A stretch of DNA of 60,216 nucleotides from a virus: the IMG/VR virus record IMGVR_UViG_3300026077_000003, positions 1 to 60,216 of that record. One strand, given 5' to 3'. Both the position numbers and the translations under genes were made by a program. The notes below the pieces were generated by a model. That model searched no databases. It had not been told where the DNA came from and worked only from the letters and a program-made list of their open reading frames with translations. This document shows positions 1-60,216 of this stretch, piece after piece. The number at the start of each line of letters is the position of its first letter. Position 1 is the first letter of the stretch.

Positions 1-1020
1 GTTACGAGTACAAACAACCGCATTTATGTTGGTTGGTTTGGAGTTCTAATGATTCCATGCTTGTTAGCTGCTGCTACTTGCTTTATCGTGGCGTTTATCG
101 CTGCTCCTCCCGTTGATATCGACGGGATCCGTGAACCTGTTGCAGGTTCATTCATGTATGGTAACAACATCATCTCTGGTGCTGTCGTTCCATCTTCCAA
201 CGCTATTGGTTTACACTTCTATCCCATCTGGGAAGCTGCCACACTAGATGAGTGGTTGTATAACGGAGGTCCATACCAGTTGGTTATCTTCCACTTCCTT
301 ATTGGAATCTCTGCTTACATGGGCAGACAGTGGGAACTATCATACCGTTTAGGTATGAGACCTTGGATCTGTGTTGCATATTCTGCACCAGTATCTGCTG
401 CCTTCGCAGTATTCTTAGTCTATCCTTTCGGACAGGGATCTTTCTCTGACGGAATGCCTCTAGGAATATCTGGAACATTTAACTTCATGTTTGTGTTCCA
501 AGCAGAGCATAACATTCTTATGCACCCCTTCCACATGGCAGGTGTTGCAGGTATGTTTGGTGGAGCACTCTTTAGTGCTATGCACGGTTCACTTGTTACA
601 TCTTCTTTGATCAGGGAGACAACCGACAATGAATCTCAGAACTATGGTTACAAATTTGGTCAAGAAGAGGAGACCTACAACATCGTTGCTGCTCATGGAT
701 ACTTCGGACGTTTAATCTTCCAGTATGCATCGTTTAACAACTCTCGTTCACTTCACTTCTTCCTAGCAACATTCCCTGTTGTTTGTATATGGTTAACCTC
801 TATGGGTATATGCACAATGGCATTTAACCTTAACGGATTTAACTTTAACCAATCAGTTGTGGATGCAAACGGTAAGGTCGTTCCTACATGGGGTGACGTA
901 CTGAACAGAGCGAACTTAGGTATGGAAGTTATGCATGAAAGAAATGCACACAACTTCCCACTTGATCTCGCTGCTGCTGAGACTTCCGAAGTTGCATTGG
1001 TTGCACCTAGCGTAGGCTAA
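1..1020 (+). CDS. psbA: Photosystem II D1 protein (5'-truncated by window edge)
   Basis: This is the D1 reaction-centre protein, which binds the Mn4Ca cluster, pheophytin and QB in the thylakoid membrane. The frame is open from base 1, so the true start lies upstream; 339 codons are visible and about 20 N-terminal residues are missing. Visible signatures are the first transmembrane helix ([10 protein letters not shown]), [34 protein letters not shown] and the C-terminal [13 protein letters not shown] cluster-ligand region, followed by the cleavable extension. The residue matching position 130 is Gln, as in the D1:1 low-light form. Cyanophages carry psbA to replace host D1, which turns over quickly in light. 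It is followed by its own terminator. Confidence 0.98.
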
Positions 1021-1046
1021 AACCAAATTCACTTTTTGATTCCCAG

Positions 1047-1078
1047 ATACCCCGAAAAAAAATCGGGGTATTTTTTTT
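1047..1078 (+). terminator. Rho-independent terminator after psbA
   Basis: A 9-bp perfect stem (ATACCCCGA with TCGGGGTAT) encloses an A-rich loop and runs into eight T residues. It lies 27 nt past the psbA stop codon. Confidence 0.93.
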
Positions 1079-1097
1079 CCCTGTAGGTTTTTTAAAA

Positions 1098-1361
1098 ATG
1101 CTTTTTCTAATTTCTTTAATGTCCTTCGCAAACTTTGTGTTCTATCCTTTAGTGATAGGATGTATCGTTGCATTTATTATTGAGTCCATCTTCAGAGCAC
1201 AAGGCAAGGCACCACAAGTCCTCAGGTCTATGGCAGTCCGAAAGTATTTCTGGAGACAGGCATGGTTGTTTAATATCATTTGGTTTGTTGGATACTTTAT
1301 ACTATTAATAGTAAACAGACCAGGTCAACAGGCAATGCCAGATCTCATCTGGCAAGGGTGA
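1098..1361 (+). CDS. Small two-helix membrane protein, unknown
   Basis: This is an 87-residue protein with no recognised family. An N-terminal hydrophobic stretch (residues 2-28) and a second one (about 55-73) flank a basic loop (about 33-53), which suggests a hairpin inner-membrane protein. A second ATG seven codons in is possible as the start. It sits alone between the psbA terminator and a late-type promoter box, so it is probably read from its own signal or by read-through from psbA. A role in the photosynthetic membrane is only a guess from position. Confidence 0.6.
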   Translation: MLFLISLMSFANFVFYPLVIGCIVAFIIESIFRAQGKAPQVLRSMAVRKYFWRQAWLFNIIWFVGYFILLIVNRPGQQAMPDLIWQG

Positions 1362-1368
1362 ATAAATA
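1361..1368 (+). promoter_or_regulatory. Late-promoter-like box (AATAAATA)
   Basis: AATAAATA differs by one base from the T4 late consensus TATAAATA. It is 21 nt upstream of the 1272-codon virion gene, the right distance for late transcription through gp55/gp33. It overlaps the stop of the preceding ORF. Confidence 0.55.
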
Positions 1369-1388
1369 CTAAAAAACAATAGTATATA

Positions 1389-4300
1389 ATGAGTGTCACA
1401 GGACATACCTGTTACGGAGGATCAGGAGATAATGTTTGGGTAGCAGGGGATGATATTCCCTTGCTGCCTGATTCTGCTATTCCAGGACAGAATACTCAGC
1501 AGACACAAGGTTCTCCCGAACCACCAGTACCAACACTACCAGGTCAGGAGGTAAGAAATCTTGTTGGTAACTGTTATGGTCCTGTATCACCAGTACTAAT
1601 ACCAGATACTACACCTGACATACCAAGAACTACACAAGGACCACCTACTCCTCCAGTAGTAGAGGATCCAGGCGAAATAATAAGAACAATAGTTGCAAGG
1701 TGTTATCCTGTAGCACCACCACCAGTTGTTCCAGATATAGATCCACCAATACCTCCTTATATAATTGGTCCTATTGATCCATGTGAATTATTAGCACCCC
1801 TCAAGGAAGCTTTCCCTTCATTAGAGTTTCCATTCTGTCCTAACGATTGGACATGGCCAATAGATGTACCATGGAAACCAGATGGTCCTTATATTGGTAA
1901 GGGTAGTGATTGTGATAGAGTATTTGCAGGGTTATCTGATGGCACTGTTCGTAAGTCAGACGATAAGTTAAAGGTAAACATATATGTTGTCATACTTACA
2001 GGTGAAGAATTATATTGTGACCTAGGAGAAGATCCAGGTGATGAAGAGTGGGGTGAGTGTGTAAAGGAATCTATTAATTGTATCTTTAAACCATATGTTA
2101 CAGGTACATGGAGAGCACCTGCTGCTGATTGTGACACACAATACTTCCGTGGTCAGAACTCAGACAGTGGTGAGATATGTGTGAAGAACTGCTTTCCACA
2201 ACGTGTTCCGATCTATGAGTATAAGAAGGGTGAATCACCAGGAAATATTCAGATCATGCCTTTCGGTAGAGGATTCCACAACAAGAGACTATGTACTACA
2301 GATACCGCAGGTAACTGGACACAAGAGAAGGTAAGATGTGAAGGTGGTAACGCTGTGTTTAATAGTACAACCACACAGACACAGACCTTTACTTCTAATG
2401 GTATCACCATGACTGTTAAGGTCACACCTATTAATGATGGTGGTGAATATGATAGTAGTTGGTGGGTGCAATCATTCTCTGGTACCATGCCAGCAAAGGG
2501 TACTACATGGGAACATTCATGGAACGCTGGTAAAGGTACAGTATATGTAAAGGTTACTGTTATTGAGGGACCAGGTGCAGGTAATGATACTGCCTATGGT
2601 AGAGAAGCAATAGCACCTGCAGGATATAGTATGGTCACCAGTGAACCTGCGTTCTATATTCTGGACAGGAAAGCAAGAGGATCGATACCTTTATATAAGT
2701 TCTACTCATCTCAGAACGTTGATACATTCTTGACCACAAACCCAGGATCACCAGACACTGAGGGTGCAGGTGAACGTGCAACTATGAACGCACAAGGTAT
2801 GGGTGGTGGTACTATTCTGGGGTACGTTTATAGAAATAAAGAGGATGCCATGGGTACTTTGGCAGACTACGAAACGATACGACCTTTGCACAGGTACTAC
2901 TCATCCAGTACATCACCAACTATGAATGATCATAGTTATAGCTTACAGCAGATGGACATTGAGCAACCACCTGCGTATGGGAGGAAGCTAACGTACAGAT
3001 TACCAAACAATCCTAAGACAGCATGGATAGTAAGTTATAAGATGATCAAACCTGATGCTGCTTATAAGAACTCATGGGGTGTGTATATTGCAAGCGAGGA
3101 TGCTTCCACTATCTACTGGACTAAGACTATTAAATCTAATGTTAATGTTAACGATACTTATGGTCAGTTTGAGATACCAATAACTGTACTGAAGCAGTAT
3201 GCAAACAAGCAGATGGGATTCTATCTCATACCTGATGGACATGACTATGGTGTAGCAGATAATGATAGTCCTACATTTACTGTGTCTGGTGATGGATGGA
3301 AACGATCTGGTGGTAGTGCACAAAGTGATTGGGTCTTCTTCTCTAATCCAAACATGAATCCTGGTAACAGGACTAAGACTAGATGGACTGGTGACAACTG
3401 GCAGTGGTGGGAGGATCTTCTCAATGGTGATGATGATTACGATGACTTTAAGGTACACTTTGAGGTCATGGCACCAGGTTCTGCCTACAGATACGAAGGA
3501 GTGCAGTGTTACCTCTATGAAAGTGAAGCACCACCAAGAACTACCATACCTATCAAGACTAAGGATGAGTGTGCTACTAAGACATTTGATGGTGAGTTTA
3601 TGGATGTCGCACTGACTAGATCGGAGTGTGGTTCAGCTAATGTATCGTACGGTAAGGTAGGAGAGCATTCAGTACAATGTGCTGCGTGTACTGGTGGATA
3701 TGTTATAGAGATCAATAGAACTCAGACTATCAAGGCACTTAGAAGTGGTACCTATGAGATGAAAGCATTTGGATCCATCATTACTAATACAGAGACAGAC
3801 TGTATGACATTCCGCTTTACTCTTAAGAAGAATGGTAGTACAACAGTCCTTGATGAAACTTGGGAGGTTGCTACTTGGCCAGATGTTGGTAATACTCTTG
3901 GTAATTCTTTCACATTGGCAGAGGGTGATGAACTCACCTTTAAACTTGAGGATATTCTTAACGGTCCACCGTTCGGTAATGTGCAGGTCACCATGGCAAT
4001 GTTCGAGACTTCTAGACAGGAGTTTGAGACACCAGTTACATTACAGTTAGGTGCTATCTCTAATGATGATGTTGCTACCACTGGTAGTGAAGTTAACTCT
4101 AACAATCCTACAGGATCCTCTATCAAGAAGATGTCCATACAATTATGGAATCATCAGAAGAAAGACTGGTCAGTCAAGGTTACAGTCTGGGATAATGGAC
4201 AGGTTAATACAAATAATAATTGGAACAGTCAACTCTATGAAGCATCAGAGGGACAGAACTCTGAGTTTAAGGACGCATACTTCTCAGGTAATCCAACCAG

Positions 4301-5207
4301 TCAAGGTGGATGTATGGGATTGGATCCATGTCCTTACCCACTGTATGAGAACACAGTAAACTTACCAGGCACCATCATCAATCGTAACGGGCATATTATT
4401 TCTTCCCGTGTTGATCATTACAGACCATGGGAGGGTCAGTATGATGGTGGATGTTATTACAATTCATTGTTCGAACATGGTAGAGGACTGATAGTCAAAC
4501 CAGTTAACGACCTAGCAAGTTCCAATGAACTCAATGGTAAGTTGGATGAGTGGTCACACCATTCACAAGGTGCAGGTATTACATCATGGTATGTACAACC
4601 TTCTGTCAGTACAGCTAGTGATGCACAAGGTGCTATTGATGACATTGATGCTTACTATTCAGCAGGTATCCAAGCATGGAGTGGTGGTACTTCGGGGTCT
4701 GCCTACACTGGAATGTATAGTAAGCAATGCTTCATGCATGATTATGTGTTAGGTAAAGATGCTAGTGGTTCTAACAAACCTTATACTGATACTGATCCTA
4801 CAGGTAAGATACGAGTAGCAATTTGGCCATTTGCTGAGGACAGTGGAGATGGTGACCGAGACTACTGGGGTGCTGTTGTAGAACTGTTTGATGTGGTCAA
4901 TGCAGGTGCTGCCTATTGCCAAGGACAACAATTTGAGTTAGAATGGCCACCTGAGCAACCAGATGGTACAAAATACCAGTCATTACCTGGAACTACACCT
5001 TATTATCCTAAGGATGATCCAAGTTATTCATTCCCTAATGAGGTTGTGGTACCAGTCAGAGCATCCGATGATGACGATGACAATACTTTCACACCAAGGG
5101 AAGCGTTCTATCAAGAGTCACATAATAGGGACTCGAATGTCTGGGTACTGTGTCAACACAAGGTACACAGAATAAAATTTAAAATTACTATTGATGAGGT
5201 TACCTAA
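1389..5207 (+). CDS. Large virion/fibre-like protein with DUF4114-like and DUF5648-like segments
   Basis: This 1272-residue protein is probably a tail-associated structural component. The N-terminus (residues 1-150) is proline-rich and repeats a unit built on an [IV]R-x-[IL]V-x-x-CY motif followed by a P/V-rich linker. Residues about 420-510 (PLYKFYSSQNVDTFLTTN, GTILGYVY, RPLHRYYSS) resemble the DUF5648 repeat of secreted adhesins. Residues about 590-695 (MGFYLIPDG, WVFFSNPNMNPG, DDDYDDFKVHFEV) resemble a DUF4114 calcium-type domain, whose consensus ends in DxDFND. Many acidic and Trp/Tyr-rich loops follow. The family calls are from remembered patterns and the full protein is not identified. 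A late-type box precedes it and a small gene overlaps its stop (TAATG). Confidence 0.6.
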   Translation: MSVTGHTCYGGSGDNVWVAGDDIPLLPDSAIPGQNTQQTQGSPEPPVPTLPGQEVRNLVGNCYGPVSPVLIPDTTPDIPRTTQGPPTPPVVEDPGEIIRTIVARCYPVAPPPVVPDIDPPIPPYIIGPIDPCELLAPLKEAFPSLEFPFCPNDWTWPIDVPWKPDGPYIGKGSDCDRVFAGLSDGTVRKSDDKLKVNIYVVILTGEELYCDLGEDPGDEEWGECVKESINCIFKPYVTGTWRAPAADCDTQYFRGQNSDSGEICVKNCFPQRVPIYEYKKGESPGNIQIMPFGRGFHNKRLCTTDTAGNWTQEKVRCEGGNAVFNSTTTQTQTFTSNGITMTVKVTPINDGGEYDSSWWVQSFSGTMPAKGTTWEHSWNAGKGTVYVKVTVIEGPGAGNDTAYGREAIAPAGYSMVTSEPAFYILDRKARGSIPLYKFYSSQNVDTFLTTNPGSPDTEGAGERATMNAQGMGGGTILGYVYRNKEDAMGTLADYETIRPLHRYYSSSTSPTMNDHSYSLQQMDIEQPPAYGRKLTYRLPNNPKTAWIVSYKMIKPDAAYKNSWGVYIASEDASTIYWTKTIKSNVNVNDTYGQFEIPITVLKQYANKQMGFYLIPDGHDYGVADNDSPTFTVSGDGWKRSGGSAQSDWVFFSNPNMNPGNRTKTRWTGDNWQWWEDLLNGDDDYDDFKVHFEVMAPGSAYRYEGVQCYLYESEAPPRTTIPIKTKDECATKTFDGEFMDVALTRSECGSANVSYGKVGEHSVQCAACTGGYVIEINRTQTIKALRSGTYEMKAFGSIITNTETDCMTFRFTLKKNGSTTVLDETWEVATWPDVGNTLGNSFTLAEGDELTFKLEDILNGPPFGNVQVTMAMFETSRQEFETPVTLQLGAISNDDVATTGSEVNSNNPTGSSIKKMSIQLWNHQKKDWSVKVTVWDNGQVNTNNNWNSQLYEASEGQNSEFKDAYFSGNPTSQGGCMGLDPCPYPLYENTVNLPGTIINRNGHIISSRVDHYRPWEGQYDGGCYYNSLFEHGRGLIVKPVNDLASSNELNGKLDEWSHHSQGAGITSWYVQPSVSTASDAQGAIDDIDAYYSAGIQAWSGGTSGSAYTGMYSKQCFMHDYVLGKDASGSNKPYTDTDPTGKIRVAIWPFAEDSGDGDRDYWGAVVELFDVVNAGAAYCQGQQFELEWPPEQPDGTKYQSLPGTTPYYPKDDPSYSFPNEVVVPVRASDDDDDNTFTPREAFYQESHNRDSNVWVLCQHKVHRIKFKITIDEVT

Positions 5208-5515
5208 TGAGTGAAGGGTTTGGAGAGAAGAAGACTAAGGCAGATCGTGATCTCCTTTCTTCTACTAGAGAGTTAGCAGCATTGCATAAGGTACTTAAGA
5301 AGTACCCACAAGACTCTGCAGGACGCAGGAAGATGCTGAAACGTATCAAGAAATACTATCGTGGTCCTTTAGCAGAACTAGATAGGATAGATATGAAACC
5401 ACCTGTGTTACCTACTGAACAGATCTCTACTGATGAAGAGATAGAAGCGTTCGAGAAGGATATGGTTACAGCACAACAAGCACAGGCATTCAGAGAGAAC
5501 CTTAGAAAAACATGA
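5207..5515 (+). CDS. Conserved-type phage protein, unknown
   Basis: This 102-residue, highly charged, helical-looking protein carries a basic middle (RRKMLKRIKKYYRGPLAELD) and an acidic C-terminus. No signal peptide or membrane segment is seen. Its ATG overlaps the stop of the 1272-codon gene by one base and its stop overlaps the next ATG, so it belongs to the same operon. It could be a chaperone or connector for the large protein, but this rests on position only. Confidence 0.6.
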   Translation: MSEGFGEKKTKADRDLLSSTRELAALHKVLKKYPQDSAGRRKMLKRIKKYYRGPLAELDRIDMKPPVLPTEQISTDEEIEAFEKDMVTAQQAQAFRENLRKT

Positions 5516-5811
5516 AGATTGATACACAAGGGATGAGCGGTCCTGCTGATCCTAATTACAAGGGTAGACCACTAGAAGAACAACAAAGGGAACTACCTAA
5601 AGCAATCATCAAACCTACGAGATTGTTTACTGAGAGTTATGTTAAGGAGATGAAGATCCTTATCAATGAAGTGTTGGATGAACGTGAGTATAAGAAGAGG
5701 TTAGCAGGAGCATACGATGATGTTAAACCTTTACCACCATCTTACTTTGATACTGAACACTTTAAACACTGTATTGATGACCCCGAACCAAATTATGAGG
5801 CATGGCAATGA
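5512..5811 (+). CDS. Small soluble protein, unknown
   Basis: This 99-residue protein overlaps the upstream gene by ATGA. It is charged, with a Lys/Glu-rich central helix (residues about 45-60) and an acidic C-terminal end. No family is recognised. It is co-transcribed with its neighbours. Confidence 0.55.
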   Translation: MKIDTQGMSGPADPNYKGRPLEEQQRELPKAIIKPTRLFTESYVKEMKILINEVLDEREYKKRLAGAYDDVKPLPPSYFDTEHFKHCIDDPEPNYEAWQ

Positions 5812-5987
5812 GAATAACTGATGAAATTATAAAGAAGATACAACTAGCAATGGTTCACACCAAGAAAGATGGCACTGTCAACTGGAAGGATGGTGATGAG
5901 ATAGATGTATGTCTTGCTGGCACCTTTGCTGGCGATAAGTTTATTACTATCATTAATAGAACTCGTAGTAATACAACAAAGGTATAG
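5802..5987 (+). CDS. Small protein, unknown
   Basis: This is a 61-residue ORF (or 59 residues from a second in-frame ATG at 5808), overlapping the preceding gene by 10 nt. The sequence looks like a small alpha/beta fold with a GDEID turn and a basic C-terminus. No family is recognised. Confidence 0.5.
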   Translation: MAMRITDEIIKKIQLAMVHTKKDGTVNWKDGDEIDVCLAGTFAGDKFITIINRTRSNTTKV

Positions 5988-5989
5988 TT

Positions 5990-6061
5990 ATGTGGTACGT
6001 TATGTTTTGGACAATCTTAATAATGTATGGTCTAATAAGAATAGGTGCATTTAAAAAGTGA
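5990..6061 (+). CDS. Tiny single-span membrane peptide, unknown
   Basis: This 23-codon ORF starts 2 nt after the previous stop. It encodes one hydrophobic helix (WYVMFWTILIMYGLIRIG) with a basic tail. Its TGA overlaps the GTG start of the oxygenase that follows. The tight junctions on both sides argue for translation, but the length makes this uncertain. Confidence 0.4.
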   Translation: MWYVMFWTILIMYGLIRIGAFKK

Positions 6062-6678
6062 ACTGTGATCTTAACCTAGAAACAATAGGACCAGACATCT
6101 TCATGATGCGTTTGCCTGATCCCATAGTTGCTGAGTGTTGGATGATGACAGAAGCATGTAGGAAGATCAAGGAGCATCCTCTATCAGCACTCAAGATGCA
6201 TGAGAATGCAGGGTTCAGTAACGAGGGTGAGCGTGGTAACAGTTACCAATGTGCTGTACCAGTTCAGTTGGTGGACAATTCATACTGGTTGGCATTGATC
6301 TTAAGGATGGTTGCCCATGAGTTTGGTGGATTCCATCGTGACTATATGATACGCAGATACAGTGGTCACTTCGATGCTTATGATGTGTGGGCAAACTTTG
6401 CATACAAAGGAGACTACAACCCACCCCACATCCACAGTGCTGCGTACTCAGGGGTGATTTATGTTAAGAATCACAAACATCCTACCATTTTTACCCAAAG
6501 TGGTGTACAGTATGCAGGTGAAGAAGGAACAATGATTTTCTTTCCATCCGATACCGAACACATGGTTGAGGAGCAGACCTCTGATGAGGAAAGGATTACC
6601 ATTGCCTTTAACGTGTCAAGACAACCACAACGCAGGGTCTACAGACAATTACTGACTGACCGCTTGACACCATCGTAA
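6058..6678 (+). CDS. 2OG-Fe(II) oxygenase (TIGR02466/PF13759-like)
   Basis: This is a 206-residue predicted 2-oxoglutarate/Fe(II) dioxygenase. The double-stranded beta-helix core shows NPPHIHSAAYSGVIYVK (H124, H126) and a C-terminal half with GTMIFFPSDTEHMV (H168) then ERITIAFN (R179, expected to bind 2-oxoglutarate). Metal ligands are inferred from family layout. The start is GTG, overlapping the stop of the tiny upstream ORF. Its last codons contain the -35 box of a strong promoter. The substrate is unknown. It belongs to the same family as several proteins in the 46-57 kb oxygenase island. Confidence 0.8.
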   Translation: MNCDLNLETIGPDIFMMRLPDPIVAECWMMTEACRKIKEHPLSALKMHENAGFSNEGERGNSYQCAVPVQLVDNSYWLALILRMVAHEFGGFHRDYMIRRYSGHFDAYDVWANFAYKGDYNPPHIHSAAYSGVIYVKNHKHPTIFTQSGVQYAGEEGTMIFFPSDTEHMVEEQTSDEERITIAFNVSRQPQRRVYRQLLTDRLTPS

Positions 6679-6692
6679 CCTTATGTTATGAT
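6664..6692 (+). promoter_or_regulatory. Consensus sigma-70-type promoter (TTGACA-17-TATGAT)
   Basis: A perfect -35 (TTGACA, 6664-6669) is separated by exactly 17 nt from TATGAT (6687-6692). It overlaps the 3' end of the oxygenase gene. The predicted start is near 6699. This is the best vegetative/early promoter in the window and it fires into a non-coding segment. Confidence 0.85.
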
Positions 6693-6731
6693 GACCGAAC
6701 TCAACTGTCACACTCCCTAGTGTGCCAGTTG

Positions 6732-6739
6732 TATAAATA
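6732..6739 (+). promoter_or_regulatory. Late promoter box TATAAATA
   Basis: This is an exact match to the T4-type late consensus, immediately after the first hairpin of the non-coding segment. Late transcripts from here would still meet the terminator at 6773-6831 before reaching the secreted-protein gene. Confidence 0.7.
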
Positions 6740-6772
6740 ATACTGATACAAAGGACTCGAAACTATCGTAAC

Positions 6773-6831
6773 CCTGTGTAGATGTCAAAAAGATTCCCAT
6801 GTCGGGGAGTCTATCATCCGCAGGTTTTTTT
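6773..6831 (+). terminator. Long-stem intrinsic terminator
   Basis: CCTGTG pairs with CGCAGG, GATG with CATC, and GATTCCC with GGGAGTC around a 6-nt loop. The hairpin ends directly in seven T residues (6825-6831). It lies 29 nt before the start codon of the next gene. Confidence 0.8.
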
Positions 6832-6860
6832 ATGCCTTGCGAGATACTTTAAACAAAAAC

Positions 6861-7256
6861 ATGTCAATCAAATCAACAATCGCTGCTATCGCAGCATCTC
6901 CATTCCTACTCGCTGGTGCAGCTTTTGCTGGTCCATATGTGAATGTAGAAAGCAATCTCTCATATCCTGATGGAGATTATACAAGTGCTACTACTGAGTT
7001 CCATCTTGGATACGAAGGTACTGCAGGAACAGAAGGTAAGATCGCTTACTATGTACAAGGTGGTCCTTCACTAAACCATAGTGAAACTGCTGACGATACA
7101 GAGACAGAAATCTCTGGTAAGATCGGTGCATCTGTACCTGTTGCTGAAGATCTTGGTGTTTATGCTGAGTTATCTGGTGCTACTAATGGTGAAGACTCTA
7201 CTGGAGACACCGTTGTAGACTGGGGTGCTAAGCTTGGTGCTAAGTTCACATTCTAA
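6861..7256 (+). CDS. Exported beta-barrel/porin-like protein
   Basis: This 131-residue protein has a clear Sec signal peptide (hydrophobic residues 6-22, cleavage expected after AAFA). The mature part has alternating polar/hydrophobic strands (for example TTEFHLGYEG, KIAYYVQGG, LGVYAELSG) and ends in Phe (KLGAKFTF), typical of outer-membrane beta-barrel proteins. It would act in the host periplasm or outer membrane. The start chosen is the ATG directly before the signal peptide; an upstream in-frame ATG overlaps the terminator tail. Expression may be gated by the upstream terminator. It could be a small OmpA/OmpW-like barrel, but no exact family is identified. Confidence 0.72.
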   Translation: MSIKSTIAAIAASPFLLAGAAFAGPYVNVESNLSYPDGDYTSATTEFHLGYEGTAGTEGKIAYYVQGGPSLNHSETADDTETEISGKIGASVPVAEDLGVYAELSGATNGEDSTGDTVVDWGAKLGAKFTF

Positions 7257-7283
7257 AACAGTTAGAATATACCAAACTAAATA

Positions 7284-7308
7284 GGGATGTCACTGACATC
7301 CCTTTTTT
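7284..7308 (+). terminator. Rho-independent terminator
   Basis: An 8-bp stem GGGATGTC/GACATCCC with a 3-nt loop is followed by six T residues. It ends the transcript of the secreted barrel-like gene just before the glutaredoxin gene. Confidence 0.9.
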
Positions 7309-7323
7309 ATTTCCAAGAGAATT

Positions 7324-7575
7324 ATGGCGAAATCACCAGGCGGTACAGTAATCTACACAAGAACTGGCTGCCCCTATTGCACAAAGATAAAAGAGGTGTA
7401 TAATATGAACGGTTGGTCATTCACAGAGTACCAACTCAACGTTCAGTACACCAGACCACAGTTTAAACAAGAGTTTGGACCTAATGCTACCTTCCCTCAG
7501 GTCGTGATCAACGGTCAGAAGATGGGTGGGTGTACTGAAACAGTAAAGTATCTACGGGAGTCACAACTACTTTAA
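7324..7575 (+). CDS. grx: Glutaredoxin
   Basis: This 83-residue thioredoxin-fold protein has the dithiol active site CPYC (C16-C19). The cis-proline turn TFPQVVINGQ and the GSH-binding MGGCTE segment are both present. It would reduce ribonucleotide reductase and other phage or host enzymes in the cytoplasm, like T4 NrdC. The length is normal for a phage glutaredoxin. Its stop overlaps the next start as TAATG. Confidence 0.93.
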   Translation: MAKSPGGTVIYTRTGCPYCTKIKEVYNMNGWSFTEYQLNVQYTRPQFKQEFGPNATFPQVVINGQKMGGCTETVKYLRESQLL

Positions 7576-7949
7576 TGTCAAACTATGATCCTGATAATGA
7601 AGTCCTTTATTGCTTGCTCGATAAAGCACTAGACACTGCCATGCTAGAAGGCAGATTTCTTTTTAGTATGGATGGGTATCTAAAGGGACATGACTACACT
7701 CGTAGACAAACTACAGAGTTGTTAGAATCATCCCCCTACACAGAAATTACACAAACCATAGCAGAACTCGACGGTTATCTGCATGGTGACAAGATGTTAA
7801 AGGAAGCGTACGGTCATGTTACAAAAGCAAATGCTAGGAAGATTCTCAAGTACCTAACCAAGGTCAGGGATGAAGCATTGACCTACCACGAATCCAGAAA
7901 ACCAGGAAGACCCAAAGGATCTAAGAACAAAAAGAAACGCACTAAATAA
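7575..7949 (+). CDS. AT-hook-tailed phage protein, unknown
   Basis: This 124-residue protein is mostly helical (residues 1-105). It ends in KPGRPKGSKNKKK, which fits an AT-hook minor-groove DNA-binding motif (GRP core with basic flanks). It is translationally coupled to glutaredoxin by TAATG. DNA binding is inferred from the tail; the folded part matches nothing recognised. Confidence 0.65.
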   Translation: MSNYDPDNEVLYCLLDKALDTAMLEGRFLFSMDGYLKGHDYTRRQTTELLESSPYTEITQTIAELDGYLHGDKMLKEAYGHVTKANARKILKYLTKVRDEALTYHESRKPGRPKGSKNKKKRTK

Positions 7950-7974
7950 GAATGACATACTTGAGGACGCTTAC

Positions 7975-8217
7975 ATGGATCAGATTTCTTTTTACTATCT
8001 TGCGTTCTTCCTAACAATCGGTTCCTTTTTACTAGGATTTGTGGTATCATGGAACCTAAAGCATGTCTTTGATACATGGGTAGACAAAGCAGACTATGCT
8101 GCTGAGGTTATACATCCTGAGATGTATGACGAGGATGGTCAACTAGCATCTCCTGATGAGATACTATACTTGCGTTTTACTGATGTATCTGATACAATAG
8201 ATGACGATGAAGACTAA
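7975..8217 (+). CDS. Membrane-anchored acidic small protein
   Basis: This is an 80-residue protein. Residues 6-27 form one transmembrane helix (YYLAFFLTIGSFLLGFVVSW). The soluble tail ends in a strongly acidic DDDED. No family is recognised; it has the look of a conserved cyanophage hypothetical. Confidence 0.6.
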   Translation: MDQISFYYLAFFLTIGSFLLGFVVSWNLKHVFDTWVDKADYAAEVIHPEMYDEDGQLASPDEILYLRFTDVSDTIDDDED

Positions 8218-8220
8218 GTT

Positions 8221-8655
8221 ATGAAACTTTTATTATCTGAGGTGCTTCAGAAGGCACATAATGCCAAGACGAAAGCAGAGAAGGTTAACATCCTTCGTAA
8301 GAACAAGAGTGATGCTCTGGTCTCTGTGTTCATTATTAATTTTGATGAATCAGTAGTACCTGTGGTACCACTAGGTGAGGACGTACCTTACCGTAAGAAT
8401 GAAGCACCTGCGGGTACTGAGCATTCTAAATTAGAACATGAAGCAAGGATACTATTCCATTTCTTTAAGGGTGGTTCTAAACTCACTCCTATTAAGAGAG
8501 AAACCATGTTCATCCAACTGCTAGAAGGTCTGCATCAAGATGAAGCAGAGGTCGTAATCAAAGCAGTGAACAAGACATTACACAAAAGATATAAGATAAC
8601 ACAGTCATGTGTGAAGGAAGCATTTCCTGAGATCGTATGGGGTGGTAGATCATGA
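8221..8655 (+). CDS. DUF6433-like conserved cyanophage protein
   Basis: This 144-residue protein has the layout remembered for DUF6433 proteins of T4-like cyanophages. It opens with a Lys-rich N-terminal helix (HNAKTKAEKVNILRKN), then APAGTEHSKLEHEARILFHF, then KRETMFIQLLEGLHQDEA and a terminal FPEIVWGGRS. Function is unknown. It overlaps the next gene by ATGA and sits in the nucleotide-metabolism cluster. The DUF label is from memory. Confidence 0.6.
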   Translation: MKLLLSEVLQKAHNAKTKAEKVNILRKNKSDALVSVFIINFDESVVPVVPLGEDVPYRKNEAPAGTEHSKLEHEARILFHFFKGGSKLTPIKRETMFIQLLEGLHQDEAEVVIKAVNKTLHKRYKITQSCVKEAFPEIVWGGRS

Positions 8656-8933
8656 GGGTCTTAGTGCAAGATTGCAACTTAGAAAAAGACAACACAAAAG
8701 ATCTACCAGTTAATGCTTACATCGTTGAGTATGTAAAGGAAAACGAAACCAAACATGATATTGTAGTAACAGGTCATAATGGTACCATAGGTATCTTTGA
8801 TCACTACTGGGACTTATACAAGGAGGGATTAAAAGGATGGAACCAAGCGGATGGGAGAGTACCCGTAAGGCAATGGAAATCTATGCAAGAAGTAAAAGAC
8901 GACCAAAGCAAGAAGAAAAAGAAGAAGAGATGA
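8652..8933 (+). CDS. Conserved-type phage protein with polylysine tail
   Basis: This is a 93-residue protein with a small alpha/beta body. Residues around 60-75 (GLKGWNQADGRVPVRQW) look structured, and the tail carries an SKKKKKKR run. No family is recognised. It overlaps both neighbours by ATGA. The poly-Lys end may bind nucleic acid, which is inference from composition. Confidence 0.6.
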   Translation: MRVLVQDCNLEKDNTKDLPVNAYIVEYVKENETKHDIVVTGHNGTIGIFDHYWDLYKEGLKGWNQADGRVPVRQWKSMQEVKDDQSKKKKKKR

Positions 8934-9157
8934 GTCCTTTCTATCAGTTTAAGGAAGGATATAAGGATGGTAAAGGGGATGATGAATACTATCAAGAACT
9001 AGGTTCCAAAGTTGTTGATAACTTCCTCAAGTTATTATTCGCACCGTTTATAGTATGGGGTGCATGGAACATAGTAGTACCTACATTGTTTGGACTACCA
9101 CCTATAGGATATGTTTATTCTTTAGCATTATACACCTTATTTAAAATACTTAGATGA
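8930..9157 (+). CDS. Small membrane protein, unknown
   Basis: This is a 75-residue protein from the ATG that overlaps the previous stop (ATGA). A longer frame upstream exists but lies inside the preceding gene, so the short start is preferred. Residues 1-28 are polar and charged. Two hydrophobic segments (about 32-52 and 56-74) follow. It overlaps the thyX start by ATGA. Confidence 0.55.
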   Translation: MSPFYQFKEGYKDGKGDDEYYQELGSKVVDNFLKLLFAPFIVWGAWNIVVPTLFGLPPIGYVYSLALYTLFKILR

Positions 9158-9858
9158 GTAAAGTTTGTTTTGTTTCCGTCACTCCTGACGCTGAAAAAAC
9201 TATAGGATACATCGCAAGAGTATCCAACCCTAACAACCAAGACAACCCTAAGGTTGAGAAGTTGTTAGAGTATTGTATTAAGCATGGACATTGGTCTATC
9301 TTTGAGCAAGCACACATGACACTAGAGATTAGTACCTCTCGTGCTATCGGTGCACAAATCCTCAGACATAGGTCATTTACTTTCCAAGAGTTTAGTCAGA
9401 GGTATGCAGATACAAACTTACTATCAACTAACATTCCTGTACCAGATCTAAGGAGACAGGATGATAAGAACAGACAAAATAGTATTGATGATGTAGATGA
9501 AAAACAAGTATCGTTCTTACAAGGTAGGATCACGCAGTATTTCGCTGAAGGGATTGATCTCTACAATGAACTCCTCCGTGAGGGCATTGCGAAGGAGTGT
9601 GCGAGATTTGTTCTCCCTTTAGCAACACCTACCAAGATATACATGACTGGGAGTGCAAGGTCATGGATGCACTATATAACATTACGGACTGCCAATGGCA
9701 CACAGAAGGAGCACATGGACGTAGCAAATCTATGTCGTGATCACTTCATCTGTAACTTCCCCACTGTATCTAAAGCAATGGGATGGTGTCCCACAGTAGA
9801 TGACTGTGACTGTAATGATTACTGGGATGACCTACAACCATGTCTGAGGATAGACTAA
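9154..9858 (+). CDS. thyX: FAD-dependent thymidylate synthase ThyX
   Basis: This 234-residue enzyme makes dTMP from dUMP using methylenetetrahydrofolate, FAD and NADPH. The family motif RHR-x7-S is present at residues 71-81 (RHRSFTFQEFSQRY). The active-site segment near the C-terminus (SARSWMHYITLRT) and a C-terminal Cys-rich tail are visible. It replaces the T4 td-type synthase, as is usual in cyanophages. It is coupled upstream by ATGA and downstream by TAATG. Confidence 0.96.
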   Translation: MSKVCFVSVTPDAEKTIGYIARVSNPNNQDNPKVEKLLEYCIKHGHWSIFEQAHMTLEISTSRAIGAQILRHRSFTFQEFSQRYADTNLLSTNIPVPDLRRQDDKNRQNSIDDVDEKQVSFLQGRITQYFAEGIDLYNELLREGIAKECARFVLPLATPTKIYMTGSARSWMHYITLRTANGTQKEHMDVANLCRDHFICNFPTVSKAMGWCPTVDDCDCNDYWDDLQPCLRID

Positions 9859-10088
9859 TGCCTAATTACGATTTTAAAAACAAAGAAACTGGTGAGATCA
9901 TAGAAGTATCCATGTCTATGACTGCTCTGGATAAATATAAAGAGGAGCACCCAGAATTAGAAAGATACTTTGGCAATCAGGGAACGTCTGCCATCTATGG
10001 CAAACCCAAACAGTCTGATGGATTTAAAGATGTGATGTCTAAGATACAGAACGCACACCCTAAAGCAAACCTATCGAGGTATACTTAA
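9858..10088 (+). CDS. FmdB-like small protein lacking zinc cysteines
   Basis: This 76-residue protein starts at the ATG overlapping the thyX stop (TAATG). The N-terminus MPNYDFKNKETGEIIEVSMS has the spacing of FmdB-type zinc-ribbon regulators (MPxYxYxCxxCGxxFE), but the positions of both CxxC cysteines are not Cys, and no Cys occurs anywhere. It may be a degenerate ribbon or an unrelated fold. Its stop overlaps phoH. Confidence 0.55.
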   Translation: MPNYDFKNKETGEIIEVSMSMTALDKYKEEHPELERYFGNQGTSAIYGKPKQSDGFKDVMSKIQNAHPKANLSRYT

Positions 10089-10843
10089 TGCCAAGGAAGA
10101 AAAAGAACGGTGGTACTCCGATAGCGGCCATGTCATCGAAACAAATTAGAAGAGCAAAACCTATTAACATTGACCACCTCAAGACGATTGAGCCTTTAAC
10201 GGACAATCAGAAGAGGGTCTTTGAGTCTTACAGGTCAGGCAAAAACCTTGTACTACATGGTGCTGCAGGTACAGGTAAGACATTCATTAGTTTATACCTT
10301 GCACTCGAACAGATACTAGATCTACAGTCACCTTACGAAAAGATCTACATGGTTCGATCTCTTGTACCTACTAGGGAGATTGGTTTCTTACCTGGTGATC
10401 ACGAAGATAAGAGTAACCTGTATCAGATACCATACAAGAACATGGTGAAGTACATGTTTGAGATGCCTGATGAATCATCTTTCGAGATGCTTTATGATAA
10501 CCTAAGGACTCAAGCAACTATATCATTCTGGTCTACCTCATTCATTAGAGGTACTACATTTGACAGGTGTATTATAATAGTGGATGAGTTCTCTAACTTA
10601 AACTTCCATGAACTTGATTCTATTGTCACTCGTGTTGGACAGGACTGTAAGATCATATTCTCAGGAGACTATTCACAAAGTGACCTTCTCAAGAACGGAG
10701 AACGTCAAGGTGTGCTAGACTTCATGAAGATCTTGCAAACTATGCCATCCTTTGATATAATAGAGTTTGGAATAGAAGATATCGTTCGAAGCGGACTTGT
10801 TCGAGAATATCTAGTCTCCAAAATCCAATCAGGTTTAGTTTAA
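10088..10843 (+). CDS. phoH: PhoH-family ATPase
   Basis: This 251-residue PhoH-like P-loop protein shows Walker A GAAGTGKT (residues 58-65), a Walker B-like IIIVDEFSN (about 162-170) and the C-terminal IIFSGDYSQSDL sensor motif. PhoH genes are near-universal in marine T4-like phages. The biochemical role is unsettled, with RNA-linked ATPase activity proposed for the family. It sits between thyX and the exonuclease with 1-nt overlaps on both sides. Confidence 0.95.
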   Translation: MPRKKKNGGTPIAAMSSKQIRRAKPINIDHLKTIEPLTDNQKRVFESYRSGKNLVLHGAAGTGKTFISLYLALEQILDLQSPYEKIYMVRSLVPTREIGFLPGDHEDKSNLYQIPYKNMVKYMFEMPDESSFEMLYDNLRTQATISFWSTSFIRGTTFDRCIIIVDEFSNLNFHELDSIVTRVGQDCKIIFSGDYSQSDLLKNGERQGVLDFMKILQTMPSFDIIEFGIEDIVRSGLVREYLVSKIQSGLV

Positions 10844-11544
10844 TGAAATCATTTAATCATGTGGGGTCTGCTAAACCCTTAGCAGAATTAAAGACCCAAA
10901 ACGTTGACGGTCAGAGGTTCTACAAATCACCATCTGGTCATTGGTATCCCTCAGTTACTACTGTAGTTGGTAAACAATCTATAGATGGTATCAAAAAGTG
11001 GGAACAAAAGATTGGGTACATGAAAGCAGAGAAGATCAGAAGACAATCTGCTTGGCGAGGCACCCAGTATCACACTATAGTGGAGTATTATTTAAACAAT
11101 GAGCCTGAAAAAATTGAGAAGAGCGAGGGTCTTCCCTCGTACCTTTTTGGGTCTTCTCGTGAGATCCTTGATCGTATTGATAATATTCATCTTCTCGAAG
11201 CCCCTCTTTATTCTGATGAATTGGGTATTGCTGGCCGTGTTGATTGCATTGCTGAGTTTGATGGCGAACTTGCTATAATAGATTTTAAAACAACCAATGC
11301 TATCAAGAAGGTAGAGTGGTTGGAAAAGTATTTCGTACAGGAAGCAGCGTATGCTTACATGTACTACGAAAGAACTGGTGTCGAAGTAACTAAACTTGTA
11401 ACGTTATCTGTTGCAGAGAATGGTGACACACAGGTAGAAGAAAGGTATGATAAAGTACCTTACATTGATACTCTATGTGAATGGATCAAAGAGTTTAAGA
11501 TGAGTATGTTAACCGACTGGGTGAAAGAGGAGGTCGGAGTGTGA
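10843..11544 (+). CDS. PD-(D/E)XK exonuclease (MGME1/RecB-like)
   Basis: This 233-residue nuclease has a RecB/Cas4-type catalytic core: H77 in RGTQYHTIV, D134 in GRVDCIAEFD, and D147-F-K149 in AIIDFKTT. It also has the QEAAYAYMYYERTG helix seen in MGME1-like single-strand exonucleases. Phages of this type often carry it as a recombination or DNA-processing exonuclease. It is coupled to phoH by TAATG and to gene 33 by a 4-nt overlap. Confidence 0.85.
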   Translation: MKSFNHVGSAKPLAELKTQNVDGQRFYKSPSGHWYPSVTTVVGKQSIDGIKKWEQKIGYMKAEKIRRQSAWRGTQYHTIVEYYLNNEPEKIEKSEGLPSYLFGSSREILDRIDNIHLLEAPLYSDELGIAGRVDCIAEFDGELAIIDFKTTNAIKKVEWLEKYFVQEAAYAYMYYERTGVEVTKLVTLSVAENGDTQVEERYDKVPYIDTLCEWIKEFKMSMLTDWVKEEVGV

Positions 11545-11786
11545 AAGAACTAGAGGAAAATTTTATGACCCAAAGTAAATTCAGCACTTTGGTTGAGCAC
11601 ACCGTACAAGAGAGTAACGGTTTGATTAACTACATAGAAGCAGTAGCGACAGTTTGTGAAGAGTATGATATTGAGGTTGAGGTAGTCAACAAACTCATAT
11701 CTAAACCTCTGAAGGATAAGATTAAAGCTAACGCTCAACAACTTAATTGTATAAAACGAACAAGCAGAGGAGTCTTACCACTATGA
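11541..11786 (+). CDS. 33: Late-transcription coactivator gp33
   Basis: This is an 81-residue GTG-start ORF (an internal ATG at codon 9 is an alternative start). The central block LINYIEAVATVCEEYDIE and the following LISKPLKDKIKANAQQLN align in pattern with the C-terminal half of T4 gp33 (SYLEATTAFLEENSI, IIEKIQSEAIDENLL). gp33 links the sliding clamp to RNA polymerase at late TATAAATA promoters. The location close to gene 32 matches T4-like order. Similarity is by eye. Confidence 0.72.
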   Translation: MKELEENFMTQSKFSTLVEHTVQESNGLINYIEAVATVCEEYDIEVEVVNKLISKPLKDKIKANAQQLNCIKRTSRGVLPL

Positions 11787-11929
11787 AGGCATCATGTCTT
11801 AAGATACTATCCGCTTACGGATACACAGGAGAAAAAGCAGAAGCATGTGCCGAGGAGTGGTGCAGCAAACAAGTAACTACCAATGGAATAAAGCAATATT
11901 ATGAGGCATATTTCAGAGGTTTAAAATGA
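11783..11929 (+). CDS. Small protein, unknown
   Basis: This is a 48-residue ORF starting in the ATGA that ends gene 33 and ending in the ATGA that starts the next ORF. The sequence is helical (EKAEACAEEWCSKQVTT) with three Cys. The double coupling supports translation. No family is recognised. Confidence 0.55.
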   Translation: MKASCLKILSAYGYTGEKAEACAEEWCSKQVTTNGIKQYYEAYFRGLK

Positions 11930-12057
11930 GTGGTGATGTAGGACTAGATGATACAGTTGTTTTTTATAGTGAAGAATTAACTAAGACAAAGCTAGTACTA
12001 TTACAACTGAAAGGTATTAAACTAAACTTTATGGAGGAGGAAGAAGACGATGAGTAG
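11926..12057 (+). CDS. Short acidic-tailed protein, unknown
   Basis: This 43-codon ORF is joined to its neighbours by an ATGA overlap upstream and an 8-nt overlap downstream. It has a Leu/Lys helix (TKTKLVLLQLKGIKLNF) and an acidic end (MEEEEDDE). No family is recognised. Confidence 0.5.
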   Translation: MSGDVGLDDTVVFYSEELTKTKLVLLQLKGIKLNFMEEEEDDE

Positions 12058-12418
12058 TGCAGAGGACTTCTTTAAGTCAGAAGTAATTGCTGAAGAGTTG
12101 GATGAACTACAGGTATGTTATACAGATCTTCTTAAGATGTCACAGAACTTTCAGACATTAGATCCTGATGGTCAGTTAGAACACATTGAGAAGACACTAG
12201 AACTGATTGCCAAACAGAAAGTATTTTATGCTAGACTTAATCTCATGCAGTCTCAGTTGGACTTAGAAGAAGATCCAGACCAAGAGATCAAGGAGATCAA
12301 GGATAGGATAGACTCTTGCAGTAGTGTCTACTCAGGTGGTCAAAACCTAATGGCAGTCTTGGATGCCATGGAACAGAAATTGCAGACATGGAGAAGAGGA
12401 CTACTTGACAACGCATAA
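12050..12418 (+). CDS. DUF1825-family protein
   Basis: This 122-residue all-helical protein has a first half (EDFFKSEVIAEELDELQ, MSQNFQTLDPDGQLEHIEK, KQKVFYARLNL) that matches the pattern of DUF1825. That family is widespread in cyanobacteria and their phages (FFDSEIVQEEAK type start). Function is unknown. It lies just upstream of gene 32 and is separated from it by a late-type promoter box. Confidence 0.75.
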   Translation: MSSAEDFFKSEVIAEELDELQVCYTDLLKMSQNFQTLDPDGQLEHIEKTLELIAKQKVFYARLNLMQSQLDLEEDPDQEIKEIKDRIDSCSSVYSGGQNLMAVLDAMEQKLQTWRRGLLDNA

Positions 12419-12421
12419 ATA
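12414..12421 (+). promoter_or_regulatory. Late-promoter-like box CATAAATA before gene 32
   Basis: CATAAATA differs in one base from TATAAATA and overlaps the previous stop codon. It is 57 nt before the gene 32 start. Confidence 0.5.
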
Positions 12422-12478
12422 ATAAGGTACGATAATAAAGTACAAACAAGCCAAATACACTCAATACGGAGAATACAA

Positions 12479-13387
12479 ATGTCATTTGCATCCCTTAAGA
12501 AGTCCTCTGGTTCAGTCGCAAAACTGACTAAGGAACTAGAGAAACTTAGCAGTAAAGGGGGTGGCGGTAACGGTCCTGACGACAGACTCTGGAAACCAGA
12601 AGTCGATAAAGCAGGGAACGGTTATGCAGTCATTCGTTTCCTTCCTGCACCAACAGGAGAGGAACTACCATGGGCACAGGTCTGGAGTCACGCATTCCAA
12701 GGACCAGGTGGTTGGTACATCGAGAACAGTCTGACTACACTAGGTCAGAATGATCCAGTCGGTGAACTAAACCGTGTACTATGGAACAGTGGTATTGATT
12801 CCGATAAAGATGTAGCAAGAAAGCAGAAGAGAAAACTCTCCTACTTCAGTAACATCCAAGTCGTGAAGGATCCATTACATCCAGAGAATGAAGGTCGTGT
12901 CTTCTTGTACAAGTATGGTAAGAAGATCCATGATAAGTTAGTTGAGGCAATGAAGCCACAGTTTGAGGATGAGCAACCTATTAATCCATTTGATTTTTGG
13001 AAAGGTGCTGACTTTAAATTAAAGATTGTTAAGCAGGACGGATACTGGAACTATGATCGTTCCGAGTTCTCTGCTCCATCAACTCTAGGTGATTATGATG
13101 ATGCCAAGTTGGAAGAAATTTACAACCAAGAGTATTCTCTAGTAGAGTTTACGAGTCCTAAGAACTTTAAGTCTTATGAAGACCTAGAGAAGAGACTAAA
13201 CTTGGTACTTGGTAAAGGAAAAGCGAGAGTACAATCTCGTGTAGAGGAGGAAGAACTAGAACTTCCTGTGACAGTTACAGAAGAGACTCCTGCTGCACCC
13301 AGTGGGTTCGGTAGTGCTGTAGAATCATTAAAGACAGAGGTTGATCCAGACCTCGCATACTTTTCTAGATTAGCAGAGGAGGATTAA
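12479..13387 (+). CDS. 32: Single-stranded DNA-binding protein gp32
   Basis: This 302-residue cooperative ssDNA-binding protein coats replication and recombination intermediates. The N-terminus has a LAST-type basic motif (SLKKSSGS), followed by the OB-fold core (AVIRFLPAPTGEELPWAQVW, WYIENSLTTLGQNDP, RKQKRKLSYFSNIQVVKDP). The acidic C-terminal tail (DPDLAYFSRLAEED) recruits partner proteins. The protein contains no cysteine, so it cannot form the His-Cys3 zinc site of T4 gp32. It is coupled to the next gene by TAATG. Confidence 0.95.
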   Translation: MSFASLKKSSGSVAKLTKELEKLSSKGGGGNGPDDRLWKPEVDKAGNGYAVIRFLPAPTGEELPWAQVWSHAFQGPGGWYIENSLTTLGQNDPVGELNRVLWNSGIDSDKDVARKQKRKLSYFSNIQVVKDPLHPENEGRVFLYKYGKKIHDKLVEAMKPQFEDEQPINPFDFWKGADFKLKIVKQDGYWNYDRSEFSAPSTLGDYDDAKLEEIYNQEYSLVEFTSPKNFKSYEDLEKRLNLVLGKGKARVQSRVEEEELELPVTVTEETPAAPSGFGSAVESLKTEVDPDLAYFSRLAEED

Positions 13388-13857
13388 TGAAACTGTTATT
13401 AGCAGCACTATTGTTTGCTAGTCCTGTATCAGCAGGAACAAGAGCCACCCATTACCAACAAGATGGAATCTGGTTAAGGGATTGGGATGGACTTGTGGTT
13501 GATGATAGCAATCGGGTGTCAAGATCACCCGATAGTTCTTCTGCAGGATACAGTACAGATAGGACATGTATTCGTCAAGAGTATCGTGAAGAGTACATTC
13601 CTGGTACAGCAAGCAATCCAGGTCATATTAGATCATGGAATGAAACAGTCGAAGTACCCTGCCGAGATGGTGGTGGGTACACCAGAAGAGAAACAATCGA
13701 GTACGATACCAATGATTGTACTGATGGTAAGATTGCTGGTGGATTACTGGGAGGTGCTGCTGGTGCAGCATTATCAAGAGGTGATGGAAGATGGTGGGCA
13801 ATACCACTCGGTGTGGTGACTGGTGCTACCATTGGATGTGATATCGATGGAGGTTGA
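13387..13857 (+). CDS. Exported glycine-zipper envelope protein
   Basis: This 156-residue protein has a short signal peptide (residues 1-16, cleavage after VSA) and a Cys-containing polar domain with TCIRQEYREEYIPGT and the C-x-D pair near residue 120. A glycine-zipper hairpin follows at about residues 122-150 (KIAGGLLGGAAGAALSRGDG, IPLGVVTGATIG). This architecture resembles 17-kDa/SlyB/YMGG-type outer-membrane-associated proteins. It would insert in the host envelope, perhaps in lysis or superinfection control, which is inference. It is the last gene before a terminator. Confidence 0.75.
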   Translation: MKLLLAALLFASPVSAGTRATHYQQDGIWLRDWDGLVVDDSNRVSRSPDSSSAGYSTDRTCIRQEYREEYIPGTASNPGHIRSWNETVEVPCRDGGGYTRRETIEYDTNDCTDGKIAGGLLGGAAGAALSRGDGRWWAIPLGVVTGATIGCDIDGG

Positions 13858-13885
13858 TATATAATTCGCCTTTAGAAACAAGAAA

Positions 13886-13914
13886 ACCCCGAATAAAAAT
13901 TCGGGGTATTTTTT
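13886..13914 (+). terminator. Intrinsic terminator between convergent operons
   Basis: An 8-bp stem ACCCCGAA/TTCGGGGT with loop TAAAAA is followed by TATTTTTTT. Read on the minus strand, the same hairpin is followed by TTTTC, so it may also stop the gp48-gp53 transcript. The stem core CCCCGA/TCGGGG matches that of the psbA terminator. Confidence 0.9.
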
Positions 13915-13943
13915 TGTCTGTAGGGTCGCTTAAGTATTTTTAC

Positions 13944-14039
13944 CTATTCTTCTGTTGGAAGGTTAAAGACAAATATCCATGTGACCGCTAATACCATTAT
14001 AAGCAATAATCTGATATTTTCACCATTCACTACAATCAT
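13944..14039 (-). CDS. 31-residue single-span membrane protein
   Basis: This ORF was found by reading the minus strand after gene 53: the gp53 TAA and this ATG overlap as TAATG. It encodes a short polar N-terminus, one hydrophobic helix (IRLLLIMVLAVTWIFVFNL) and an acidic end (PTEE). The coupling and clean transmembrane profile support it despite its size. It is followed by the shared terminator. Function is unknown. Confidence 0.5.
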   Translation of the reverse strand: MIVVNGENIRLLLIMVLAVTWIFVFNLPTEE

Positions 14040-14896
14040 TAGTATGAAGCACCTGACTGTGTAGTTGATGAATCTGTAGTACCTGATATAACTCCACTTG
14101 CGTTAGTACCAGTATTTGATGTATCTACTGTTCTTACCTGTGCACCAGATTCGGTAACTTCTACAGTAACGGTTCTATTGACCAATTCCTGTGAAGACGC
14201 AAAACCGATAGATGGTACCATACCATAACGTGTAGTATATGATTCTGAGGATGTACTGAAGATTTCTTCTACTGCACCCCATGTCATCTTAACGTCATCA
14301 TCTCCAACTTCTTCATTTGGAGAATATTTGACTAATTGTCTAAATTCTGAAATAAAGTCAGAAACGTAAGTTTTCTTTAATATCCAAATATTTGATTTAT
14401 ATGTATTTTGGTTATTTTCGTATTCCCAGTTAGAAACAGGATATGTGACATTTGGGACTATAGTGCCATCTGACCTATAATAACGAAATTCCCCATTTAC
14501 CTCCATTCCTTTCTTTAATATAATTTCACCTTTATCGGTTTTTACCTCATTTGTCTCATAATGGTGAACATCGTCTGCACTACCATATTTCTTCAGAACG
14601 TAGTTATGTAGTTCATGTTCAGACATTGGCCATTCTTTGTACATATTGGTTATATTGTTGCACAGCATAAGAATCCAATCATATGATGAATCATTATATA
14701 CGTCCTGTGCTACCTGATAGGGTTTTACGTCATTACCAATAGTATATTGGTTAAAACCCAATATACTACCTTGTATGTCATCTATCAGTTTTATTCGTCT
14801 GAAGATGTTTTTTGCAACAACCCAAGGTTCTACGTTATTGCTTCTTGTACTTTTTGTCCTAACTCTTACGTTAGGTAGAGATCTAAAATATGCCAT
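14039..14896 (-). CDS. 53: Baseplate wedge protein gp53
   Basis: This is a 285-residue protein. The N-terminal third (residues 1-110) carries the gp53 pattern: a NVEPWVVAKNIFRRIKL segment, then KPYQVAQDVYNDSSYDWILM and NNITNMYKEWPMSEHELHNY. This is like the T4 gp53 block (PEELANAIYGNPQLYWVLLM). The rest is longer than in T4 and rich in Ser/Thr at the end. gp53 clamps baseplate wedges together around the hub. It is coupled to gene 48 by a 1-nt overlap and transcribed away from gene 4. Confidence 0.88.
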   Translation of the reverse strand: MAYFRSLPNVRVRTKSTRSNNVEPWVVAKNIFRRIKLIDDIQGSILGFNQYTIGNDVKPYQVAQDVYNDSSYDWILMLCNNITNMYKEWPMSEHELHNYVLKKYGSADDVHHYETNEVKTDKGEIILKKGMEVNGEFRYYRSDGTIVPNVTYPVSNWEYENNQNTYKSNIWILKKTYVSDFISEFRQLVKYSPNEEVGDDDVKMTWGAVEEIFSTSSESYTTRYGMVPSIGFASSQELVNRTVTVEVTESGAQVRTVDTSNTGTNASGVISGTTDSSTTQSGASY

Positions 14897-16041
14897 TACT
14901 TATCAGCCTCCGTACCTTCTTTACCATCTTCTTTCGTCTCTTCCGTGAAGTTAAATTGTTCCATATCTTTTGCTCTTTCACCTACTCCATCCCAGTCTGA
15001 TTTGTAACCAGTACCACCCTCAAGCATGTTACGAGTGATAAGTGCAGTCTCATCAAAGGATAATGTTAGTTTATATGCAGCAGGACCAAGATCCTGATAT
15101 CTCTTCATAGCAGTCATATCTCTTAAACTTGTATGGGATCCCATGGGAGTTAGATTGACATCCATATTTACAAGAACCATTTTTACAGGGAATTGTAGGA
15201 TTCGTGATAATGTTGCAGGTCTACCCAATCCTCGTCCTTCGTTATCACCAGCATTTACTTGACCTTGTGCTGGTTCGAATCTTACAAGAGCAGCTTTAAA
15301 GAATCTAGGAATAGTTAACCATTGGTTTTTGGTTCCATCCATACCAGGTAACATGGAATCTCTTAATGTATTAATAATCTGGTATATTTCTGTTACTTCT
15401 TTACTGTTTCTTGGTACTAGATCAAAGTCAAAGTTATGACTACGATAATTTGTTCCCTCGAATACTGTTTCTTCGTATGGGTTAAAAACTCTTTGCTTGG
15501 TTAATCCAACTATTTGATCTCTCGATAAACTACCATCAACATTTAGCATACCAGCACCTTCATTAAATAAACCACTTATAGCACCAAATACTGCTTGAGA
15601 AGCACCAGTTCCTGCACCTGCGTTTAGTTGCGTAGCAACGTTACTCGTACCATCTTTCGCATTTGCTGAATTAACTGCTTGTTCTAAAGCACCGCCAAAT
15701 GGTCCTAATGTTGCTCTATTATACTTGACTGTATAGTTCTCATTTAACTGATGAGGCATATGTAGATAAATAGAGCTGTATATACCTTGTTCATCACTTG
15801 CACTACCCTTAAATTTACCATAGTCACCTGCTTCTTTACCACCAACCCATGTATATGGGCTTTGTATAGAAGGATCGTAAATGGTTAACTTAAGATAATC
15901 TAGAGCTTTAGACTGCCATTGCCTACCACCTCTTATCTCCTTATCTGATGATAATGGACCATCTGGTGCAATAGAAGGGTATATATATCTCGTGGCAGAA
16001 CCTTTAGAGCTAGATGTATTAGTTGCTACTGGAGTTGACAT
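14896..16041 (-). CDS. 48: Baseplate tail-tube cap gp48
   Basis: This 381-residue protein is similar in length to T4 gp48 (364). The N-terminus has SSIYLHMPHQLNENYTVKYN. The central RSHNFDFDLVPRNSKEVTEI block and the C-terminal MGSHTSLRDMTAMKRYQDLG and YKLTLSFDE segments are typical of the tail-tube-like gp48/gp54 fold that caps the baseplate and starts the tube. The gene order next to 53 supports gp48. Its start codon overlaps the gene 4 start codon on the other strand (CATG), so its ribosome-binding and promoter signals lie inside gene 4. Confidence 0.87.
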   Translation of the reverse strand: MSTPVATNTSSSKGSATRYIYPSIAPDGPLSSDKEIRGGRQWQSKALDYLKLTIYDPSIQSPYTWVGGKEAGDYGKFKGSASDEQGIYSSIYLHMPHQLNENYTVKYNRATLGPFGGALEQAVNSANAKDGTSNVATQLNAGAGTGASQAVFGAISGLFNEGAGMLNVDGSLSRDQIVGLTKQRVFNPYEETVFEGTNYRSHNFDFDLVPRNSKEVTEIYQIINTLRDSMLPGMDGTKNQWLTIPRFFKAALVRFEPAQGQVNAGDNEGRGLGRPATLSRILQFPVKMVLVNMDVNLTPMGSHTSLRDMTAMKRYQDLGPAAYKLTLSFDETALITRNMLEGGTGYKSDWDGVGERAKDMEQFNFTEETKEDGKEGTEADK

Positions 16042-16483
16042 GTCTTATTCTGGAAAGTTTAGACCTCAAAACTACAAAAAATATAAAGGGGATCCCACCA
16101 ACATTATTTATAGGTCTTTGTGGGAAAAGAAATTTATGCACTGGTGTGACAAAAATGAAAACGTTATGGAGTGGGGAAGTGAAGAAATTATTATACCTTA
16201 TCGCAGTCCCGTGGATAATCGGATCCATCGTTATTTTCCCGATTTTTATGTTAAGGCAAGAACCCGAACGGGAAAGCTCGCAAAGAGCATTATCGAAATT
16301 AAACCTTATGCACAAACTCAGCAACCGAAACGTCCAGTTAAGAAGATTAAGGTAACTAGATCCTATTTATCAGAAGTAAAGACTTTTGCAGTAAATAACG
16401 CCAAATGGAAGGCAGCAGATAGTTATTGCAAGGATCGTCAAATGAAATTTATGATATTAACAGAAAAAGAACTCAGGGTATGA
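16040..16483 (+). CDS. 4: Head completion protein gp4
   Basis: This is a 147-residue protein from the ATG at 16040, preceded by a GGAG ribosome site at 16031-16034. An upstream frame lies inside gp48 and is rejected. It matches T4 gp4 closely in pattern: KYKGDPTNIIYRSLWEKKFM, EWGSEEIIIPYRSP, RIHRYFPDFYVKA, SIIEIKPYAQT, and NNAKWKAADSYCKDR. The FPDFYV/EIKP arrangement is nuclease-like and is conserved in the family. gp4 acts at the head-tail connector before tail joining. Confidence 0.93.
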   Translation: MSYSGKFRPQNYKKYKGDPTNIIYRSLWEKKFMHWCDKNENVMEWGSEEIIIPYRSPVDNRIHRYFPDFYVKARTRTGKLAKSIIEIKPYAQTQQPKRPVKKIKVTRSYLSEVKTFAVNNAKWKAADSYCKDRQMKFMILTEKELRV

Positions 16484-16956
16484 GCATATTTAATGACATA
16501 AAGGATTTAGCTGGCGGTGCACCAAAGAGTAAGAAATGGTATCGTTCACAGTTGGTTTATGGTCTACAACCGTACGATGGTGGGTTTATGACTGGTGATA
16601 TATTATTTTTTGAGTATAGTCCACAAACACCATCTCCACCTTTACCATGGTATGACAAGTATCCTATGGTGCAGGTATTGGATAGAAATCTCGGTAAAGG
16701 ACAATTTTCTGGTGGTAACTTACATTATTTGAGACCAGAATTCAGACGAGCAGTGGGGAGACAGTGGGCTACTGGGTCTAATCAGTATCCTATGCAGTGC
16801 CATCATAAATACTTTATGTCTAGTATATCACAAGCTATGGATGTACCTAGGGATAACTTTAAGAATTGGACACCTCTTCCACTAGAAGAGTTCTGGATTA
16901 AGAGAGGTGGTATGTGGATGGATCTTCCCAGTAGCCATATATGGAGTAGGGTTTAA
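16480..16956 (+). CDS. Conserved T4-like virion protein, unknown
   Basis: This is a 158-residue protein from the ATG overlapping the gp4 stop (ATGA). It has the pattern TGDILFFEYSP, LPWYDKYPMVQVLDR and GGNLHYLRPEFRR, which recurs in structural proteins of T4-like marine phages (type: FxYxPK, LPYYDxFPLVL, GxNLHYL). A gp2-type DNA-end protector would fit the place next to gene 4, but the match is not firm. It is coupled to gp54 by a 1-nt overlap. Confidence 0.7.
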   Translation: MSIFNDIKDLAGGAPKSKKWYRSQLVYGLQPYDGGFMTGDILFFEYSPQTPSPPLPWYDKYPMVQVLDRNLGKGQFSGGNLHYLRPEFRRAVGRQWATGSNQYPMQCHHKYFMSSISQAMDVPRDNFKNWTPLPLEEFWIKRGGMWMDLPSSHIWSRV

Positions 16957-17762
16957 TGGTATTACAAATACAAGCAAAAGATAAAACAGCAACAGTGGAT
17001 ACTTTGGACTATAGTCCAAATTATTTCGAAACATTTAAGGAAGCAATTGCAATGGGTCATTTGGAACCCGCACGCAATAACTTATACGAGATTGTTTTTA
17101 ATTCACCTCTTTGCATGATCTCAACATCTTTGCGTGGTAATACTCGTACAGGATGGCTACCTTCAGATGCTAATCAAAGGAATATAAAAAAGAATTTAAG
17201 TTTATTTGCAAATAATGTTACTATCCCTTCTCGAAATGTAACAACTACTGAAGCACATGTTCATGGAATGAACCGTAGTTATGCTAGTGGACAGTCTCCA
17301 ACAGATTTGGATGTAACTTTTATAACAACTAAAGATCAGCAACATAGGGCATATTTTGAGCAATGGATGCACAACTGTGCTTCTGATGCAGATAATACTG
17401 TAGGAATATATGAACAGTATGTGACTCAGGTAGATATTATTAAGTGGGAAGGTGGATCTAATGTATGGTTGACTAAAATAGCAGAAGAAGGTAGTAATGT
17501 AAATGATTTTAAGATAAGAATGAATGCAGCATCAGCAGTTTATAGGATGTATGGTGTATTTCCAAAGAATCTAGGAACACAGTCTTTAAATAATGACCAG
17601 AGATCTCTTATGGAACTGAATATACAATTCCAAATGGAGAGATATAGGTTTGATACTGCCAATGAGGGTAGGTTTAATGTTAATTCACCTCAGATCGTTA
17701 GAGATTCTTCTAATTTGGTAGGTACTGAACCCGAAGGAACTTTCCGCAAATTGGGTGTCTAA
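16956..17762 (+). CDS. 54: Baseplate tail-tube initiator gp54
   Basis: This 268-residue protein has a tube-protein-like fold. It shows ARNNLYEIVFNSPLC, ANNVTIPSRNVTTTEAHVHG, TDLDVTFITTKDQQHRAYFE and VYRMYGVFPKNLGTQSLNND. The last block is the POxPxxI-type segment shared by gp19/gp54 tube proteins. gp54 sits on gp48 and nucleates tail-tube polymerisation. It is shorter than T4 gp54 (320). A 25-nt gap precedes gene 26. Confidence 0.82.
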   Translation: MVLQIQAKDKTATVDTLDYSPNYFETFKEAIAMGHLEPARNNLYEIVFNSPLCMISTSLRGNTRTGWLPSDANQRNIKKNLSLFANNVTIPSRNVTTTEAHVHGMNRSYASGQSPTDLDVTFITTKDQQHRAYFEQWMHNCASDADNTVGIYEQYVTQVDIIKWEGGSNVWLTKIAEEGSNVNDFKIRMNAASAVYRMYGVFPKNLGTQSLNNDQRSLMELNIQFQMERYRFDTANEGRFNVNSPQIVRDSSNLVGTEPEGTFRKLGV

Positions 17763-17787
17763 ATATTAATATCGTAATATATTAATT

Positions 17788-18489
17788 ATGCCTTTACCAA
17801 AACTTGCAGTGCCTGATTATGACTGCGTACTACCTGTTAGTGGTACAAAAGTCAGTTATAGACCATTTCTTGTGAAAGAGGAGAAATTGCTTTACTTGGC
17901 AATGGAATCCCAAGATGAGAAGGAAATGGCAAAGGCGGTTAGGAATATTCTTAAATCATGCACCAATGTGAAAGATATTAATAAACTGCCTACATTTGAG
18001 ATAGAGTACTTATTCCTCAGGATCCGTGCGAAAGCAGTAGGAGAAAAGAGTGAATTTAAGGTTACTGCCCCTGATGATGATAAAACCCAAATTGATGTCG
18101 AACTTAATTTGGAAGACATTGAGTTAACTATACCTAAGGAACATAAAAGGATCCTTGATGTAGATGATGACATTAAAATAGAGATGAAGTATCCTTCTCT
18201 AAATGCGTTCATTGATCGTAATATGAAAAATGAACCATCTATGGATGATGTTTTTGCACTCTCTGCAGAGTGTATTGATAAAGTATATCAAGGCGAAGAG
18301 ATCTATGACTCCTTTACTAAACAGGAAGCAGTTGATTTCATCGGTGACATGAATCAGGATCAGTTTAAGAAAATCCAAGATTTCTTTGAGACTATGCCAA
18401 AACTTGAGCATACCATTGAGGTTTTTAATCCTAAGACTAAGAAAAAGAGCGAACTATTACTGGAGGGACTAGCAAGTTTTTTCGGATAG
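17788..18489 (+). CDS. 26: Baseplate hub protein gp26 (T4_baseplate family)
   Basis: This is a 233-residue protein. The N-terminus (DCVLPVSGTKVSYRPFLVKE, EKLLYLAME) and the LPTFEIEYLFLRIRAKAVGE block are the family signature. The C-terminal half has the ELNLEDIELTIPKEH and YPSLNAFI elements. It acts in central hub assembly. It is directly followed by gene 51. Confidence 0.9.
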   Translation: MPLPKLAVPDYDCVLPVSGTKVSYRPFLVKEEKLLYLAMESQDEKEMAKAVRNILKSCTNVKDINKLPTFEIEYLFLRIRAKAVGEKSEFKVTAPDDDKTQIDVELNLEDIELTIPKEHKRILDVDDDIKIEMKYPSLNAFIDRNMKNEPSMDDVFALSAECIDKVYQGEEIYDSFTKQEAVDFIGDMNQDQFKKIQDFFETMPKLEHTIEVFNPKTKKKSELLLEGLASFFG

Positions 18490-18494
18490 CGTTA

Positions 18495-18686
18495 ATGCAC
18501 GATAGTCTTAAGAATATGTTTGAGACTAACTTTGCATTAATGCAGCATCATAAGTATAGTCTTACTGAGTTGGAGAATATGATACCGTGGGAACGTGATG
18601 TCTATGTGAATCTTCTCATTGCTCATTTACAGGAACAAGAGAGGAAGGCGAAACAACAGGAAAACAGTAATAGAGTAAGTCTTTAA
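18495..18686 (+). CDS. 51: Baseplate hub assembly catalyst gp51
   Basis: This 63-residue helical protein has the short pattern typical of cyanophage gp51 (YSLTELENMIPWERDVYVNL, then a Gln/Lys-rich tail). It has the expected position between gene 26 and the tape-measure-like genes. It is coupled to the next gene by TAATG. Confidence 0.8.
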   Translation: MHDSLKNMFETNFALMQHHKYSLTELENMIPWERDVYVNLLIAHLQEQERKAKQQENSNRVSL

Positions 18687-21187
18687 TGGCAACAGCAGTT
18701 CTAAAGAAATATATAAACGTTCCACCTCCTAAGGCAACTACTGCCTTTGGGAAGCAACTTAGAGCTCAGACTTTTGCCTATAATAGATTAGGTGGTACTT
18801 TGACAGGTATTGGAAAGAACCTGCAAGGTATCGTTACTATGATGGAGTTTCAGAAAGAGTTTCTTCTTGAGAATTTTTTAGAGAGAACTAAAAAACAGGA
18901 AGAAGAGACTAATAAGAAACTTAGCATGAGGAAACGGACTGCTAAGAAAAAGAAGAAAAAAGAGGATCGAATACAGGATCAAGAGGCAGAAACTGCACAA
19001 GAATTAGAACCAAATGAGGAGGAAGAGAAAGAACAGGGGTTAGATCAAGCAGAAAAAGCAGATAAGAAGAAATTTAGTTGGATAGAGACACTTGCTGCTC
19101 CCTTTAAACCGTTATTCAGTTTTCTTAAGAATCTTATAGGACCGTTTATTGCGGTTGGGTTCATGAAATGGTTGTCTGATCCGAAGAATACTAAACGGAT
19201 AGAGACATTCCTTAAATTCATAAGAGGACTGGGTAAACTGGTATTCGGTTTGGTCAGTTTTGGTATGAATAATGTCTTGGAGGGCATTGGTAATATATTT
19301 GGAGATAGAGAACCAGGTCAAAGTCACCTTAGCAAAGCTTTTGAGGCAATGTTTGGGGTCTTTAAGATTCTGGGTGGAATGGCGAGTTTCTGGTTAGCAT
19401 CTAGGATGCTAATGCCATGGAAGCTATTAAGTGATGTCAAAGCTATGCGTAGCATAGGTAGAGCATTGACAATGGGTGAGAAACCAGATTTTAAAAAGAA
19501 TCAGAAGAATCAGAAGAAGGATAATAAGAAGAAAAATGATAAGAAGAATAAAAAGGATAATAAGAAGAAGAATCAGAAGAAGCAGCAGAAGAAGAATCAA
19601 AAGACTACTAAGACAAAAACTAAAGCACCCAAACCTAAACCAAAGACCTTTGCTGATCGTATTAAGCAGACTAAGGAAACTATTGTTAAGAAGAGAAAAG
19701 CGATAGAAGAAGGTGCCGAGCAGTTTGTTAAGAAAAACGTTAAACCTCTTGCACAAAAGGGTCAGAAGTTACTTGAGAAGGTAAAAGTAAAGAAACCTCC
19801 TGGTGGTGGAAGCTGGTGGAAGAGTCTTAAATCGACTGGGCAGAATCTATGGAAAACTGGAATTAGAGAAGGTACTAAGCTTAAAAACGTTATAGGTGAA
19901 CAGGGTAGCAAGTTCGTGAAGTGGGCAGATGGTTATGCCAAAAAACAACTGGCAAATGCTGATAATGTTATTGGTGGCATTAGAGCAAGGGCTGCAAAAT
20001 GGGCTAATACTATAGGTGATGTCGTTGAGTTGGCAAAGAATCCTATGAAGTTGGTTGAGAAGGTTAAGAAGCAACTGATGGGTCAGATAGATAACATTCT
20101 TAAAAAGAATAAGACTATCAAACAGGTAATGAAAATTGGGAAAAACCCCAAAGAAATAGGTAAGATATTAAAAGGTGCATCAAAGAATAAGAATGTATTA
20201 AAACTAAAAGACGGTCTTAAAGCAGCAAAGAAGATGAAGATTGGTGGTGTTGATAAGGTTATCGCTGCTATCATGGGCGTTATTGACTATGCTCTTTTGG
20301 GTGAATCTCCTGTCAATGCTATTCTTCGAGCACTTGGTGGATTATTAGGATACACTGCAGGTTTTGCCATTGGTGCTCCGTTTGGTGGTGCTCCTGGATT
20401 TATTACTGGTATGGCAGGTGGATTTGTTGGAGAGCAAGCAGCAAGATTACTTGCTAAAGGATTAGTGCATATGCCAACTCCTTTTGGTAAATTAGGTACT
20501 ATTGATGATCCTTTTGCAAAGGCAACTGGTTTGAGTCCAAGAAAGATAGTAAGGGATCCTGATGATACAGCGATGAATGATAAGCTTTCTGGCGATCAAC
20601 AAAAATTAGCAGAGAAAAGAGAAAAGGAAGATGCGAAGGATATTAAACCTGCTGATAAGGAAGAGGAGAAGAAGAAAGTTTACCCACACAAGTCTCCTTT
20701 TAAGAAAGGTAAGGAGATTAAGTTCTCAAAGAAATCTGCAAATTATAATCGTAAGTTTGATTTATCCAGAACCCAAGGTGGATTAACTAATGAACAATAT
20801 GCTAACGATTTAGATAAGTGGGAAAGGCGACAAGTCACTTCTGGGATAAGGCAATATTCAGATCTAACAGGTATTAGGGTATCTCTCCATGGATGGGATC
20901 ATAAAAAACAGGAAGCAAGAAAGCCACCTGAGAAGGGAATGGGTGGAACAATCCCGTTCCAGATAGGTAAGAAATCTATAGGTGGAAGGATAAATACAAG
21001 GGACGCAGTTGGAAGTAAAGTTCCTAAAATCAATAGACCCATTAAGCGGAAACGTAGGGCAAGAACAAATACTGTTGTGGTAGCAGCTAGACAACAGGTA
21101 TACATACCTGGTTCTAGTCCAACACCACCACCAAAAGTAGTATATACAGCTACTCCAGTTATGCTTAATGGCAATATGAGGTCGTAA
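18686..21187 (+). CDS. Tape-measure/hub-like protein, copy 1
   Basis: This is an 833-residue protein. It has an N-terminal domain (TAFGKQLRAQ, YNRLGGTLTGIGKNL), a charged coiled coil (about residues 65-125), and an amphipathic hydrophobic region (about 130-260, VGFMKWLSDPKN). A very long Lys/Asn-rich low-complexity stretch follows (about 265-330), then further helices, a Gly/Ala-rich hydrophobic hairpin (about 525-600) and a C-terminal basic part (KRKRRARTNTVVVAARQQ). Size, hydrophobic zones and place between gp51 and the hub protein fit the gp29/tape-measure role. The next gene is a diverged paralog. No enzymatic motif was seen. Confidence 0.65.
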   Translation: MATAVLKKYINVPPPKATTAFGKQLRAQTFAYNRLGGTLTGIGKNLQGIVTMMEFQKEFLLENFLERTKKQEEETNKKLSMRKRTAKKKKKKEDRIQDQEAETAQELEPNEEEEKEQGLDQAEKADKKKFSWIETLAAPFKPLFSFLKNLIGPFIAVGFMKWLSDPKNTKRIETFLKFIRGLGKLVFGLVSFGMNNVLEGIGNIFGDREPGQSHLSKAFEAMFGVFKILGGMASFWLASRMLMPWKLLSDVKAMRSIGRALTMGEKPDFKKNQKNQKKDNKKKNDKKNKKDNKKKNQKKQQKKNQKTTKTKTKAPKPKPKTFADRIKQTKETIVKKRKAIEEGAEQFVKKNVKPLAQKGQKLLEKVKVKKPPGGGSWWKSLKSTGQNLWKTGIREGTKLKNVIGEQGSKFVKWADGYAKKQLANADNVIGGIRARAAKWANTIGDVVELAKNPMKLVEKVKKQLMGQIDNILKKNKTIKQVMKIGKNPKEIGKILKGASKNKNVLKLKDGLKAAKKMKIGGVDKVIAAIMGVIDYALLGESPVNAILRALGGLLGYTAGFAIGAPFGGAPGFITGMAGGFVGEQAARLLAKGLVHMPTPFGKLGTIDDPFAKATGLSPRKIVRDPDDTAMNDKLSGDQQKLAEKREKEDAKDIKPADKEEEKKKVYPHKSPFKKGKEIKFSKKSANYNRKFDLSRTQGGLTNEQYANDLDKWERRQVTSGIRQYSDLTGIRVSLHGWDHKKQEARKPPEKGMGGTIPFQIGKKSIGGRINTRDAVGSKVPKINRPIKRKRRARTNTVVVAARQQVYIPGSSPTPPPKVVYTATPVMLNGNMRS

Positions 21188-21188
21188 G

Positions 21189-23669
21189 ATGGCAGCAACA
21201 CCAAAAGCACGATTATATAAAGTAATAACTCCTCCTAAACCTGGAGGTGGTATCACTGTGGAGGTAGGTAAAAGCTTTACTTACGGTGGTGGTACTGAGG
21301 GTATGACCACATCCGTAAAGGCAATCAACAGGTTAGGTCTTACTACTAATAGTATTGCAATAATGGTCGCACAGATGAATGCGACTTTTGCTGAAAGCAT
21401 GAAAATGCAGATACAACAACAGCAAGAATTAGCAGATCAGAGAGAAGAGGGTGTACAAAAATTAGTAGATCAGAGAAAGGCAGAAGCAGAGGATATAAAA
21501 CAAAAAGAAAATTTAGAAGAGGATCTAGAGGGTGAAGCACAACAAGAAGGACCACCTGATCCTAAAGAAAAGAAAGGATTTGGATATGCAGCAGGTGCTG
21601 TTGTAGGTGCTGTCTCTAATGCATTTGGATTCTTCGAAGGTATAGCTAAATTTATTGGTAGAATCTTTAGGACAATGGTAACAGTTGCCTTCCTGAAGTG
21701 GATGGGTAATCCTGAAAACCTGAAGAAGGTGGAGAAGGTTGTACAGGGTGTTACCAGAATAGGTAAGTGGTTACTTAAGATTGCTGGATTCTTAATTAAT
21801 ATGGGATTAGATGGTCTTACAGACTTCTTAGAGAATCCACTTAGTTTTAAAGGTATATTTGGAATTGTTAAATTCTTAACTGCTGCAGCAGTATTCTTTG
21901 CACCTGCAAAGATGGCAGCACTAGGCATGAAAGGTGTAATGGCACTCTTTAAGGGTGGCAAACTCTTTAAGCTTATAGGTTCCATGCTCAAAGGATTGAT
22001 GGGTGTCTTTAAGGGAGTATTAGGCTTCATTATGGCAAGACCTAGAGCTGCTCTTATGGTAGGTGCAGGTGTACTTGCTGCATGGGGATTAAAGACTCTA
22101 TTTGGTGGGAAGAAGGAAGATGAATCTACGGAGAAAAAGGAATTCACTGGAAAGGAAGCTGATGCTCAGATAGATTTAGAAAAGGATATGTCTACTTATT
22201 TGGACAATCATGGGGAAGATGCTCTTGATCACCCTGAATACATTAGAATGCAAATTAGAATGGAGGAACTTGAGGGTGGCGATAAGGATGTTATTGATGC
22301 ATATAAACAAAAAATAGAGCGTATAGAGGGTAAGGATAAGAAAAGAAAAGTTAAACCTAAAAAAATTGCCAAAGGGGGGTTAAACCTTTTTGGGAATAAA
22401 GAGAAACCAAAGAATACACAGGAGAAAACGGAGAAAACGAAGAAGAAGAATGTAAAACCAATAGAGAAAGAATTTAAGATTGGTAGGAAAACATACGATC
22501 TTTCTCAACCTTTTGCTGGATTAAGTGATGATGAATGGACTAATGACATAGGTACTAGGGAACGTAATATTCTCTCTAGGAATATGAGGGCATACCAGAA
22601 TCAGCCAAAGATGGCAGCAGGTGGTTGGATATCTGGACCTCAGAGTGGTTATCCTGTATCACTTGATGGTGGTAGGAGTACATCATTTATAGGTCATGGT
22701 ACAGAGTATGTTGCACAAAAGAAAACTGGTGGTGCATTTGTAGTCCCATATGATACTCCTGCAACTAGAGGTAATGCAGGATTAACTGGTAGAAGGACTC
22801 AGGAAGCAGCCAATAAAGGATTTAGCATACCAGGATTTAGTGCTGGTGGATTGATTCAGGATATGGCAGAAGGTGGACCGATGGCAGAGATGAAGGGTAA
22901 TATGAGTATGGATGAATTGGTAGAAGCTGCTGGACCTTCATTGCTTGCGTTTATGAAACAGCACAATGACCTACTTGATAGTGATCCTGAGTTTTATGGT
23001 GAGCATACAAGGCTTTATATGGACAGAGATGGTAAGATGCTAAACTTTGGTAAGACTATTGCTAATATGAGTGAGTGGGCATTTAATGAAGGAAATCAGA
23101 TGATAATAGATAATCCGTCAATAGATCCTGAGGTTAAGAAACTTCTTCTTAAGAAGATGGATTGGGTTAGAAGGCAGACATTAGACAATCCTAACTTTAA
23201 GTCAGACATAGCCTTTAATCTCAATAAAGATATACCAGGCACAGCAGCAAATAGATTATATGAGAAGGCTAAAAATTCACCTGGAAACATAGCAATCAAA
23301 GCAGGAATTCCTCCTGAAGAGGTAGCAAGACTTTGGAATAGACGTGGTTTGTCTAGTGGTGGACATATAAATCTAGTAAATTTATCTGCAGGTGGTATGG
23401 TACCAAAAGCAGAACCTACAGGTGAATATATTAATGTTCAGGCAATGTCAGAGGGTGGTGAATTTGATGAAGGAGGAGGAGATAGTGATGGTGGTGTTAG
23501 TATACATAAAGGAGATCTAGCACCTATTAAAATGGGTAAACAAGCGGATGCTGGTCCTCCACCACCAATATTCGTTGACAGTAAATATGAAGTACCTGCT
23601 AACGATTATTTCCAGACTAGATATGGATTAATGGCAGAGGGAAATACCGCACCAGTTGAGATGTTCTAA
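21189..23669 (+). CDS. Tape-measure/hub-like protein, copy 2
   Basis: This is an 826-residue protein with the same plan as its upstream neighbour. It has an N-terminal INRLGLTTNSIAIMVAQMN segment, a Gln/Glu coiled coil (about 70-125), and a hydrophobic block (about 130-310) containing VAFLKWMGNPENLKKVEK, the counterpart of VGFMKWLSDPKNTKRIET. A YDLSQPFAGLSDDEWTNDIG element matches KFDLSRTQGGLTNEQYANDL. The C-terminal third holds repeated (F/I)SAGG(L/M) and MA(E/A)GG motifs. It starts 1 nt after the preceding stop. It is probably a second tape-measure or hub component of the tail interior. Confidence 0.65.
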   Translation: MAATPKARLYKVITPPKPGGGITVEVGKSFTYGGGTEGMTTSVKAINRLGLTTNSIAIMVAQMNATFAESMKMQIQQQQELADQREEGVQKLVDQRKAEAEDIKQKENLEEDLEGEAQQEGPPDPKEKKGFGYAAGAVVGAVSNAFGFFEGIAKFIGRIFRTMVTVAFLKWMGNPENLKKVEKVVQGVTRIGKWLLKIAGFLINMGLDGLTDFLENPLSFKGIFGIVKFLTAAAVFFAPAKMAALGMKGVMALFKGGKLFKLIGSMLKGLMGVFKGVLGFIMARPRAALMVGAGVLAAWGLKTLFGGKKEDESTEKKEFTGKEADAQIDLEKDMSTYLDNHGEDALDHPEYIRMQIRMEELEGGDKDVIDAYKQKIERIEGKDKKRKVKPKKIAKGGLNLFGNKEKPKNTQEKTEKTKKKNVKPIEKEFKIGRKTYDLSQPFAGLSDDEWTNDIGTRERNILSRNMRAYQNQPKMAAGGWISGPQSGYPVSLDGGRSTSFIGHGTEYVAQKKTGGAFVVPYDTPATRGNAGLTGRRTQEAANKGFSIPGFSAGGLIQDMAEGGPMAEMKGNMSMDELVEAAGPSLLAFMKQHNDLLDSDPEFYGEHTRLYMDRDGKMLNFGKTIANMSEWAFNEGNQMIIDNPSIDPEVKKLLLKKMDWVRRQTLDNPNFKSDIAFNLNKDIPGTAANRLYEKAKNSPGNIAIKAGIPPEEVARLWNRRGLSSGGHINLVNLSAGGMVPKAEPTGEYINVQAMSEGGEFDEGGGDSDGGVSIHKGDLAPIKMGKQADAGPPPPIFVDSKYEVPANDYFQTRYGLMAEGNTAPVEMF

Positions 23670-25294
23670 TGTCAGCAGATACCAAAGAATATAGATTACA
23701 CGACGCTTATGTCGTAGTACAAGATGAAAAGTATGATATTACTGCAATGATTGCAGAATTTCAGTGGTATGAAACCATAGATTCACCATTTGTTCGGTGT
23801 GATATTAGTATGTTAGATACCGTACAGTTTGGTGACAGGTTGTTTGGTGATGAGATGGTTAAGTTGTGCTTTGAGACCTACGCAGCAGTACCTAAGAATA
23901 GGAGACAGAGTAGAGATCCAGAGAGAATTATGATAGATGCTGATCTGCAGATTTATAAGATAGGATCAGTTATTAAGTCGGAAAGGAAGAAGGCGTATAT
24001 ACTCCATTGTTCATCTCCAGAGATATATCTAAATGAATCTAATAGAACCTTTGGTGCACTTGGTCCTTATGCCCAGAAACCAGAAGTAATAAAGACTGTT
24101 ATTTCTGAGAAATTAAAGGCACCACATAAGATTAAGCATGATGAAGCAATAGAACCACATAGTAATCTTAATTTTGTTTCTCCTAACTGGAGACCTGTTG
24201 ACTGTATCAGTTATATGACTGATAAAGTAGTAAGAAAATCACCTAAAGGACAGAAGGGTGGTAAGAAGGTATCTCAGTCAGGGTTCTTATTCTACGAGAA
24301 TAGGAAGGGATTTAATTTTCATAGTATTGATAAACTCTGTGAGCAGGATACTCTTGAGACTTATACTTACACTCAAGCAAACCTATCTGGTAATTCTCGT
24401 GGTGATAATGCTTATCGTATTGAGTCTATTACATATCCAGAAAGGATGAATCATCTGGATAAGATGAGAACAGGATTATATAAGAATATCTCTTACGGTG
24501 TTGTAATTTCTGCTATTTCAGAGAGTGCTATTCCAAATGGATCTGCTAGTAGTAGTGGTATATTTGATAAATTGTATGATGTATATAAGAACACTAAGCA
24601 AATCGTTGGAGATGCTTTTAACCCAGAGAAAGCAAAATCACTTAATAGTGCAGAGTTCCAAGATTACTTAGATAAAGGTAAGACATCAGTTAATTTCTAT
24701 AATGCAGGGGGAGAATCGGATCGTTCATTTAATATGGATATTAATGCCAATACTATGAACTGGAAGAATACTGCTACTCAGATTAAAACTGCAGAGAACC
24801 AGTCAAAACCAGGAGGTACTAAGATGCCACCTGCTATCAATGCAATGAATAAGTTGTTTGAGATTGCATCTACTTTAGAGGAGGGATTCCCCTACGATAG
24901 TAAGAAAGCAGAAAGCTATATGAAAGATCATCCTACTAGGATTAAGGTTAAGATTCTTCCAAAGTATTCTAATCAGACTGCTGGTCAACCTAATAACGGT
25001 GCTGATAATGCACCTGAGGATATATTAGCTGTATCTAACTATGCATCAGGTAGACTATCATTATTAAATACACTGTCCCTAACTATCAAGGTTCCAGGAA
25101 ATACTGCTTTATATGCAGGTTCAGTAATCAGTTGTGTGATACCGTCATCTATACAAACCAAAGGTACAGACACAGTTCAGGATGACGCAAGGTACAGTGG
25201 TAGGTACCTTATTAAGGGTCTAGTACATCATTACAATAAAGAGGGAATCACCACAGAACTCTACCTTTGTAGGGATTCGGTACCCAAATCTTGA
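23669..25294 (+). CDS. 27: Baseplate hub subunit, gp27-like
   Basis: This is a 541-residue protein. The start (RLHDAYVVVQDEKYDITAMI, ESI-type DSPFVRCDISMLDTVQF, GDEMVKLCFET) matches the layout of T4-like hub gp27/gpD-type proteins. The end (VPGNTALYAGSVISCVIPSS, RYSGRYLIKGLVHHY, TTELYLCRD) matches the gp27 C-terminal tube-domain pattern. It is longer than T4 gp27 (391). It is expected to form the trimer that holds gp5. A short cp12/oxygenase/cpeT insert separates it from gene 5. Confidence 0.72.
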   Translation: MSADTKEYRLHDAYVVVQDEKYDITAMIAEFQWYETIDSPFVRCDISMLDTVQFGDRLFGDEMVKLCFETYAAVPKNRRQSRDPERIMIDADLQIYKIGSVIKSERKKAYILHCSSPEIYLNESNRTFGALGPYAQKPEVIKTVISEKLKAPHKIKHDEAIEPHSNLNFVSPNWRPVDCISYMTDKVVRKSPKGQKGGKKVSQSGFLFYENRKGFNFHSIDKLCEQDTLETYTYTQANLSGNSRGDNAYRIESITYPERMNHLDKMRTGLYKNISYGVVISAISESAIPNGSASSSGIFDKLYDVYKNTKQIVGDAFNPEKAKSLNSAEFQDYLDKGKTSVNFYNAGGESDRSFNMDINANTMNWKNTATQIKTAENQSKPGGTKMPPAINAMNKLFEIASTLEEGFPYDSKKAESYMKDHPTRIKVKILPKYSNQTAGQPNNGADNAPEDILAVSNYASGRLSLLNTLSLTIKVPGNTALYAGSVISCVIPSSIQTKGTDTVQDDARYSGRYLIKGLVHHYNKEGITTELYLCRDSVPKS

Positions 25295-25300
25295 TATTTG

Positions 25301-25309
25301 TGCTATAAT
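25301..25309 (+). promoter_or_regulatory. Extended -10 promoter TGCTATAAT before cp12
   Basis: TGCTATAAT is a perfect extended -10 (TGn-TATAAT) starting 6 nt past the hub gene stop. No convincing -35 is visible. A CTAAATAG late-like box lies just downstream (25314-25321). Both could let the metabolic insert be expressed on its own schedule inside the late structural operon. Confidence 0.65.
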
Positions 25310-25342
25310 TTGCCTAAATAGTAGGGTACTGAAGGTACAATT

Positions 25343-25570
25343 ATGCATACTATCGAAGAACACATCCAAAAAGACAGAGAGATCTTAGATGATCCACAGG
25401 TTAGTCCTGCTGCTCGTCGTCACATTAAAGAAGAACTACATGATCTAGTAGAATATGCTGACCATCATAAGGCAGAGATAGAAGCAGGTGATCACCATGA
25501 TCCAAATTGCTTAGAACTATTCTGTGATCAAAACCCTGATGAGCCTGAGTGCTTAGTATACGACGATTAA
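25343..25570 (+). CDS. cp12: CP12-like Calvin-cycle inhibitor
   Basis: This 75-residue, very acidic protein carries the CP12 C-terminal signature with a redox cysteine pair, C61 and C70, inside LFCDQNPDEPECLVYDD. The helical middle (RRHIKEELHDLVEYADHHK) is in the place of the family's second-motif helix. The N-terminal cysteine pair of plant CP12 is absent, as in short cyanobacterial and phage forms. CP12 locks GAPDH and phosphoribulokinase in an inactive complex. In phage it is thought to push host carbon flux toward the pentose phosphate pathway and dNTP synthesis. Confidence 0.92.
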   Translation: MHTIEEHIQKDREILDDPQVSPAARRHIKEELHDLVEYADHHKAEIEAGDHHDPNCLELFCDQNPDEPECLVYDD

Positions 25571-25585
25571 TACCAATTTTATATT

Positions 25586-26191
25586 ATGCTTGGTGAATAC
25601 ATTGATATAGATGCACCCTACTCCTTTATAGGGGGTGGGGTCATGGAACCTGAAATTGTTGATGGTTTATGGGACTTCTGGGATGACCCAGTGGTCAATA
25701 CATACCTTGAGAAGACTGAAGGTCACTGCGGTGGACAAGGAGATAAGGTCAACAAAACGATCAAAGAATCGATTGATATGACCGTTCCTAGGTATTTTAA
25801 GGATAAAAGAATTACTAATTACATAGATGGTCTAGCAGAGGTTACGAGAGAATATGTAAACTACTGGCCCATGCTTAGAACGATCCATTGGGATCTGCAG
25901 AGTGATTTTAACTTGCAGTGGTATCCCAAAGGTGGAGGATTTAAACAGATGCATTGTGAAAGAAACAATGCAGATATAGAAGCGGTCACTCGTGTTATGG
26001 CATGGATGACCTATCTTAATGATATAGAAGAAGGTGGAGAAACATTATTTGATGTACAGCAAGCAAAAGTGAAACCCAAAAAGGGGTTGACATTGATTTG
26101 GCCAAGTGATTGGACACATTTTCATCAGGGAATACCTGCACCTAATGAAGAGAAGATGATTATTACTGGATGGTATAACCTTGTTCGATGA
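25586..26191 (+). CDS. 2OG-Fe(II) oxygenase, prolyl-4-hydroxylase type
   Basis: This 201-residue protein has the core MTYLNDIEEGGETLFD and WTHFHQGIPAPNEEKMIITG, as in P4H-type dioxygenases. Likely metal ligands are H123, E125 (HxE instead of the usual HxD) and H180; K190 would bind 2-oxoglutarate. It sits between cp12 and cpeT and overlaps the latter. The substrate is unknown. Confidence 0.8.
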   Translation: MLGEYIDIDAPYSFIGGGVMEPEIVDGLWDFWDDPVVNTYLEKTEGHCGGQGDKVNKTIKESIDMTVPRYFKDKRITNYIDGLAEVTREYVNYWPMLRTIHWDLQSDFNLQWYPKGGGFKQMHCERNNADIEAVTRVMAWMTYLNDIEEGGETLFDVQQAKVKPKKGLTLIWPSDWTHFHQGIPAPNEEKMIITGWYNLVR

Positions 26192-26657
26192 ATTGATTAT
26201 TGGTCATTATGAGAATAAGAAACAAGCCTATAGCAATCCTACCAAGTGGCCATGGGTTAATATTCTCTACACCAAAGTAAAACCTAATGTATTAGAACTC
26301 AAGCAGTGGTATAACTATGCAGGGGAGGATGAACCGTACAGACACTACCATATAACCTTTGAGGTTTATGATGAAGAGACGGTTTTCACTAAAGCACACA
26401 ACCTCTTGATTGATAAGGAGGGATGTGAAATGCAGTGGGGATTCTTCGAAGGTACTTGGTATGGTGAGATTAAGGGTGAATGTATAGTCAGAGACACTAA
26501 AGTTGTTAGTGCTGTAGAATTTGATGGTACAAACTACAGGTCAATCGACACTGGGTATAACATAGAAACGGGAAAATTTTCTTGGGGTAAAGAACCGTCT
26601 GAGGGTTTCTTTACTTTTACTAAGCTAAATAATTCGAGGAAACTAGATTTAACATAA
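26181..26657 (+). CDS. cpeT: CpeT/CpcT-type phycobiliprotein lyase
   Basis: This is about a 158-residue protein. It shows the T-type lyase pattern: NPTKWPWVNILYTKV, LELKQWYNYAGEDEPYRHYH, CEMQWGFFEGTWYGEIKGEC and a SIDTGYN end block. Family members attach or handle bilin chromophores on phycobiliproteins, and phage versions may protect or remodel the antenna. The start is uncertain: TTG at 26181 (10-nt overlap with the previous gene) or TTG at 26193; no in-frame ATG exists near the N-terminus. Confidence 0.82.
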   Translation: MFDELIIGHYENKKQAYSNPTKWPWVNILYTKVKPNVLELKQWYNYAGEDEPYRHYHITFEVYDEETVFTKAHNLLIDKEGCEMQWGFFEGTWYGEIKGECIVRDTKVVSAVEFDGTNYRSIDTGYNIETGKFSWGKEPSEGFFTFTKLNNSRKLDLT

Positions 26658-29398
26658 TGGTCGCTGTCGCACAAGCAAAAACTGATTTCGCTGGACGTGA
26701 TGGATTTAATTGGTGGGTCGGAGAAGTAGAAGACAACCAAGATCCTTCACAGTTAGGTAGAGTACGAGTTCGTATACTTGGTTGGTATACCAGCAATAAA
26801 ACGGATGAGGATGGAAACTCTGCTCACTTGCAAGAACTTCCTAGGAAAATGCTCCCATGGGCAACTGTTCTACTGCCAACAGATAAACCACAGACTAAAA
26901 ACGCAGGAACAACTACAGAATTACAGGTAGGTTCTAACGTTCTTGGTTTCTTCTTGGATGGTAATGAAGGTCAGTTACCTTGTGTTATGGGTGCTTTCCG
27001 TAGTTTCCGTCATGCTGAGAGACAGAATGAGGGTGGTGCTAGTGGAGAAGAGAGAGGTGCACCAAACCAATTAGGACGTACATATATTGCTGATCCTGAG
27101 ATTGGTGTCCAGATGGCAACCGATACTCCTCAGCAGAAAGCAGTTAATAATCAGTTTTCATTAGGTGGTCACCCATTTGCTAAGGTTCAGGGTCAGACAC
27201 CAGGATCTGCAGAAGGTGGCGAAGAAGTAGCAAGAGGTGCAGTTTCCAAAGGTGAAGTAGATACACCTGCTAACATATACACTAACCCTATCAAGATGTC
27301 AGGAATGCCAGGTGGTATTGCTGATGGTACAACTGGACCTGCTAATAAAGGTTTTAACCTTGATATGAAGAGGATGCTATCTGACATTGGTGTTCAGGTA
27401 GGTGGTTTAGCAAAAGATACTGACAGTGGTAGTTTCATGTCTGCTATTACAGGCAGAATGGTAGAAGGTAAAGCAATACTTGGACAGTTATCTAACCTAA
27501 CCAACTATGTTACCAATGCAGTTTCGGGTATGCTCGCTCCTCTGAAGGAGCTGGCAGCGAGACTGATTCAGCAAGCGATTGATACTATATTAAAGCTAAT
27601 TTCTAATATGGTTCCTGTTGTCGTAGTGACAGCAATTGGTGCTATCCTAGAAATTATATTCTCTATGTTCTGTAAACCTACCCCACAATGGGTCAGTGTT
27701 ATGAAGAACATAATGGGATTCATAACGAGTTATCTCAACAAGGTCTTCGATAATATAATGGATTTCATCGGTGAGATGGAATCAAAAATCACTGACTGGG
27801 TTGAGAATGCAATGTCTGGTATTCAGGGTCAGATTTGTAAAGGACTCAATGCCATTAACGGTGCAGCAGATAAAATATTCTCAGCAATAACTGCAGTTAA
27901 GGGAGCAGCAAAACTAGCAGATGGTATCAGTAGTATATTTGCATTAGATTTCACTAAGTTAGACTTCCAGTCACTTCTTAGCATCCTTAAGGCAATCCTT
28001 GCTATGATCCTTGGTAATAAAGGATGTGGTCGTGATAGTCGAAAACCCCGATCACAAGCATGGGTTCCGTTGTTAGGTACCACGCAATGTGATCCTGATG
28101 ATACACCAGGCGTGGCAGGTCCAGGTGGAGGTGACTATAGTAGTTGTCCACCACCTTCGGGAACAAATGCACCAGGACTTACTCAAAGTTCAGGTGGTTC
28201 AGCAGAAACTGGTACCTTCTTTGATGATTTCTATAAGAATATTAACCCATTCTTAATGGAGACACAGACATCACTTAATGGTACTAGGGTACTGAATGAT
28301 GCAACGCCTGGTAAAGAAAAGTTTGTAACCTCTGGTCCTGGTGGTGTTACTTATTTCCAAGATAAGAGAGGTAACGAACACTTAAATGTACCTGGCAACT
28401 TTACTTCCATTTACGGTGGAGACTTAGTACACAATGCTAAAGGTAATCATGTACATACTATAGAAGGTGACTACCACCTTAAGGTTATGGGTGATTTCCA
28501 TATTGAGGTTGCAGGATCCATGAATACTCATGTATCAAATGGTCCTGGTGCTCAAGCATCTGATGCTAATGGTGGTTTCTCCTCAGGTAGTACATGGGGT
28601 GACCAGAAACCATTGCAAGGAGCAGGTAATAGCTCTAAATTCACAGCACAAACATATAAAGATTTGGATCCTGAAGATGGATTCGAGGCTCTGGAGGGTT
28701 CTCTAGACACTGCAGGAACTGCAACAGATCAAATGCAAGCAGTTTTACAGGATAAGATAGCTAAACGTAATAAACCACAGTTTGATGTAGAGGTAGGAGA
28801 AAGAGAATCTAAGTCAGTACATACCGTAGCAGGTGACCACGATTGTAACTATCAAGGTGACTGGACAGTACAAGCTAACAAGTTTAACTTCACTGCTGTA
28901 TCTGCAATCAACATGAAGGGTCAGAACTATAACGTTGAGGCGGGTGCAATTAATAACACTGCACATGGTGAGATCATAAACGAAGCTAACTGGATTACTT
29001 CATTCCTTAACTGTGGACGCTTTGATATCATTGGTATATTCCAGCAGATGCCTGTTATAACAGGACAGTATAGTATAGTAAAAGGATCTATTGTAGATGT
29101 TACAATGGATTTACCATTCCCAGGTGCATCACCACCAGCTCAGGTTCGGCTCTCCCTGGGGCAATCCATGCCCACTGCTATGGCAGATATTATCACAGGA
29201 GCTAGTCCAGGTGGACACATGACCCTAGTAGCCAGTCCGACAGGTGGCATAGGAGAGGTTGTCACAGCAGGACAAGGTGCTATAATAAACCAGTGTACTT
29301 CTGGTATAATCTCATACGGTGTCGGGGTAGGTTTCTCTGCCTTTGGTACTGCTTTGGGTGCAACCCAGATATATGGATTGCCTGTGATGCTTAACTAA
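26657..29398 (+). CDS. 5: Baseplate hub/spike protein gp5
   Basis: This is a 913-residue protein. An N-terminal OB-fold domain (WVGEVEDNQDPSQLGRVRVR, LPWATVLLPT, LPCVMGAF) is typical of gp5/VgrG. A helical, hydrophobic insert spans about residues 270-460. A C-terminal beta-helix region has short repeats (HVHTIEGDYHLKVMGDFHIE, SVHTVAGDHDCNYQGDWTVQ). No T4-type lysozyme domain is seen between OB-fold and helix, so the spike probably punctures without peptidoglycan cleavage. Its stop overlaps the next ATG. Confidence 0.9.
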   Translation: MVAVAQAKTDFAGRDGFNWWVGEVEDNQDPSQLGRVRVRILGWYTSNKTDEDGNSAHLQELPRKMLPWATVLLPTDKPQTKNAGTTTELQVGSNVLGFFLDGNEGQLPCVMGAFRSFRHAERQNEGGASGEERGAPNQLGRTYIADPEIGVQMATDTPQQKAVNNQFSLGGHPFAKVQGQTPGSAEGGEEVARGAVSKGEVDTPANIYTNPIKMSGMPGGIADGTTGPANKGFNLDMKRMLSDIGVQVGGLAKDTDSGSFMSAITGRMVEGKAILGQLSNLTNYVTNAVSGMLAPLKELAARLIQQAIDTILKLISNMVPVVVVTAIGAILEIIFSMFCKPTPQWVSVMKNIMGFITSYLNKVFDNIMDFIGEMESKITDWVENAMSGIQGQICKGLNAINGAADKIFSAITAVKGAAKLADGISSIFALDFTKLDFQSLLSILKAILAMILGNKGCGRDSRKPRSQAWVPLLGTTQCDPDDTPGVAGPGGGDYSSCPPPSGTNAPGLTQSSGGSAETGTFFDDFYKNINPFLMETQTSLNGTRVLNDATPGKEKFVTSGPGGVTYFQDKRGNEHLNVPGNFTSIYGGDLVHNAKGNHVHTIEGDYHLKVMGDFHIEVAGSMNTHVSNGPGAQASDANGGFSSGSTWGDQKPLQGAGNSSKFTAQTYKDLDPEDGFEALEGSLDTAGTATDQMQAVLQDKIAKRNKPQFDVEVGERESKSVHTVAGDHDCNYQGDWTVQANKFNFTAVSAINMKGQNYNVEAGAINNTAHGEIINEANWITSFLNCGRFDIIGIFQQMPVITGQYSIVKGSIVDVTMDLPFPGASPPAQVRLSLGQSMPTAMADIITGASPGGHMTLVASPTGGIGEVVTAGQGAIINQCTSGIISYGVGVGFSAFGTALGATQIYGLPVMLN

Positions 29399-29592
29399 TG
29401 GAAGAATTAGTTGATTATGTGGAACATGCTTTTATACATGTTGCCAAAAGGAGAGTTGTCCTTCGGGATGAGGAAGGTTATACCGAAGAAGTTCGGTTTA
29501 ACTTTGATGAAGAGGGTATGAGCAGTTTTGAGGATACTATTGCTATCTTGCAAGACTTCTTAGAGCCAGACGATCTTACATTTGTATTCTAA
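29398..29592 (+). CDS. Small acidic protein, unknown
   Basis: This 64-residue acidic protein has no membrane segment. It is coupled by 1-nt overlaps to gp5 upstream and to the antitoxin-like gene downstream. Alternating strands and an acidic helix suggest a compact alpha/beta fold. No family is recognised. Confidence 0.6.
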   Translation: MEELVDYVEHAFIHVAKRRVVLRDEEGYTEEVRFNFDEEGMSSFEDTIAILQDFLEPDDLTFVF

Positions 29593-29861
29593 TGAAATCT
29601 CAAATTCTAGAAGTCTCTATTGATGAGGCTAAGAGCAACTTTGATTTCCTCTTGACATTATGTGAAAGAGGTAATACAATAAAGATTGCTCAAGATGGGA
29701 AACCATCAATTCTACTGACACCTGTACCTGTGCTTGACAAGTACGAGCAGGGAGATCTACCTGAGATCCCTATGCCACAGGATTGGAAACCTGATCCAGT
29801 TGGTGTGCAAACATATGTTAGTGAAACACTTAATGAGATGCAAAATGAATTAAAGAGTTAG
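29592..29861 (+). CDS. Phd/YefM-like antitoxin (no toxin partner seen)
   Basis: This is an 89-residue protein. Residues 4-45 follow the Phd/YefM fold: ILEVSIDEAKSNFDFLLTLC, then ERGNTIKIAQDGKPSILLTP, matching the family layout of a short strand, the helix with xxxNLxxLLxxV, and the RxGKPxAVLxP strand. The C-terminus is Pro/Asp-rich and would be the toxin-wrapping or partner-binding part. No Doc, YoeB or PIN toxin gene is adjacent. It may neutralise a host toxin or act as a DNA-binding repressor. Confidence 0.72.
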   Translation: MKSQILEVSIDEAKSNFDFLLTLCERGNTIKIAQDGKPSILLTPVPVLDKYEQGDLPEIPMPQDWKPDPVGVQTYVSETLNEMQNELKS

Positions 29862-29862
29862 C

Positions 29863-30036
29863 ATGAAGTACCATCTTTACAATGACAACCATACGCATAT
29901 GGGGTGTTTTAACTCAATAGAAATGTTGAGGAGATTCCTTTGTGAAAGAAAGTACGACACTAACTGTGATCATGATGTAACGGATACATTTGACTATATT
30001 AATTCTATAAAATGGTCTTTCGAAATAGAGGAGTAA
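29863..30036 (+). CDS. Small protein, unknown
   Basis: This 57-codon ORF starts 1 nt after the antitoxin-like stop and ends 3 nt before the next start. It is rich in His, Asp and Cys (HLYNDNHTHMGCF, CDHDVTDTFDY), which might bind metal. No family is recognised. Confidence 0.5.
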   Translation: MKYHLYNDNHTHMGCFNSIEMLRRFLCERKYDTNCDHDVTDTFDYINSIKWSFEIEE

Positions 30037-30039
30037 CAC

Positions 30040-30261
30040 ATGACAAAAGATTGGGACGACAGTAATTGGAGGGAGGAGTACAAAGCGTACACTTCCAACA
30101 AGAAACACTTGGAACTATTGGAAAATGGACCTAAGAGTCTATCTCAGTCATGGATACTGGGTGCTTTGCATCAGAAGTGGATGAAGATGAAGGGATATAA
30201 ATATCCAGAACCACCTGATTGCAGTTCGTCATTTAAGGAATTTAACGAGAAGTATCAATGA
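30040..30261 (+). CDS. Small protein, unknown
   Basis: This 73-residue basic, helical protein has a good ribosome site (GAGGAG, 6 nt before ATG). A Trp/Lys-rich middle (SWILGALHQKWMKMKGYKY) and an ATGA overlap with the next gene are visible. No family is recognised. Confidence 0.55.
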   Translation: MTKDWDDSNWREEYKAYTSNKKHLELLENGPKSLSQSWILGALHQKWMKMKGYKYPEPPDCSSSFKEFNEKYQ

Positions 30262-30494
30262 GCGGACCACACGTCGAAAACTACAATGCTAGTTATCCAC
30301 CAGAGGCACAGCATCGTCTCAATACATTAAACGATGTCATTGGTGATTATCTTACTAGCGAGGAATCTTCAGACAAAACTTATGAGAATATTTTGACTGA
30401 AGTACAGTCTTGGATAGACTATCATAAAGAGCATTTAGAGAAAGCAAATAAACTTAAATCACTTCTTATGGGAGAGAGGAATTTGGACGTATAA
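30258..30494 (+). CDS. Small helical protein, unknown
   Basis: This 78-residue protein looks mostly helical. It overlaps the upstream gene by ATGA and ends within a late promoter box. No family is recognised. Confidence 0.55.
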   Translation: MSGPHVENYNASYPPEAQHRLNTLNDVIGDYLTSEESSDKTYENILTEVQSWIDYHKEHLEKANKLKSLLMGERNLDV

Positions 30495-30497
30495 ATA
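30490..30497 (+). promoter_or_regulatory. Late promoter box TATAAATA for fibre genes
   Basis: This is an exact T4-type late consensus, 27 nt upstream of the GTG start of the next structural gene. It overlaps the last codons of the preceding ORF. Confidence 0.75.
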
Positions 30498-30523
30498 ACT
30501 CGGAAGAACCATATAGATGAATA

Positions 30524-31858
30524 GTGGCAACTAAAAGAATATCACAACTTGATACTATAGCTGATGCGTTGGTGACTGGGGAAGCGGTGCTTCCTATTGT
30601 TATATCAGACCCACTTATTCCGAATAGAAAATCAAAGGTTAATCAACTTTTTAGGTCAGTTTCTGCAGGCTCACAGAGTGCTCCAGGACTGGCTTTCGAT
30701 TTGGATAGGGACACTGGAATCTACCAGAGTGCAGTTAATGAAATTGGACTCACATTCGGTAGTGCATCATTATATAATCAACGTAACGCAAACCAAGACG
30801 GTTCATCAACATTACAAATTCGTGCTGTTGATACTGCGTCAGCAAACTCTAATGTGGAGGTAGTCCCTCAGGGTAGTGGATATTTCACAGTTAATGGATC
30901 TGCTACATTTACAGACTCTAACGTATTCTTTGAGGGGGATCAAAACCCTGGAAAGAAGGTGGTCTTTAATGTAGATACCGTTTCTACTGCAGGTGGTATA
31001 CGTCGTTTCGACTTTCCTAATGTAGGTGCAAATACTTCAGCAACTATAGTTGCAGCAGATACATTCCAAACGTTAACTAATAAGTCTATTATCATTAAAG
31101 ATAATGACCTACAGATAACTGGTTCTACTGACGTTTCTAAGATTGCAAAGTTCGAGACAGATGCGTGGGATGCTCCTGGTCAGCATATCTATCGTCTTCC
31201 TGATTATGGTACTACCATTACGCAGTCAACACTACTTGATGATATAACTCAGCAAGACGTTAAGAATAAGAACTTGGTGAACCCCACCATGTCTACTACA
31301 CCGTCTACAGATGAGAATAATCCAACCAAGTATATAATCTTCGATTCATCTGGATTAACTTCAGATCGTACGGTTACTTGGCCAGACCTTAATGTTACTG
31401 TGGTAGGAACTTCATCTACACAGACATTAACTAACAAGGTTTATAAGGGTGCCATTTTTGAGGACACTGGTGATAACACTAAGAAGATTAGTTTTAATCT
31501 AACAAATCTTAATGCTAACAGCAATTTGCAGTGGACTTTCCCAGAAGGTTCTCTTGCAGAACCTCTAAATAATGGTATTGATACCAACGTTTTAGTCGCA
31601 GAGAAAGCAACGCAGACTCTAGCGAACAAAACAATGGAATTCATGAAGATTAACAACCCAGAGAATGTTAACGGTTTAATCACTATTGATGCCACTAACA
31701 TTACTGAACCAGTTAATATTCAGTTCCCAGGTGCAGATGCTACACTACTATCTACTAACAACATCGAGGCGGTTGGTGTTAGCTTTGGTGGTCCTTTATC
31801 AGCACCTACATTCGGTGGTAGACTCCGATTACAATCTTTTTTCCAAGCAGGGTGGTAA
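30524..31858 (+). CDS. Tail/fibre structural protein with QTLTNK repeats
   Basis: This 444-residue protein starts with GTG. After an N-terminal KRISQLD anchor-like segment it contains a LAFDLDRDTGIY element. Three spaced QTL(T/A)NK motifs (about residues 185, 302 and 367) are the kind of repeat found in trimeric phage fibre shafts. A glycine-rich C-terminal tip follows (SFGGPLSAPTFGGRLRLQ). It is expected to be a virion component at the tail periphery. It begins a late-type block. Confidence 0.7.
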   Translation: MATKRISQLDTIADALVTGEAVLPIVISDPLIPNRKSKVNQLFRSVSAGSQSAPGLAFDLDRDTGIYQSAVNEIGLTFGSASLYNQRNANQDGSSTLQIRAVDTASANSNVEVVPQGSGYFTVNGSATFTDSNVFFEGDQNPGKKVVFNVDTVSTAGGIRRFDFPNVGANTSATIVAADTFQTLTNKSIIIKDNDLQITGSTDVSKIAKFETDAWDAPGQHIYRLPDYGTTITQSTLLDDITQQDVKNKNLVNPTMSTTPSTDENNPTKYIIFDSSGLTSDRTVTWPDLNVTVVGTSSTQTLTNKVYKGAIFEDTGDNTKKISFNLTNLNANSNLQWTFPEGSLAEPLNNGIDTNVLVAEKATQTLANKTMEFMKINNPENVNGLITIDATNITEPVNIQFPGADATLLSTNNIEAVGVSFGGPLSAPTFGGRLRLQSFFQAGW

Positions 31859-31864
31859 ATTAAA

Positions 31865-34048
31865 ATGACAGCAGGAAGGTTAGCCGCCTCAAAACCAGGG
31901 GCAACGACAAATACAGTACTCTATTCAGCTGATATAGACAATACTGCATCAGCAGTTTTTACAGCAACGAATGTATCAGGATCTGGCGTTACATATCGTG
32001 CAGCAGTTCGTGACTATGATCAGATATTACAACTTGATGGTGATGAAACGACTGCATTAGAATTTCAGAAGGGTAACCCAATATCCCAGTATAAACTAAA
32101 GGTTAGTCCAGGTGTAAGTTTCAGTAGTGCTATACCAGGTGCTGATATAACTACAACTAATGGATCTACAGCAAAACTCCTTGATGTGTTTAAGGATACT
32201 TCTATACTGGAGAGATGGGTTAAGGTAGAGAAACTACTATTCTCAACGGGTGATAATGCAAACCTAACGGGTATATTCCAACTTGGTGAGACAGTAACAG
32301 GTGGTACATCAGGTATTAGTGGTACATTAAGAAGTATAGACACTGAGTCTGGAGGATTTCATGCTTCCATAGCAGATGTTGCATCGGGTGCTACCGCAGT
32401 TAACGTATCGAGAAATACAGGTCTTGCAGATAACGCAAGGTTGATGATATCAAGTATTGCTTCGGATGCAGGTACAGAAATTATATCCATCAATGCTTCT
32501 GGTATTAATACTACTACCAATGTATTGACAGTAACAAGAGGAGTATATGGTACAACAGCAAGTGCAATTCCTGCAGGAGCATTTGCTAAGTGCTTTATTG
32601 ACTCTGCTACTGCATCTACTATCAACGAAGGTGCTACTTTCGCTGCTGGTGATACCACACTTACACTTGCAGATGCAACTGGATTCTTAGAAGGTGGTTT
32701 CATACAGATTGGTAACGAGACAATTCAGGTTTCTGCTGTTGCAGGTAACGACTTGACTGTTGTTCGTGGTCAGTATGGTACTTCTGCAGTTAACCACAAT
32801 GATGGTACTGCAGTTACACAGATGACTGACGCAGGTGACTATCACCTCAACTTCTTTACTGAAGCAGAGACCATCACTGGTGGTACTTCTTCTGCTACTT
32901 TACCACTGAACTTCTCTCAAGGATCATTTAATATTGAGAATCAAGATAGATTTATTGTTGCAGAGGGTGCTAGTGGTAACACATACGAACTATACTTAAA
33001 TAAGAGTCTCAATAATGAGAGAACTTATAAGTTCTGGCAGACAGATGCTTCTAACACAGGTCATCCATTCAGATTTTCTGAACAGGCAGATGGTACTCAA
33101 TCATTAACTGGTACTGAGTACACTGGTAATGTAACCAAGGTTGGTACTGCAGGACAGGCAGGATGTTATTTACAAATTGAGATTACTTCTAACTCACCAC
33201 TATCATTAGAGTCATATGCAGAACCTGCAGTAGCAAACACTACGGACTCTAATGCTGGATTTGGTTGGTCAATGACTGTTATAGCAAACCCTGCTTATGA
33301 GGAGATCTTTATCTATAAATTGAGAGGTGCAGGTTTTGCTGCTGCTGATCAGTTTACTTTAAGTGACACAACTTATACTATTGCAGCATCAGGTGTAACT
33401 GAAGGTTCATGGGGTTATGTGCATGAATTTGACAAGGCACTTAACTTACTGAAAATTTCACTTGATGGTGATTCTGCACCATTTGTAGCAGGTGATACAC
33501 TCTATGATACTCCAACTATAGTTAACGAAAACCGTTACATGGCAACAGTTGTTGCAGGTAAAGCAAAAACTCTTGACAGTGTAAGTGGTGCTGACGGTTC
33601 TCGTGCTGCAGGTACATACACTGGATTGTCACCTACAGGTGGTAATGGAACACTTCTGAAAGTTGATGTAACAGTCGATGGATCAGGTGCTGCTACTGTT
33701 ACTCTCGTAAACGGTGGTAAGAACTATCAAGCAAACGATACTGTAACTCTTACAGACGCAACTCTTGGTGGTGGAGGTGGTGCATCATTAACATTTGATG
33801 TAGCTACTATCGGTGCAGGTGAAGCAATTGGTGCTACTGCAGTAGATTATGTAAATGAAGAAGATTATTTCGCTTATGGAAAAGCGATAGCAGCAAATGC
33901 TGTTGATCGTATAGCTGGTATCGTAGTTGGTCCAGGACAGAACATTCTTGTCTATAGTTCTGCTGCTGAGATATCTTATAGTGTAACTGGTTTTGAGTCG
34001 CAGTCTGAGGACTACACACAAATAGTGAACACTAAAACAGCTGGATAA
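31865..34048 (+). CDS. Large tail-fibre/virion structural protein
   Basis: This 727-residue, Ala/Gly/Thr-rich, beta-structured protein repeats a VTRGVYGT / VVRGQYGTSA type element (about residues 222 and 300), common in T4-like fibre and wedge proteins. A later TLVNGGKNYQANDTVTLTDA element resembles GSGY-type beta repeats. No enzymatic motif is seen. It lies between two late promoter boxes. Confidence 0.7.
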   Translation: MTAGRLAASKPGATTNTVLYSADIDNTASAVFTATNVSGSGVTYRAAVRDYDQILQLDGDETTALEFQKGNPISQYKLKVSPGVSFSSAIPGADITTTNGSTAKLLDVFKDTSILERWVKVEKLLFSTGDNANLTGIFQLGETVTGGTSGISGTLRSIDTESGGFHASIADVASGATAVNVSRNTGLADNARLMISSIASDAGTEIISINASGINTTTNVLTVTRGVYGTTASAIPAGAFAKCFIDSATASTINEGATFAAGDTTLTLADATGFLEGGFIQIGNETIQVSAVAGNDLTVVRGQYGTSAVNHNDGTAVTQMTDAGDYHLNFFTEAETITGGTSSATLPLNFSQGSFNIENQDRFIVAEGASGNTYELYLNKSLNNERTYKFWQTDASNTGHPFRFSEQADGTQSLTGTEYTGNVTKVGTAGQAGCYLQIEITSNSPLSLESYAEPAVANTTDSNAGFGWSMTVIANPAYEEIFIYKLRGAGFAAADQFTLSDTTYTIAASGVTEGSWGYVHEFDKALNLLKISLDGDSAPFVAGDTLYDTPTIVNENRYMATVVAGKAKTLDSVSGADGSRAAGTYTGLSPTGGNGTLLKVDVTVDGSGAATVTLVNGGKNYQANDTVTLTDATLGGGGGASLTFDVATIGAGEAIGATAVDYVNEEDYFAYGKAIAANAVDRIAGIVVGPGQNILVYSSAAEISYSVTGFESQSEDYTQIVNTKTAG

Positions 34049-34051
34049 ATA
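34044..34051 (+). promoter_or_regulatory. Late-promoter-like box GATAAATA
   Basis: GATAAATA is one base from TATAAATA. It overlaps the previous stop codon and lies 22 nt upstream of the 1190-codon gene. Confidence 0.6.
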
Positions 34052-34073
34052 ATACAATAGGTAGTAGATCCCA

Positions 34074-37000
34074 ATGGCACTAACCCGTCTTAAAAATATC
34101 ATCACGTCGAGGACTGGTCGTATTATATACGTCAACCCCGACGATTTTGATGCATCGGATGCTTACGATAATAGAGGTAACTCAGCGTTACGTCCGTTTA
34201 AGACGTTGCAGCGTGCATTCCTAGAAGTTGCAAGATTTTCATACAGAGTTGGTTTAAGTAATGACGAATTTGACGCATTCAGTATATACTTGTATCCGTC
34301 AGATTATGTTATTGACAATAGACCTGGTGTAGCAGATTATAATGATGTACAACCATTTGATGCTAACACTAACTTTGATTTAACTTCTTCTAGTAATGTT
34401 CTTTATAAATTTAATGCAGCTGCTGGTGGTATCATTGCTCCTCGTGGTGTCTCTGTTGTTGGTTCGGACTTACGTCGAACCAAAATCATTCCAAAATACG
34501 TCCCTTATCCTACGGTTCAGGGTTCTCTCGGTATTACTTCTACTAACGAGCCTGCTACTGCTGCGATTTTTAAACTCACTGGTGGATGTTATTTCTGGCA
34601 GCAATCCTTTTTTGATGGAGACACTAATGGAGTCTATTACAGAGGCGACGATATAAGTACGATTGCACCTAACTTCTCACACCATAAGTTAACGTGTTTT
34701 GAGTTCGCTAATATTACTGACCTAGAACTATATTATCAGAAGATATCTAAAGCATACGCTACTATACCTGACTCATCAGGTGTTGTCGCACAAGACCAGT
34801 TACAGGTAAGGGTAGAAGAGAACAGAATCGTTGGTCCTATATCTGACGAATTCGCTATCTCACAGATCATAAGAAATGGACAAACCGCCACAGCGTTCAC
34901 AGTGGACGCACTTGGTAATCCGAAGAATCATGGATTCTCCGTGGGTGTCGCTGTTAATATATCTGGTGTTACTGGTCCTACTGAGCAGGATCAACTCCTC
35001 TATAATGGTTCGTTCTTGGTAACGTCTGCTCAAGGTAACCAGTTCACTTATCAAATGTCAACTGAACCGTCAGGTAATGCTATCGGTTCCAATATTCTTG
35101 TTAAGGTCGAAATTGATACAGTTGACTCAGCATCACCATATGTCTTTAACTGTTCTCTAAGATCAGTTTGGGGTATCAATGGTATGCACGCAGATGGTGC
35201 TGAAGCAACTGGATTTAAGTCCATGGTTGTTGCTCAGTTCACTGGTATCTCTCTGCAGAAAGATGACAGAGCATTCGTACTATACAACCAAAGTACTGGA
35301 GCATATGAACCCCAAGCTGCGGGATCTGGTGCTCATATTAATGGACTTGCCGAGTACCGAAAGGGTTGGAGGCATCGTCACATTAAAGCATCAAATGATG
35401 CGTTTATCCAAGTCGTCTCGGTGTTCGCTGTTGGTTTCGGTGATCACTTCTTCTCCGACTCAGGCGGTGACCTTTCTATCACCAACTCAAACTCAAACTT
35501 TGGTAACACTTCTCTCCGAAGTAAAGGATTTAAAGCAACTGCATTTACAAAAGATAAAGCAGGTCAGTTAACCCATGTTATACCACCTAAGTCACTTAGT
35601 GATGTAGATGAGATCTCAATTAACTGGGTAACTATTGATATTGCATCAACAAGAGCACAGGCAGATTCCACTAGGTTATACCTATATGGATATACCAGTC
35701 AGTTAGGTAGACCACCCTCAAAGATTCAGGGATATACTATTGGTGCAAGAAGAGATGACGTTAATACTCCAGACAGACTATATGTTGCATTGATTGCATC
35801 AGGTGCATCAGAACCTACTACTCACTATGCAGACGTTAACCCTGCTGGTCCTGAAGTTACAGGTACCAGAGCAGGTGATGAGCAAAGTCCTATTAAGTAT
35901 GACACTAACAGGGGACAGTGGTATATTCAGGTAGATAGTGCTGCTAATACAATCTATACAACACTACAAGCTAACAACTTATATCAGAACTTAGGATTTA
36001 CACCTACTACATTCATCAGAAGGGTACCCGACGCTCGTGACCTTAATGACAGAACATACAGATTTAGGTATATCTTAGATAAGGATGCGTTCCCTATACC
36101 AAGACCACCTATCACTGGTTTCGTTCTTCAGCCCAGATCATCAGAAACAAACTCACCATCATATAGTAAGACATATTACATCTATGATGTAGAAACATTC
36201 CAAGAGTTTATTCGTGGTGTACAGGATGGTATATATTATTTGACTCTACTATCAGCGTCAGTATCACCTGCAACATCAAACTTTGATGACTTCGCATTCT
36301 CACAGCAGACTGTGGACATCTATCCTGCATTTGACAGAGATAACCCAGTCGCTGACCCTGCACCTGCAGTTTCCATTGCTGATAATGAAGTGTTGGGTGT
36401 GGTTAAGACAACTGATGGTGCTACTCCAACACCTAATGAGAACAAACAGTTATCTATTACGAAGGAAACTACACAGTTTATACTGTTAGAGACAGAGAAT
36501 AACTTAGGATATAATACTACATCTAACGTACTGAATAGTATAGTTGTTACTGCACGTTTAGGTGATGAAGAAGAAAGAAAGATAGCACTGAAACTAAATC
36601 CAGACCAGTCGGTGTCACCTCTACAGGTTGAGTTACGAAGGTACTCAATTCTGAGAGCATCAGGTCACACGTTTGAGTATCTTGGATTTGGTCCAGGTAA
36701 CTACTCAACTGCATTCCCATCCACACAGGTTGAGGTGTTATCACCACAACAGGTGAGACTATCACAGTCACTTAAGGAAGCAGCAGGTGTGGCATACTAC
36801 TCTGGTGTTAACAGTGATGGTGAACTGTTCGTTGGTAACCAGGTTATTAACCCAGTTACAGGTCAGATCACTAACGAAGATATTGCTCAACTTAACGTGT
36901 TGGGTGAGGAGGACACGACCATTGAGACGTTCTCCGAATTGGTTCTTACTGATAAACTAACCGTAATTGGTGGTGCATCTAACCAGTTAGAATCAGTATT

Positions 37001-37646
37001 CTCTGGTCCTGTTACCTTCCAGAAGAAAGTAACATCATCAGATGAGATACAGTCACTTAAGTACACTTACTCTAATACAGATGGTACAGTTCTTAAACAG
37101 ACCTTCCTAGCAGAAGAACTGAATGGACTACCAGATCTACAGTCAGGGTTAGCTTTTAACAATGGTGACATTTGTTATAACATTGACTGGGCACCTGGTC
37201 AATCACTCGGATGGGTGTATGATACTGGTGTATGGTACAAGATTGGATTGAGTGATACTACACCTATTACATCTAACAGATACAGTGGTGTAACACATTA
37301 TGGTATTGGTATGTCACCTGACGCATCCAACAGGATGAAGATTGGTGGTAACACTTATATTTCTGGTGACTTAGATGTTACTGGTAAATATGGTTGTGCA
37401 GATAAATACTCTTTAGCAACTGGTATTGCAAATAGCAATAATGGTGTTACCTATTCTGGTAATGGTGCAACTCAGACGTTTAATATTTCGCCTGGACACA
37501 CTGCTTACTCACTTTTAGTATTTCTAAATGGTGTTGCTCAAGTTCCTGGTGTAGATTATACAGTCACAGGTAATGCTGTTGACTTTAGTATATCTTCTCC
37601 ACCTGCAACTGGTGATACGATTCAGATTCGTGAACTTGTTATCTAA
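34074..37646 (+). CDS. Very large virion protein with beta-helix-like N-terminus
   Basis: This is a 1190-residue protein. The N-terminus (RIIYVNPDDFDASDAYDN, ALRPFKTLQRAFLEVARFS) resembles the entry of right-handed parallel beta-helix proteins (PFKTLQxA). Asn/Gly-rich repeats follow in the middle. The C-terminal end (YSLLVFLNGVAQVPGVDYTV, PPATGDTIQIRELVI) is a small fibre-knob-like domain recurring in T4-like fibre proteins. It is a probable baseplate-periphery or long-fibre component. Confidence 0.7.
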   Translation: MALTRLKNIITSRTGRIIYVNPDDFDASDAYDNRGNSALRPFKTLQRAFLEVARFSYRVGLSNDEFDAFSIYLYPSDYVIDNRPGVADYNDVQPFDANTNFDLTSSSNVLYKFNAAAGGIIAPRGVSVVGSDLRRTKIIPKYVPYPTVQGSLGITSTNEPATAAIFKLTGGCYFWQQSFFDGDTNGVYYRGDDISTIAPNFSHHKLTCFEFANITDLELYYQKISKAYATIPDSSGVVAQDQLQVRVEENRIVGPISDEFAISQIIRNGQTATAFTVDALGNPKNHGFSVGVAVNISGVTGPTEQDQLLYNGSFLVTSAQGNQFTYQMSTEPSGNAIGSNILVKVEIDTVDSASPYVFNCSLRSVWGINGMHADGAEATGFKSMVVAQFTGISLQKDDRAFVLYNQSTGAYEPQAAGSGAHINGLAEYRKGWRHRHIKASNDAFIQVVSVFAVGFGDHFFSDSGGDLSITNSNSNFGNTSLRSKGFKATAFTKDKAGQLTHVIPPKSLSDVDEISINWVTIDIASTRAQADSTRLYLYGYTSQLGRPPSKIQGYTIGARRDDVNTPDRLYVALIASGASEPTTHYADVNPAGPEVTGTRAGDEQSPIKYDTNRGQWYIQVDSAANTIYTTLQANNLYQNLGFTPTTFIRRVPDARDLNDRTYRFRYILDKDAFPIPRPPITGFVLQPRSSETNSPSYSKTYYIYDVETFQEFIRGVQDGIYYLTLLSASVSPATSNFDDFAFSQQTVDIYPAFDRDNPVADPAPAVSIADNEVLGVVKTTDGATPTPNENKQLSITKETTQFILLETENNLGYNTTSNVLNSIVVTARLGDEEERKIALKLNPDQSVSPLQVELRRYSILRASGHTFEYLGFGPGNYSTAFPSTQVEVLSPQQVRLSQSLKEAAGVAYYSGVNSDGELFVGNQVINPVTGQITNEDIAQLNVLGEEDTTIETFSELVLTDKLTVIGGASNQLESVFSGPVTFQKKVTSSDEIQSLKYTYSNTDGTVLKQTFLAEELNGLPDLQSGLAFNNGDICYNIDWAPGQSLGWVYDTGVWYKIGLSDTTPITSNRYSGVTHYGIGMSPDASNRMKIGGNTYISGDLDVTGKYGCADKYSLATGIANSNNGVTYSGNGATQTFNISPGHTAYSLLVFLNGVAQVPGVDYTVTGNAVDFSISSPPATGDTIQIRELVI

Positions 37647-37664
37647 GTTTCACCGTAGGGAATT

Positions 37665-38519
37665 ATGTCAACAAAGATTATTGGAAACCAGATTGATGCT
37701 GCAACTAGAGCTATTGTTACTGCTCTAACAGTTACAGAGCAACTTAATCTGCCAGAACTTAACCAAGCATCAGTTAATGCACTTGGTACTCCTGCATATG
37801 GAACGTTAGTTTATAACTCTACAGAAGACGAAGCACAGATATGGAAACAAGATGTATCAGGTGCACCTGGTTGGGATAGTGTCGGTGGTGGTGGTCCATC
37901 AATCGGTGAGAAATCTATCATCAGGACAAATGGAACAACAATATCAGAAAACTTAACGATAGGTCCAACAGCTAACGGTGGTGTAGAATTTACAAACGGT
38001 TTCTCTGCTGCTCCTATTACTATTGCAAACGGTTACACTGTTACTATTGAGAGTGGTGCTAATTGGACAATTATTGGTCCTGACGAGGATCTTTCAGGAT
38101 ATAGATATTTTAACAACGTTGGTATCAACGAACACCTAAGACTGGTTCCAGGTTCTACACTTGAGTTTGGACAAACAAAAGAAACTTTCGTAGGATTTGG
38201 TAAGGGTGGTAGTGTAACTGTAGATCACAGTCAAGCAACAATTTTTATTACTACTAACCCTTCAGGTTATAATGGTAACTTTACCATTAACTTTAACAAC
38301 GTACCTGAGGTTGGTGGTTTCGTATATACTGCACAGGTACTTGTTCAGCAAACGAATGGTAGTGGTCATATTAACAATGTCCAAATAAATGGTTCAGCAG
38401 CTGATATATACTATGCATCAGCACCTGGATCAAGTAGTGGTTGGGATATGGTCAACTACTTCTTCTTTGTTGATGGAGAAAGTTGGAAAGTATTTGGTAA
38501 CAACGTAGCATATAGTTAA
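37665..38519 (+). CDS. Tail-fibre-like protein
   Basis: This is a 284-residue protein. The N-terminus (STKIIGNQIDAATRAIVTAL, GTPAYGTLVYNSTEDEAQIW) is a fibre-shaft-like beginning. The middle is a glycine-rich beta repeat region with a GFGKGGSVTVDHSQATIFIT block. The C-terminus is compact (FFFVDGESWKVFGNNVAYS). It sits just ahead of the lectin-like gene and probably joins the same fibre. Confidence 0.65.
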   Translation: MSTKIIGNQIDAATRAIVTALTVTEQLNLPELNQASVNALGTPAYGTLVYNSTEDEAQIWKQDVSGAPGWDSVGGGGPSIGEKSIIRTNGTTISENLTIGPTANGGVEFTNGFSAAPITIANGYTVTIESGANWTIIGPDEDLSGYRYFNNVGINEHLRLVPGSTLEFGQTKETFVGFGKGGSVTVDHSQATIFITTNPSGYNGNFTINFNNVPEVGGFVYTAQVLVQQTNGSGHINNVQINGSAADIYYASAPGSSSGWDMVNYFFFVDGESWKVFGNNVAYS

Positions 38520-38523
38520 GATT

Positions 38524-39783
38524 ATGCCTATAGGAGCAAATAAAATTCTAAGTCAAGCAGGTGGTGGTGCTGGTGGAGGCAGTCGTGCTAGTAGAGAAAC
38601 AGTCTATGATGAAGGTAATGACTGTAGAGCATATCTAAGCAACTGGAATCGCTCAGAAAATTCCCAGATGTATGCTCGACCTAATTTTCCTAGCTATGGT
38701 TATTGGCATGGTTGGGGTGGATCAGCACGAACATATACTCTAAACAAAGCTAGTCTCCCATCACATCAATACCTATGTTATGACTGTATTATCCATCATG
38801 TAGACTCATGGGATAATGAGTATCAATATATTAATATTGATGGTGTAAGATTTAGTAGTTGGAGAAAGCAGTGGAATGAGGATAGATTAAGAGAATTGGT
38901 AGGAGATCATAATGCATCAGCCACTGGTGGTGCAGTCCTACTTACAAGATGTGATAATGACTATAGTTATGAACCATGGAACGGTTCTAATGATGGCACT
39001 ATGTGTTATCTAAGATTTTCTTCTGGATGGATTCCCCACACAGCATCTAGTGTAAGTGTAGATCATTATACAGGTCTTGACCAAGGTAGAGGAGACGAAG
39101 CATATTATATTTCTCATGCTCGTATTAGAGTAGTTAATGCTGGAGAATTAAATTTCGGTAATGGATCTGGTCCAGAGTCCGCTATGGAATCTGGGCATTT
39201 TGGTATAGCTACTGGTGCTATTGCCCAAAGTGGTATATATTGGATACAGTCTCACTCAATGCCTAGTCCACTTCAGATGTATGTTGATGCTACTGAAGAT
39301 GGTGGTGGGTATGATTTCTATCCCATGAATGGTGGTGGTAGAAATATTAATTACCATGGTCAATACCATAGTGGTGCTGACTTAGGACTTGATATGTTCT
39401 ATGGTAGATCCAAATATGCATGGAGAGCAGCAGCAAACTATGCAACTCAAGTTAATGGTGGCAACTGGCCAAACTTCTTTACTGGTTGCGGTGATGTCTA
39501 TAAGACTGGTGGCGGGGGTAACTATACTGGAAGGATAATGAGATCTGCTGATTATGGTGGTAACAATGTTGGGTCATGGAGAGTTACAGACGGTGGTAAA
39601 TGGTGGTTAAGAGACAATACACATTCAGAACCCAACGGGGATTACTCTGCTGACGGGTATCTAAATATGTACGGAGGTTCTCGTAACAACCTTAAGAACT
39701 TATCCAACATCGGATTTAACGATGGTGGTGCATACTCTATAGGTAACTATTATCTCCTATCGACTAATCAACATAATTTCTAA
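38524..39783 (+). CDS. Fibrinogen-like/galactose-binding-like receptor protein
   Basis: This is a 419-residue protein. Residues 1-25 are Gly/Ala-rich. A domain at about 60-180 contains CIIHHVDSWDNEYQYINIDG, a pattern seen in carbohydrate-binding beta-sandwich domains (xHxIDSWDxExxxVxxDG). From about residue 238, SGIYWIQSHSMPSPLQMYVD followed by ATEDGGGYDFY matches the entry of fibrinogen-related lectin domains (SGVYxI, FxVYCDMxTDGGGW), although the C-x-x Cys is replaced by V. It probably binds a host surface sugar. It is followed by an oxygenase and two adhesins. Confidence 0.68.
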   Translation: MPIGANKILSQAGGGAGGGSRASRETVYDEGNDCRAYLSNWNRSENSQMYARPNFPSYGYWHGWGGSARTYTLNKASLPSHQYLCYDCIIHHVDSWDNEYQYINIDGVRFSSWRKQWNEDRLRELVGDHNASATGGAVLLTRCDNDYSYEPWNGSNDGTMCYLRFSSGWIPHTASSVSVDHYTGLDQGRGDEAYYISHARIRVVNAGELNFGNGSGPESAMESGHFGIATGAIAQSGIYWIQSHSMPSPLQMYVDATEDGGGYDFYPMNGGGRNINYHGQYHSGADLGLDMFYGRSKYAWRAAANYATQVNGGNWPNFFTGCGDVYKTGGGGNYTGRIMRSADYGGNNVGSWRVTDGGKWWLRDNTHSEPNGDYSADGYLNMYGGSRNNLKNLSNIGFNDGGAYSIGNYYLLSTNQHNF

Positions 39784-39786
39784 ACT

Positions 39787-40530
39787 ATGGATTTTGAGAT
39801 TGAGGAATTCTTTCCCAAGTTTATTGGGAAGTATCCCTATGGTGGTGACCAACAGGTCATAAAAGATGTATGTGATCGTGTCCTAGAGGAAATTCCTAAA
39901 GGACATGAAGAGTGGAATGATAATGTTGCTGAAGAGCATCTACATCATTACTTTAATATATCTAATAGTAGTCTATTAAGATTTGATGATCGATTAAATG
40001 ATTTTGAGCAATTTCTTATAGATGCTTCTACTCATTTCTTCACAGAGATACTTGAGTATGATCTGAATGAATCAAATATGCTTATTACTGATTGTTGGAT
40101 GAACATGTGCGATAAAGAGCACACTTGGCAGATCAAACACAATCACAATAACTGTATGATAGTTGGTACATATTTTGTCGATTTTGATGAAAAAATACAT
40201 GCACCATTAGATTTTTATAGAAATACATACAAGGACGCTGTTCCTAGTCTGTCGCAAATGCGTCAACCACGCATAGCAAACGAAGGTAATAAATATACAA
40301 AGGAAGTTCATCAATCCTCACCCAAAGAGGGCACGTTATTCATTTGGAATGCTGAGATGCTACATGGATATGAAGCCATATATAATCTATGGAGAGGTAG
40401 AAGAACTATTAGTATGAATTTTTTGCCTGAAATTCTTGATAACGGTAAGTACGCTTTTAGGGTAGAACCGTTACAGCATATAAGTCCAACTCAGCTAAAT
40501 AGAAGAAAAGAACTAGATAATAACCAATGA
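39787..40530 (+). CDS. 2OG-Fe(II) oxygenase embedded in the fibre cluster
   Basis: This 247-residue protein has a TIGR02466-like core: a WQIKHNHNNCMIVGTYFVDF block (H118, H120), EGTLFIWNAEMLHGYE (H193) and RRTISMNF (R206). It is longer than its relatives, with a C-terminal extension after the core. It lies 3 nt after the lectin-like gene and overlaps the first glycine-rich adhesin by ATGA. It is therefore co-translated with receptor-binding proteins, which makes them candidate substrates by context only. Confidence 0.75.
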   Translation: MDFEIEEFFPKFIGKYPYGGDQQVIKDVCDRVLEEIPKGHEEWNDNVAEEHLHHYFNISNSSLLRFDDRLNDFEQFLIDASTHFFTEILEYDLNESNMLITDCWMNMCDKEHTWQIKHNHNNCMIVGTYFVDFDEKIHAPLDFYRNTYKDAVPSLSQMRQPRIANEGNKYTKEVHQSSPKEGTLFIWNAEMLHGYEAIYNLWRGRRTISMNFLPEILDNGKYAFRVEPLQHISPTQLNRRKELDNNQ

Positions 40531-41330
40531 CTCGTTTAAATGTCGCACAAGTTAAGGATCTATCCAACCAAGGCGGTATGTCGTTCTCTGGTGGTGCGAT
40601 TACTGCTAATGGCACGTTAACCGTGTCTAAGTTGGTTATCAACGGAACTATTAGTGGATCCTCAGGGTATATAATTCCCTCACAAAGTGGTCAAGCAGGT
40701 AGTTTCCTCTCGACTAATGGATCAACAATATCATGGACTGGCGTATCAGGTGGTGGTGGAGCACCAACAGGTATATCGGTCTATAACTCAAGTACTACTT
40801 GGAATAAACCAAGTGGTGTAAGACGTATATGGGTTAAATGTACTGCTGGTGGTGGAGGTGGTTCAGGTTACGGTGAATCTGGAGCTGCTGGTGGTCATAC
40901 AGAAACCTTCGTTGATGTAAGTAACATTAACTCTATCTCTGTATCAGTTGGAGGTGGAGGAAGTGGAACCAATTATTCAGGTCGTGCTGGTAATGGTGGA
41001 ACATCTTCTTTCGGTAACTACTGTTCATCAGGTGGTGGTCAAGGTGCAAATAGAAACCAACAGCATGATGGTGCTTTAGGTGGTAACCCCAATCAAGGTT
41101 CAGTTAGAATCTATGGTGGTTCATCTCAAGGACATAGAAACCCACCAGGTTTAGGTCATGGTGGTTGTTCATTCTGGGGTGGTGCATCACCAACAACCCA
41201 TAGAAGACAACAGTGGGCACAAAGATATCGTGGTCATGCTGCATACGGTGCAGGTGGTTCTTCAGGTAGAAACCCTGAAAGGGGTGGTGATGGTCGTCAG
41301 GGCATCATAGTTGTCTACGAATTTAACTGA
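40527..41330 (+). CDS. Glycine-rich tail-tip adhesin (gp38-like), copy 1
   Basis: This is a 267-residue protein. The N-terminal shaft part (about 1-70) ends in GSFLSTNGSTISWTGVSGGG. The tip begins with TTWNKPSGVRRIWVKCTAGG and continues as polyglycine loops (GGGGGSGYGE, SVSVGGGGSGTNYS, GGGQGANRNQQ, GLGHGGCSFWGG, AAYGAGGSSG). It ends GRQGIIVVYEFN. Such stacked poly-Gly loops are typical of T2/S16-type gp38 adhesins, where the loops between Gly motifs set host range. A near-copy follows downstream. Confidence 0.78.
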   Translation: MTRLNVAQVKDLSNQGGMSFSGGAITANGTLTVSKLVINGTISGSSGYIIPSQSGQAGSFLSTNGSTISWTGVSGGGGAPTGISVYNSSTTWNKPSGVRRIWVKCTAGGGGGSGYGESGAAGGHTETFVDVSNINSISVSVGGGGSGTNYSGRAGNGGTSSFGNYCSSGGGQGANRNQQHDGALGGNPNQGSVRIYGGSSQGHRNPPGLGHGGCSFWGGASPTTHRRQQWAQRYRGHAAYGAGGSSGRNPERGGDGRQGIIVVYEFN

Positions 41331-41338
41331 TATAAATA
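41331..41338 (+). promoter_or_regulatory. Late promoter box TATAAATA between adhesin copies
   Basis: This is an exact consensus, starting right after the stop codon of the first adhesin and 25 nt before the start of the second, which has an AAGGAG ribosome site (41344-41349). Confidence 0.75.
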
Positions 41339-41362
41339 ACAAAGAAGGAGACAGAGTAATCA

Positions 41363-42163
41363 ATGAGTACCCTCAAAGTATCGGCAATTAGAGACCTATC
41401 TGGTTCTGGTGGTTTAGACCTCAGTTCGGGATCAATCACAGTGAATGGTACTCTAACCGTATCCAACATCAATATTAATGGAACCATTGGAGGTTCATCA
41501 TCACAGGTTATACCATCAGTATCGGGTCAGTCTGGTAAGTTCCTTACTACCAACGGATCTTCGATGTCATGGGGTACAATCACAGCAGGTGGTGGTCCAA
41601 AATCAATCAGTGTATATAACTCAAGTTCCACATGGAATAAACCCAGTGGAATTAAGCGTATATGGGTTAAATGTACTGGTGCTGGTGGCGGTGGATCAGG
41701 TTATGGTGAATCTGGATCCGCAGGTGCACATACTGAAAGTATTGTTAATGTAGAAAACATTAACTCCATCTCTGTCTCCGTTGGTGGAGGAGGTGGTGGT
41801 ACTAACTATTCTGGTTACTCTGGAAATGGTGGTACTTCATCCTTTGGTAACTATTGTTCATCAGGTGGTGGACAAGGTGCTAACAGGAACCAACAGCATG
41901 AAGGATCATTGGGTGGTAACCCTAACCAAGGTTCTGTTAGAATCTATGGTGGTTCAGGTCAGGGACATAGGAACCCACCAGGTCTAGGACATGGTGGATC
42001 TAGTTTCTGGGGAGGTTCATCTCCTACTACTCATAGGAACCAACAGTGGGCTCAGCGTTACAGAAACCATGCTGCATACGGTGCAGGTGGATCCTCTGGT
42101 AAGAACGGTGAGAGAGGTGGCGATGGTCGCCAGGGTATTATTGTAGTTTACGAATTCGATTAA
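41363..42163 (+). CDS. Glycine-rich tail-tip adhesin (gp38-like), copy 2
   Basis: This 266-residue protein is collinear with the preceding adhesin along its whole length. The TWNKPSGIKRIWVKCTGAGG entry, the poly-Gly loops and the GRQGIIVVYEFD end are all shared. Differences cluster in the N-terminal shaft and at a few loop positions (for example GGCSFWGGASPTTHRRQ versus GGSSFWGGSSPTTHRNQ). It has its own late promoter. It could be an alternative receptor-binding tip or a second fibre's tip. Confidence 0.78.
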   Translation: MSTLKVSAIRDLSGSGGLDLSSGSITVNGTLTVSNININGTIGGSSSQVIPSVSGQSGKFLTTNGSSMSWGTITAGGGPKSISVYNSSSTWNKPSGIKRIWVKCTGAGGGGSGYGESGSAGAHTESIVNVENINSISVSVGGGGGGTNYSGYSGNGGTSSFGNYCSSGGGQGANRNQQHEGSLGGNPNQGSVRIYGGSGQGHRNPPGLGHGGSSFWGGSSPTTHRNQQWAQRYRNHAAYGAGGSSGKNGERGGDGRQGIIVVYEFD

Positions 42164-42164
42164 A

Positions 42165-42833
42165 ATGAAAAGTTGTTTAGTTAGATCAGACGGTTTTATC
42201 ACCGATATCTGTAACAAAGGCGAAGAGTTCGAAGTCTACACTGGTCCAGGATCTTCACTTAAATGGGTTGATGCACCTGACGAAGTAGATATCGAATGGA
42301 GATTAATGTTGGGGGAATGGATCCCTAACTTTGTCTACACTGACCCTCTTAATGCAAAAGTTATTGCCTATGGTCCTGAAGGATCTCAGTTAGGTAAAAT
42401 CTGGAAAGATATAGATGCAGGTCTTTTTGGCGAGAATGCAAAGAAAGGACAGTTCTATGCTCACATTAAAAATGTAAAGGACACTGCAAAACCTATTACA
42501 TGGAAAGAGGTAGAAATACCTGATCCAAATGATCCTAGTAAAACTACTACGGAAAGAGTATCAGACGAACCAGATCAACCATTCCCACATGATGACAACA
42601 TGCCAGCATGGAATACTCCAGAGGAAATGGACATAGGTGTTCGTAGAGAATTTAAACTCGCTGAGTTTGCTGATCGTGGTGATACAGCTCCTGCTGCAGA
42701 ACAAGTATCTGCACAACCTATAACATCAGCACCAGTGACAGAAGCAGTGGATACTAATCCAGATCTAGGAACTCCACCAACATCTCACGCACCTGATTCT
42801 GATGATCGTATAACTACTGATAACCCTCAGTAA
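42165..42833 (+). CDS. Fibre-cluster protein, unknown
   Basis: This is a 222-residue protein. The N-terminal part (residues 1-130) is compact (TGPGSSLKWVDAPDEVDIEW, RLMLGEWIPNFVY). The last 80 residues are Pro/Asp/Thr-rich and probably disordered. It starts 1 nt after the second adhesin and is the last gene before the halogenases. Position suggests a fibre-assembly or attachment accessory, but no family is recognised. Confidence 0.6.
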   Translation: MKSCLVRSDGFITDICNKGEEFEVYTGPGSSLKWVDAPDEVDIEWRLMLGEWIPNFVYTDPLNAKVIAYGPEGSQLGKIWKDIDAGLFGENAKKGQFYAHIKNVKDTAKPITWKEVEIPDPNDPSKTTTERVSDEPDQPFPHDDNMPAWNTPEEMDIGVRREFKLAEFADRGDTAPAAEQVSAQPITSAPVTEAVDTNPDLGTPPTSHAPDSDDRITTDNPQ

Positions 42834-42848
42834 ACTTATTACTTTATT

Positions 42849-44435
42849 ATGAAAATTCGTAATGTCCTCATTGTTGGGGGTGGAACTGCTGGTTGGATGA
42901 CTGCTGCAGCACTCCTAAAATTATGCCCACACATTAAAACCTCGTTGATCGAGAGTCCCGATGTACCCACCAGTGGTGTCGGTGAATCTACTCTCGGACA
43001 GATCAACGAGTTTTTTAAGTTATTAGATCTTAAGGATGAACAGTGGATGAAAGACACTGGTGCTACCTATAAGGTAAACATACGATTTAATGACTTCTAT
43101 CAACCAGGTGAGACATGGGACTATCCATTTGGTAGTTCTGAGAGAGTATTAAAGACATTAACACATGGGTGGATGTCATGGTTTGTATTAAATCAAACGA
43201 GACCAGAGAAGTATCACAGGGGCACATTTGCTGAGTGTTTTAATAGTGTAGGTGCGTTAGCTAAGTATAATAAGTTAAGTGATGATGATAAGTGGTGGAA
43301 CCCATGGGTAGACAGTGCATATCATTTCGATGCAATTAAGTTTGGTCATTGGTTAAAGGATAACTACTGCATACCTAGAGGATTAGAATATCATACGGGC
43401 AATGTGGGCAGATTTGCCCAAGATGCCCGTGGATATATCACTAAAGCATATACTGATGATGGTAGAGAGTTTGAGGCAGATTTATATGTAGATTGTACAG
43501 GGTTTAAGTCTCTATTATTAGAGCAGACATGTGGATCTAAATTTATTAGCTACCACCATAACGATGGAGGTGCACTACTGAATGACACTGCTGTAGCGTG
43601 TCATATGCCCCACTCAGACCCATCTAAAGAGATAACCAACAGTACTAACTGTACTGCTATAGACAATGGGTGGGTATGGGATGTACCCTTGTGGGATAGA
43701 TCAGGTGTAGGGTATGTGTACTCAAAAGATTTTGCAGATAAACCAGAGGAAGAACTATATAATTATTTGCTACGGACAAGAGGGAAGGAGAGAGCAGACA
43801 AAGCATCCATGAGAACTATTCCATTTAGAAATGGAAAGCATGAGAAGTCATGGGTTAAGAATGTATGTGCTATTGGTCTCTCTAATTGTTTCGTAGAACC
43901 ATTAGAAGCAACAGGTCTAGTAACCACACATGAACAGATCACTAGACTATGTACAACACTATCAAGTAGAGAAGGATATACTAATAGAGCAGAAATAGAT
44001 ATGCTGAATCTAGTTGCAGACCTAGAGATAGATGGTTTTATGACATTTATATCTGCTCACTATGCTTTCAGTAGAAGAGAAGGTAAGTATTGGCAGACAG
44101 TATCAGATGATATATCATATCCCTTTGATGAAGGTGGATTGGATAACCTATTTGTAAAATACTCAGCAGAGAAGCATGTATCATATGAGTGGATCGGGGA
44201 TCCAGCACACAATGACGGTGTGAGGTACATAGCAGCAGGAATGGGATTTAATCCTATTTGTGAGCATACCTTATTGCTTAAACGTCTGATGAATGACCTG
44301 ACTGAGGACTATGATGAATGGTACCTCAACGATTGTGATGACACATTTGACGATTGGAGGAAGACCATGTATGATTGGACAAAGAACATGGATTCGTCAT
44401 ACGAATACACAAGAAAGAAGATCTATGAAGGTTAA
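42849..44435 (+). CDS. Flavin-dependent tryptophan-halogenase-family enzyme, copy 1
   Basis: This is a 528-residue FAD-dependent halogenase. The FAD-binding GGGTAGWMTAAAL lies at residues 10-22. The catalytic-lysine region GATYKVNIRF has K75, matching Lys79 of PrnA. A WxWx[IV]P motif is at 275-280 (WVWDVP), and the PLEATG segment contains the expected catalytic Glu. The family oxidises chloride, bromide or iodide to a hypohalous acid that a lysine relays to the substrate. Cyanophage relatives such as VirX1 from Syn10 have been reported to iodinate many substrates. It would need a flavin reductase, which is not seen here. It overlaps copy 2 by 11 nt. Confidence 0.9.
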   Translation: MKIRNVLIVGGGTAGWMTAAALLKLCPHIKTSLIESPDVPTSGVGESTLGQINEFFKLLDLKDEQWMKDTGATYKVNIRFNDFYQPGETWDYPFGSSERVLKTLTHGWMSWFVLNQTRPEKYHRGTFAECFNSVGALAKYNKLSDDDKWWNPWVDSAYHFDAIKFGHWLKDNYCIPRGLEYHTGNVGRFAQDARGYITKAYTDDGREFEADLYVDCTGFKSLLLEQTCGSKFISYHHNDGGALLNDTAVACHMPHSDPSKEITNSTNCTAIDNGWVWDVPLWDRSGVGYVYSKDFADKPEEELYNYLLRTRGKERADKASMRTIPFRNGKHEKSWVKNVCAIGLSNCFVEPLEATGLVTTHEQITRLCTTLSSREGYTNRAEIDMLNLVADLEIDGFMTFISAHYAFSRREGKYWQTVSDDISYPFDEGGLDNLFVKYSAEKHVSYEWIGDPAHNDGVRYIAAGMGFNPICEHTLLLKRLMNDLTEDYDEWYLNDCDDTFDDWRKTMYDWTKNMDSSYEYTRKKIYEG

Positions 44436-46008
44436 GGACGTAGTTATCGTTGGAGGTGGCAGTGCTGGTTGGATGACTGCTGCTGCATTGGATGTCTTGT
44501 GTCCTCATGTCAACGTGACTCTTATTGAGGATCCAAATCAAGGTGTCATAGGTGTTGGTGAGTCCACACTACAGCAGATCCGTAAGTTCATAGGACTGCT
44601 AGGACTTAAAGACTCTGACTGGATGAAGGACATAGGTGCAACATATAAGACTGCTATTAGTTTTAATGACTTCTGGAAGAAGGGTGAGAGTTGGATGTAT
44701 CCATTTGGGTTAGTTAATATGATGGAGAGTAAAGTTCCATGGATGGCATGGTTCGTACTCAATGCAACCAAACCAGAGAAATATACTAATGATACATTTG
44801 CTACTACATTTAATCCTGTAGCACACTTCACCAAATATAATAAACTAACATATGATACTACCTACTGGACACCATGGACTGATACTGCATACCATATAGA
44901 TGCTATTAAGTTTGGACAGTGGTTAAAGAATAATGTATGTAAGAGAGTAAAACATATTAAGGGTGTAGTTAGTGGTTGGCAACAGAAACCAAATGGTGAT
45001 ATCGAGTCAATAATATATGGAGGTAAGAGATTATCTGCTGATCTATTTGTAGATTGTAGTGGGTTTAAGTCATTACTATTGGGTGATGCAATGGGTGTGG
45101 AGTTCGAGTCATTCCTTTATGGTGAAGGTGGTTGTCTATTAAATGACAAAGCAATATCTATTTCAGTACCACATGAGGATCCATCAAGAGAGGTTACTAA
45201 CACAACTAACTGCACAGCATTAAATAATGGATGGGTGTGGGATGTACCATTGTGGGAACGTGGTGGACTAGGGTATGTGTACTCCAGTAAATTTATTACA
45301 GAGGATCAGGCACAAGTAGAGTTGTATGATTATTTGGTACGCTCTAGGGGCAAGGAGAGGGCAGACGCAGTGACATATAAAACCATACCAATTAAGACTG
45401 GTAGGCATAAGAAATCATTTGTTGGTAACGTTATTGGTATAGGTTTATCTAATAATTTCGTAGAACCATTAGAGTCTACTGGGATCCTAGTTCTACATGA
45501 ACAGGTGATTAGATTGTGTAATGCACTGTCAGGACGCAATGGGTTCATACCTAAGGTAGAGAAGGAAATGATTAATCAGATATCAAACTATGAAATTGAG
45601 GGTCAGAAGAATTTCGTTGCTGCTCACTATGCTTTCTCTGAACGTGAGGAACCATACTGGCAGACTGCATCAGATGTCATAGACTATGACTTTAGCGGTG
45701 GTGCTGACAACTATTTCCTACGTCATGCGTCACATAAGTACATAAACTTTGACTTCGTATCACCCATGGGTAGTATAGAGTATAATGATGGACCTAGATA
45801 TTGTGCAGCAGGTATGGGTTTTAACCCTATAAATAAAGTGACACTACCTTTATCAAGGATGTGTAATGAAATCTTACCTGAGGAGGATGATGAAGCATTA
45901 TCCAAGGCAGAGGATATCATTGACAAGTGGCATGAAGACATGCTATCATATTGTGAGACTTTACCCTCGTCTTACGAGTTCTTAAAACAAACCATTTATA
46001 AGGAATAG
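44425..46008 (+). CDS. Flavin-dependent tryptophan-halogenase-family enzyme, copy 2
   Basis: This is 527 residues from the ATG at 44425, chosen because it places VVIVGGGSAGWMTAAAL at the N-terminus as in copy 1. A longer frame inside copy 1 is rejected. K75 in GATYKTAISF, WVWDVP at 270-275 and PLESTG are all conserved. Unlike copy 1 it keeps the Ser of PLESTG. It is a clear paralog with the same length and order of motifs. Substrate and halide are unknown. Confidence 0.9.
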   Translation: MKVKDVVIVGGGSAGWMTAAALDVLCPHVNVTLIEDPNQGVIGVGESTLQQIRKFIGLLGLKDSDWMKDIGATYKTAISFNDFWKKGESWMYPFGLVNMMESKVPWMAWFVLNATKPEKYTNDTFATTFNPVAHFTKYNKLTYDTTYWTPWTDTAYHIDAIKFGQWLKNNVCKRVKHIKGVVSGWQQKPNGDIESIIYGGKRLSADLFVDCSGFKSLLLGDAMGVEFESFLYGEGGCLLNDKAISISVPHEDPSREVTNTTNCTALNNGWVWDVPLWERGGLGYVYSSKFITEDQAQVELYDYLVRSRGKERADAVTYKTIPIKTGRHKKSFVGNVIGIGLSNNFVEPLESTGILVLHEQVIRLCNALSGRNGFIPKVEKEMINQISNYEIEGQKNFVAAHYAFSEREEPYWQTASDVIDYDFSGGADNYFLRHASHKYINFDFVSPMGSIEYNDGPRYCAAGMGFNPINKVTLPLSRMCNEILPEEDDEALSKAEDIIDKWHEDMLSYCETLPSSYEFLKQTIYKE

Positions 46009-46010
46009 AA

Positions 46011-46565
46011 ATGACAGAAGACTTAAAGAAGGTGGAAAACCTTGAGGATGCACATGTAGAGGGAATCAGTCCTGCTGGTGCACCAACCAATCTCGATCCA
46101 AATAATATCAATCAAGACCTAGAGGACTTAGGATTGCCTGAGTTGCCACCAGAGGTGATAGAAGAGGTGCAGTCTGCATATGAAGCAGTACAGTCACTTG
46201 ATGATCTATGGAAGAATCTTATCTATCAGCATAGAGAGAAGTTTGATCATTATCAAGAAATGCAAGAAGGATTATCTTCTATGTCATTTGATAGACCTGA
46301 GACTAGAGTTAACTTTACTGAACTCAATGAAATTAGAGATGAGTTGGTTAAGATAGAAGGTGGTATTGAGACTCTTAACTTGTATCGTAAGTATGTGCTT
46401 AAAGAAGAAGAGCAACCATGGTTAGAAGTAGATATGGAGAAGCAGAGATCAAAGATCAAAGTAGCAACTTCATCTAAGTTCTCAGATCCTAAGAAGAAGA
46501 AAGACTATAGCGAATTAGCAGACTGGCAGGGTGGACAGAATCCAGAACTGAATAAACTGAAGTAA
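46011..46565 (+). CDS. Helical protein next to halogenases, unknown
   Basis: This is a 184-residue protein. The N-terminal 60 residues are Pro/Glu/Asp-rich and likely disordered. The middle (about 60-135) is a helical coiled-coil-like region, and the C-terminus is basic then polar (DPKKKKDYSELADWQGG). It starts 2 nt after copy 2 of the halogenase and overlaps the next oxygenase start (TAATG). No family is recognised. Confidence 0.6.
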   Translation: MTEDLKKVENLEDAHVEGISPAGAPTNLDPNNINQDLEDLGLPELPPEVIEEVQSAYEAVQSLDDLWKNLIYQHREKFDHYQEMQEGLSSMSFDRPETRVNFTELNEIRDELVKIEGGIETLNLYRKYVLKEEEQPWLEVDMEKQRSKIKVATSSKFSDPKKKKDYSELADWQGGQNPELNKLK

Positions 46566-47281
46566 TGGATCTAAATCTTGATTATTTGTTTCCCACTCCT
46601 ATATGGTGGGTTGATCTAGATCATATCAATATCAAAGAGATGCAAGACATTTGCTATGGTATTGCAGAGAACATGGAGACAAAAGAAAGGAGCAATAGGG
46701 GGTTGATGAATTATCAGTCCCCTGACTTTTTTGGTGAGAAATTATGTGAGGAGGAGGATGATGAGTTTGGTAAATTAGCAAGAAGTATTAAAGACTTTGG
46801 TAATAAAGCATTTGATTCATTTGAGTCATGTGTCACCACACTAGAGTTTGCTAATATATGGATTAATATTAATAACAAGGGTGGATATAATGAAGTCCAC
46901 ACACATCCAGGATCATTGATGTCTGGTGCATTTTATGTTAAAGTACCAGAAGAAGGAGACTGTGGTAGTATAACATTTCATAAAAATGCTATGGAAGGGT
47001 ATGTAACTCATTCTCTGGGATTAGCAGAGGATTTGAGTAAAGCGGAAGCACCACATACTCATGCAACCATGTCTTATCCACCAAAAGAAGGTCGATTAGT
47101 TTTATTTCCATCATGGATATCTCATGGTGTGAGAGAGAACGAGACTGAAGAAGATCGTATTAGTATCTCATTTAATTTGATTCCAAATAGGAATAAGAGA
47201 GATATGTCTGAAATTATTAAATCTCATGCAAACACAACTATTCTCCATACCCGTGGAGACGGGAACGATAGTTCCAACTGA
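46565..47281 (+). CDS. 2OG-Fe(II) oxygenase (TIGR02466 type)
   Basis: This is a 238-residue protein. It begins with LFPTPIWWVDLD, the standard family opening. The core has YNEVHTHPGSLMSGAFYVKV (H112, H114), then EGRLVLFPSWISHGVR (H187) and DRISISFN (R198). Family proteins are predicted hydroxylases of unknown substrate. It overlaps the next oxygenase by 56 nt, an unusually long overlap. Confidence 0.88.
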   Translation: MDLNLDYLFPTPIWWVDLDHINIKEMQDICYGIAENMETKERSNRGLMNYQSPDFFGEKLCEEEDDEFGKLARSIKDFGNKAFDSFESCVTTLEFANIWININNKGGYNEVHTHPGSLMSGAFYVKVPEEGDCGSITFHKNAMEGYVTHSLGLAEDLSKAEAPHTHATMSYPPKEGRLVLFPSWISHGVRENETEEDRISISFNLIPNRNKRDMSEIIKSHANTTILHTRGDGNDSSN

Positions 47282-47861
47282 TGAAGAATTAAGTGCTACT
47301 CTAGAATTATTAGATGAAGCATGGTCTGTTGCTGAAAAAGGTACATGGGCATTAGAATCAGGTAAGTCTACTGGTAACTTAGAACAGGGTACAGAACTAT
47401 ATCAATCAACTACATTTGATTGGTTAACCATGCCTATGTTAAATGCAGTGCATGATTACTGGGATCTTGTTCTAGGGTATCGTAAAGACTTCCACATGTA
47501 TGTTGATGGTATGTGGGCAAATTTACATACCGAAGGAGATACTACAGGAGAACATAACCATAGTGCAGGTAGAGGTAAGTCACATGTATCATGTGTATAT
47601 TATCTTAAGAAGAATCCTGACAATGGTCATTTATTATTTCGTGATCCATTAGAAATGGTATGGGGTATGTCTCCTATGGATAGGACTTTCATTAACCTTA
47701 AGAAACAACATATACATAAAGCAAAGACATATGATTATGTCATATTTCCATCATGGTTATACCATGAGACACAACCCAATGGTAAAGACGAACGCATAGC
47801 AATTAGTATGAACTTCAGTGGATATCCACTAGACCCTAGTGAAGGAGATTGGTCAAGATAA
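47226..47861 (+). CDS. 2OG-Fe(II) oxygenase (TIGR02466 type)
   Basis: This 211-residue protein has MWANLHTEGDTTGEHNHSAG (H110, H112 as likely ligands), a SHVSCVYYLKKNPDNGHLLF strand pair, YVIFPSWLYHETQP (H180) and DERIAISMNFSG (R190). The start codon lies inside the preceding gene and gives the usual FSIPVETGT-like opening. It is coupled downstream by TAATG. Confidence 0.86.
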   Translation: MQTQLFSIPVETGTIVPTDEELSATLELLDEAWSVAEKGTWALESGKSTGNLEQGTELYQSTTFDWLTMPMLNAVHDYWDLVLGYRKDFHMYVDGMWANLHTEGDTTGEHNHSAGRGKSHVSCVYYLKKNPDNGHLLFRDPLEMVWGMSPMDRTFINLKKQHIHKAKTYDYVIFPSWLYHETQPNGKDERIAISMNFSGYPLDPSEGDWSR

Positions 47862-48565
47862 TGGATGTATTAAACCTACCATTTTTAAACCCCAGTGTAT
47901 TCCAGACAAATGATAAACCAAGAGTTTGGGAGGGAGTATTAAAGAATCCTGAGCAATATTGCACATGGGATGATGTAACCAAGTGCATGAATAACCCATG
48001 GCATTTTAGGTGCTGCTTACTTAATACTGATGGACGTAGACTAGATCTCAATGAGAAGTTTGAGGTGTGGTATGAGGATAAGTTTCCATTAAAGGAGGAA
48101 CTATTCCATGGTATTAATGAAGGACTGACATTTACTATAGAACAGTATGGTCATTATAATAAGGCAGTAGATAATTTATTAGAGAATATAGAGACAAGGT
48201 ACGATTGTAATTGTGATGCACATATATTTGGTAACGCTTTACCTAATGGTATATCATTTGGTGCACACTGGGATCTACCACCTAATTTTATATGTCAGTT
48301 AGAAGGAGAGACACACTGGCAAGTATATAAAGAGAGGTGTAGTGCATTGGTTAAGATGGATGATAATCCATACAGTCCTGATAATAATAATCACCAACTC
48401 ACAGTTGATTTAGATGTGGTATTAAAACCAGGTGATGTTATGTACTTCCCTGCAAGAACATATCATAAACCATTTCCAGGTGGTAAAAGATTAAGTATGA
48501 GCATACCATGTTCATACCCTCGTGATGTACTAAGTGATAGGAGACAATATGAAATCCGTTTTTGA
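47861..48565 (+). CDS. JmjC/cupin-4-like hydroxylase, copy 1
   Basis: This is 234 residues from the ATG overlapping the previous stop; an upstream TTG in frame is less likely. The cupin core has GAHWDLPPNFICQLEGETHW with the HxD pair H136/D138. The distal KPGDVMYFPARTYHKPFPGG has H202 and is followed by RLSMSIP. The layout (HWD, then LxPGDVxYxP, then H) matches ribosomal-oxygenase-type Cupin_4 proteins, which hydroxylate protein side chains. The substrate here is unknown. It is paired with the 2OG oxygenase that follows. Confidence 0.8.
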   Translation: MDVLNLPFLNPSVFQTNDKPRVWEGVLKNPEQYCTWDDVTKCMNNPWHFRCCLLNTDGRRLDLNEKFEVWYEDKFPLKEELFHGINEGLTFTIEQYGHYNKAVDNLLENIETRYDCNCDAHIFGNALPNGISFGAHWDLPPNFICQLEGETHWQVYKERCSALVKMDDNPYSPDNNNHQLTVDLDVVLKPGDVMYFPARTYHKPFPGGKRLSMSIPCSYPRDVLSDRRQYEIRF

Positions 48566-49076
48566 TACACTACCAGAACCTATAGTTAATCAACTAGAAG
48601 GTCTTACTAAGAACCCACGGTTCCCATGGTATTGGTTAGATGATACTACATACATGACATCAGACCATGATGGTTTAAAGGCACATTCATTCTCTCATCA
48701 ATTAATAGATGAGTATGAACCTGTTAGTGAACAGACAGGACTATTTGAGAGTGCATTGCATTGCATTGCAGATAAATGTGATGCAAGAGTATCAGACATA
48801 TATCGTGTACGATTAGGATTGTGCTATCCTGATGGTATGCTACATCATGCACCACATACAGATTATGATTTCGATCATACTACTGCATTATATTATGTTA
48901 ACGAAGCAGATGGTGACACATTCTTCTTTGATAATGATAATAATATTATTCATAGAGAGACACCACTCAAAGGTAAGATGATAGTATTTGATGGTAAAGA
49001 TATACATGCTTCATCATCACCTACACAGGGTATTAGGATTGCAATGAATGTCAATTTTAAACTACGAATTTCTTGA
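48549..49076 (+). CDS. 2OG-Fe(II) oxygenase, P4H-like, copy 1
   Basis: This is 175 residues from the ATG at 48549, which has an AGGAG ribosome site 5 nt upstream. It shows the classical HxD...H...R set: H103-T-D105 in HAPHTDYDFDHTTALYYVNE, GKMIVFDGKDIHASSSP (H153) and GIRIAMNVNF (R163). It overlaps the second JmjC/cupin gene by 29 nt. It resembles the gene at 49945 in plan and sequence (FPWYW/FPWFM, YYVNExDG). Confidence 0.87.
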   Translation: MKSVFDTLPEPIVNQLEGLTKNPRFPWYWLDDTTYMTSDHDGLKAHSFSHQLIDEYEPVSEQTGLFESALHCIADKCDARVSDIYRVRLGLCYPDGMLHHAPHTDYDFDHTTALYYVNEADGDTFFFDNDNNIIHRETPLKGKMIVFDGKDIHASSSPTQGIRIAMNVNFKLRIS

Positions 49077-49749
49077 CCCTGAGGTCTACAAATATAATGA
49101 TGAACCTAGAGTATGGCACAATGCTGTAGGGCAGATCGTTACATGGGAGGATGCAGAAAATGCCCTAAATGCCCCATGGAATTACATCACTACAGTATTA
49201 GGTGATGATGGTAAGAGACTAGATTTAGAGACAGTAGAGGAACCATGGTTCTTTAAAGGTATATACAAGAAGAGAGATCTATTTCAGTACGCAAAGGATG
49301 GATGGACAGTAAATATATCACAGTATGGTCATGGTAATGATAGGGTAGAAGAACTATTAACTGAGTTAGAGAATAGATTTGATGGGTGTGCTGACTGTGG
49401 TATCTTTATGAACTTGGGTACGAGACCAGAAGCGAGATCCTTTCATCCACATTGGGATCATGGTCCAACATATATTATGCAGATGGATGGTGAGACTAGA
49501 TGGGTAGTGTATGAGAATAGAGTATCAGCATTGATACCTAGTACAGAGGAGAATCCTTATGTACCAAGTCAGGAAGAACTGACAATACAACTAGACACTG
49601 TACTTACAGCAGGAGATGTACTATACTTACCCCAGAGGAAATTCCACAAAGCATATCCATCTAAAAAGAGACTCTCATTATCAGTACCAATTTGGTGTCC
49701 AAAGAGGTGTGAGTGCAGTGATCGGAATTCGTATCGTTTAAATCTCTAA
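49048..49749 (+). CDS. JmjC/cupin-4-like hydroxylase, copy 2
   Basis: This 233-residue paralog of the 47861 gene shares the opening (FLDPEVYKYNDEPRVWHNAV versus FLNPSVFQTNDKPRVWEGVL). It also shares FHPHWDHGPTYIMQMDGETR (H135, D137), TAGDVLYLPQRKFHKAYPSK (H200) and RLSLSVP. Both also share the ISQYGHGND/IEQYGHYNK element. It overlaps the upstream oxygenase gene. The duplication of the cupin plus 2OG pair is discussed under findings. Confidence 0.8.
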   Translation: MSILNYEFLDPEVYKYNDEPRVWHNAVGQIVTWEDAENALNAPWNYITTVLGDDGKRLDLETVEEPWFFKGIYKKRDLFQYAKDGWTVNISQYGHGNDRVEELLTELENRFDGCADCGIFMNLGTRPEARSFHPHWDHGPTYIMQMDGETRWVVYENRVSALIPSTEENPYVPSQEELTIQLDTVLTAGDVLYLPQRKFHKAYPSKKRLSLSVPIWCPKRCECSDRNSYRLNL

Positions 49750-49778
49750 ATACTATTAACGTCACTTGTGGGGGAAAC

Positions 49779-49961
49779 ATGACATCAATAGCAGTAGAGT
49801 GTTTAACTCTACAGCAGAAGCATAAAGAAACATTAACTAAGGCACTTTTCCTATTACAGAAAGAGTGGTATAATAAACTGGGTCAACTACCAGATGAACA
49901 ACGTGAATTGATTGATGAAATTGCGTCCGCCTTACATCTCAAGCATGAGAATAGAGGATAA
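49779..49961 (+). CDS. Small helical protein, unknown
   Basis: This 60-residue all-helical protein contains a KHKETLTKALFLLQKEWYNK helix. A GGGGG ribosome site precedes it, and a CTAAATAC box at 49746 lies upstream. It overlaps the next oxygenase by 17 nt. No family is recognised. Confidence 0.55.
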   Translation: MTSIAVECLTLQQKHKETLTKALFLLQKEWYNKLGQLPDEQRELIDEIASALHLKHENRG

Positions 49962-50436
49962 CTTCCTCGCTCAAGATAAATGGAAAGAACTCCATGATTA
50001 TATGACATCATGGGAGTTTCCATGGTTTATGCAAACAACATTAACTCATGGTAATGATGACTTAGAAGCGTTTGGATTTAACCATTGGTTAACTGCTGAG
50101 GAACACCCATTATTTGCTCACCTTGTCACCGAGATGCAATCTGCCCTATCTGCCCGTAATGTGTTACGGGTACGAGCAGACATGACATTACTTAATCCTA
50201 ATAAGTATAGACATGGATGGCATACTGACAGTAAGGAGGAGCATACAGTCTGCATATATTATGTAAATGAAAGTGATGGTAATACATTACTTAAGGATCC
50301 AGTTGAGGGTCATGGTTATATGCAAGTAGAACCAAAAGCGAACAGACTATTGGTATTTGATGGCAGTATAGAACATACTGGTCACTCACCAAGTGAACAC
50401 AAACAGAGGATTTTAATCAATGCAAACTTCTGTTAA
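49945..50436 (+). CDS. 2OG-Fe(II) oxygenase, P4H-like, copy 2
   Basis: This is 163 residues from the ATG at 49945, chosen to match the N-terminal length of its paralog at 48549; an ATG at 49915 is also in frame. The core has H93-T-D95 in GWHTDSKEEHTVCIYYVNES, NRLLVFDGSIEHTGHSP (H144) and QRILINANF (R155). It is a probable tandem-duplication product with the 48549 gene. Confidence 0.85.
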   Translation: MRIEDNFLAQDKWKELHDYMTSWEFPWFMQTTLTHGNDDLEAFGFNHWLTAEEHPLFAHLVTEMQSALSARNVLRVRADMTLLNPNKYRHGWHTDSKEEHTVCIYYVNESDGNTLLKDPVEGHGYMQVEPKANRLLVFDGSIEHTGHSPSEHKQRILINANFC

Positions 50437-51025
50437 ACCTGAGATTCTCCCACTATTCTCATCACCAGTATATGTGTGTGAGGATAAGACTATGCCTAAT
50501 GTCATTAGTGCTATTGAGGGATGGGAGTATCATAAAGCACCCCAACAAGGTAGTCAGACATTCGAAATGAATGTTTTAACTAAACTACCTGCACTTAGGG
50601 AGTGGTTAAACTTTCATGTAGAAGAATATGTATGGAATGTGTTAGGAATTGATAGAAGATGCCATGAAATAGTATATACTTGCTCATGGATTAACAGACA
50701 CAAATTCCAAGAGAAAACACATGAACATTCCCACCGTAACAGCATGTATAGTGGGATTTGTTATTTACAAACACATGAAAGATGTGGTGATCTGGTCTTT
50801 AGGGATCAATCATATAATATGGTATCACCACGCATAGTTCATGGTAACCTATACAATAGTAAGCAATGGACAATACAACCTAAGGATGGCATGGTGGTGA
50901 TGTTCCCTAGTTCTATGGTGCATCTAGTCACACCTAACCAGATAATGCGAGAGAGATACTCACTAGCATTTAATATCTTTCTTAAGGGTGATTTTGGTAA
51001 CCCTACTTCATTCTTAAAATTATGA
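50420..51025 (+). CDS. 2OG-Fe(II) oxygenase (TIGR02466 type)
   Basis: This is a 201-residue protein. The opening is LPLFSSPVYVCEDK. The core has KTHEHSHRNSMYSGICYLQT (H101/H103/H105), DGMVVMFPSSMVHLVTP (H168) and RERYSLAFN (R179). It overlaps both neighbours. The substrate is unknown. Confidence 0.86.
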   Translation: MQTSVKPEILPLFSSPVYVCEDKTMPNVISAIEGWEYHKAPQQGSQTFEMNVLTKLPALREWLNFHVEEYVWNVLGIDRRCHEIVYTCSWINRHKFQEKTHEHSHRNSMYSGICYLQTHERCGDLVFRDQSYNMVSPRIVHGNLYNSKQWTIQPKDGMVVMFPSSMVHLVTPNQIMRERYSLAFNIFLKGDFGNPTSFLKL

Positions 51026-51369
51026 GTACACCTATTTTTCTATCGGAGTCTGTAAGATTGGAACTAAGAAACATACTCAAGTCACTTGAGGTTGGAATGA
51101 GAGTCAGGACACCTGACAATGAGGATGGTTACATAGACTTCATTTGTGACCAATATATTACTGTAGTCACCCATGAGTGGGAGGATAAGGATAAATTAAA
51201 TGGTAAGAGACAAGTCAAGGTGTTGGTATATGCTGCTGACTGGGAGAATATGTACTTAGAGGACACCCACTTCTATAATAAAAAGAATTATACAGGATAT
51301 ATTCGTGAACATCCTGGAAATGAGGATTTGCCAAAAGACATTACTGGCAAGGATCCAGAGAATAAATAA
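51022..51369 (+). CDS. Conserved-type phage protein, unknown
   Basis: This 115-residue protein has an alpha/beta look and a central beta-rich part (GYIDFICDQYITVVTHEW, KRQVKVLVYAADWENMYLED) like a small SH3- or KOW-type barrel. The polar C-terminal tail is Asp/Lys/Pro-rich. It overlaps the previous gene by ATGA. No family is recognised. Confidence 0.58.
   Translation: MSTPIFLSESVRLELRNILKSLEVGMRVRTPDNEDGYIDFICDQYITVVTHEWEDKDKLNGKRQVKVLVYAADWENMYLEDTHFYNKKNYTGYIREHPGNEDLPKDITGKDPENK
51361..51368 (+). promoter_or_regulatory. Late-promoter-like box AATAAATA
   Basis: AATAAATA is one mismatch from TATAAATA. It lies 22 nt before a 54-codon gene and overlaps the previous stop. Confidence 0.5.
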
Positions 51370-51389
51370 TTACTTAATAAGGGACTATT

Positions 51390-51554
51390 ATGTGGAACAT
51401 CAATTTAAAACCTGTTTGCAAGTTCGCTACTAAGGTTAAGGAGTGGGATAAGGCACTAGCAAAGAAGATACAAGACAAGTATAACTTGACTGACTATCAG
51501 ATGTTATGCCTAGCATTTGGTAAGGGATTTATTATTGGTGCTATACTATTATGA
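51390..51554 (+). CDS. Small protein with hydrophobic C-terminus, unknown
   Basis: This 54-codon ORF has a basic N-terminal half (CKFATKVKEWDKALAKKIQD) and a short hydrophobic tail (GFIIGAILL) that could anchor in a membrane. It overlaps the next gene by ATGA. No family is recognised. Confidence 0.5.
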   Translation: MWNINLKPVCKFATKVKEWDKALAKKIQDKYNLTDYQMLCLAFGKGFIIGAILL

Positions 51555-51739
51555 TGCAATTTAATGAGAAGGACGTTAACCGCATGATTAGAGCATGTGA
51601 GTACTATGAGCATTGGGTATGTGGCAATCATCCTACTGGTTATATGAAGGAAGAATACAGTCACCTACTAAAGAAACTACATAACTATGAGTCTGAAATA
51701 GATTGTCCAGATTGCAAGTGCTGTGCGATCCACTCATAG
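51551..51739 (+). CDS. Small Cys-rich protein, unknown
   Basis: This 62-residue protein has a His/Glu/Cys-containing middle (CEYYEHWVCGNHPTGYM) and a C-terminal CPDCKCC cluster that may bind zinc. It is the last gene before the structured RNA candidate. No family is recognised. Confidence 0.52.
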   Translation: MMQFNEKDVNRMIRACEYYEHWVCGNHPTGYMKEEYSHLLKKLHNYESEIDCPDCKCCAIHS

Positions 51740-51756
51740 AAGTGGCACACACCCTG

Positions 51757-51784
51757 TTGCAAGTGGTTGACTACATGGTATTCT
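51757..51784 (+). promoter_or_regulatory. Candidate promoter for structured RNA (TTGCAA-16-TATTCT)
   Basis: TTGCAA (51757-51762) lies 16 nt before TATTCT (51779-51784), which carries an extended TGG element. Both boxes are imperfect. The predicted start (about 51791) falls exactly on the GGGAAAC that begins the folded region. Confidence 0.4.
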
Positions 51785-51790
51785 ATTAAT

Positions 51791-51908
51791 GGGAAACAAA
51801 GCGGTTCCCCTCTAGTCCGACAAAGATGCCGATCCCATAAGCAACTCGGATCCCAGAAGCGGACACATGACCGAGGGGGTAAAATGCACAGACAGACCGT
51901 TTTTGTTT
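51791..51908 (+). ncRNA. Candidate structured RNA (about 115-120 nt)
   Basis: This is a non-coding gap between two short genes with nested complementarity. The outer 12-bp stem pairs 51794-51805 (AAACAAAGCGGT) with 51896-51908, with one bulged T. Inside, CCCCTC (51807-51812) pairs with GAGGGG (51873-51878) and GTCCG (51815-51819) with CGGAC (51860-51864). An inner hairpin forms through GATCC/GGATC or CCGA/TCGG. The right side ends in a T-rich run that can serve as a terminator. No tRNA cloverleaf fits and no known RNA family is recognised. Confidence 0.6.
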
Positions 51909-51936
51909 CTCTCGTCAATATCTGCCATTAAACTAA

Positions 51937-52203
51937 ATGCCAACTGCAACACCTCGCAAAAGAAGGACACGCAAGACAACACCTGCAAAACCTAAAGTCG
52001 AGGTCATTAAAGTGACAGAACCAAAAGCAACATCAGTGAGACCTAGCACTCTTCTCAAATCCACTGATTATATCAATGATATTAAAGTGAGACTTGAGAT
52101 TCATAATTACGAAGTAAATGCACTCGTAAATGATATTAAATGGGGTTACAGCAAAGTTAAAGACTATGTTGTCACCACATATAAGAAAGAGTTTGCTAAG
52201 TAA
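51937..52203 (+). CDS. Small basic protein, unknown
   Basis: This is an 88-residue protein. The first 35 residues are Lys/Arg/Pro/Thr-rich (TPRKRRTRKTTPAKPK) and probably bind nucleic acid. The rest (about 40-88) is a predicted helical pair. It follows the structured RNA by 28 nt and is followed by a terminator, so it may be the gene that RNA controls. No family is recognised. Confidence 0.55.
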   Translation: MPTATPRKRRTRKTTPAKPKVEVIKVTEPKATSVRPSTLLKSTDYINDIKVRLEIHNYEVNALVNDIKWGYSKVKDYVVTTYKKEFAK

Positions 52204-52224
52204 ACCACTATCCAAACTGTCCAC

Positions 52225-52248
52225 AAGCACCCAATAAGGGTGCTTTTT
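52225..52248 (+). terminator. Rho-independent terminator
   Basis: An 8-bp stem AAGCACCC/GGGTGCTT with loop AATAA is followed by TTT. It closes the transcript of the small basic protein. Confidence 0.9.
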
Positions 52249-52253
52249 ATTTG

Positions 52254-52259
52254 TATAAT
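52254..52259 (+). promoter_or_regulatory. -10 box TATAAT upstream of helicase
   Basis: A perfect TATAAT lies just after the terminator and 42 nt upstream of the helicase start. No clear -35 is seen, so the activity is uncertain. Its place right after a terminator makes it the likely promoter of the next operon. Confidence 0.45.
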
Positions 52260-52301
52260 GTATAGGTAGGCAAGTCCTACACAAATCTTATTATTGATTA
52301 A

Positions 52302-53498
52302 GTGACCAATTCTTTGAGACCACATCAAGAGCGAGCATTGGAAGCAATGACTACGCAAGATAAAGGTCAAATCATAGTGCCTACTGGTGGAGGCAAAACA
52401 TTTATAATGATACAGGATACTATCAACCAGTTCCAAAGTAGTATCCCTAAAACTATTGTAGTAGTAGCACCTCGCATATTATTATCTCAACAGTTATGTG
52501 CTGATTTTATGTCACATATAGATGCTGATGTGTTACATGTACATAGTGGCAAGAGTAAATATCTTAATACTACAAAACCTGAGGAGATTATACAATGGGT
52601 TGATGATAGTGTTAAGCATAGAATAATATTCACAACATATCATTCACTTCATAGAATAGTGACTGATGTTGATACAATATATTTTGATGAAGCACACAAT
52701 AGTGTAGCAAGATCATTCTTTAATGCAACTCAGTATTTCGCTAATAAGAATGTATCTAATCGCTGCTACTACATGACAGCGACACCTAGGGTGTCTAGGA
52801 AGCACGAGAGGGGCATGAATAATGCTGAGGTATATGGTAACATCATCTGTAATGTACAGGCAACAGAATTGATTGAGAGTGGAACTATACTACCACCTAC
52901 CATAGTACCATTTAATACTGAGAAACCTGCACAAGATAGTATAATAGACATTATTGATAATGCTTATGATGATGGTGTGCTTAAGGTATTAGTATCAGTA
53001 CCTAGTTCTAAAGTATTAGGTAAGATGTTGGGTCAATCATCATTGTTAGAGGAATTAAAAGAGAGAGACATTAATGTATTACATGTAACAAGTAAGTTTG
53101 GTGCATACGTTAATGATAAGAAAGTATCTCGTAACGAGTTCCTAACAACATTGCATGAGTGGTCAAAAGATGATACAATATCCTTTATATGCTTTCATTA
53201 TAGTATTCTTTCAGAGGGTATAAATGTAAGTGGATTGACTCATACTATTATGATGAGATATCTGTCAGTTGTAGAAATGGCACAAACCATAGGTAGAGTC
53301 ATTAGATTAGATGCTGACGATAGAGCAAGAATTAATAGTGGTGAGTTAGCACCTATGAATTGGTCACTATATAATAAACCAACAGGTTATGTTACAGTAC
53401 CAGTTCATCCTAAGACAAAGCACATAGTCAAGAGATTACAGAAAGTAGTTGATGCTATTTTTGTTGAGGGTAAACCACCAGTTTCATTAGTGAGTTAG
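52302..53498 (+). CDS. SF2 DEAH-type helicase
   Basis: This 398-residue, GTG-start protein has a complete set of superfamily 2 motifs. The Q-motif-like RPHQERALEA is followed by Walker A PTGGGKT (27-33), DEAH (129-132), MTATPR (motif III region, about 158), and a C-terminal RecA domain with FHYSILSEGINVSGLTHTIM and VVEMAQTIGRVIRLD (motifs V and VI). It lacks extra N- or C-terminal domains and resembles the ResIII/UvsW class of phage helicases. It is followed within 2 nt by an oxygenase. It may act in recombination, replication restart or with the nuclease-like gene at 54943. Confidence 0.88.
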   Translation: MTNSLRPHQERALEAMTTQDKGQIIVPTGGGKTFIMIQDTINQFQSSIPKTIVVVAPRILLSQQLCADFMSHIDADVLHVHSGKSKYLNTTKPEEIIQWVDDSVKHRIIFTTYHSLHRIVTDVDTIYFDEAHNSVARSFFNATQYFANKNVSNRCYYMTATPRVSRKHERGMNNAEVYGNIICNVQATELIESGTILPPTIVPFNTEKPAQDSIIDIIDNAYDDGVLKVLVSVPSSKVLGKMLGQSSLLEELKERDINVLHVTSKFGAYVNDKKVSRNEFLTTLHEWSKDDTISFICFHYSILSEGINVSGLTHTIMMRYLSVVEMAQTIGRVIRLDADDRARINSGELAPMNWSLYNKPTGYVTVPVHPKTKHIVKRLQKVVDAIFVEGKPPVSLVS

Positions 53499-53499
53499 T

Positions 53500-54135
53500 A
53501 TGGGAGACATTAAGGCACTATTTCCAGGATTTTATTATCATGGTGAAGTGCCTAGTCACGAATACCTTAAGAAACTATTTCTTAGTGAATTAAGTGATGC
53601 ACAATTAAATAGTCCATCTGATTGGAATTGTAAACTATCATCTAGTTTTGATAGTAGCACAAATCTAACAGACTTTTCATGGAATGTATTTGAGAAGGCA
53701 ATACAAGATAATATAATGAATATGCACATGAAATTAGGTGGTAAACCTGAGCATAGAATAGTTATGTTTGAGTCATGGATAAATGTATATAATCAGGGAG
53801 ATATGCAAGATGTACATACTCACTCAGGTGGGGATGATTGTACATTTAGTTGTGCATATTTTCTTGACTATATACCTGAGGAGGATGCTAATTTTATATT
53901 TTATTATCCCGATCAGAATATACATATAGGGAACTTCAGTAAGTATTATCCAGTTAATACAACTTGGTTCCCTGAGGTTAAAGAAGGGGATATAATTATA
54001 TTCCCTGCTTATCAACATCATCAAGTGAGTATGCAACAATCTAAACACAAACGTATCACAATATCTGCTAACTTTAAAGTTAGAGGTGATGATTACACAC
54101 CAACACAAAATGAATTAGTGAGGGAATTAGCATGA
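53500..54135 (+). CDS. 2OG-Fe(II) oxygenase (TIGR02466 type)
   Basis: This 211-residue protein has an ESWINVYNQGDMQDVHTHSG core (H106, H108), then EGDIIIFPAYQHHQVSM (H173 or H174) and KRITISANF (R185). The opening (LFPGFYYHGEVP) is the family type. It lies 1 nt after the helicase stop and overlaps the next gene by ATGA. Confidence 0.86.
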   Translation: MGDIKALFPGFYYHGEVPSHEYLKKLFLSELSDAQLNSPSDWNCKLSSSFDSSTNLTDFSWNVFEKAIQDNIMNMHMKLGGKPEHRIVMFESWINVYNQGDMQDVHTHSGGDDCTFSCAYFLDYIPEEDANFIFYYPDQNIHIGNFSKYYPVNTTWFPEVKEGDIIIFPAYQHHQVSMQQSKHKRITISANFKVRGDDYTPTQNELVRELA

Positions 54136-54698
54136 CATATAATATAGAAGGTGTCAACGTAATTGATGGATACTTTCCTGATTGGATTGTAGATGATGTT
54201 GCCAACTGGTTAACAGATTATTGTCCTATGTACTATAATAACGCACCTTATGGTGATGCTAGTAGTAGTAGATTTTGGGGTAATACTGTTATTAGAAATG
54301 ATGATTTTACAGATACATCACCATACTATTGGTTCTTTAGTTACCTATGTGAATGTGTAAAGAAAGATATATGCAAAGATAAACCCATATCACATATTCA
54401 TAGGTTATTAGTTAATGCTCAATCACCTGATATGCAAAGTGAATTCCATGATGATAGGCACATACCTGCAACAAGTGTTATATATCACGCATTTGGTGAA
54501 AGTGGTGATACTGAATTCGCTAGTGGTGATAGGGTTAGATTTAGACAAGGTAGATTAATAGTATTTGATAGTAAGATCAAGCACAAGGGGAATCCACCTT
54601 ATGTGCATGATAAAATGAGAATATCATTAGGAGTAATTGCAGATCATGTACCTAAGGACAGTTCTGCAACTATCACACAACAGGGAGTAATTTTCTAA
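54132..54698 (+). CDS. 2OG-Fe(II) oxygenase, P4H-like
   Basis: This is a 188-residue protein. The HxD pair is H106-D-D108 in QSEFHDDRHIPATSVIYHAF, followed by GRLIVFDSKIKHKGNPP (H151) and MRISLGV (R163). The FHDD and IxHKGNxP layout is typical of P4H-like phage oxygenases. The substrate is unknown. Confidence 0.85.
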   Translation: MTYNIEGVNVIDGYFPDWIVDDVANWLTDYCPMYYNNAPYGDASSSRFWGNTVIRNDDFTDTSPYYWFFSYLCECVKKDICKDKPISHIHRLLVNAQSPDMQSEFHDDRHIPATSVIYHAFGESGDTEFASGDRVRFRQGRLIVFDSKIKHKGNPPYVHDKMRISLGVIADHVPKDSSATITQQGVIF

Positions 54699-54911
54699 AT
54701 GGATGGTAAGATAGATGTCTCAACAAAAGAGTGTTATACACTCGTTAAAGCAAAACAGCATGTTGAGCAGTTGATGTCACTAACCAGTAAACTCGAAAGA
54801 TCAACTTATATTACAAAGTTGCTCAATCAGTTACATAAAGAGTTAGAATATCAGCATGAGGTTCGAAAGAACCCCAATCTAGTCAAGATAAATGATTCTT
54901 GGTTAGACTAA
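54699..54911 (+). CDS. Small helical protein, unknown
   Basis: This 70-residue protein starts immediately after the previous stop. It is mostly helical (KAKQHVEQLMSLTSKLERST, LNQLHKELEYQHEVRKNP). No family is recognised. Confidence 0.55.
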   Translation: MDGKIDVSTKECYTLVKAKQHVEQLMSLTSKLERSTYITKLLNQLHKELEYQHEVRKNPNLVKINDSWLD

Positions 54912-54942
54912 ATACAAACAAATCACTTTAGTCTCGGAGGAG

Positions 54943-56091
54943 ATGATGACAACTAAAAAGACCAAAAAAGGTGCAGGATCAACAACAGATCACTACATCC
55001 AAGATGCTGCTGAAATATATCTTGCAGCAGAATTACAAAAGCAAGCAGAGAATAATGAGGTTGCGATCTCAAACTGTGCTGCTACTCAGGAAGAGGAGTG
55101 GATCACATACTGCACAGAACGTGGAGTATTATCTAAATTCTTATCATCTAAGTATAAAACAAATGTTGATAAGACAGTACATAAACTATTACCTGAGTTT
55201 ATTAAAACATATCCTAACAGGAAGTTTTACTTTACATGTGTAGATGCTGAGTTCAGAAACAAGAATCTAAAAGGTGATCTATTAATCACATTTGATGATT
55301 GTTCACAAGTTTCAGTATCAGTTAAGAACTACAAAAATGGTTTTGATTCTATACAAGTATGCTCAGGAACATTTAACTCAACACTAAACAATTTCTTATT
55401 TGATAATACTAACTGTTCTCCAGGAATGTATAAAGATAGTAGAGGTAATAAGTTTAAAGGTAGTAAGAGAGAATTAAGAGATGAATTAGTTACTGAAATT
55501 GCACCACAATTAATAGGTTACTATCATCAATTAGATGCAATCAATGATGCAGTTCGCAATTTCTATATTAATAGCGATCAAGCAGAGCATTGGGACAATG
55601 TTAAGGATCAATGGCAGTCAGATTGCAAAACAATAGGTACACAAGTTGCTGCTACTATTACTGAAGCAGTTAACCAGATTGACAACAAATTAGTATTAAA
55701 TAGACTACTAAAAGCAACTGGTATTGTATCTGATGAGCATCTATTGTGCATAGGTAAAGGTAACTATCTATTCTCAGTTACAGATGAGAAGTATGCTGCA
55801 TTACAGTTAAGACTAAGAAATGCAACTCATGTAGTTACAACAAATAGAGGACAATCAGTTTTCTATGATATATGTGATGATAACGGTACTATCTTGACTA
55901 TTAATCAACCTTGCACACTTCAGAAAAATGGTGCATGGCACGCATTAAATGAAGATAGATTTGATGGATTAAGAGAGAAGAAAGATAAAGGTAAGAAAGT
56001 ATTACTTGCATGGGGTCAGAGAAGACCTGCAAAGAGCAAGGAACTTGCTACCAGTACCAACACATACCTTAGACTAAGGGAAGCGGTTTAA
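54943..56091 (+). CDS. Putative PD-(D/E)XK nuclease-like protein
   Basis: This is a 382-residue protein. Residues 111-131 (GDLLITFDDCSQVSVSVKNY) have the D112 ... S-x-K128 arrangement found in restriction-type nucleases (ligand D, then [EDS]xK). Upstream E103 and the KFLSSKYK/HKLLPEFIKTY helices would form the usual N-terminal half. The C-terminal half (about 230-382) contains a long helix and a beta-rich tail. A GGAGGAG ribosome site precedes it and two ATGs begin the frame. If it is a nuclease, a host-DNA or competitor-DNA degrading role is possible. The assignment is by eye only. Confidence 0.5.
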   Translation: MMTTKKTKKGAGSTTDHYIQDAAEIYLAAELQKQAENNEVAISNCAATQEEEWITYCTERGVLSKFLSSKYKTNVDKTVHKLLPEFIKTYPNRKFYFTCVDAEFRNKNLKGDLLITFDDCSQVSVSVKNYKNGFDSIQVCSGTFNSTLNNFLFDNTNCSPGMYKDSRGNKFKGSKRELRDELVTEIAPQLIGYYHQLDAINDAVRNFYINSDQAEHWDNVKDQWQSDCKTIGTQVAATITEAVNQIDNKLVLNRLLKATGIVSDEHLLCIGKGNYLFSVTDEKYAALQLRLRNATHVVTTNRGQSVFYDICDDNGTILTINQPCTLQKNGAWHALNEDRFDGLREKKDKGKKVLLAWGQRRPAKSKELATSTNTYLRLREAV

Positions 56092-56660
56092 TGAGGAATA
56101 CATACGATTTATTCCCTATTAAATACCACCATGTACACATCCGTAACCATTCGGATGTGTTTGGTAAATTATATGATAGTGCTAAACATTTATTAAACTC
56201 ATCTAAAGGTAAATGGAATTGTGATACACAAACCACATTCTTTGATGAAAATGATATTGTAGCACCTGATGAATTAGGTGAAATGTTATCACCTTACCTA
56301 TATCAATATTTTCCACCTGAGGTGAATATTAATATAGTTAACAGTTGGATAAATGTATATGATAAAGGTAATTGGCAAGAACCACATCATCACATAGTAT
56401 TTCCTGAGTTCATCAATTTTAGTGGTGTGATATTCATTAACTATGATCCTGAGAATGATGCTAAATTCTATTTTGAGAATATGAACTTAGATCATACTAT
56501 CTCAGGTTACACCCATATAATGAAACAAGATCCAATTTTAGAACCACCAGTACGTCAGGGTGATATGATAGTATTTCCATCATTCATACGTCATGGAGTA
56601 CACCTACAAAAGAATGATTCTAAGCGAACCACATTATCATTTAATTTGGACGTTAGGTAG
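56091..56660 (+). CDS. 2OG-Fe(II) oxygenase (TIGR02466 type)
   Basis: This is a 189-residue protein. It opens with LFPIKYHHVHI. The core has NSWINVYDKGNWQEPHHHIV (H99-H101 as candidate ligands), NFSGVIFINYDP, QGDMIVFPSFIRHGVHLQ (H168) and KRTTLSFNLDV (R179). It is coupled to the nuclease-like gene by a 1-nt overlap and is the last oxygenase of the island. Confidence 0.85.
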   Translation: MRNTYDLFPIKYHHVHIRNHSDVFGKLYDSAKHLLNSSKGKWNCDTQTTFFDENDIVAPDELGEMLSPYLYQYFPPEVNINIVNSWINVYDKGNWQEPHHHIVFPEFINFSGVIFINYDPENDAKFYFENMNLDHTISGYTHIMKQDPILEPPVRQGDMIVFPSFIRHGVHLQKNDSKRTTLSFNLDVR

Positions 56661-56710
56661 GACACTTAATGAACCTGCACATCACATGATGAATTACCAT
56701 GGTGATGTAC

Positions 56711-56716
56711 TATAAT
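56711..56716 (+). promoter_or_regulatory. -10 box TATAAT at start of early small-gene cluster
   Basis: TATAAT lies 25 nt upstream of the next ATG. An imperfect hairpin (ATCACATG with CATGGTGAT, one bulge, 56681-56706) covers the -35 area and might be an operator. No good -35 is seen. Confidence 0.4.
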
Positions 56717-56741
56717 TAGTATGTAAACAAGAGAACAACTC

Positions 56742-56927
56742 ATGGACAGACAACCACTAATCGATTCTATGGGTGATGCACTTCTCAAATCTATCACTAA
56801 GTCTGTATCAAATGATGAGTTAGAAAATGCTCATGCACTTTATACTGAATGGGTAGTTGATGGTGTTGATCCTGAGGATAATGATTATGAGTTCCTATTA
56901 TTAAATGATCTCTCAGAAATCCAATGA
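56742..56927 (+). CDS. Small acidic protein, unknown
   Basis: This 61-residue acidic protein has an N-terminal helix (GDALLKSITKSVSNDELENA) and an acidic tail. It is the first of a chain of small genes and overlaps the next by ATGA. No family is recognised. Confidence 0.5.
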   Translation: MDRQPLIDSMGDALLKSITKSVSNDELENAHALYTEWVVDGVDPEDNDYEFLLLNDLSEIQ

Positions 56928-57187
56928 TCTCAATGAAAACAATCAACACATCAGATTTATGCAGAGACACAATGAGACAATGTGTCAAGGATTCTGATTT
57001 TTTATCATCCATTGTAGGTGAGTACATCCAACTACTCAACAATGAACAGAGAGCAACCCTAAGAGAGTCTCTCAACTATGCTCAAGAAGAAGTATTAGTT
57101 GATGATAAGGGTTATGTATCATCACATACAGAATTAATTGATGACTCTACATACAAACAACAATTCTATGGAGGTACAGCAGACTAA
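56924..57187 (+). CDS. Small helical protein, unknown
   Basis: This is 87 residues (or 84 from an ATG at 56933). A helical middle (SSIVGEYIQLLNNEQRATLR) precedes a polar tail. It is coupled by ATGA upstream and by a 1-nt overlap downstream. No family is recognised. Confidence 0.5.
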   Translation: MISMKTINTSDLCRDTMRQCVKDSDFLSSIVGEYIQLLNNEQRATLRESLNYAQEEVLVDDKGYVSSHTELIDDSTYKQQFYGGTAD

Positions 57188-57351
57188 TGAAGTATGATAT
57201 GTATTCACTACTCAATGAAGATCAGATAGAAGAGATCTCAGTCATGCTACTTGATGCCCTCGCTGCCCAAGATGTCTATCCAGAAATTTGGGAGATTGAT
57301 ATCAATTGTATTGTTGATGATGTCTTTGATGTTAGTGAGGTTACAGCATGA
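57187..57351 (+). CDS. Short acidic protein, unknown
   Basis: This 54-codon ORF starts in the TAATG that ends the previous gene and stops in an ATGA that starts the next. It is strongly acidic (SVMLLDALAAQDVYPEIWEI and CIVDDVFDVSEV). The two couplings support it. Confidence 0.5.
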   Translation: MKYDMYSLLNEDQIEEISVMLLDALAAQDVYPEIWEIDINCIVDDVFDVSEVTA

Positions 57352-57506
57352 AACAATACCAATTGCCTAGGGTGCTGCTACGTCACGAACCTGATTTAAG
57401 TTTGATGACAGATCAACAGTTAACAATCTGGGCAGAGGATGTTAGAAAAATACATCCAGATTTTCCATTTGATTCCCACATACTAGAGAGATTAAACAAT
57501 GAATGA
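57348..57506 (+). CDS. Short protein, unknown
   Basis: This 52-codon ORF overlaps both neighbours (ATGA upstream, 8 nt downstream). It shows a basic N-terminus (QYQLPRVLLRHEPD) and a helical end (DSHILERLNN). No family is recognised. Confidence 0.48.
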   Translation: MKQYQLPRVLLRHEPDLSLMTDQQLTIWAEDVRKIHPDFPFDSHILERLNNE

Positions 57507-57681
57507 ACGTGAATTCTACTACAACATGGCAGTTTATCTAAATGATAAAGAAATCCATGAGATCTGGCAAATATGTGGTAAAGCACTTGACAGACACAAC
57601 TACAAGGATCATCACATGGGTGAACTATCCATAAGGGTATATGATTCTAGTTTGACTGAACAACCAGAAGAGTCAGTCTAA
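57499..57681 (+). CDS. Short protein, unknown
   Basis: This 60-residue ORF has a YNMAVYLNDKEIHEIWQICG segment and a His-rich middle (DRHNYKDHHMGEL). It is the last gene before an operator-like palindromic region. Confidence 0.48.
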   Translation: MNEREFYYNMAVYLNDKEIHEIWQICGKALDRHNYKDHHMGELSIRVYDSSLTEQPEESV

Positions 57682-57693
57682 TTAGTGTCACAT

Positions 57694-57729
57694 CACTATT
57701 GTAATAGTGGATATGATCTATTATAATAG
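57694..57729 (+). promoter_or_regulatory. Promoter with two palindromes (operator-like)
   Basis: CACTATT-GT-AATAGTG (57694-57709) is a perfect inverted repeat with a 2-nt spacer. It is followed by the 12-nt perfect palindrome CTATTATAATAG (57718-57729), which contains the -10 TATAAT (57722-57727). TTGTAA (57699-57704) sits exactly 17 nt upstream of the -10 and inside the first palindrome. A dimeric repressor binding here would block transcription. Confidence 0.65.
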
Positions 57730-57756
57730 TATTATAAACAACATTAATCAATTATC

Positions 57757-57999
57757 ATGGCATCTTTACAAGAATTTGTGAATTATGTGTGGGATTTCTA
57801 TAAACCACATTCTGAACTTTATCCTATTAAAGGTTTAGTTAAGCAAGATATTTATGATGCTTTCTTTACATATAAGGAGAGGATTGAGAAGGGAGATTTA
57901 GAATATGTTCATTATTCATGGGGTGATGGTGATAGTTTAGACAGAGAAAGAGTAAGAGATATTATACTTGAGAATCCAAGATTTGAGGTGGCAGTATGA
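57757..57999 (+). CDS. Small protein, unknown
   Basis: This is an 80-residue protein with an aromatic N-terminal helix (LQEFVNYVWDFYKPHSELYP) and a helical C-terminal half ending in RERVRDIILENPRFEVAV. It is the first gene behind the palindromic promoter and overlaps the next by ATGA. No family is recognised. Confidence 0.55.
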   Translation: MASLQEFVNYVWDFYKPHSELYPIKGLVKQDIYDAFFTYKERIEKGDLEYVHYSWGDGDSLDRERVRDIILENPRFEVAV

Positions 58000-58133
58000 A
58001 ACTAATTCTATTAATTGTCATTGGAGTATTAATTTATCAGTCTGATGATTCACGTTATTTTATTAGTGACCAACTACAAAATGCAAGTGAATTTGTTAGA
58101 CCAGATCCCAAATTTATGAACATTCGTTATTAA
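57996..58133 (+). CDS. Small protein with N-terminal signal/anchor helix
   Basis: This 45-codon ORF encodes a hydrophobic N-terminus (MKLILLIVIGVLIY) that may be a signal anchor, and a polar tail (DQLQNASEFVRPDPKF). It is coupled to the preceding gene by ATGA. Function is unknown. Confidence 0.5.
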   Translation: MKLILLIVIGVLIYQSDDSRYFISDQLQNASEFVRPDPKFMNIRY

Positions 58134-58135
58134 TT

Positions 58136-58312
58136 ATGAGAACAATTCACGTCACTAATGATGAACTTTATGAGTTCGTTAAGTTATATGATCTCTTAAG
58201 AGATATGGATTTTGAGTTAACATCAAATCAAGAAAGTGTATTTGAGAAAGTATTAGAAATGGATGCAAATACTACATTCATTGATATAAACAACAATGGA
58301 GGTAAGTATTAA
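58136..58312 (+). CDS. Short acidic protein, unknown
   Basis: This 58-codon ORF starts 2 nt after the preceding stop and overlaps the next start by one base (TAATG). It is acidic and helical (DELYEFVKLYDLLRDMDFEL). No family is recognised. Confidence 0.5.
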   Translation: MRTIHVTNDELYEFVKLYDLLRDMDFELTSNQESVFEKVLEMDANTTFIDINNNGGKY

Positions 58313-58587
58313 TGAGCGATCTAATTACAATTGATTCTGATTACTTTGGGATGACATTCTATTTTGATGATGATAACGATCTCATGTATGCACCATCACT
58401 AATTGATGGTGGATATGATAAAGATTGTGAGGGTTATGTACATGAATGGGATGATTTTGATGGATGTAACTATAAAGAATTATTTGCAATCATCCGAGAG
58501 TTAACATTACTTAATCGCATAAAAGAGATTAATGAAACTGTTACTCAATCATATATGTACAACAACAAGGAGTTATTTAACAAATGA
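58312..58587 (+). CDS. Acidic small protein, unknown
   Basis: This is a 91-residue protein. Its first half is very Asp-rich (FYFDDDNDLMYAPSLID, YVHEWDDFDG) and its second half helical. It could mimic nucleic acid by charge, which is inference only. It overlaps the next gene by ATGA. Confidence 0.52.
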   Translation: MSDLITIDSDYFGMTFYFDDDNDLMYAPSLIDGGYDKDCEGYVHEWDDFDGCNYKELFAIIRELTLLNRIKEINETVTQSYMYNNKELFNK

Positions 58588-58820
58588 AATCATCATTAAA
58601 GAAACAGAAACTAAAGGCACAAGTTAAGTCACGTTTTTATTACTTATTCTGGGGAATTGCCACAGTAAGTGTTGTTGGAGGTCAGTTACTTGTATCCAAT
58701 GGATATAATAAAATGACTGAACAAATAGAGCAATTAAATAACATTTTAATTGAGAATAGTCGTTCTAATTATAATCGTTATCCAAAAGGTTCACCTGTTC
58801 CCGATATCATTTTATTATGA
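58584..58820 (+). CDS. Single-span membrane protein with coiled coil
   Basis: This is a 78-residue protein. A basic N-terminus (KKQKLKAQVKSR) is followed by one transmembrane helix (about 19-40, YYLFWGIATVSVVGGQLLVS) and an extracytoplasmic coiled-coil-like tail (KMTEQIEQLNNILIEN). This topology resembles spanins or holin-like accessory proteins, but no lysis partner is recognised. It overlaps the next by ATGA. Confidence 0.52.
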   Translation: MKSSLKKQKLKAQVKSRFYYLFWGIATVSVVGGQLLVSNGYNKMTEQIEQLNNILIENSRSNYNRYPKGSPVPDIILL

Positions 58821-58966
58821 TATATCAGAAGACTTGTTTAACATTACTGGTGATATTATCTACCATAAATGTAATCATTAGCTATGGAAAGCAAGATACC
58901 ATACCATGCGAGCGAAGTCAATATTTAGTGGACAGTCAGACAACCTACACATCTCTTATGGAATAG
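58817..58966 (+). CDS. Small protein with hydrophobic N-terminus
   Basis: This 49-codon ORF is coupled by ATGA to the preceding membrane protein. A hydrophobic segment (LTLLVILSTINVIISYG) is followed by a polar tail with one Cys (IPCERSQYLVDSQ). It may be an exported or membrane partner of its neighbour. Confidence 0.48.
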   Translation: MIYQKTCLTLLVILSTINVIISYGKQDTIPCERSQYLVDSQTTYTSLME

Positions 58967-58980
58967 TGCGGATGATCGCC

Positions 58981-58986
58981 TATAAT
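58981..58986 (+). promoter_or_regulatory. -10 box TATAAT
   Basis: A perfect TATAAT lies 32 nt before the next ATG, which also has an AAAGGAG ribosome site (59003-59009). No clear -35 is visible. Confidence 0.42.
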
Positions 58987-59018
58987 AAGTACATACCAAA
59001 CAAAGGAGAACTTCCCAA

Positions 59019-59336
59019 ATGAGACAAATCGAAAGAAACATGAACAGAGCGATTAGAAACAATGCTAACTTTTCTTCATCAAACACTAGCGTTGTATCTG
59101 AGGACGGTGTTTCTATCGTTCGTTTACATGGCAACCACATTGCCACAATCACAAATAACGGAATTGAGTTATTTGATGGCGGTTGGCAGTCAAACACCAC
59201 TAAGAGTCGTTTAAATGCTCTTTGTGACGAGTTTGCTTACGGTTGCAGAGTATTCCAAAAGAATTGGGAGTGGTTCGTATCTACAAGATCAGGCACAGTT
59301 GATTTTGATAACGGAATCACTCTAAACTTTAACTAA
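59019..59336 (+). CDS. Conserved phage protein of unknown function
   Basis: This is a 105-residue protein. The block IVRLHGNHIATITNNGIELF followed by GGWQSNTTKSRLNALCDEF is a recurring pattern in early genes of unrelated phages (HGNxIA..., W-x-TxTTxxRLNAL). The C-terminal part holds WEWFVSTRSGTVDFDNGITL. It is soluble. It has a good ribosome site and is probably expressed early. Function is unknown. Confidence 0.65.
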   Translation: MRQIERNMNRAIRNNANFSSSNTSVVSEDGVSIVRLHGNHIATITNNGIELFDGGWQSNTTKSRLNALCDEFAYGCRVFQKNWEWFVSTRSGTVDFDNGITLNFN

Positions 59337-59360
59337 TTCACCCTAATTTCTTATTTTAAC

Positions 59361-59531
59361 ATGAAGTACCTTGACTTACTCACAGAATTGCAAAACTTAA
59401 CAGAAGAGCAATTATTACAGGATGTTATAGTTTACAACAATTCCTACAAAGGTTATCATGCTGCTAGTAATATATTCTTAGCGAATGAAACCGATCCAAT
59501 CGCACTCAATCAACCATTTTTAACAGTTTAG
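59361..59531 (+). CDS. Short acidic/helical protein, unknown
   Basis: This 56-codon ORF runs from an ATG at 59361 to a TAG 4 nt before the next start. It shows LLTELQNLTEEQLLQDVIVY and a YHAASNIFLANETDP tail. Spacing and codon pattern fit its neighbours. Confidence 0.5.
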   Translation: MKYLDLLTELQNLTEEQLLQDVIVYNNSYKGYHAASNIFLANETDPIALNQPFLTV

Positions 59532-59535
59532 AACA

Positions 59536-59739
59536 ATGACCGAATTCCTTTACACAATCGAAACCCCTAAAAACTTTGATGATGGGGACATCCAAACCTC
59601 TAGTCTTGACAAGGCAAATGACCTATGTTTTGACTTATCTTTAGAGTATGATTATTCATGCGTTAGATGTAACATAACAGGTGAAATCGTTGCCGAGTAT
59701 GGTGAAGTTTTCCCATTAGTTGCGGAGGGTTATGTATAA
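59536..59739 (+). CDS. Small protein, unknown
   Basis: This 67-residue soluble protein has three cysteines (DLCFDLSLEYDYSCVRC). The pattern ETPKNFDDGDIQTSSLDKAN suggests a compact alpha/beta fold. It is coupled to the next by TAATG. No family is recognised. Confidence 0.52.
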   Translation: MTEFLYTIETPKNFDDGDIQTSSLDKANDLCFDLSLEYDYSCVRCNITGEIVAEYGEVFPLVAEGYV

Positions 59740-59921
59740 TGAGTTGCCTACAAAATGAAGCACTATTAGAAACAATCTATGATGAAGTTTGGGAGGAGTT
59801 TAGAACAATTAACAACCTAACTTCAGATCAACTTTATACATTAGAGCAGAATTCTCCAACTGGTGTTATACAACAGATAGAGGATGAAACTAACAAACGT
59901 TTTGAGGATTTAATCCAATGA
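59739..59921 (+). CDS. Small acidic protein, unknown
   Basis: This 60-residue acidic helical protein is coupled to both neighbours (TAATG upstream, ATGA downstream). It is Glu-rich (ETIYDEVWEEFRTINNLTSD). No family is recognised. Confidence 0.5.
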   Translation: MSCLQNEALLETIYDEVWEEFRTINNLTSDQLYTLEQNSPTGVIQQIEDETNKRFEDLIQ

Positions 59922-60216
59922 GTAACAACAATTACACGCAATCTGCAAATCCAAATGCAACAAATAGTGAGTTAGATGCAAAGAAGATAGTAACAAATAG
60001 TGGACTAACTTCTGAGCAAAGAGATGAACTAATTGAGTCATTTGTTGAGTTACAAGTTGATAACATGAGCGTGCAAACTATGGCAGAGTGGATAACAGAT
60101 ATCCTAACAAATGACTACTCTAAATTAACAGATAGTGAGTTAGAAGAAAGAGTTTGGACATTTGATGAATACTTATATGATGAGTTAGTTGATAACGTAA
60201 CTATGGAAGATAGTGA
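59918..60216 (+). CDS. Acidic protein, unknown (truncated by window end)
   Basis: This frame opens in an ATGA overlap and stays open to the last base, so the 3' end lies outside the window. About 99 residues are visible, rich in Asp, Glu and Asn. They include LTSEQRDELIESFVELQVDN and SELEERVWTFDEYLYDELVD. No family is recognised. Confidence 0.6.
   Translation, partial: MSNNNYTQSANPNATNSELDAKKIVTNSGLTSEQRDELIESFVELQVDNMSVQTMAEWITDILTNDYSKLTDSELEERVWTFDEYLYDELVDNVTMEDS

What the first reader, a model, noticed from the sequence alone, without database searches (positions are those of the whole stretch)
42849..56660. Halogenase/oxygenase island: two halogenases and ten non-haem iron oxygenases in about 14 kb
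Seen: two flavin-halogenase genes, eight 2OG-Fe(II) oxygenases (46565, 47226, 48549, 49945, 50420, 53500, 54132, 56091) and two JmjC/cupin-like genes (47861, 49048), mostly overlapping. With 6058, 25586 and 39787 the window has thirteen predicted iron oxygenases. Established: single 2OG oxygenases are common in cyanophages and a cyanophage halogenase (VirX1) is known. Inference: such a concentration looks like a dedicated modification system rather than scattered accessories. It may act on fibre proteins, host surface glycans or proteins, or a small molecule. This is the best candidate for an undescribed system here.
Basis: partly seen in the sequence, partly recalled or inferred. Interest (0 to 1): 0.9.

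Follow-up and report, generated by a model that had tools for sequence, protein, structure and literature searches.

The report
Phage fibre-tip halogenation and hydroxylation cassette
In many marine viruses of cyanobacteria, the genes for the tip of the tail fibre, which touches the host cell, are found beside a set of halogen-adding and hydroxylating enzymes, which suggests that these viruses chemically modify their own host-recognition tips.

Summary
Profile searches confirm two VirX1-type flavin halogenases, eight 2OG-oxygenase-fold genes and two JmjC genes in 14 kb of a T4-like cyanophage (84% DNA identity to P-RSM6). All genes compared are intact and under purifying selection.

The island is the downstream half of a larger cassette: Gly-rich fibre tip(s), then a chaperone-like gene, halogenase(s), oxygenases and JmjC. 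In IMG/VR, 80/80 partner genes follow a tip gene and 79/79 precede a halogenase. Anchored on the tip, 75/75 run tip, partner, halogenase. In 11 named phages the gene sets coincide, and S-RIM44 isolates differ by the whole cassette. The tip model matches the Pam3 tail fibre (Z 21.3); the partner's best, weak match is that fibre's chaperone. Similar enzyme clusters lie beside unrelated C1q-type tips.

Best explanation: enzymes that halogenate and hydroxylate the phage's own fibre tips. Linkage and integrity are shown; substrate and chemistry are inferred. Twenty of 121 modules lack Trp in the tip domain, so Tyr or His is the likelier halogen target.

Caveats: all seven PF13759-type 'oxygenases' here carry H-x-H, not H-x-D; no modified virion peptide is known. 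Published readings found were host metabolism, nitrogen or antibiotics.

The parts
39787..40530 (+). PF13759-type oxygenase-fold gene just upstream of the tips (H-N-H motif)
   Evidence: same place in P-RSM6 and several IMG/VR modules
40527..41330 (+). Gly-rich fibre-tip protein, copy 1
   Evidence: PF21722, phrog_863
41363..42163 (+). Gly-rich fibre-tip protein, copy 2
   Evidence: model matches Pam3 fibre gp24, Z 21.3
42165..42833 (+). partner gene, likely tip chaperone (phrog_1787)
   Evidence: weak fold match to Pam3 gp25
42849..44435 (+). VirX1-type flavin halogenase 1
44425..46008 (+). VirX1-type flavin halogenase 2
   Evidence: start from reading frame and P-RSM6
46011..46565 (+). hypothetical protein, found only with the close module relatives and P-TIM40
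46565..47281 (+). PF13759-type oxygenase-fold gene (H-T-H)
47226..47861 (+). PF13759-type oxygenase-fold gene (H-N-H)
47861..48565 (+). JmjC_2 protein 1 (H-W-D...H)
48549..49076 (+). PF13640-type 2OG oxygenase (H-T-D)
49048..49749 (+). JmjC_2 protein 2
49912..50436 (+). PF13640-type 2OG oxygenase (H-T-D)
50420..51025 (+). PF13759-type oxygenase-fold gene (H-E-H)
53500..54135 (+). PF13759-type oxygenase-fold gene after the helicase (H-T-H)
54132..54698 (+). phrog_274-type 2OG oxygenase (H-D-D)
56091..56660 (+). PF13759-type oxygenase-fold gene (H-H-H)

Best explanation
The island is the enzymatic half of a transferable fibre-tip cassette. Trimeric Gly-rich tip proteins (40527, 41363) are folded with the help of the chaperone-like partner (42165). 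Before or during virion assembly, the VirX1-type halogenases halogenate aromatic side chains of the tip (more likely Tyr or His than Trp), and the 2OG and JmjC oxygenases hydroxylate other exposed tip residues, each paralogue probably serving a different site. The modified surface then changes receptor binding, stability or metal binding of the adhesin. Shown: gene linkage, co-gain and co-loss, tip fold, enzyme integrity, selection. Weakly shown: the chaperone role. Inferred: trimer state, the substrate, the residues, the timing and the benefit.
For: Mutual, nearly exceptionless linkage in IMG/VR: partner-anchored 80/80 tip upstream and 79/79 halogenase downstream; JmjC-anchored 74/74 (those with at least 8 upstream genes) with halogenase and partner upstream; tip-anchored 75/75 tip-partner-halogenase. 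In GenBank phages the 20 records with a full-length halogenase of at least 37% identity are the same 20 that carry the partner, and 19 show the tip. S-RIM44 isolates with and without the cassette are 95-98% identical from the neck gene onward but differ in the whole tip-plus-enzyme block. The cassette sits in two genomic contexts (against 18, 21). Seven loci have halogenase-oxygenase clusters beside three tandem C1q-type tips, five of them with the tips on the opposite strand, and Sf-CH11 has its enzymes flanked by two other Gly-rich/LamG tip-like genes. Tip fold is that of the Pam3 fibre. JmjC nearest relatives are protein (ribosomal) hydroxylases. VirX1 is a trimer with an open active site that takes bulky substrates (PMC8407142). 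Tips are rich in conserved His and Tyr: Y149 100%, H179 and H202 96%. The core has no gap over 32 bp from tip to second JmjC, so no room for a separate precursor peptide.
Against: No chemical evidence of modified tips. Linkage could reflect a shared swap unit that sets host range without an enzyme-substrate relation. 13 of 70 halogenase loci with ten or more genes show no recognised tip. S-H35 has a Gly-rich tip with an unlinked halogenase. Each anchored set is the best 80 loci, so they are not independent lineages. The partner-chaperone match is weak (Foldseek E 0.33, Z 4.8). PF13759 proteins lack the canonical H-x-D.
Confidence: 0.58

Rival explanations
1. The enzymes modify a host macromolecule (surface receptor, ribosome, photosystem or polymerase) and travel with the tip genes because both fit the phage to one host type.
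For: JmjC relatives are ribosomal oxygenases NO66, MINA53 and YcfD; PF13759 genes outside the cassette exist in all 15 phages tested, also in those without it; published views stress host reprogramming (PMC9602691).
Against: Would not explain immediate adjacency to the tip and its partner in 80/80 loci, nor similar clusters beside unrelated C1q tips.
Confidence: 0.17
2. A small-molecule pathway: the halogenase acts on free tryptophan or indole to make a halogenated metabolite, as proposed for pyrrolnitrin-like antibiotics.
For: Pfam name Trp_halogenase; S-CREM1 authors' proposal (PMC9964418); VirX1 halogenates many small aromatics in vitro.
Against: No peptide synthetase, polyketide, transporter or other biosynthetic gene among the annotated neighbours; no room for a precursor peptide; does not explain the tip linkage.
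Confidence: 0.1
3. Metabolic effect: many oxygenases consume 2-oxoglutarate and tune nitrogen signalling; the cluster is a hypervariable region that piled up accessory genes.
For: Proposed by Sullivan et al. 2010 (PMC3037559); oxygenase numbers vary from 0 to 9 per halogenase locus.
Against: Ten divergent enzymes are not needed to consume 2OG; the JmjC and halogenase order is fixed; purifying selection on every island gene scored.
Confidence: 0.08
4. The enzymes do modify the virion, but another part, such as the long fibre or baseplate protein upstream.
For: Long fibre genes lie just upstream and also diverge between S-RIM44 isolates.
Against: Long fibres are present in phages without the cassette; the tip and partner are the constant neighbours.
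Confidence: 0.07

Closest known systems
VirX1, flavin halogenase of cyanophage Syn10 (PDB 6qgm)
   Same: Nearest solved relative of halogenase 1 (E 1e-106); Syn10 and Syn9 carry the same tip, partner and halogenase genes
   Different: Studied as an isolated biocatalyst; its native substrate and tip neighbourhood are not given in the passages of the held review that were read
Pam3 tail fibre gp24 with chaperone gp25 (7ypx, PMC9608196)
   Same: Tip fold (Z 21.3); the adjacent partner's best match is gp25
   Different: Described as a minimal fibre of one protein plus chaperone; no modifying enzymes mentioned in the passages read
2OG-oxygenase-rich cyanophages S-CREM1 and S-SCSM1
   Same: Same enzyme families; S-CREM1 has this very cassette
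   Different: Published as auxiliary metabolic genes, not as a tip-linked system
Ribosomal oxygenases NO66, MINA53 and YcfD (JmjC, PF08007)
   Same: Nearest solved relatives of JmjC protein 2; H-x-D...H kept
   Different: Phage proteins are about 235 aa against 373-489 aa; substrate unknown
Virus-encoded modification of virion proteins (mimivirus collagen hydroxylation/glycosylation; mycobacteriophage virion glycosylation); from own knowledge, literature listed but not read
   Same: Virus enzymes modify their own particle proteins
   Different: Different chemistry; no halogenation; not linked to fibre tips in this way

Membership tests
Flavin-dependent halogenase (PF04820) | profile match over most of the protein | tested here: met
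   E 9e-95 and 4e-94
Flavin-dependent halogenase (PF04820) | GxGxxG, WxWxxP, catalytic Lys and Glu | tested here: met
   K75 (in TYK), E350, W275 and P280 invariant, G10-G12, G15 and W277 at least 90%, in 13 module halogenases; motifs as named in PMC8407142
Flavin-dependent halogenase (PF04820) | halogenating activity on a defined substrate | not testable with these tools
   no assay
2OG-Fe(II) oxygenase, PF13640/phrog_274 type | H-x-D/E ... H metal triad | tested here: met
   217 of 217 homologues H-x-D with distal His; window genes 48549, 49912, 54132, and 25586 with H-x-E
2OG-Fe(II) oxygenase, PF13759/phrog_81 type | profile match | tested here: met
   seven window genes above cut-off
2OG-Fe(II) oxygenase, PF13759/phrog_81 type | canonical H-x-D/E metal triad | tested here: not met
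   361 of 363 homologues have H-x-H at the aligned site; fold membership stands, classical 2OG chemistry is unproven
JmjC ribosomal-oxygenase-like (PF08007) | profile match and H-x-D...H | tested here: met
JmjC ribosomal-oxygenase-like (PF08007) | acts on a ribosomal protein | not testable with these tools
   substrate unknown
Pam3 gp24-like tail-fibre tip | distal TNF-like plus Gly-rich fold | tested here: met
   Z 21.3, rmsd 2.4 over 179 residues, 27% identity
Tail-fibre assembly chaperone (Pam3 gp25, Mu Tfa) | N-terminal fold of the chaperone | tested here: inconclusive
   top two matches but Z 4.8 and 2.8; no sequence match
Secondary-metabolite gene cluster | assembly-line, tailoring and transport genes or a precursor peptide | tested here: not met
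   none among annotated neighbours; no gap over 32 bp from the tips to the second JmjC

The most novel reading that the evidence does not exclude
A previously unrecognised viral system that installs halogens and hydroxyl groups on Tyr, His and other side chains of the phage's receptor-binding tips, carried as an exchangeable tip-chaperone-enzyme cassette. It also contains a large class of three-histidine (H-x-H...H) 2OG-oxygenase-fold enzymes of unknown chemistry.
Probability: 0.45. Interest if true: 0.92.

Novelty: new variant of a known kind. Interest (0 to 1): 0.78.

Why it matters
It would answer what VirX1 and many of the cyanophage 2OG oxygenases are for, and turn that into a single mass-spectrometry test on existing isolates. 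It would show that phages chemically tailor their adhesins, which matters for how cyanophages choose hosts in the ocean. It would also be a source of enzymes that halogenate or hydroxylate folded proteins.

Tried and rejected
Late-promoter motifs (CTAAATA, ATAAATA) are not enriched in the window, so they say nothing on timing. The Syn9 transcriptome and VirX1 papers are not in the library. S-CREM1 virion proteomics reports 14 proteins, but tip detection or modification is not stated in the passages read. The Trp-on-tip idea is weakened: 20 of 121 modules have no Trp in the last 170 residues of any tip. Profile searches gave no sequence match of tip or partner to Pam3 proteins; only structure shows it. 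The search of cellular genomes for the partner gave one hit, a phage-like contig with the P-TIM40 gene order filed under Nonlabens, so no cellular home was found. The helicase dN/dS row used a wrong frame and is ignored.
Full report
OBSERVATION. The window is part of a T4-like cyanophage. Its nearest annotated relative is cyanophage P-RSM6, collinear over the island at about 84% DNA identity. Pfam and PHROG searches confirm both halogenases, five PF13759, three PF13640/phrog_274-type and two PF08007 (JmjC) proteins in the interval, plus three more oxygenase-fold genes elsewhere. 54132 is below the Pfam cut-off but clear in PHROG, and 49912/49945 is just over it. Ten of 17 genes in the interval belong to these families against 13 of 64 in the window (P 2.5e-5). 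No gene of the island carries an internal stop, and dN/dS against P-RSM6 lies between 0.07 and 0.32.

CATALYTIC STATE. The module halogenases keep the dinucleotide motif, the WxWxxP motif, the catalytic lysine and glutamate, and the closest solved structure is VirX1. The JmjC proteins keep H-x-D...H, and the nearest solved relatives are protein hydroxylases of ribosomal proteins. The PF13640-type proteins keep H-x-D or H-x-E; in 217 homologues in the fetched loci the H-x-D is invariant. In contrast 361 of 363 PF13759-type homologues have H-x-H, aligned to the H-x-D site. So more than half of the 'iron oxygenases' have a histidine where classical enzymes have an acid. The closest solved relatives, 2rg4 and 3bvc, are uncharacterised. 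Their chemistry should be treated as unknown.

NEIGHBOURS. Directly upstream lie two paralogous Gly-rich proteins (40527, 41363; PF21722, phrog_863) and a 222-residue partner (42165; phrog_1787). An AlphaFold2 model of the tip (pLDDT 84) matches the distal half of the Pam3 cyanophage tail fibre gp24 with Z 21.3 over 179 residues. The best structural match of the partner model is the chaperone gp25 from the same Pam3 complex, and the second is from the Mu tail fibre-chaperone complex; both are weak, Z 4.8 and 2.8. In Pam3 the chaperone trimer embraces the TNF-like and Gly-rich distal domains of the fibre (PMC9608196). The adjacent tip and partner here therefore read as tip and tip chaperone, the latter with moderate confidence.

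LINKAGE. Four anchors were used in IMG/VR, each giving its best 80 loci, with genes labelled by profiles built here. Partner-anchored: 80/80 have a tip immediately upstream and 79/79 (one contig edge) a halogenase immediately downstream. Tip-anchored: 76/76 tip to partner (four contig edges), 75/75 on to halogenase. JmjC-anchored: of 74 JmjC genes with at least eight upstream genes, 74 have a halogenase and partner and 73 a tip upstream; 96 of 98 JmjC genes touch an oxygenase. Halogenase-anchored: 50 of 67 have a Gly-rich tip within five genes upstream. The loci are different contigs but not independent lineages, and the best-80 cut favours close relatives; 121 modules are distinct by their last tip sequence.

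PRESENCE AND ABSENCE IN NAMED PHAGES. The 20 GenBank/RefSeq records with a full-length halogenase of at least 37% identity are exactly the 20 with the partner, and 19 show the tip; these are 11 phages. More distant halogenases (S-MbCM6, P-SSM2, S-PM2 and others) are not accompanied by the partner. In S-RIM44, isolate Np_42_0711 has three tips, partner, two halogenases, oxygenases and JmjC between a 10-kb structural gene and the neck gene; isolate W2_10_0709 has none of these there, while the genes downstream are 95-98% identical and the long fibre gene upstream only 65-70%. The block therefore behaves as an exchangeable host-recognition cassette. It occurs in two genomic settings: after the fibre genes near gp5 (S-WAM1, Syn9, P-TIM40) and before the neck gene gp13 (Sf-FR1, Sf-FP1, S-RIM44).

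OTHER TIP TYPES. Seven IMG/VR loci have halogenases, oxygenases and copies of a further unknown family (phrog_7084, also Syn9 gp43) beside three tandem tail-fibre proteins with a C1q-like C-terminus; in five of them the tips are on the opposite strand. In L079 three Gly-rich tips and a partner lie on the strand opposite to three halogenases and several oxygenases. Sf-CH11 has a halogenase and several oxygenase-type genes between two Gly-rich/LamG tip-like genes. The enzymes thus follow tip genes irrespective of tip fold and strand, which is hard to explain by inherited gene order alone.

LIKELY MECHANISM. Tips are made, held by the chaperone, and modified by the halogenases (FADH2, halide, oxygen) and by 2OG/JmjC enzymes before they are mounted on the fibre. 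The many divergent oxygenases are best explained by different sites or different tip paralogues. In 285 tips Y149, E116 and F161 are invariant, H179 and H202 96%, and three more histidine positions 82-86%; Trp is only 0.9% of the C-terminal region and absent from all tips of 20 of 121 modules. So if one residue type is the common halogen target, Tyr or His is more likely than Trp. JmjC relatives include histidyl hydroxylases, which fits His-rich loops. Published VirX1 properties, a trimer with an open site that accepts bulky aromatics and prefers iodide over bromide over chloride (PMC8407142), are compatible with a protein substrate. From own knowledge, halogenated Tyr and His occur in Gly/His-rich marine worm jaw proteins; this is only an analogy.

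WHAT IS NOT SHOWN. No modified residue has been seen. The linkage could mean shared selection by host type and not enzyme and substrate. S-H35 has a Gly-rich tip with an unlinked halogenase, and 13 of 70 longer halogenase loci show no recognised tip.

LITERATURE. In the papers read, the 2OG oxygenases are explained by nitrogen signalling or DNA repair (PMC3037559) or by general host reprogramming (PMC9602691; PMC9964418), and the halogenase by antibiotic synthesis or metabolite change (PMC10452541). Two searches found no paper linking these enzymes to tail fibres. Only open-licence papers are held, so subscription work could have been missed.

VERDICT. A real, conserved and coherent cassette; tip modification is the best explanation at about 0.58. 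The novelty lies in recognising the unit and its tip linkage, not in the enzyme families.

Noticed in passing
window 46565, 47226, 50420, 53500, 56091, 39787, 6058: PF13759-type proteins carry H-x-H where 2OG oxygenases have H-x-D/E; 361 of 363 homologues in the fetched loci do so. Their metal chemistry is unknown.
   Followed up: partly
window 48549, 49912, 54132 and RefSeq records of P-RSM6, S-WAM1, Syn9: phrog_274 is labelled 'DNA endonuclease V' but its members here are 2OG-oxygenase-fold proteins with an H-x-D motif; the wrong label has spread into RefSeq annotation.
   Followed up: yes
L042 7156-9312, L006 17577-18365 and others: phrog_7084 family (weak DUF6065 match) is a further frequent neighbour of module halogenases, in three tandem copies in five loci that have three C1q-type tips; not found in this window.
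   Followed up: partly
L356 (NZ_RMVE01000006.1): A 188-kb contig filed under Nonlabens xiamenensis has the P-TIM40-like cyanophage cassette in the same order; probably a phage contig in a bacterial assembly.
   Followed up: partly
L006 12672-13850 (Syn9 gp39) and S-CREM1 54758-55282: Tip genes that look duplicated and frameshifted (Syn9) or interrupted by stops (S-CREM1), as if tip copies are gained and lost.
   Followed up: no
L010 11694-13283 (P-TIM40): The middle tip has an extra C-terminal domain of about 260 residues, so tips may carry different receptor-binding heads on the same base.
   Followed up: no
L014 18034-18594 and L016 16010-16690: Lone JmjC genes of the same family sit beside the porphyrin-biosynthesis gene in Syn30 and Sf-CH1b, outside any tip cassette.
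   Followed up: no
L037 (280-kb virus contig): A halogenase with oxygenases on both strands near two Gly-rich proteins of 530 and 552 residues, in a much larger virus.
   Followed up: no

Follow-up and report, generated by a model that had tools for sequence, protein, structure and literature searches.

The window analysed here, a stretch of 60,216 nucleotides, carries a pair of overlapping genes for VirX1-type flavin-dependent halogenases (c1 and c2) that belongs to a P-RSM6-like cyanomyovirus, a marine virus infecting photosynthetic bacteria, and that is likely tied in function to the tail module. The best explanation overall, which we put forward tentatively, is that both are catalytically competent tail-module halogenases that modify parts of the tail tip. 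A role in modifying tail or receptor components is favoured over drug-like metabolism, the substrate being putative.

Two full-length halogenase genes in tandem

The two genes lie head to tail, the ATG of c2 at 44425 overlapping the c1 stop by 11 bp:

42849..44435, + strand: copy 1 (c1), VirX1-type flavin-dependent halogenase, 528 aa; PLEATG; K75, E353, A354
44425..46008, + strand: copy 2 (c2), VirX1-type flavin-dependent halogenase, 527 aa; PLESTG; K75, E350, S351

The ATG at 44425 is the conserved start of c2, and the tool-listed ATG at 44311 lies upstream of it. Both proteins match Pfam family PF04820 above cut-off (E 9.4e-95 for c1 and 3.7e-94 for c2), are spanned by the PHROG 2928 profile (residues 5-520 and 4-519, respectively) and are 51.7% identical over 522 columns, in agreement with the sequence-only reading, which had called them tandem paralogous halogenases. 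VirX1 (6qgm) was matched far above chance by both c1 (E ~1e-106) and c2 (E ~6e-109). Two motifs are given for flavin-dependent halogenases in excerpts of PMC8407142: the GxGxxG dinucleotide motif, which reads GGGTAGW in c1 and GGGSAGW in c2, and WxWxIP, which reads WVWDVP in both copies with V replacing I. The catalytic Lys and Glu (PrnA 79 and 346) correspond to K75 in both copies and to E353 in c1 or E350 in c2, and were invariant in 15/15 aligned rows; GGG(T/S)AGW, Lys75 and WVWDVP, earlier read from the letters in both copies, were all present on checking.

Structure prediction, which had been proposed as a check on the pair, returned the correct halogenase fold with active-site loops of low confidence (352-355 and 76-93 in c1, 350-354 in c2, in backbone models without FAD). 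The models, for which the input alignments were shallow, with 19 and 18 rows, have a mean pLDDT of 68.6 for c1 and 77.4 for c2 and match halogenases; the best match of the c2 model was VirX1 (Z 40.1, rmsd 2.4, 497 aligned), and the c1 model matched VirX1 with Z 38.9, rmsd 3.6 and 436 aligned. Halogenase fold and family are virtually certain for both copies, and both are predicted, with good confidence, to be active. Flavin reductases of families PF01613, PF00175, PF00881 and PF03358 were found in 0/12 records (the 60-kb window, possibly a fragment, and 11 complete cyanophages) in profile searches that detected their positive controls. This agrees with the earlier remark that none was visible and supports a supply of FADH2 by the host.

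The serine/alanine difference and the retention of two copies

The motif beside the catalytic Glu reads PLEATG at residues 351-356 of c1 and PLESTG at 348-353 of c2. This difference, Ala354 versus Ser351, is real as originally noted, and it is not special: the Ser, absent in c1 and present in c2, is not a defining feature of the family. PLEA was found in 3/15 isolate, 27/133 viral-contig and 16/113 bacterial sequences, or ~14-20% of relatives, and a tree of 190 sequences shows at least 7 changes at the site. Ala is fixed in 14/14 copy-1-type rows, nine of which are single-copy; none of the eleven distinct chain sequences of solved relatives that were aligned carries Ala here. The equivalent Ser of AbeH is reported to touch FAD through its backbone, and chloride to be contacted by the backbone amides of the two residues after this Ser (excerpts of PMC11840605), so the loss of the Ser side chain in c1 need not matter. 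The suggestion that the swap marks a damaged or regulatory copy is not supported, since Ala is clade-fixed, common and recurrent and the Ala copy is the one always retained. The difference gives no ground for calling a halogenase copy inactive.

Discordance at this site was rejected as a hallmark of tandem arrangement: among the 39 non-redundant arrays, 18 were mixed, approximately the expectation for independent draws at the Ala frequency. Ala was commoner in tandem than in single copies (22/81 vs 13/109, Fisher p 0.0085), with p 0.011 in bacteria and p 0.34 in viruses; over phylogenetically independent pairs, there was a mere trend of 2.1 vs 0.8 of 6. All these counts left out hits scoring <100, nested hits and near-copies at 90%, and the tandem-versus-single test also left out single copies ≤2 kb from a locus end, letters other than Ser or Ala and fragments <330 aa.

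Purifying selection acts on both copies (dN/dS ~0.05-0.29), and the alignment has 46 positions at which their clades are fixed differently, among them a gap of 2 residues following YPFG. The sequence-only reading had offered either division of labour or one regulatory copy; the first is made plausible by these two observations. An arrangement with a single catalytic copy, the second serving as its regulatory or structural partner, would fit the overlapping genes and the trimer reported for VirX1 (excerpts of PMC8407142), which together make hetero-oligomers possible. We nevertheless judge it quite improbable: K, E, GxGxxG and WVWDVP are retained in both copies, dN/dS is low in both, and c1 stands alone in the 9/14 relatives from which copy 2 is absent. 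Copy 1 is the core copy.

Overlap of this kind recurs, as 22 of the 25 junctions in non-redundant viral arrays could be scored, with 19 overlapping at all and 10 by exactly 11 bp. Hybridisation between c1 and c2 was rejected as the main event behind the single-copy genes, whose sliding identity is nearer to c1 throughout. It is to be noted that these genes are c2-like only in their last few residues.

Association with the tail-fibre module

The pair is located between tail-fibre genes and a helicase, together with genes for Gly-rich tail-fibre proteins (G) and a 222-aa protein (Y), with 2OG and JmjC oxygenases downstream:

34074..37646, + strand: tail fibre protein, PHROG 529; head of the module
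39787..40530, + strand: 2OG-Fe(II) oxygenase, PF13759; upstream of G1
40527..41330, + strand: G1, Gly-rich tail-fibre protein; paralog of G2
41363..42163, + strand: G2, Gly-rich tail-fibre protein; PHROG 863, Pfam Gly_rich_2
42165..42833, + strand: Y, 222-aa protein, PHROG 1787 (no assigned function); immediately precedes c1
46011..46565, + strand: 184-aa acidic protein, uncharacterised; directly 3' of the halogenase(s), also where c2 is lacking
46565..47281, + strand: 2OG-Fe(II) oxygenase, PF13759
47226..47861, + strand: 2OG-Fe(II) oxygenase, PF13759
47849..48565, + strand: JmjC/cupin-type oxygenase, PF08007; start codon uncertain
48534..49076, + strand: 2OG-Fe(II) oxygenase, PF13640, labelled 'DNA endonuclease V' in PHROGs; start codon uncertain
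49048..49749, + strand: JmjC/cupin-type oxygenase, PF08007
49912..50436, + strand: 2OG-Fe(II) oxygenase, PF13640; start codon uncertain
50420..51025, + strand: 2OG-Fe(II) oxygenase, PF13759

A late-promoter motif, TATAAATA, at 41331 between G1 and G2 was given no weight, the window holding 6 occurrences against 6.4 expected.

Relatives of Y accompany Gly-rich tail genes. Among 68 viral halogenase arrays, G and Y both lay ≤4.5 kb upstream in 41, exactly one of them in 0 and neither in 27; G or Y was found in 0/69 bacterial arrays. Homologs of G were detected by tblastn in 19 phage records, and 19/19 also carry a VirX1-type halogenase; for comparison, neighbouring tail or virion genes occur in 283 and 296 records. 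Gene order is conserved across several genera. In S-B64 and MbCM6, relatives of the halogenases sit elsewhere in the genome. Two isolates of S-RIM44 were compared: KX349294 carries three G genes, Y, a halogenase pair and 2OG genes, and KX349295 is without G, Y and the pair; their flanks are ~95% identical and the tail genes within the block 65-70%. The isolates thus differ by a swap of the G/Y/halogenase-pair block along with tail genes.

It could be argued that the tail-fibre locus is merely an insertion hot spot and that the halogenases are passengers with no tail-related role. Gene content between tail fibre and helicase indeed varies among 7 control isolates, and c2 has been gained or lost among relatives, but the all-or-none occurrence of G and Y, both present in 41/68 viral arrays, and an order kept over several genera make this improbable. 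The oxygenases are frequent at this locus in the absence of the pair too, one to six 2OG genes being found without it in 7/7 control isolates and in KX349295.

Another reading is that the enzymes halogenate tryptophan, an indole or another small molecule, the product serving for protection or signalling while the host is infected. Guesses of this sort have been published: antibiotic protection has been proposed (excerpts of PMC2984593 and PMC9964418) and, for another cluster of cyanophages, either a halogenated metabolite or the decoration of a capsule (excerpts of PMC7824862). In vitro, VirX1 can act on many small aromatic compounds (excerpts of PMC8407142). We consider such auxiliary metabolism unlikely. 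By Pfam and PHROG annotation the module has no other recognised biosynthetic genes, the annotated carbamoyltransferase of P-RSM6 is ~115 kb off on the linear record, the C-terminal region appears in alignments to resemble that of VirX1 more than that of Trp halogenases, and related pairs swap along with tail genes.

Co-exchange and co-occurrence with the G/Y tail genes would equally be expected if the enzymes altered a receptor or envelope protein of the host, blocking superinfection or re-adsorption to debris, because they would have to match the receptor and would therefore travel with the adhesin. A parallel pairing with surface proteins exists in bacteria, where tandem relatives adjoin a TonB-type outer-membrane receptor in 6/6 loci whose large upstream ORF was scanned, and further scanned ORFs were SapC (3/3) and Cupin_8 (1/1); these loci and ORFs were hand-picked for Ser/Ala pairs. 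A cytoplasmic flavin enzyme cannot reach finished surface structures, and we regard a change of the host surface as distinctly unlikely. In the literature searched, part of it in excerpt, no published link of halogenases to tail fibres, or of bacterial ones to SapC or TonB, was found.

By analogy with the family, a host reductase would deliver FADH2, and each copy would bind it and form the flavin hydroperoxide; chloride or bromide would be oxidised to HOX, which would pass to Lys75, and with Glu353/Glu350 as base an aromatic ring would be halogenated electrophilically. Genomic context suggests as substrate a large exposed aromatic, a Tyr, Trp or His within the tail-tip proteins encoded alongside, of which the adjoining 2OG and JmjC enzymes may be further modifiers. 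Copy 1 would perform the core reaction, and c2 would contribute either a different specificity or another subunit, possibly in mixed oligomers. That a phage tail protein is the substrate is a possibility that we hold with reserve. Conserved aromatics in G proteins were rejected as marks of the substrate: S-RIM2, which has G and a short Y and no halogenase within the stretch examined, keeps the same Tyr, Phe and His positions, and these therefore do not point to halogenation. The description of the 14 proteins from S-CREM1 virions does not name the halogenase (excerpts of PMC9964418), which fits an enzyme and lends no support to the proposal.

More doubtful is the generalisation that in T4-like cyanophages the VirX1-type halogenases are enzymes of the tail-fibre module and act as overlapping-gene pairs that halogenate Gly-rich tail-tip aromatics together with 2OG/JmjC hydroxylases. 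If true, protein halogenation would be part of virion maturation, these halogenase genes would be misfiled as auxiliary metabolic genes, and the lack of a known natural substrate for VirX1 on its own would be explained. The literature found, seen in excerpts, establishes no natural substrate for a viral halogenase and offers antibiotics or host metabolism as guesses; the genomic evidence directs the search to the tail-fibre module.

Comparison with known halogenases

Close relatives of the pair are already on deposit. CPXG_00184 and CPXG_00183 of cyanophage P-RSM6 (NC_020855), annotated as tryptophan halogenase, show the same pair, order, motifs and neighbours, are 89% and 83% identical to c1 and c2, and differ from them by sequence divergence only. 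The single-copy halogenases of S-SZBM1 and S-WAM1 belong to the copy-1 clade, with PLEATG and the same neighbours, and lack copy 2.

PrnA, RebH, Thal and PyrH, which halogenate free tryptophan, have PF04820, the fold and the catalytic Lys and Glu in common with c1 and c2, and appear to differ in their substrate-side C-terminal region. In sequence alignments this region was not recognised in c1, which aligns with most Trp halogenases to about residue 420 only and with VirX1 to the C-terminal end. A low-confidence alignment leaves c2 gapped across the part of RebH that precedes the NNS stretch; we take this part to be the Trp-binding C-terminal segment.

VirX1 is the closest solved structure to both copies by sequence (~40% identical, matched to the C-terminus). 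It reportedly has no helical lid of the kind found in Thal (excerpts of PMC7948982), and its iodination was later ascribed to free hypoiodous acid, according to a mention in PMC11021962 (excerpt). Its source is Cyanophage Syn10 (excerpts of PMC8407142), in which, judging from length and match, it would be CPUG_00131, and it is probably the second gene of an overlapping halogenase pair. Like c1 and c2, Syn10 VirX1 has a halogenase neighbour with an 11-bp overlap; in that pair VirX1 carries PLESTG and its partner PLESNG. That partner comes from a different clade, and the Syn10 pair is therefore not orthologous to c1 and c2.

The halogenase pair and its predicted structures

Both tandem halogenase reading frames described in the sequence-only reading are present, although the start of the second is better placed at the ATG at 44425, from which it overlaps the end of the first, stop codon included, by 11 bp. 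The surrounding genes are:

Upstream of copy 1: tail fibre gene; G1 and G2, Gly-rich tail-fibre paralogs (PHROG 863, Gly_rich_2)
42165-42833, upstream of copy 1: Y, 222-aa PHROG 1787 protein
42849-44435, + strand: copy 1, 528 aa, PLEATG
44425-46008, + strand: copy 2, 527 aa, PLESTG
Downstream of the pair: acidic protein, then 2OG/JmjC oxygenases

The identity and location of both genes are solid; the halogenase family was already known. Alignment recovered GxGxxG, GVGE46, Lys75, WVWDVP and the Glu of PLE in both copies, bearing out the reported conservation of the FAD motif, Lys75 and WVWDVP. The copies are 52% identical, and each is ~40% identical to Syn10 protein CPUG_00131, which is probably VirX1. 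AlphaFold models, which rest on shallow alignments, adopt a halogenase fold: copy 2 best matches VirX1 (Z 40.1, rmsd 2.4 over 497) and copy 1 SttH (Z 42.5, rmsd 3.9 over 417; against VirX1, Z 38.9, rmsd 3.6 over 436), with the active-site loops of both at a confidence too low for FAD-pocket geometry.

No flavin reductase had been visible from the sequence, and indeed none of the families PF01613, PF00175, PF00881 and PF03358 was detected in the window or in 11 complete cyanophage records, while positive controls were found in 13, 10, 14 and 13 of 14 genomes, respectively. FADH2 would have to come from the host.

Association with the tail-fibre module

The useful new point is the link of the halogenases to the tail module. 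Profiles of G and Y were run against all loci; they were made from isolates that all carry halogenases and thus favour such relatives. For the 68 viral halogenase arrays whose upstream sequence spanned 3.5 kb or more, G and Y were scored within 4.5 kb and occurred together in 41, singly in none and not at all in 27, and the same profiles detected neither beside bacterial arrays (0/69). By tblastn, whose low-complexity filtering may mask distant G proteins, G was found in 19 phage records (five of them S-RIM44, and several being RefSeq duplicates of the same genome), all 19 with a VirX1-type halogenase; for comparison, a neighbouring tail-locus gene was found in 283 records and a virion gene in 296. 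Eight loci lacking the pair (seven isolates and KX349295) yielded G by profile once (S-RIM2) and Y twice (S-RIM2, short; S-RIM14, weak), S-RIM14 carrying a short halogenase of a different kind upstream of the module. Since all eight have 2OG genes, these are not specific to halogenases.

The comparison of KX349294 with KX349295, two of nine S-RIM44 records, revealed an exchanged tail-fibre block within one phage species. The flanks are ~95% identical on either side, whereas tail genes common to both blocks are only 65-70% identical. Three G genes, Y and the halogenase pair occur in KX349294 only, and recognised 2OG genes number four there versus one in KX349295. This exchange, which does not name the substrate, ties such halogenases to tail type rather than host metabolism.

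The PHROG 1787 protein accompanies Gly-rich tail genes in 41/41 viral arrays having either; our guess is a tail-fibre chaperone. Separately, the label 'DNA endonuclease V' (PHROG 274, RefSeq) carried by window proteins 48534-49076 and 49912-50436 and by P-RSM6 CPXG_00175 and CPXG_00178 looks wrong, the two window proteins matching Pfam 2OG-FeII_Oxy_3.

Motif difference and divergence of the copies

In a tree of 33 aligned phage sequences, all 14 PLEATG rows of the subfamily form one clade (support 99/98) and the five copy-2 rows another (100/100), the two being joined at 100/100. This structure makes it most likely that Ala was fixed once, earlier than the split of the P-RSM6, S-SZBM1 and S-WAM1 relatives. 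Copy 2 is present in five of the 14 PLEATG loci and absent from nine; in L010 and L014, two loci of the latter kind, copy 1 is ~90% identical to that of the window and the next gene follows directly. In wider sets PLEA occurred in 3/15 isolate, 27/133 viral-contig and 16/113 bacterial sequences, by a scan pattern admitting Ser or Ala, which leaves their ratio unbiased but may under-count other letters, and the letter switched at least seven times in a tree of 190 sequences. For AbeH, the contacts reported for this position are backbone contacts (PMC11840605). The earlier argument from the Ser/Ala difference is weak, and we conclude that this difference is a tolerated natural variant, not a mark of inactivity.

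Pairwise dN/dS, limited to close relatives since farther comparisons were saturated, ranged from 0.05 to 0.26 in copy 1 and from 0.10 to 0.29 in copy 2. At 46 alignment positions the 14 rows of the copy-1 clade and the five copy-2 rows are fixed for different residues, with 187 columns invariant across all 19. Copy 2 also misses two residues after YPFG, a stretch lining the substrate side in Trp halogenases. Different substrates or sites for the two copies, in keeping with the proposed division of labour, are a plausible inference.

Overlapping pairs and arrays in other genomes

Non-redundant viral arrays contained 25 junctions, of which 22 were scored: 19 overlap, ten by exactly 11 bp, including three of the copy 1/copy 2 type. 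Viral loci L073 and L115 hold three overlapping halogenase genes (PLEATN, PLESTG and PLEANG).

Tandem arrays are frequent in bacteria too, which account for 16/39 of the non-redundant set. Bacterial loci L135, L147 and L196 carry three to four halogenases, one copy having PLNGDD, PLNGSD or PLEWTN. The catalytic Glu is missing from both PLNG copies, which are possibly inactive partners. Tandem halogenases adjoin TonB-type receptors, SapC or Cupin_8 at L124, L156, L170, L172, L192, L194 and L198. Among bacterial tandem loci picked for their Ser/Ala pairs, scanning identified a TonB-type receptor in the large upstream ORF at 6/6, and SapC (3/3) and Cupin_8 (1/1) in further ORFs, a surface-protein setting similar to that in the phages.

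In Syn10, a halogenase precedes CPUG_00131, likely the VirX1 gene, with an 11-bp overlap (L033, 6488-9593); VirX1 was apparently characterised alone. The Syn10 partner (PLESNG) falls in a different clade, and overlapping pairs thus probably arose at least twice. The S-RIM44 pair also overlaps by 11 bp. By these genes, the closest annotated relative of the window, a virus record of 60,216 bases, is cyanophage P-RSM6, which is T4-like, infects Prochlorococcus and shares the gene order on either side of the pair. It holds the same pair, there labelled tryptophan halogenase, again with an 11-bp overlap, so that the pair is not new as such.

Follow-up and report, generated by a model that had tools for sequence, protein, structure and literature searches.

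What kind of RNA, if any, is encoded in the short gap upstream of the gene at 51937 of the IMG/VR virus record IMGVR_UViG_3300026077_000003, whose full 60,216 bases are the window analysed here? From positions 51757-51936, the original prediction proposed a non-coding RNA that is structured and driven by a promoter of its own, being either a free small RNA or a leader that controls the basic protein encoded at 51937. Over 49-54.7 kb of the window, the nearest named relative is P-RSM6 (81.5% identity over 91%), a T4-like (Kyanoviridae) cyanophage of Prochlorococcus. Genes around the element in 49048-54698 are related to, or in P-RSM6 annotated as, 2OG-Fe(II) oxygenase or DNA endonuclease V.

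The element, called M1 here, occupies 51791-51911 of the + strand (121 bases) and folds into one nested hairpin consisting of helices P1, P2 and P3 and an inner hairpin K. The outer helix P1, seen in both the fold and the covariation, pairs 51791-51804 (GGGAAACAAAGCGG) with 51897-51911 (CCGUUUUUGUUUCUC); it has 11 pairs between 51791-51801 and 51901-51911 and 3 more between 51802-51804 and 51897-51899, with U51900 bulged. P2 is a helix of 7 pairs between UCCCCUC (51806-51812) and GAGGGGG (51873-51879), while P3 has 5 pairs between GUCCG (51815-51819) and CGGAC (51860-51864). The apical loop starts with a conserved AC (51820-51821), invariant in all aligned relatives, and ends with AGAAG (51855-51859), conserved in the same alignment. 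Between them lies a 33-nt insert (51822-51854) that contains hairpin K (51825-51852, loop UCCCAUAAGCAAC, bulged G51828). Two further unpaired segments are conserved among the relatives: ACAUGACC between P3 and P2 (51865-51872), with 4 positions invariant in A3, and, in part, UAAAAUGCAC at 51880-51889 (consensus UAAUGCAC). Altogether, P3 is surrounded by the invariant unpaired nucleotides AC, AGAAG, ACAUGAC and UAAU. The original prediction was therefore right about three nested helices with an inner hairpin, on which fold and covariation agree, and its CCCCTC/GAGGGG and GTCCG/CGGAC helices are part of P2 and the whole of P3, respectively. Its outer helix is present, but with 14 pairs and one bulge instead of 12 pairs, and the T-rich tail that it placed behind the element (51900-51908) belongs to the 3' side of P1, where it is paired, and does not mark a terminator.

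The minimum-energy fold of 51791-51911 is -36.3 kcal/mol compared with -28.3 +/- 3.6 for shuffled sequences (z -2.2 on the + strand), and 4 of 200 shuffles fold as well. The reverse strand gives z -0.9. For the whole 180-nt stretch 51757-51936 the comparison with shuffles, which the prediction had proposed as a check, yields a z of only -1.2, because unstructured flanks are included. Fold energy alone is only suggestive of the structure, and the helices are established by covariation rather than by energy. The covariance model R1 scores the element at 56 bits (E 1.3e-12).

Relatives were found by blastn against phage records (P-RSM6, P-SSM7, P-SSM2 and AG-345-L05), and further searches added S-SSM4, S-SSM6b and P-SSM5. 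A DNA pattern of the conserved core, written from the first blastn relatives, matched 53 viral contigs of IMG/VR, so that M1 recurs in these 53 contigs and in P-SSM7, P-SSM2, P-SSM5 and S-SSM4. The aligned copies share one order: P1; GGUUCC or GGUUUC leading into P2; CUA; P3; AC; the loop; AGAAG; the 3' strand of P3; ACAUGACC or ACAUUACC; the 3' strand of P2; UAA; and the 3' strand of P1. The same pattern gave a single match (L120) in 84,980 bacterial and archaeal genomes. A bacterial origin of M1 was rejected, since this match lacks P1 and everything else of the element and is attributed to chance.

For the core covariation, 13 distinct sequences were used with the loop inserts replaced by TT. 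In P2 and P3, 99.3% of the cells are standard pairs. Both sides are changed in 9 of the 12 pairs (5 of 7 in P2, 4 of 5 in P3). The covariation score is 0.578 compared with 0.168 +/- 0.031 for shuffled alignments, none of 500 shuffles reaches it, and slid structures score 0.05-0.20. P2 occurs as UCCCGAC/GUUGGGG, UUCUUUC/GAAAGAG, UCCCCUC/GAGGGGG, UACCGAC/GUUGGUG and others; P3 occurs as GACUG/CAGUC, GUCUG/CAGAC, GUCCG/CGGAC, CUCUG/CAGAG and CUAAG/CUUAG. P1 falls into classes such as GGGAAACAAA/UUUGUUUCUC, GGAAAACAAA/UUUGUUUUCC, GCGAAAACAA/UUGUUUUCGC and GUUgAGAGG/CCUCUAAC; across these classes 6 of the 8 outer pairs are double-changed when the bulged g of the last class is omitted by hand. The compensatory changes that had been named as support for the helices are thus present in both the core and the outer stem. 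Furthermore, G-U pairs are retained, one of them in 13/13 core sequences, and because they cannot pair on the opposite strand, the + strand is the RNA. At the level of sequence comparison, the covariation proves that the M1 helices are real and under selection as RNA.

The position of the element tells how this RNA is likely to be transcribed. In the window, a -35-like hexamer TTGCAA (51757-51762, +), which is weak here and stronger in relatives, is separated by 16 nt from a -10-like hexamer TATTCT (51779-51784, +), which predicts that transcription starts near 51791, where the pairing of P1 begins. This promoter has 8/12 matches to the consensus, and the promoter scanner gave no call at the pair. 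Among the distinct relatives, 28 of 31 have a -10 hexamer with 5 or 6 of 6 matches. Of the 31 distinct upstream sequences, 26 have a hexamer with at least 5/6 matches positioned 4-9 nt ahead of P1, compared with 9.6% of shuffles; in most copies the distance is 4-8 nt. With the -10 hexamer at a set distance, the transcript should begin at the first pair of P1, within the 5' stem. By consensus, the window's own copy of the predicted promoter is weak. Upstream of it, at 51742-51749 (+), is a DNA motif GTGGCACA of the TG(T/G)CACA type, which recurs upstream of early promoters; in P-SSM2, P-SSM7, P-RSM6 and the window it precedes many promoters of host-like type. In the more general form TG(T/G)C(C)ACA it occurs in the window at 51742-51749, 52217-52224 and 57685-57692, upstream of the -35 region and with or without an adjoining terminator, and is possibly a promoter-upstream DNA site.

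On the downstream side, the last pair of P1 is followed by a start codon after 18-29 nt where no extra modules are present (25 nt in the window) and after about 60-170 nt where further RNA modules intervene. In all 47 loci with a callable gene, the stretch from M1 to the following start codon is free of intrinsic terminators. The missing terminator and the short, regular spacing to the start codon argue for a 5' leader and against a free small RNA. As for what distinguishes the two, the element has a predicted promoter of its own and no terminator of its own before the next gene, and it combines a constant position from promoter to start codon on one strand with a covarying secondary structure. 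Of the two forms left open by the original prediction, the leader of the gene at 51937 agrees with these observations and the free RNA does not. We consider it very likely from these positions that M1 is a structured 5' leader.

Known RNA families do not account for it. Rfam 15 at curated thresholds gave 0 matches in the window; with the cutoff relaxed to E 10, the region 51700-52000 gave only narK (17.2 bits, threshold 43.2) and CRISPR-DR36 (12.3 bits). On related loci Rfam returned one tRNA and chance matches only, and neither M1 nor the tested modules had a match at a useful score. ARAGORN found 0 tRNA or tmRNA genes in the window, so the earlier statement that no tRNA or known family fits holds. 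A coding small ORF was ruled out because the insert lengths break every reading frame; an ATG within module M3 is in frame with the led gene in some loci only. Pairing of GGGGUAA in M1 with UUACCCC before the MATRSRIG genes was rejected, as UUACCCC is also found behind GAGUAA copies of M1. Likeness to hairpin or hammerhead ribozymes (AGAAG; GAAA..GUC in module M2) was discarded too, the required residues being absent in a by-hand comparison.

The most variable part of the element is its apical loop. Of the copies listed, 29 have 2 nt between AC and AGAAG and the rest have 33-80 nt, the lengths being 2, 33, 40, 41, 42, 48, 49, 51, 58, 60, 63, 73 and 80 nt. About 12 unrelated inserts were distinguished. 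Their ends are more often complementary than those of shuffled sequences (mean score 12.8 compared with 9.2 +/- 0.6, 0/500), so the inserts lengthen the hairpin. Three inserts, or clear relatives of them, are also found alone or in other frames, of which F2, F3 and F4 were identified by visual inspection. Module K, the insert of the window, has the form GAU-G-CCGA-UCCCAUAAGCAAC-UCGG-AUC, in which the 13-nt loop is invariant and 3 of 7 pairs are double-changed. It is present in at least 5 other leader types, one of them in a podovirus: in frame F2 (GGGCA..UGUAAG(A/U)CCC; L061-L063), in a plain stem ahead of the helicase gene (L064, L065), in F3 (L066), in F4 (L116-L119), and within a stem of podovirus P-SCSP-R27W (L005). 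Module M2 lies inside the M1 loop in L010, L015, L023, L053 and, with an altered yet paired hairpin, L068; behind M1 in L003, L004, L011, L020, L043, L054 and L058; in F4 in L046; and alone behind a promoter in L052. The third insert (L050) is also found behind M1 (L042) and behind F4 (L008, L031, L068). The frame itself is replaced in P-RSM6 and five close contigs, where the outer stem GGGAAAACAAAC../..GUUUUGUUUUCUC is kept with F3 inside instead of M1. Behind the short-P1 class is module M4, an H-type pseudoknot whose 14 pairs are all kept, with 3 double-changed in a small sample of 5 sequences.

Judged by sequence, then, the apical loop is an exchange site for RNA modules. A wider proposal, plausible though held at somewhat below even odds, is that leaders are combinatorial cassettes built from shared RNA domains and exchanged between phages including a podovirus, which would make the leader of an accessory gene reprogrammable. 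The stock would comprise the frames M1, F2, F3 and F4, the tips K and M2, and the pseudoknots M3 and M4, which may be nested in one another's apical loops or strung in series.

In the window, the gene led by M1 (51937-52203, +; MPTATPRKRRTRK...) encodes 88 aa and belongs to PHROG 27005, which is annotated as of unknown function; its protein had no Pfam or PADLOC match. It is followed by an intrinsic terminator (52225-52245, +) and then by a promoter with TATAAT at 52254-52259 and the helicase gene, so the transcription unit looks monocistronic. The terminator behind the led gene is seen in the window and in P-SSM7, and the promoter behind it in the window; other loci vary. Across all loci M1 leads at least 6 unrelated gene families, including a 144-aa MxTRSRIGL protein (24 loci), a basic MPTAT..RKRRTRK protein of the window type (9 loci), N6/N4 DNA methylases (4 loci) and several others. 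These accessory genes are almost all without functional annotation. The basic-protein gene is thus indeed led by M1, but control specific to this protein, as first suggested, is weakened by the same element standing before so many families. A methylase gene of one cluster adjoins the M1 unit in about half of the loci, upstream in 19 and downstream in 4.

M1 is also sparse. The covariance model of the core found single copies in P-SSM7, S-SSM4 and P-SSM2 and no match of note in P-RSM6. Leader regions of this kind number two in P-SSM2 (about 55.8-56.1 and 56.6-56.9 kb) and one each in P-SSM7 and P-RSM6. Its presence at every early promoter was ruled out, since it is single-copy and most other early promoters of P-SSM2 have unstructured leaders of about 25 nt. 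From the few copies and the short leaders elsewhere, we regard M1 as a special leader at a gene-exchange locus and not as a general feature of early mRNA.

What does such a leader do? Our preferred reading, with a probability of about 0.5, is that M1 forms the conserved, structured 5' leader of an mRNA transcribed early from an accessory gene of T4-like cyanophages, and that it acts in cis, probably by shielding the 5' end. Taken by itself, action in cis on the led gene is probable; shielding as the main mechanism is more doubtful and put forward tentatively. M1 would keep the mRNA 5' end base-paired and compact, which would slow attack by RNase E or RNase J during host takeover. RNase E cleavage is much slower on RNAs with a base-paired 5' end (PMC3997798), and infection by another cyanophage increases the RNase E of picocyanobacteria (PMC10989914). 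Since different genes stand behind the same leader, the effect of M1 is not tied to one product. On the other hand, one or two such leaders per genome argue against a general need for mRNA protection, and the invariant unpaired positions, superfluous for a plain shielding stem, suggest that M1 has a more specific partner, which might be a protein or ligand. These nucleotides and the modules would probably contribute protein-binding or tertiary contacts that tune the shielding.

The same aptamer-like nucleotides, together with the DNA methylase gene adjoining the unit in so many loci, could mean that M1 is a cis-regulatory switch whose core binds a protein of phage or host, or a small molecule, and so alters translation or decay of the led gene. 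Riboswitches would be one model and the T4 gene 32 leader, which uses a pseudoknot for translational control (PMC3014915), another. We consider a switch unlikely, as an expression platform is lacking (neither a terminator nor Shine-Dalgarno pairing), inspection across loci showed no retained alternative helix that involves the start region, the led genes are unrelated, and the core is unchanged when modules of 33-80 nt are swapped into the loop. The dozen or so loop inserts, some recurring exactly elsewhere, resemble a turnover of factors facing different hosts, and the modules, whether they stay on the leader or are set free from it, could serve as sponges or decoys for nucleases or RNA-binding proteins of the host, with an arms race behind their diversity. 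The lack of a terminator or processing site between element and gene, with a start codon always downstream, makes this rather improbable.

There is a very small chance that M1 is a put-type RNA for processive antitermination, taken up by RNA polymerase on its way out of the early promoter. M1 does lie directly at the early transcript start, as does HK022 putL (PMC9378689), but it is one nested hairpin with inserts instead of two adjacent stem-loops, and the terminator and new promoter directly after the window's led gene leave nothing obvious to read through to. The variable gene region with differing genes behind M1 would also suit selection mainly as DNA, namely a recombination joint for gene exchange like the PeSL motifs, which are reported to mediate gene shuffling (cited in PMC4503421). 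This is the least probable of the readings, because compensatory changes that include G-U pairs call for selection on pairing in the RNA, not on identity of the DNA. The preferred reading, a cis-acting leader that shields the 5' end, may be compared with several known systems.

The ompA-type protective 5' stem-loop likewise has a base-paired 5' end, which for M1 is predicted; the M1 core is much larger and conserved, with invariant unpaired bases. For the RNA motifs manA and wcaG we know of no proven function. Like M1, manA (RF01745) and wcaG (RF01761) are structured and occur in T4-like cyanophages and marine metagenomes at sites that may be 5' UTRs (PMC2864571), but M1 leads accessory genes instead of sugar or photosynthesis genes and its loop modules are exchangeable. 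The gene 32 leader of T4 is also a structured phage mRNA leader, and M4, which accompanies M1, is also a pseudoknot; the gene 32 element is dedicated to a single gene and that gene's product, whereas M1 is nested and leads several unrelated genes. PeSL promoter-terminator cassettes of T4-like phages were reportedly described by Arbiol in 2010 and Comeau in 2014. They share with M1 the setting of an intergenic terminator and early promoter in gene-shuffling regions, but consist of terminator and promoter, while M1 lies behind the promoter, within the transcript, and is conserved as RNA. HK022 put, too, is a phage RNA directly at an early promoter; its two stem-loops lie side by side and together span about 70 nt (PMC9378689), an architecture unlike that of M1, whose led unit in the window looks monocistronic.

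Leaders of phage mRNAs are commonly regarded as short stretches without notable features. Our literature searches found no cyanophage RNA of the M1 kind and no exchange of loop modules in such leaders, which does not prove their absence from the literature. M1 is a further cyanophage leader family, unmatched in Rfam 15, with loop-module exchange. An abundant marine virus group has a conserved RNA leader with a defined exchange site and identical domains in different frames, and if the modules act, phages could retune newly acquired host-takeover genes with promoter and protein unaltered. M1 is directly testable because the carrier isolates P-SSM2, P-SSM7 and S-SSM4 and their hosts are cultured.

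Several smaller observations were made at these loci. The basic led proteins of the window, L018 and L001 have a common N-terminus MPTATPRKRRTRKTTPAKPK and exchangeable C-termini, soluble-looking in the window and hydrophobic (FDFVVLPLIYLEAFVVNFL) in L018 and P-RSM6. In L067 (S-SSM4), positions 884-1009 behind M1 and beside tRNA-Val hold an unannotated, very basic 41-aa ORF (MRLKNHESPRKMGRNSRSKLASARLRQIKKRTKMQLKRLGA). A second, larger structured leader lies upstream of PSSM2_071 in L004 and in the P-SSM2 record (56626-56933), with F2-like parts, F4 with GGTTCAGGTGTAAGCGATTCCC and a GGTGAAGCACCTCTTGAGCA module; parts of it are also found in L008, L031, L068, L069 and L116-L119. At 66.4-66.6 kb of the P-SSM2 record both strands bear host-like promoters without a clear gene, a possible further non-coding transcript. 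Finally, the leader of the helicase gene in the window (52254-52284) opens with a short hairpin, GUAGG-CAAGU-CCUAC, which resembles an empty F2 frame.
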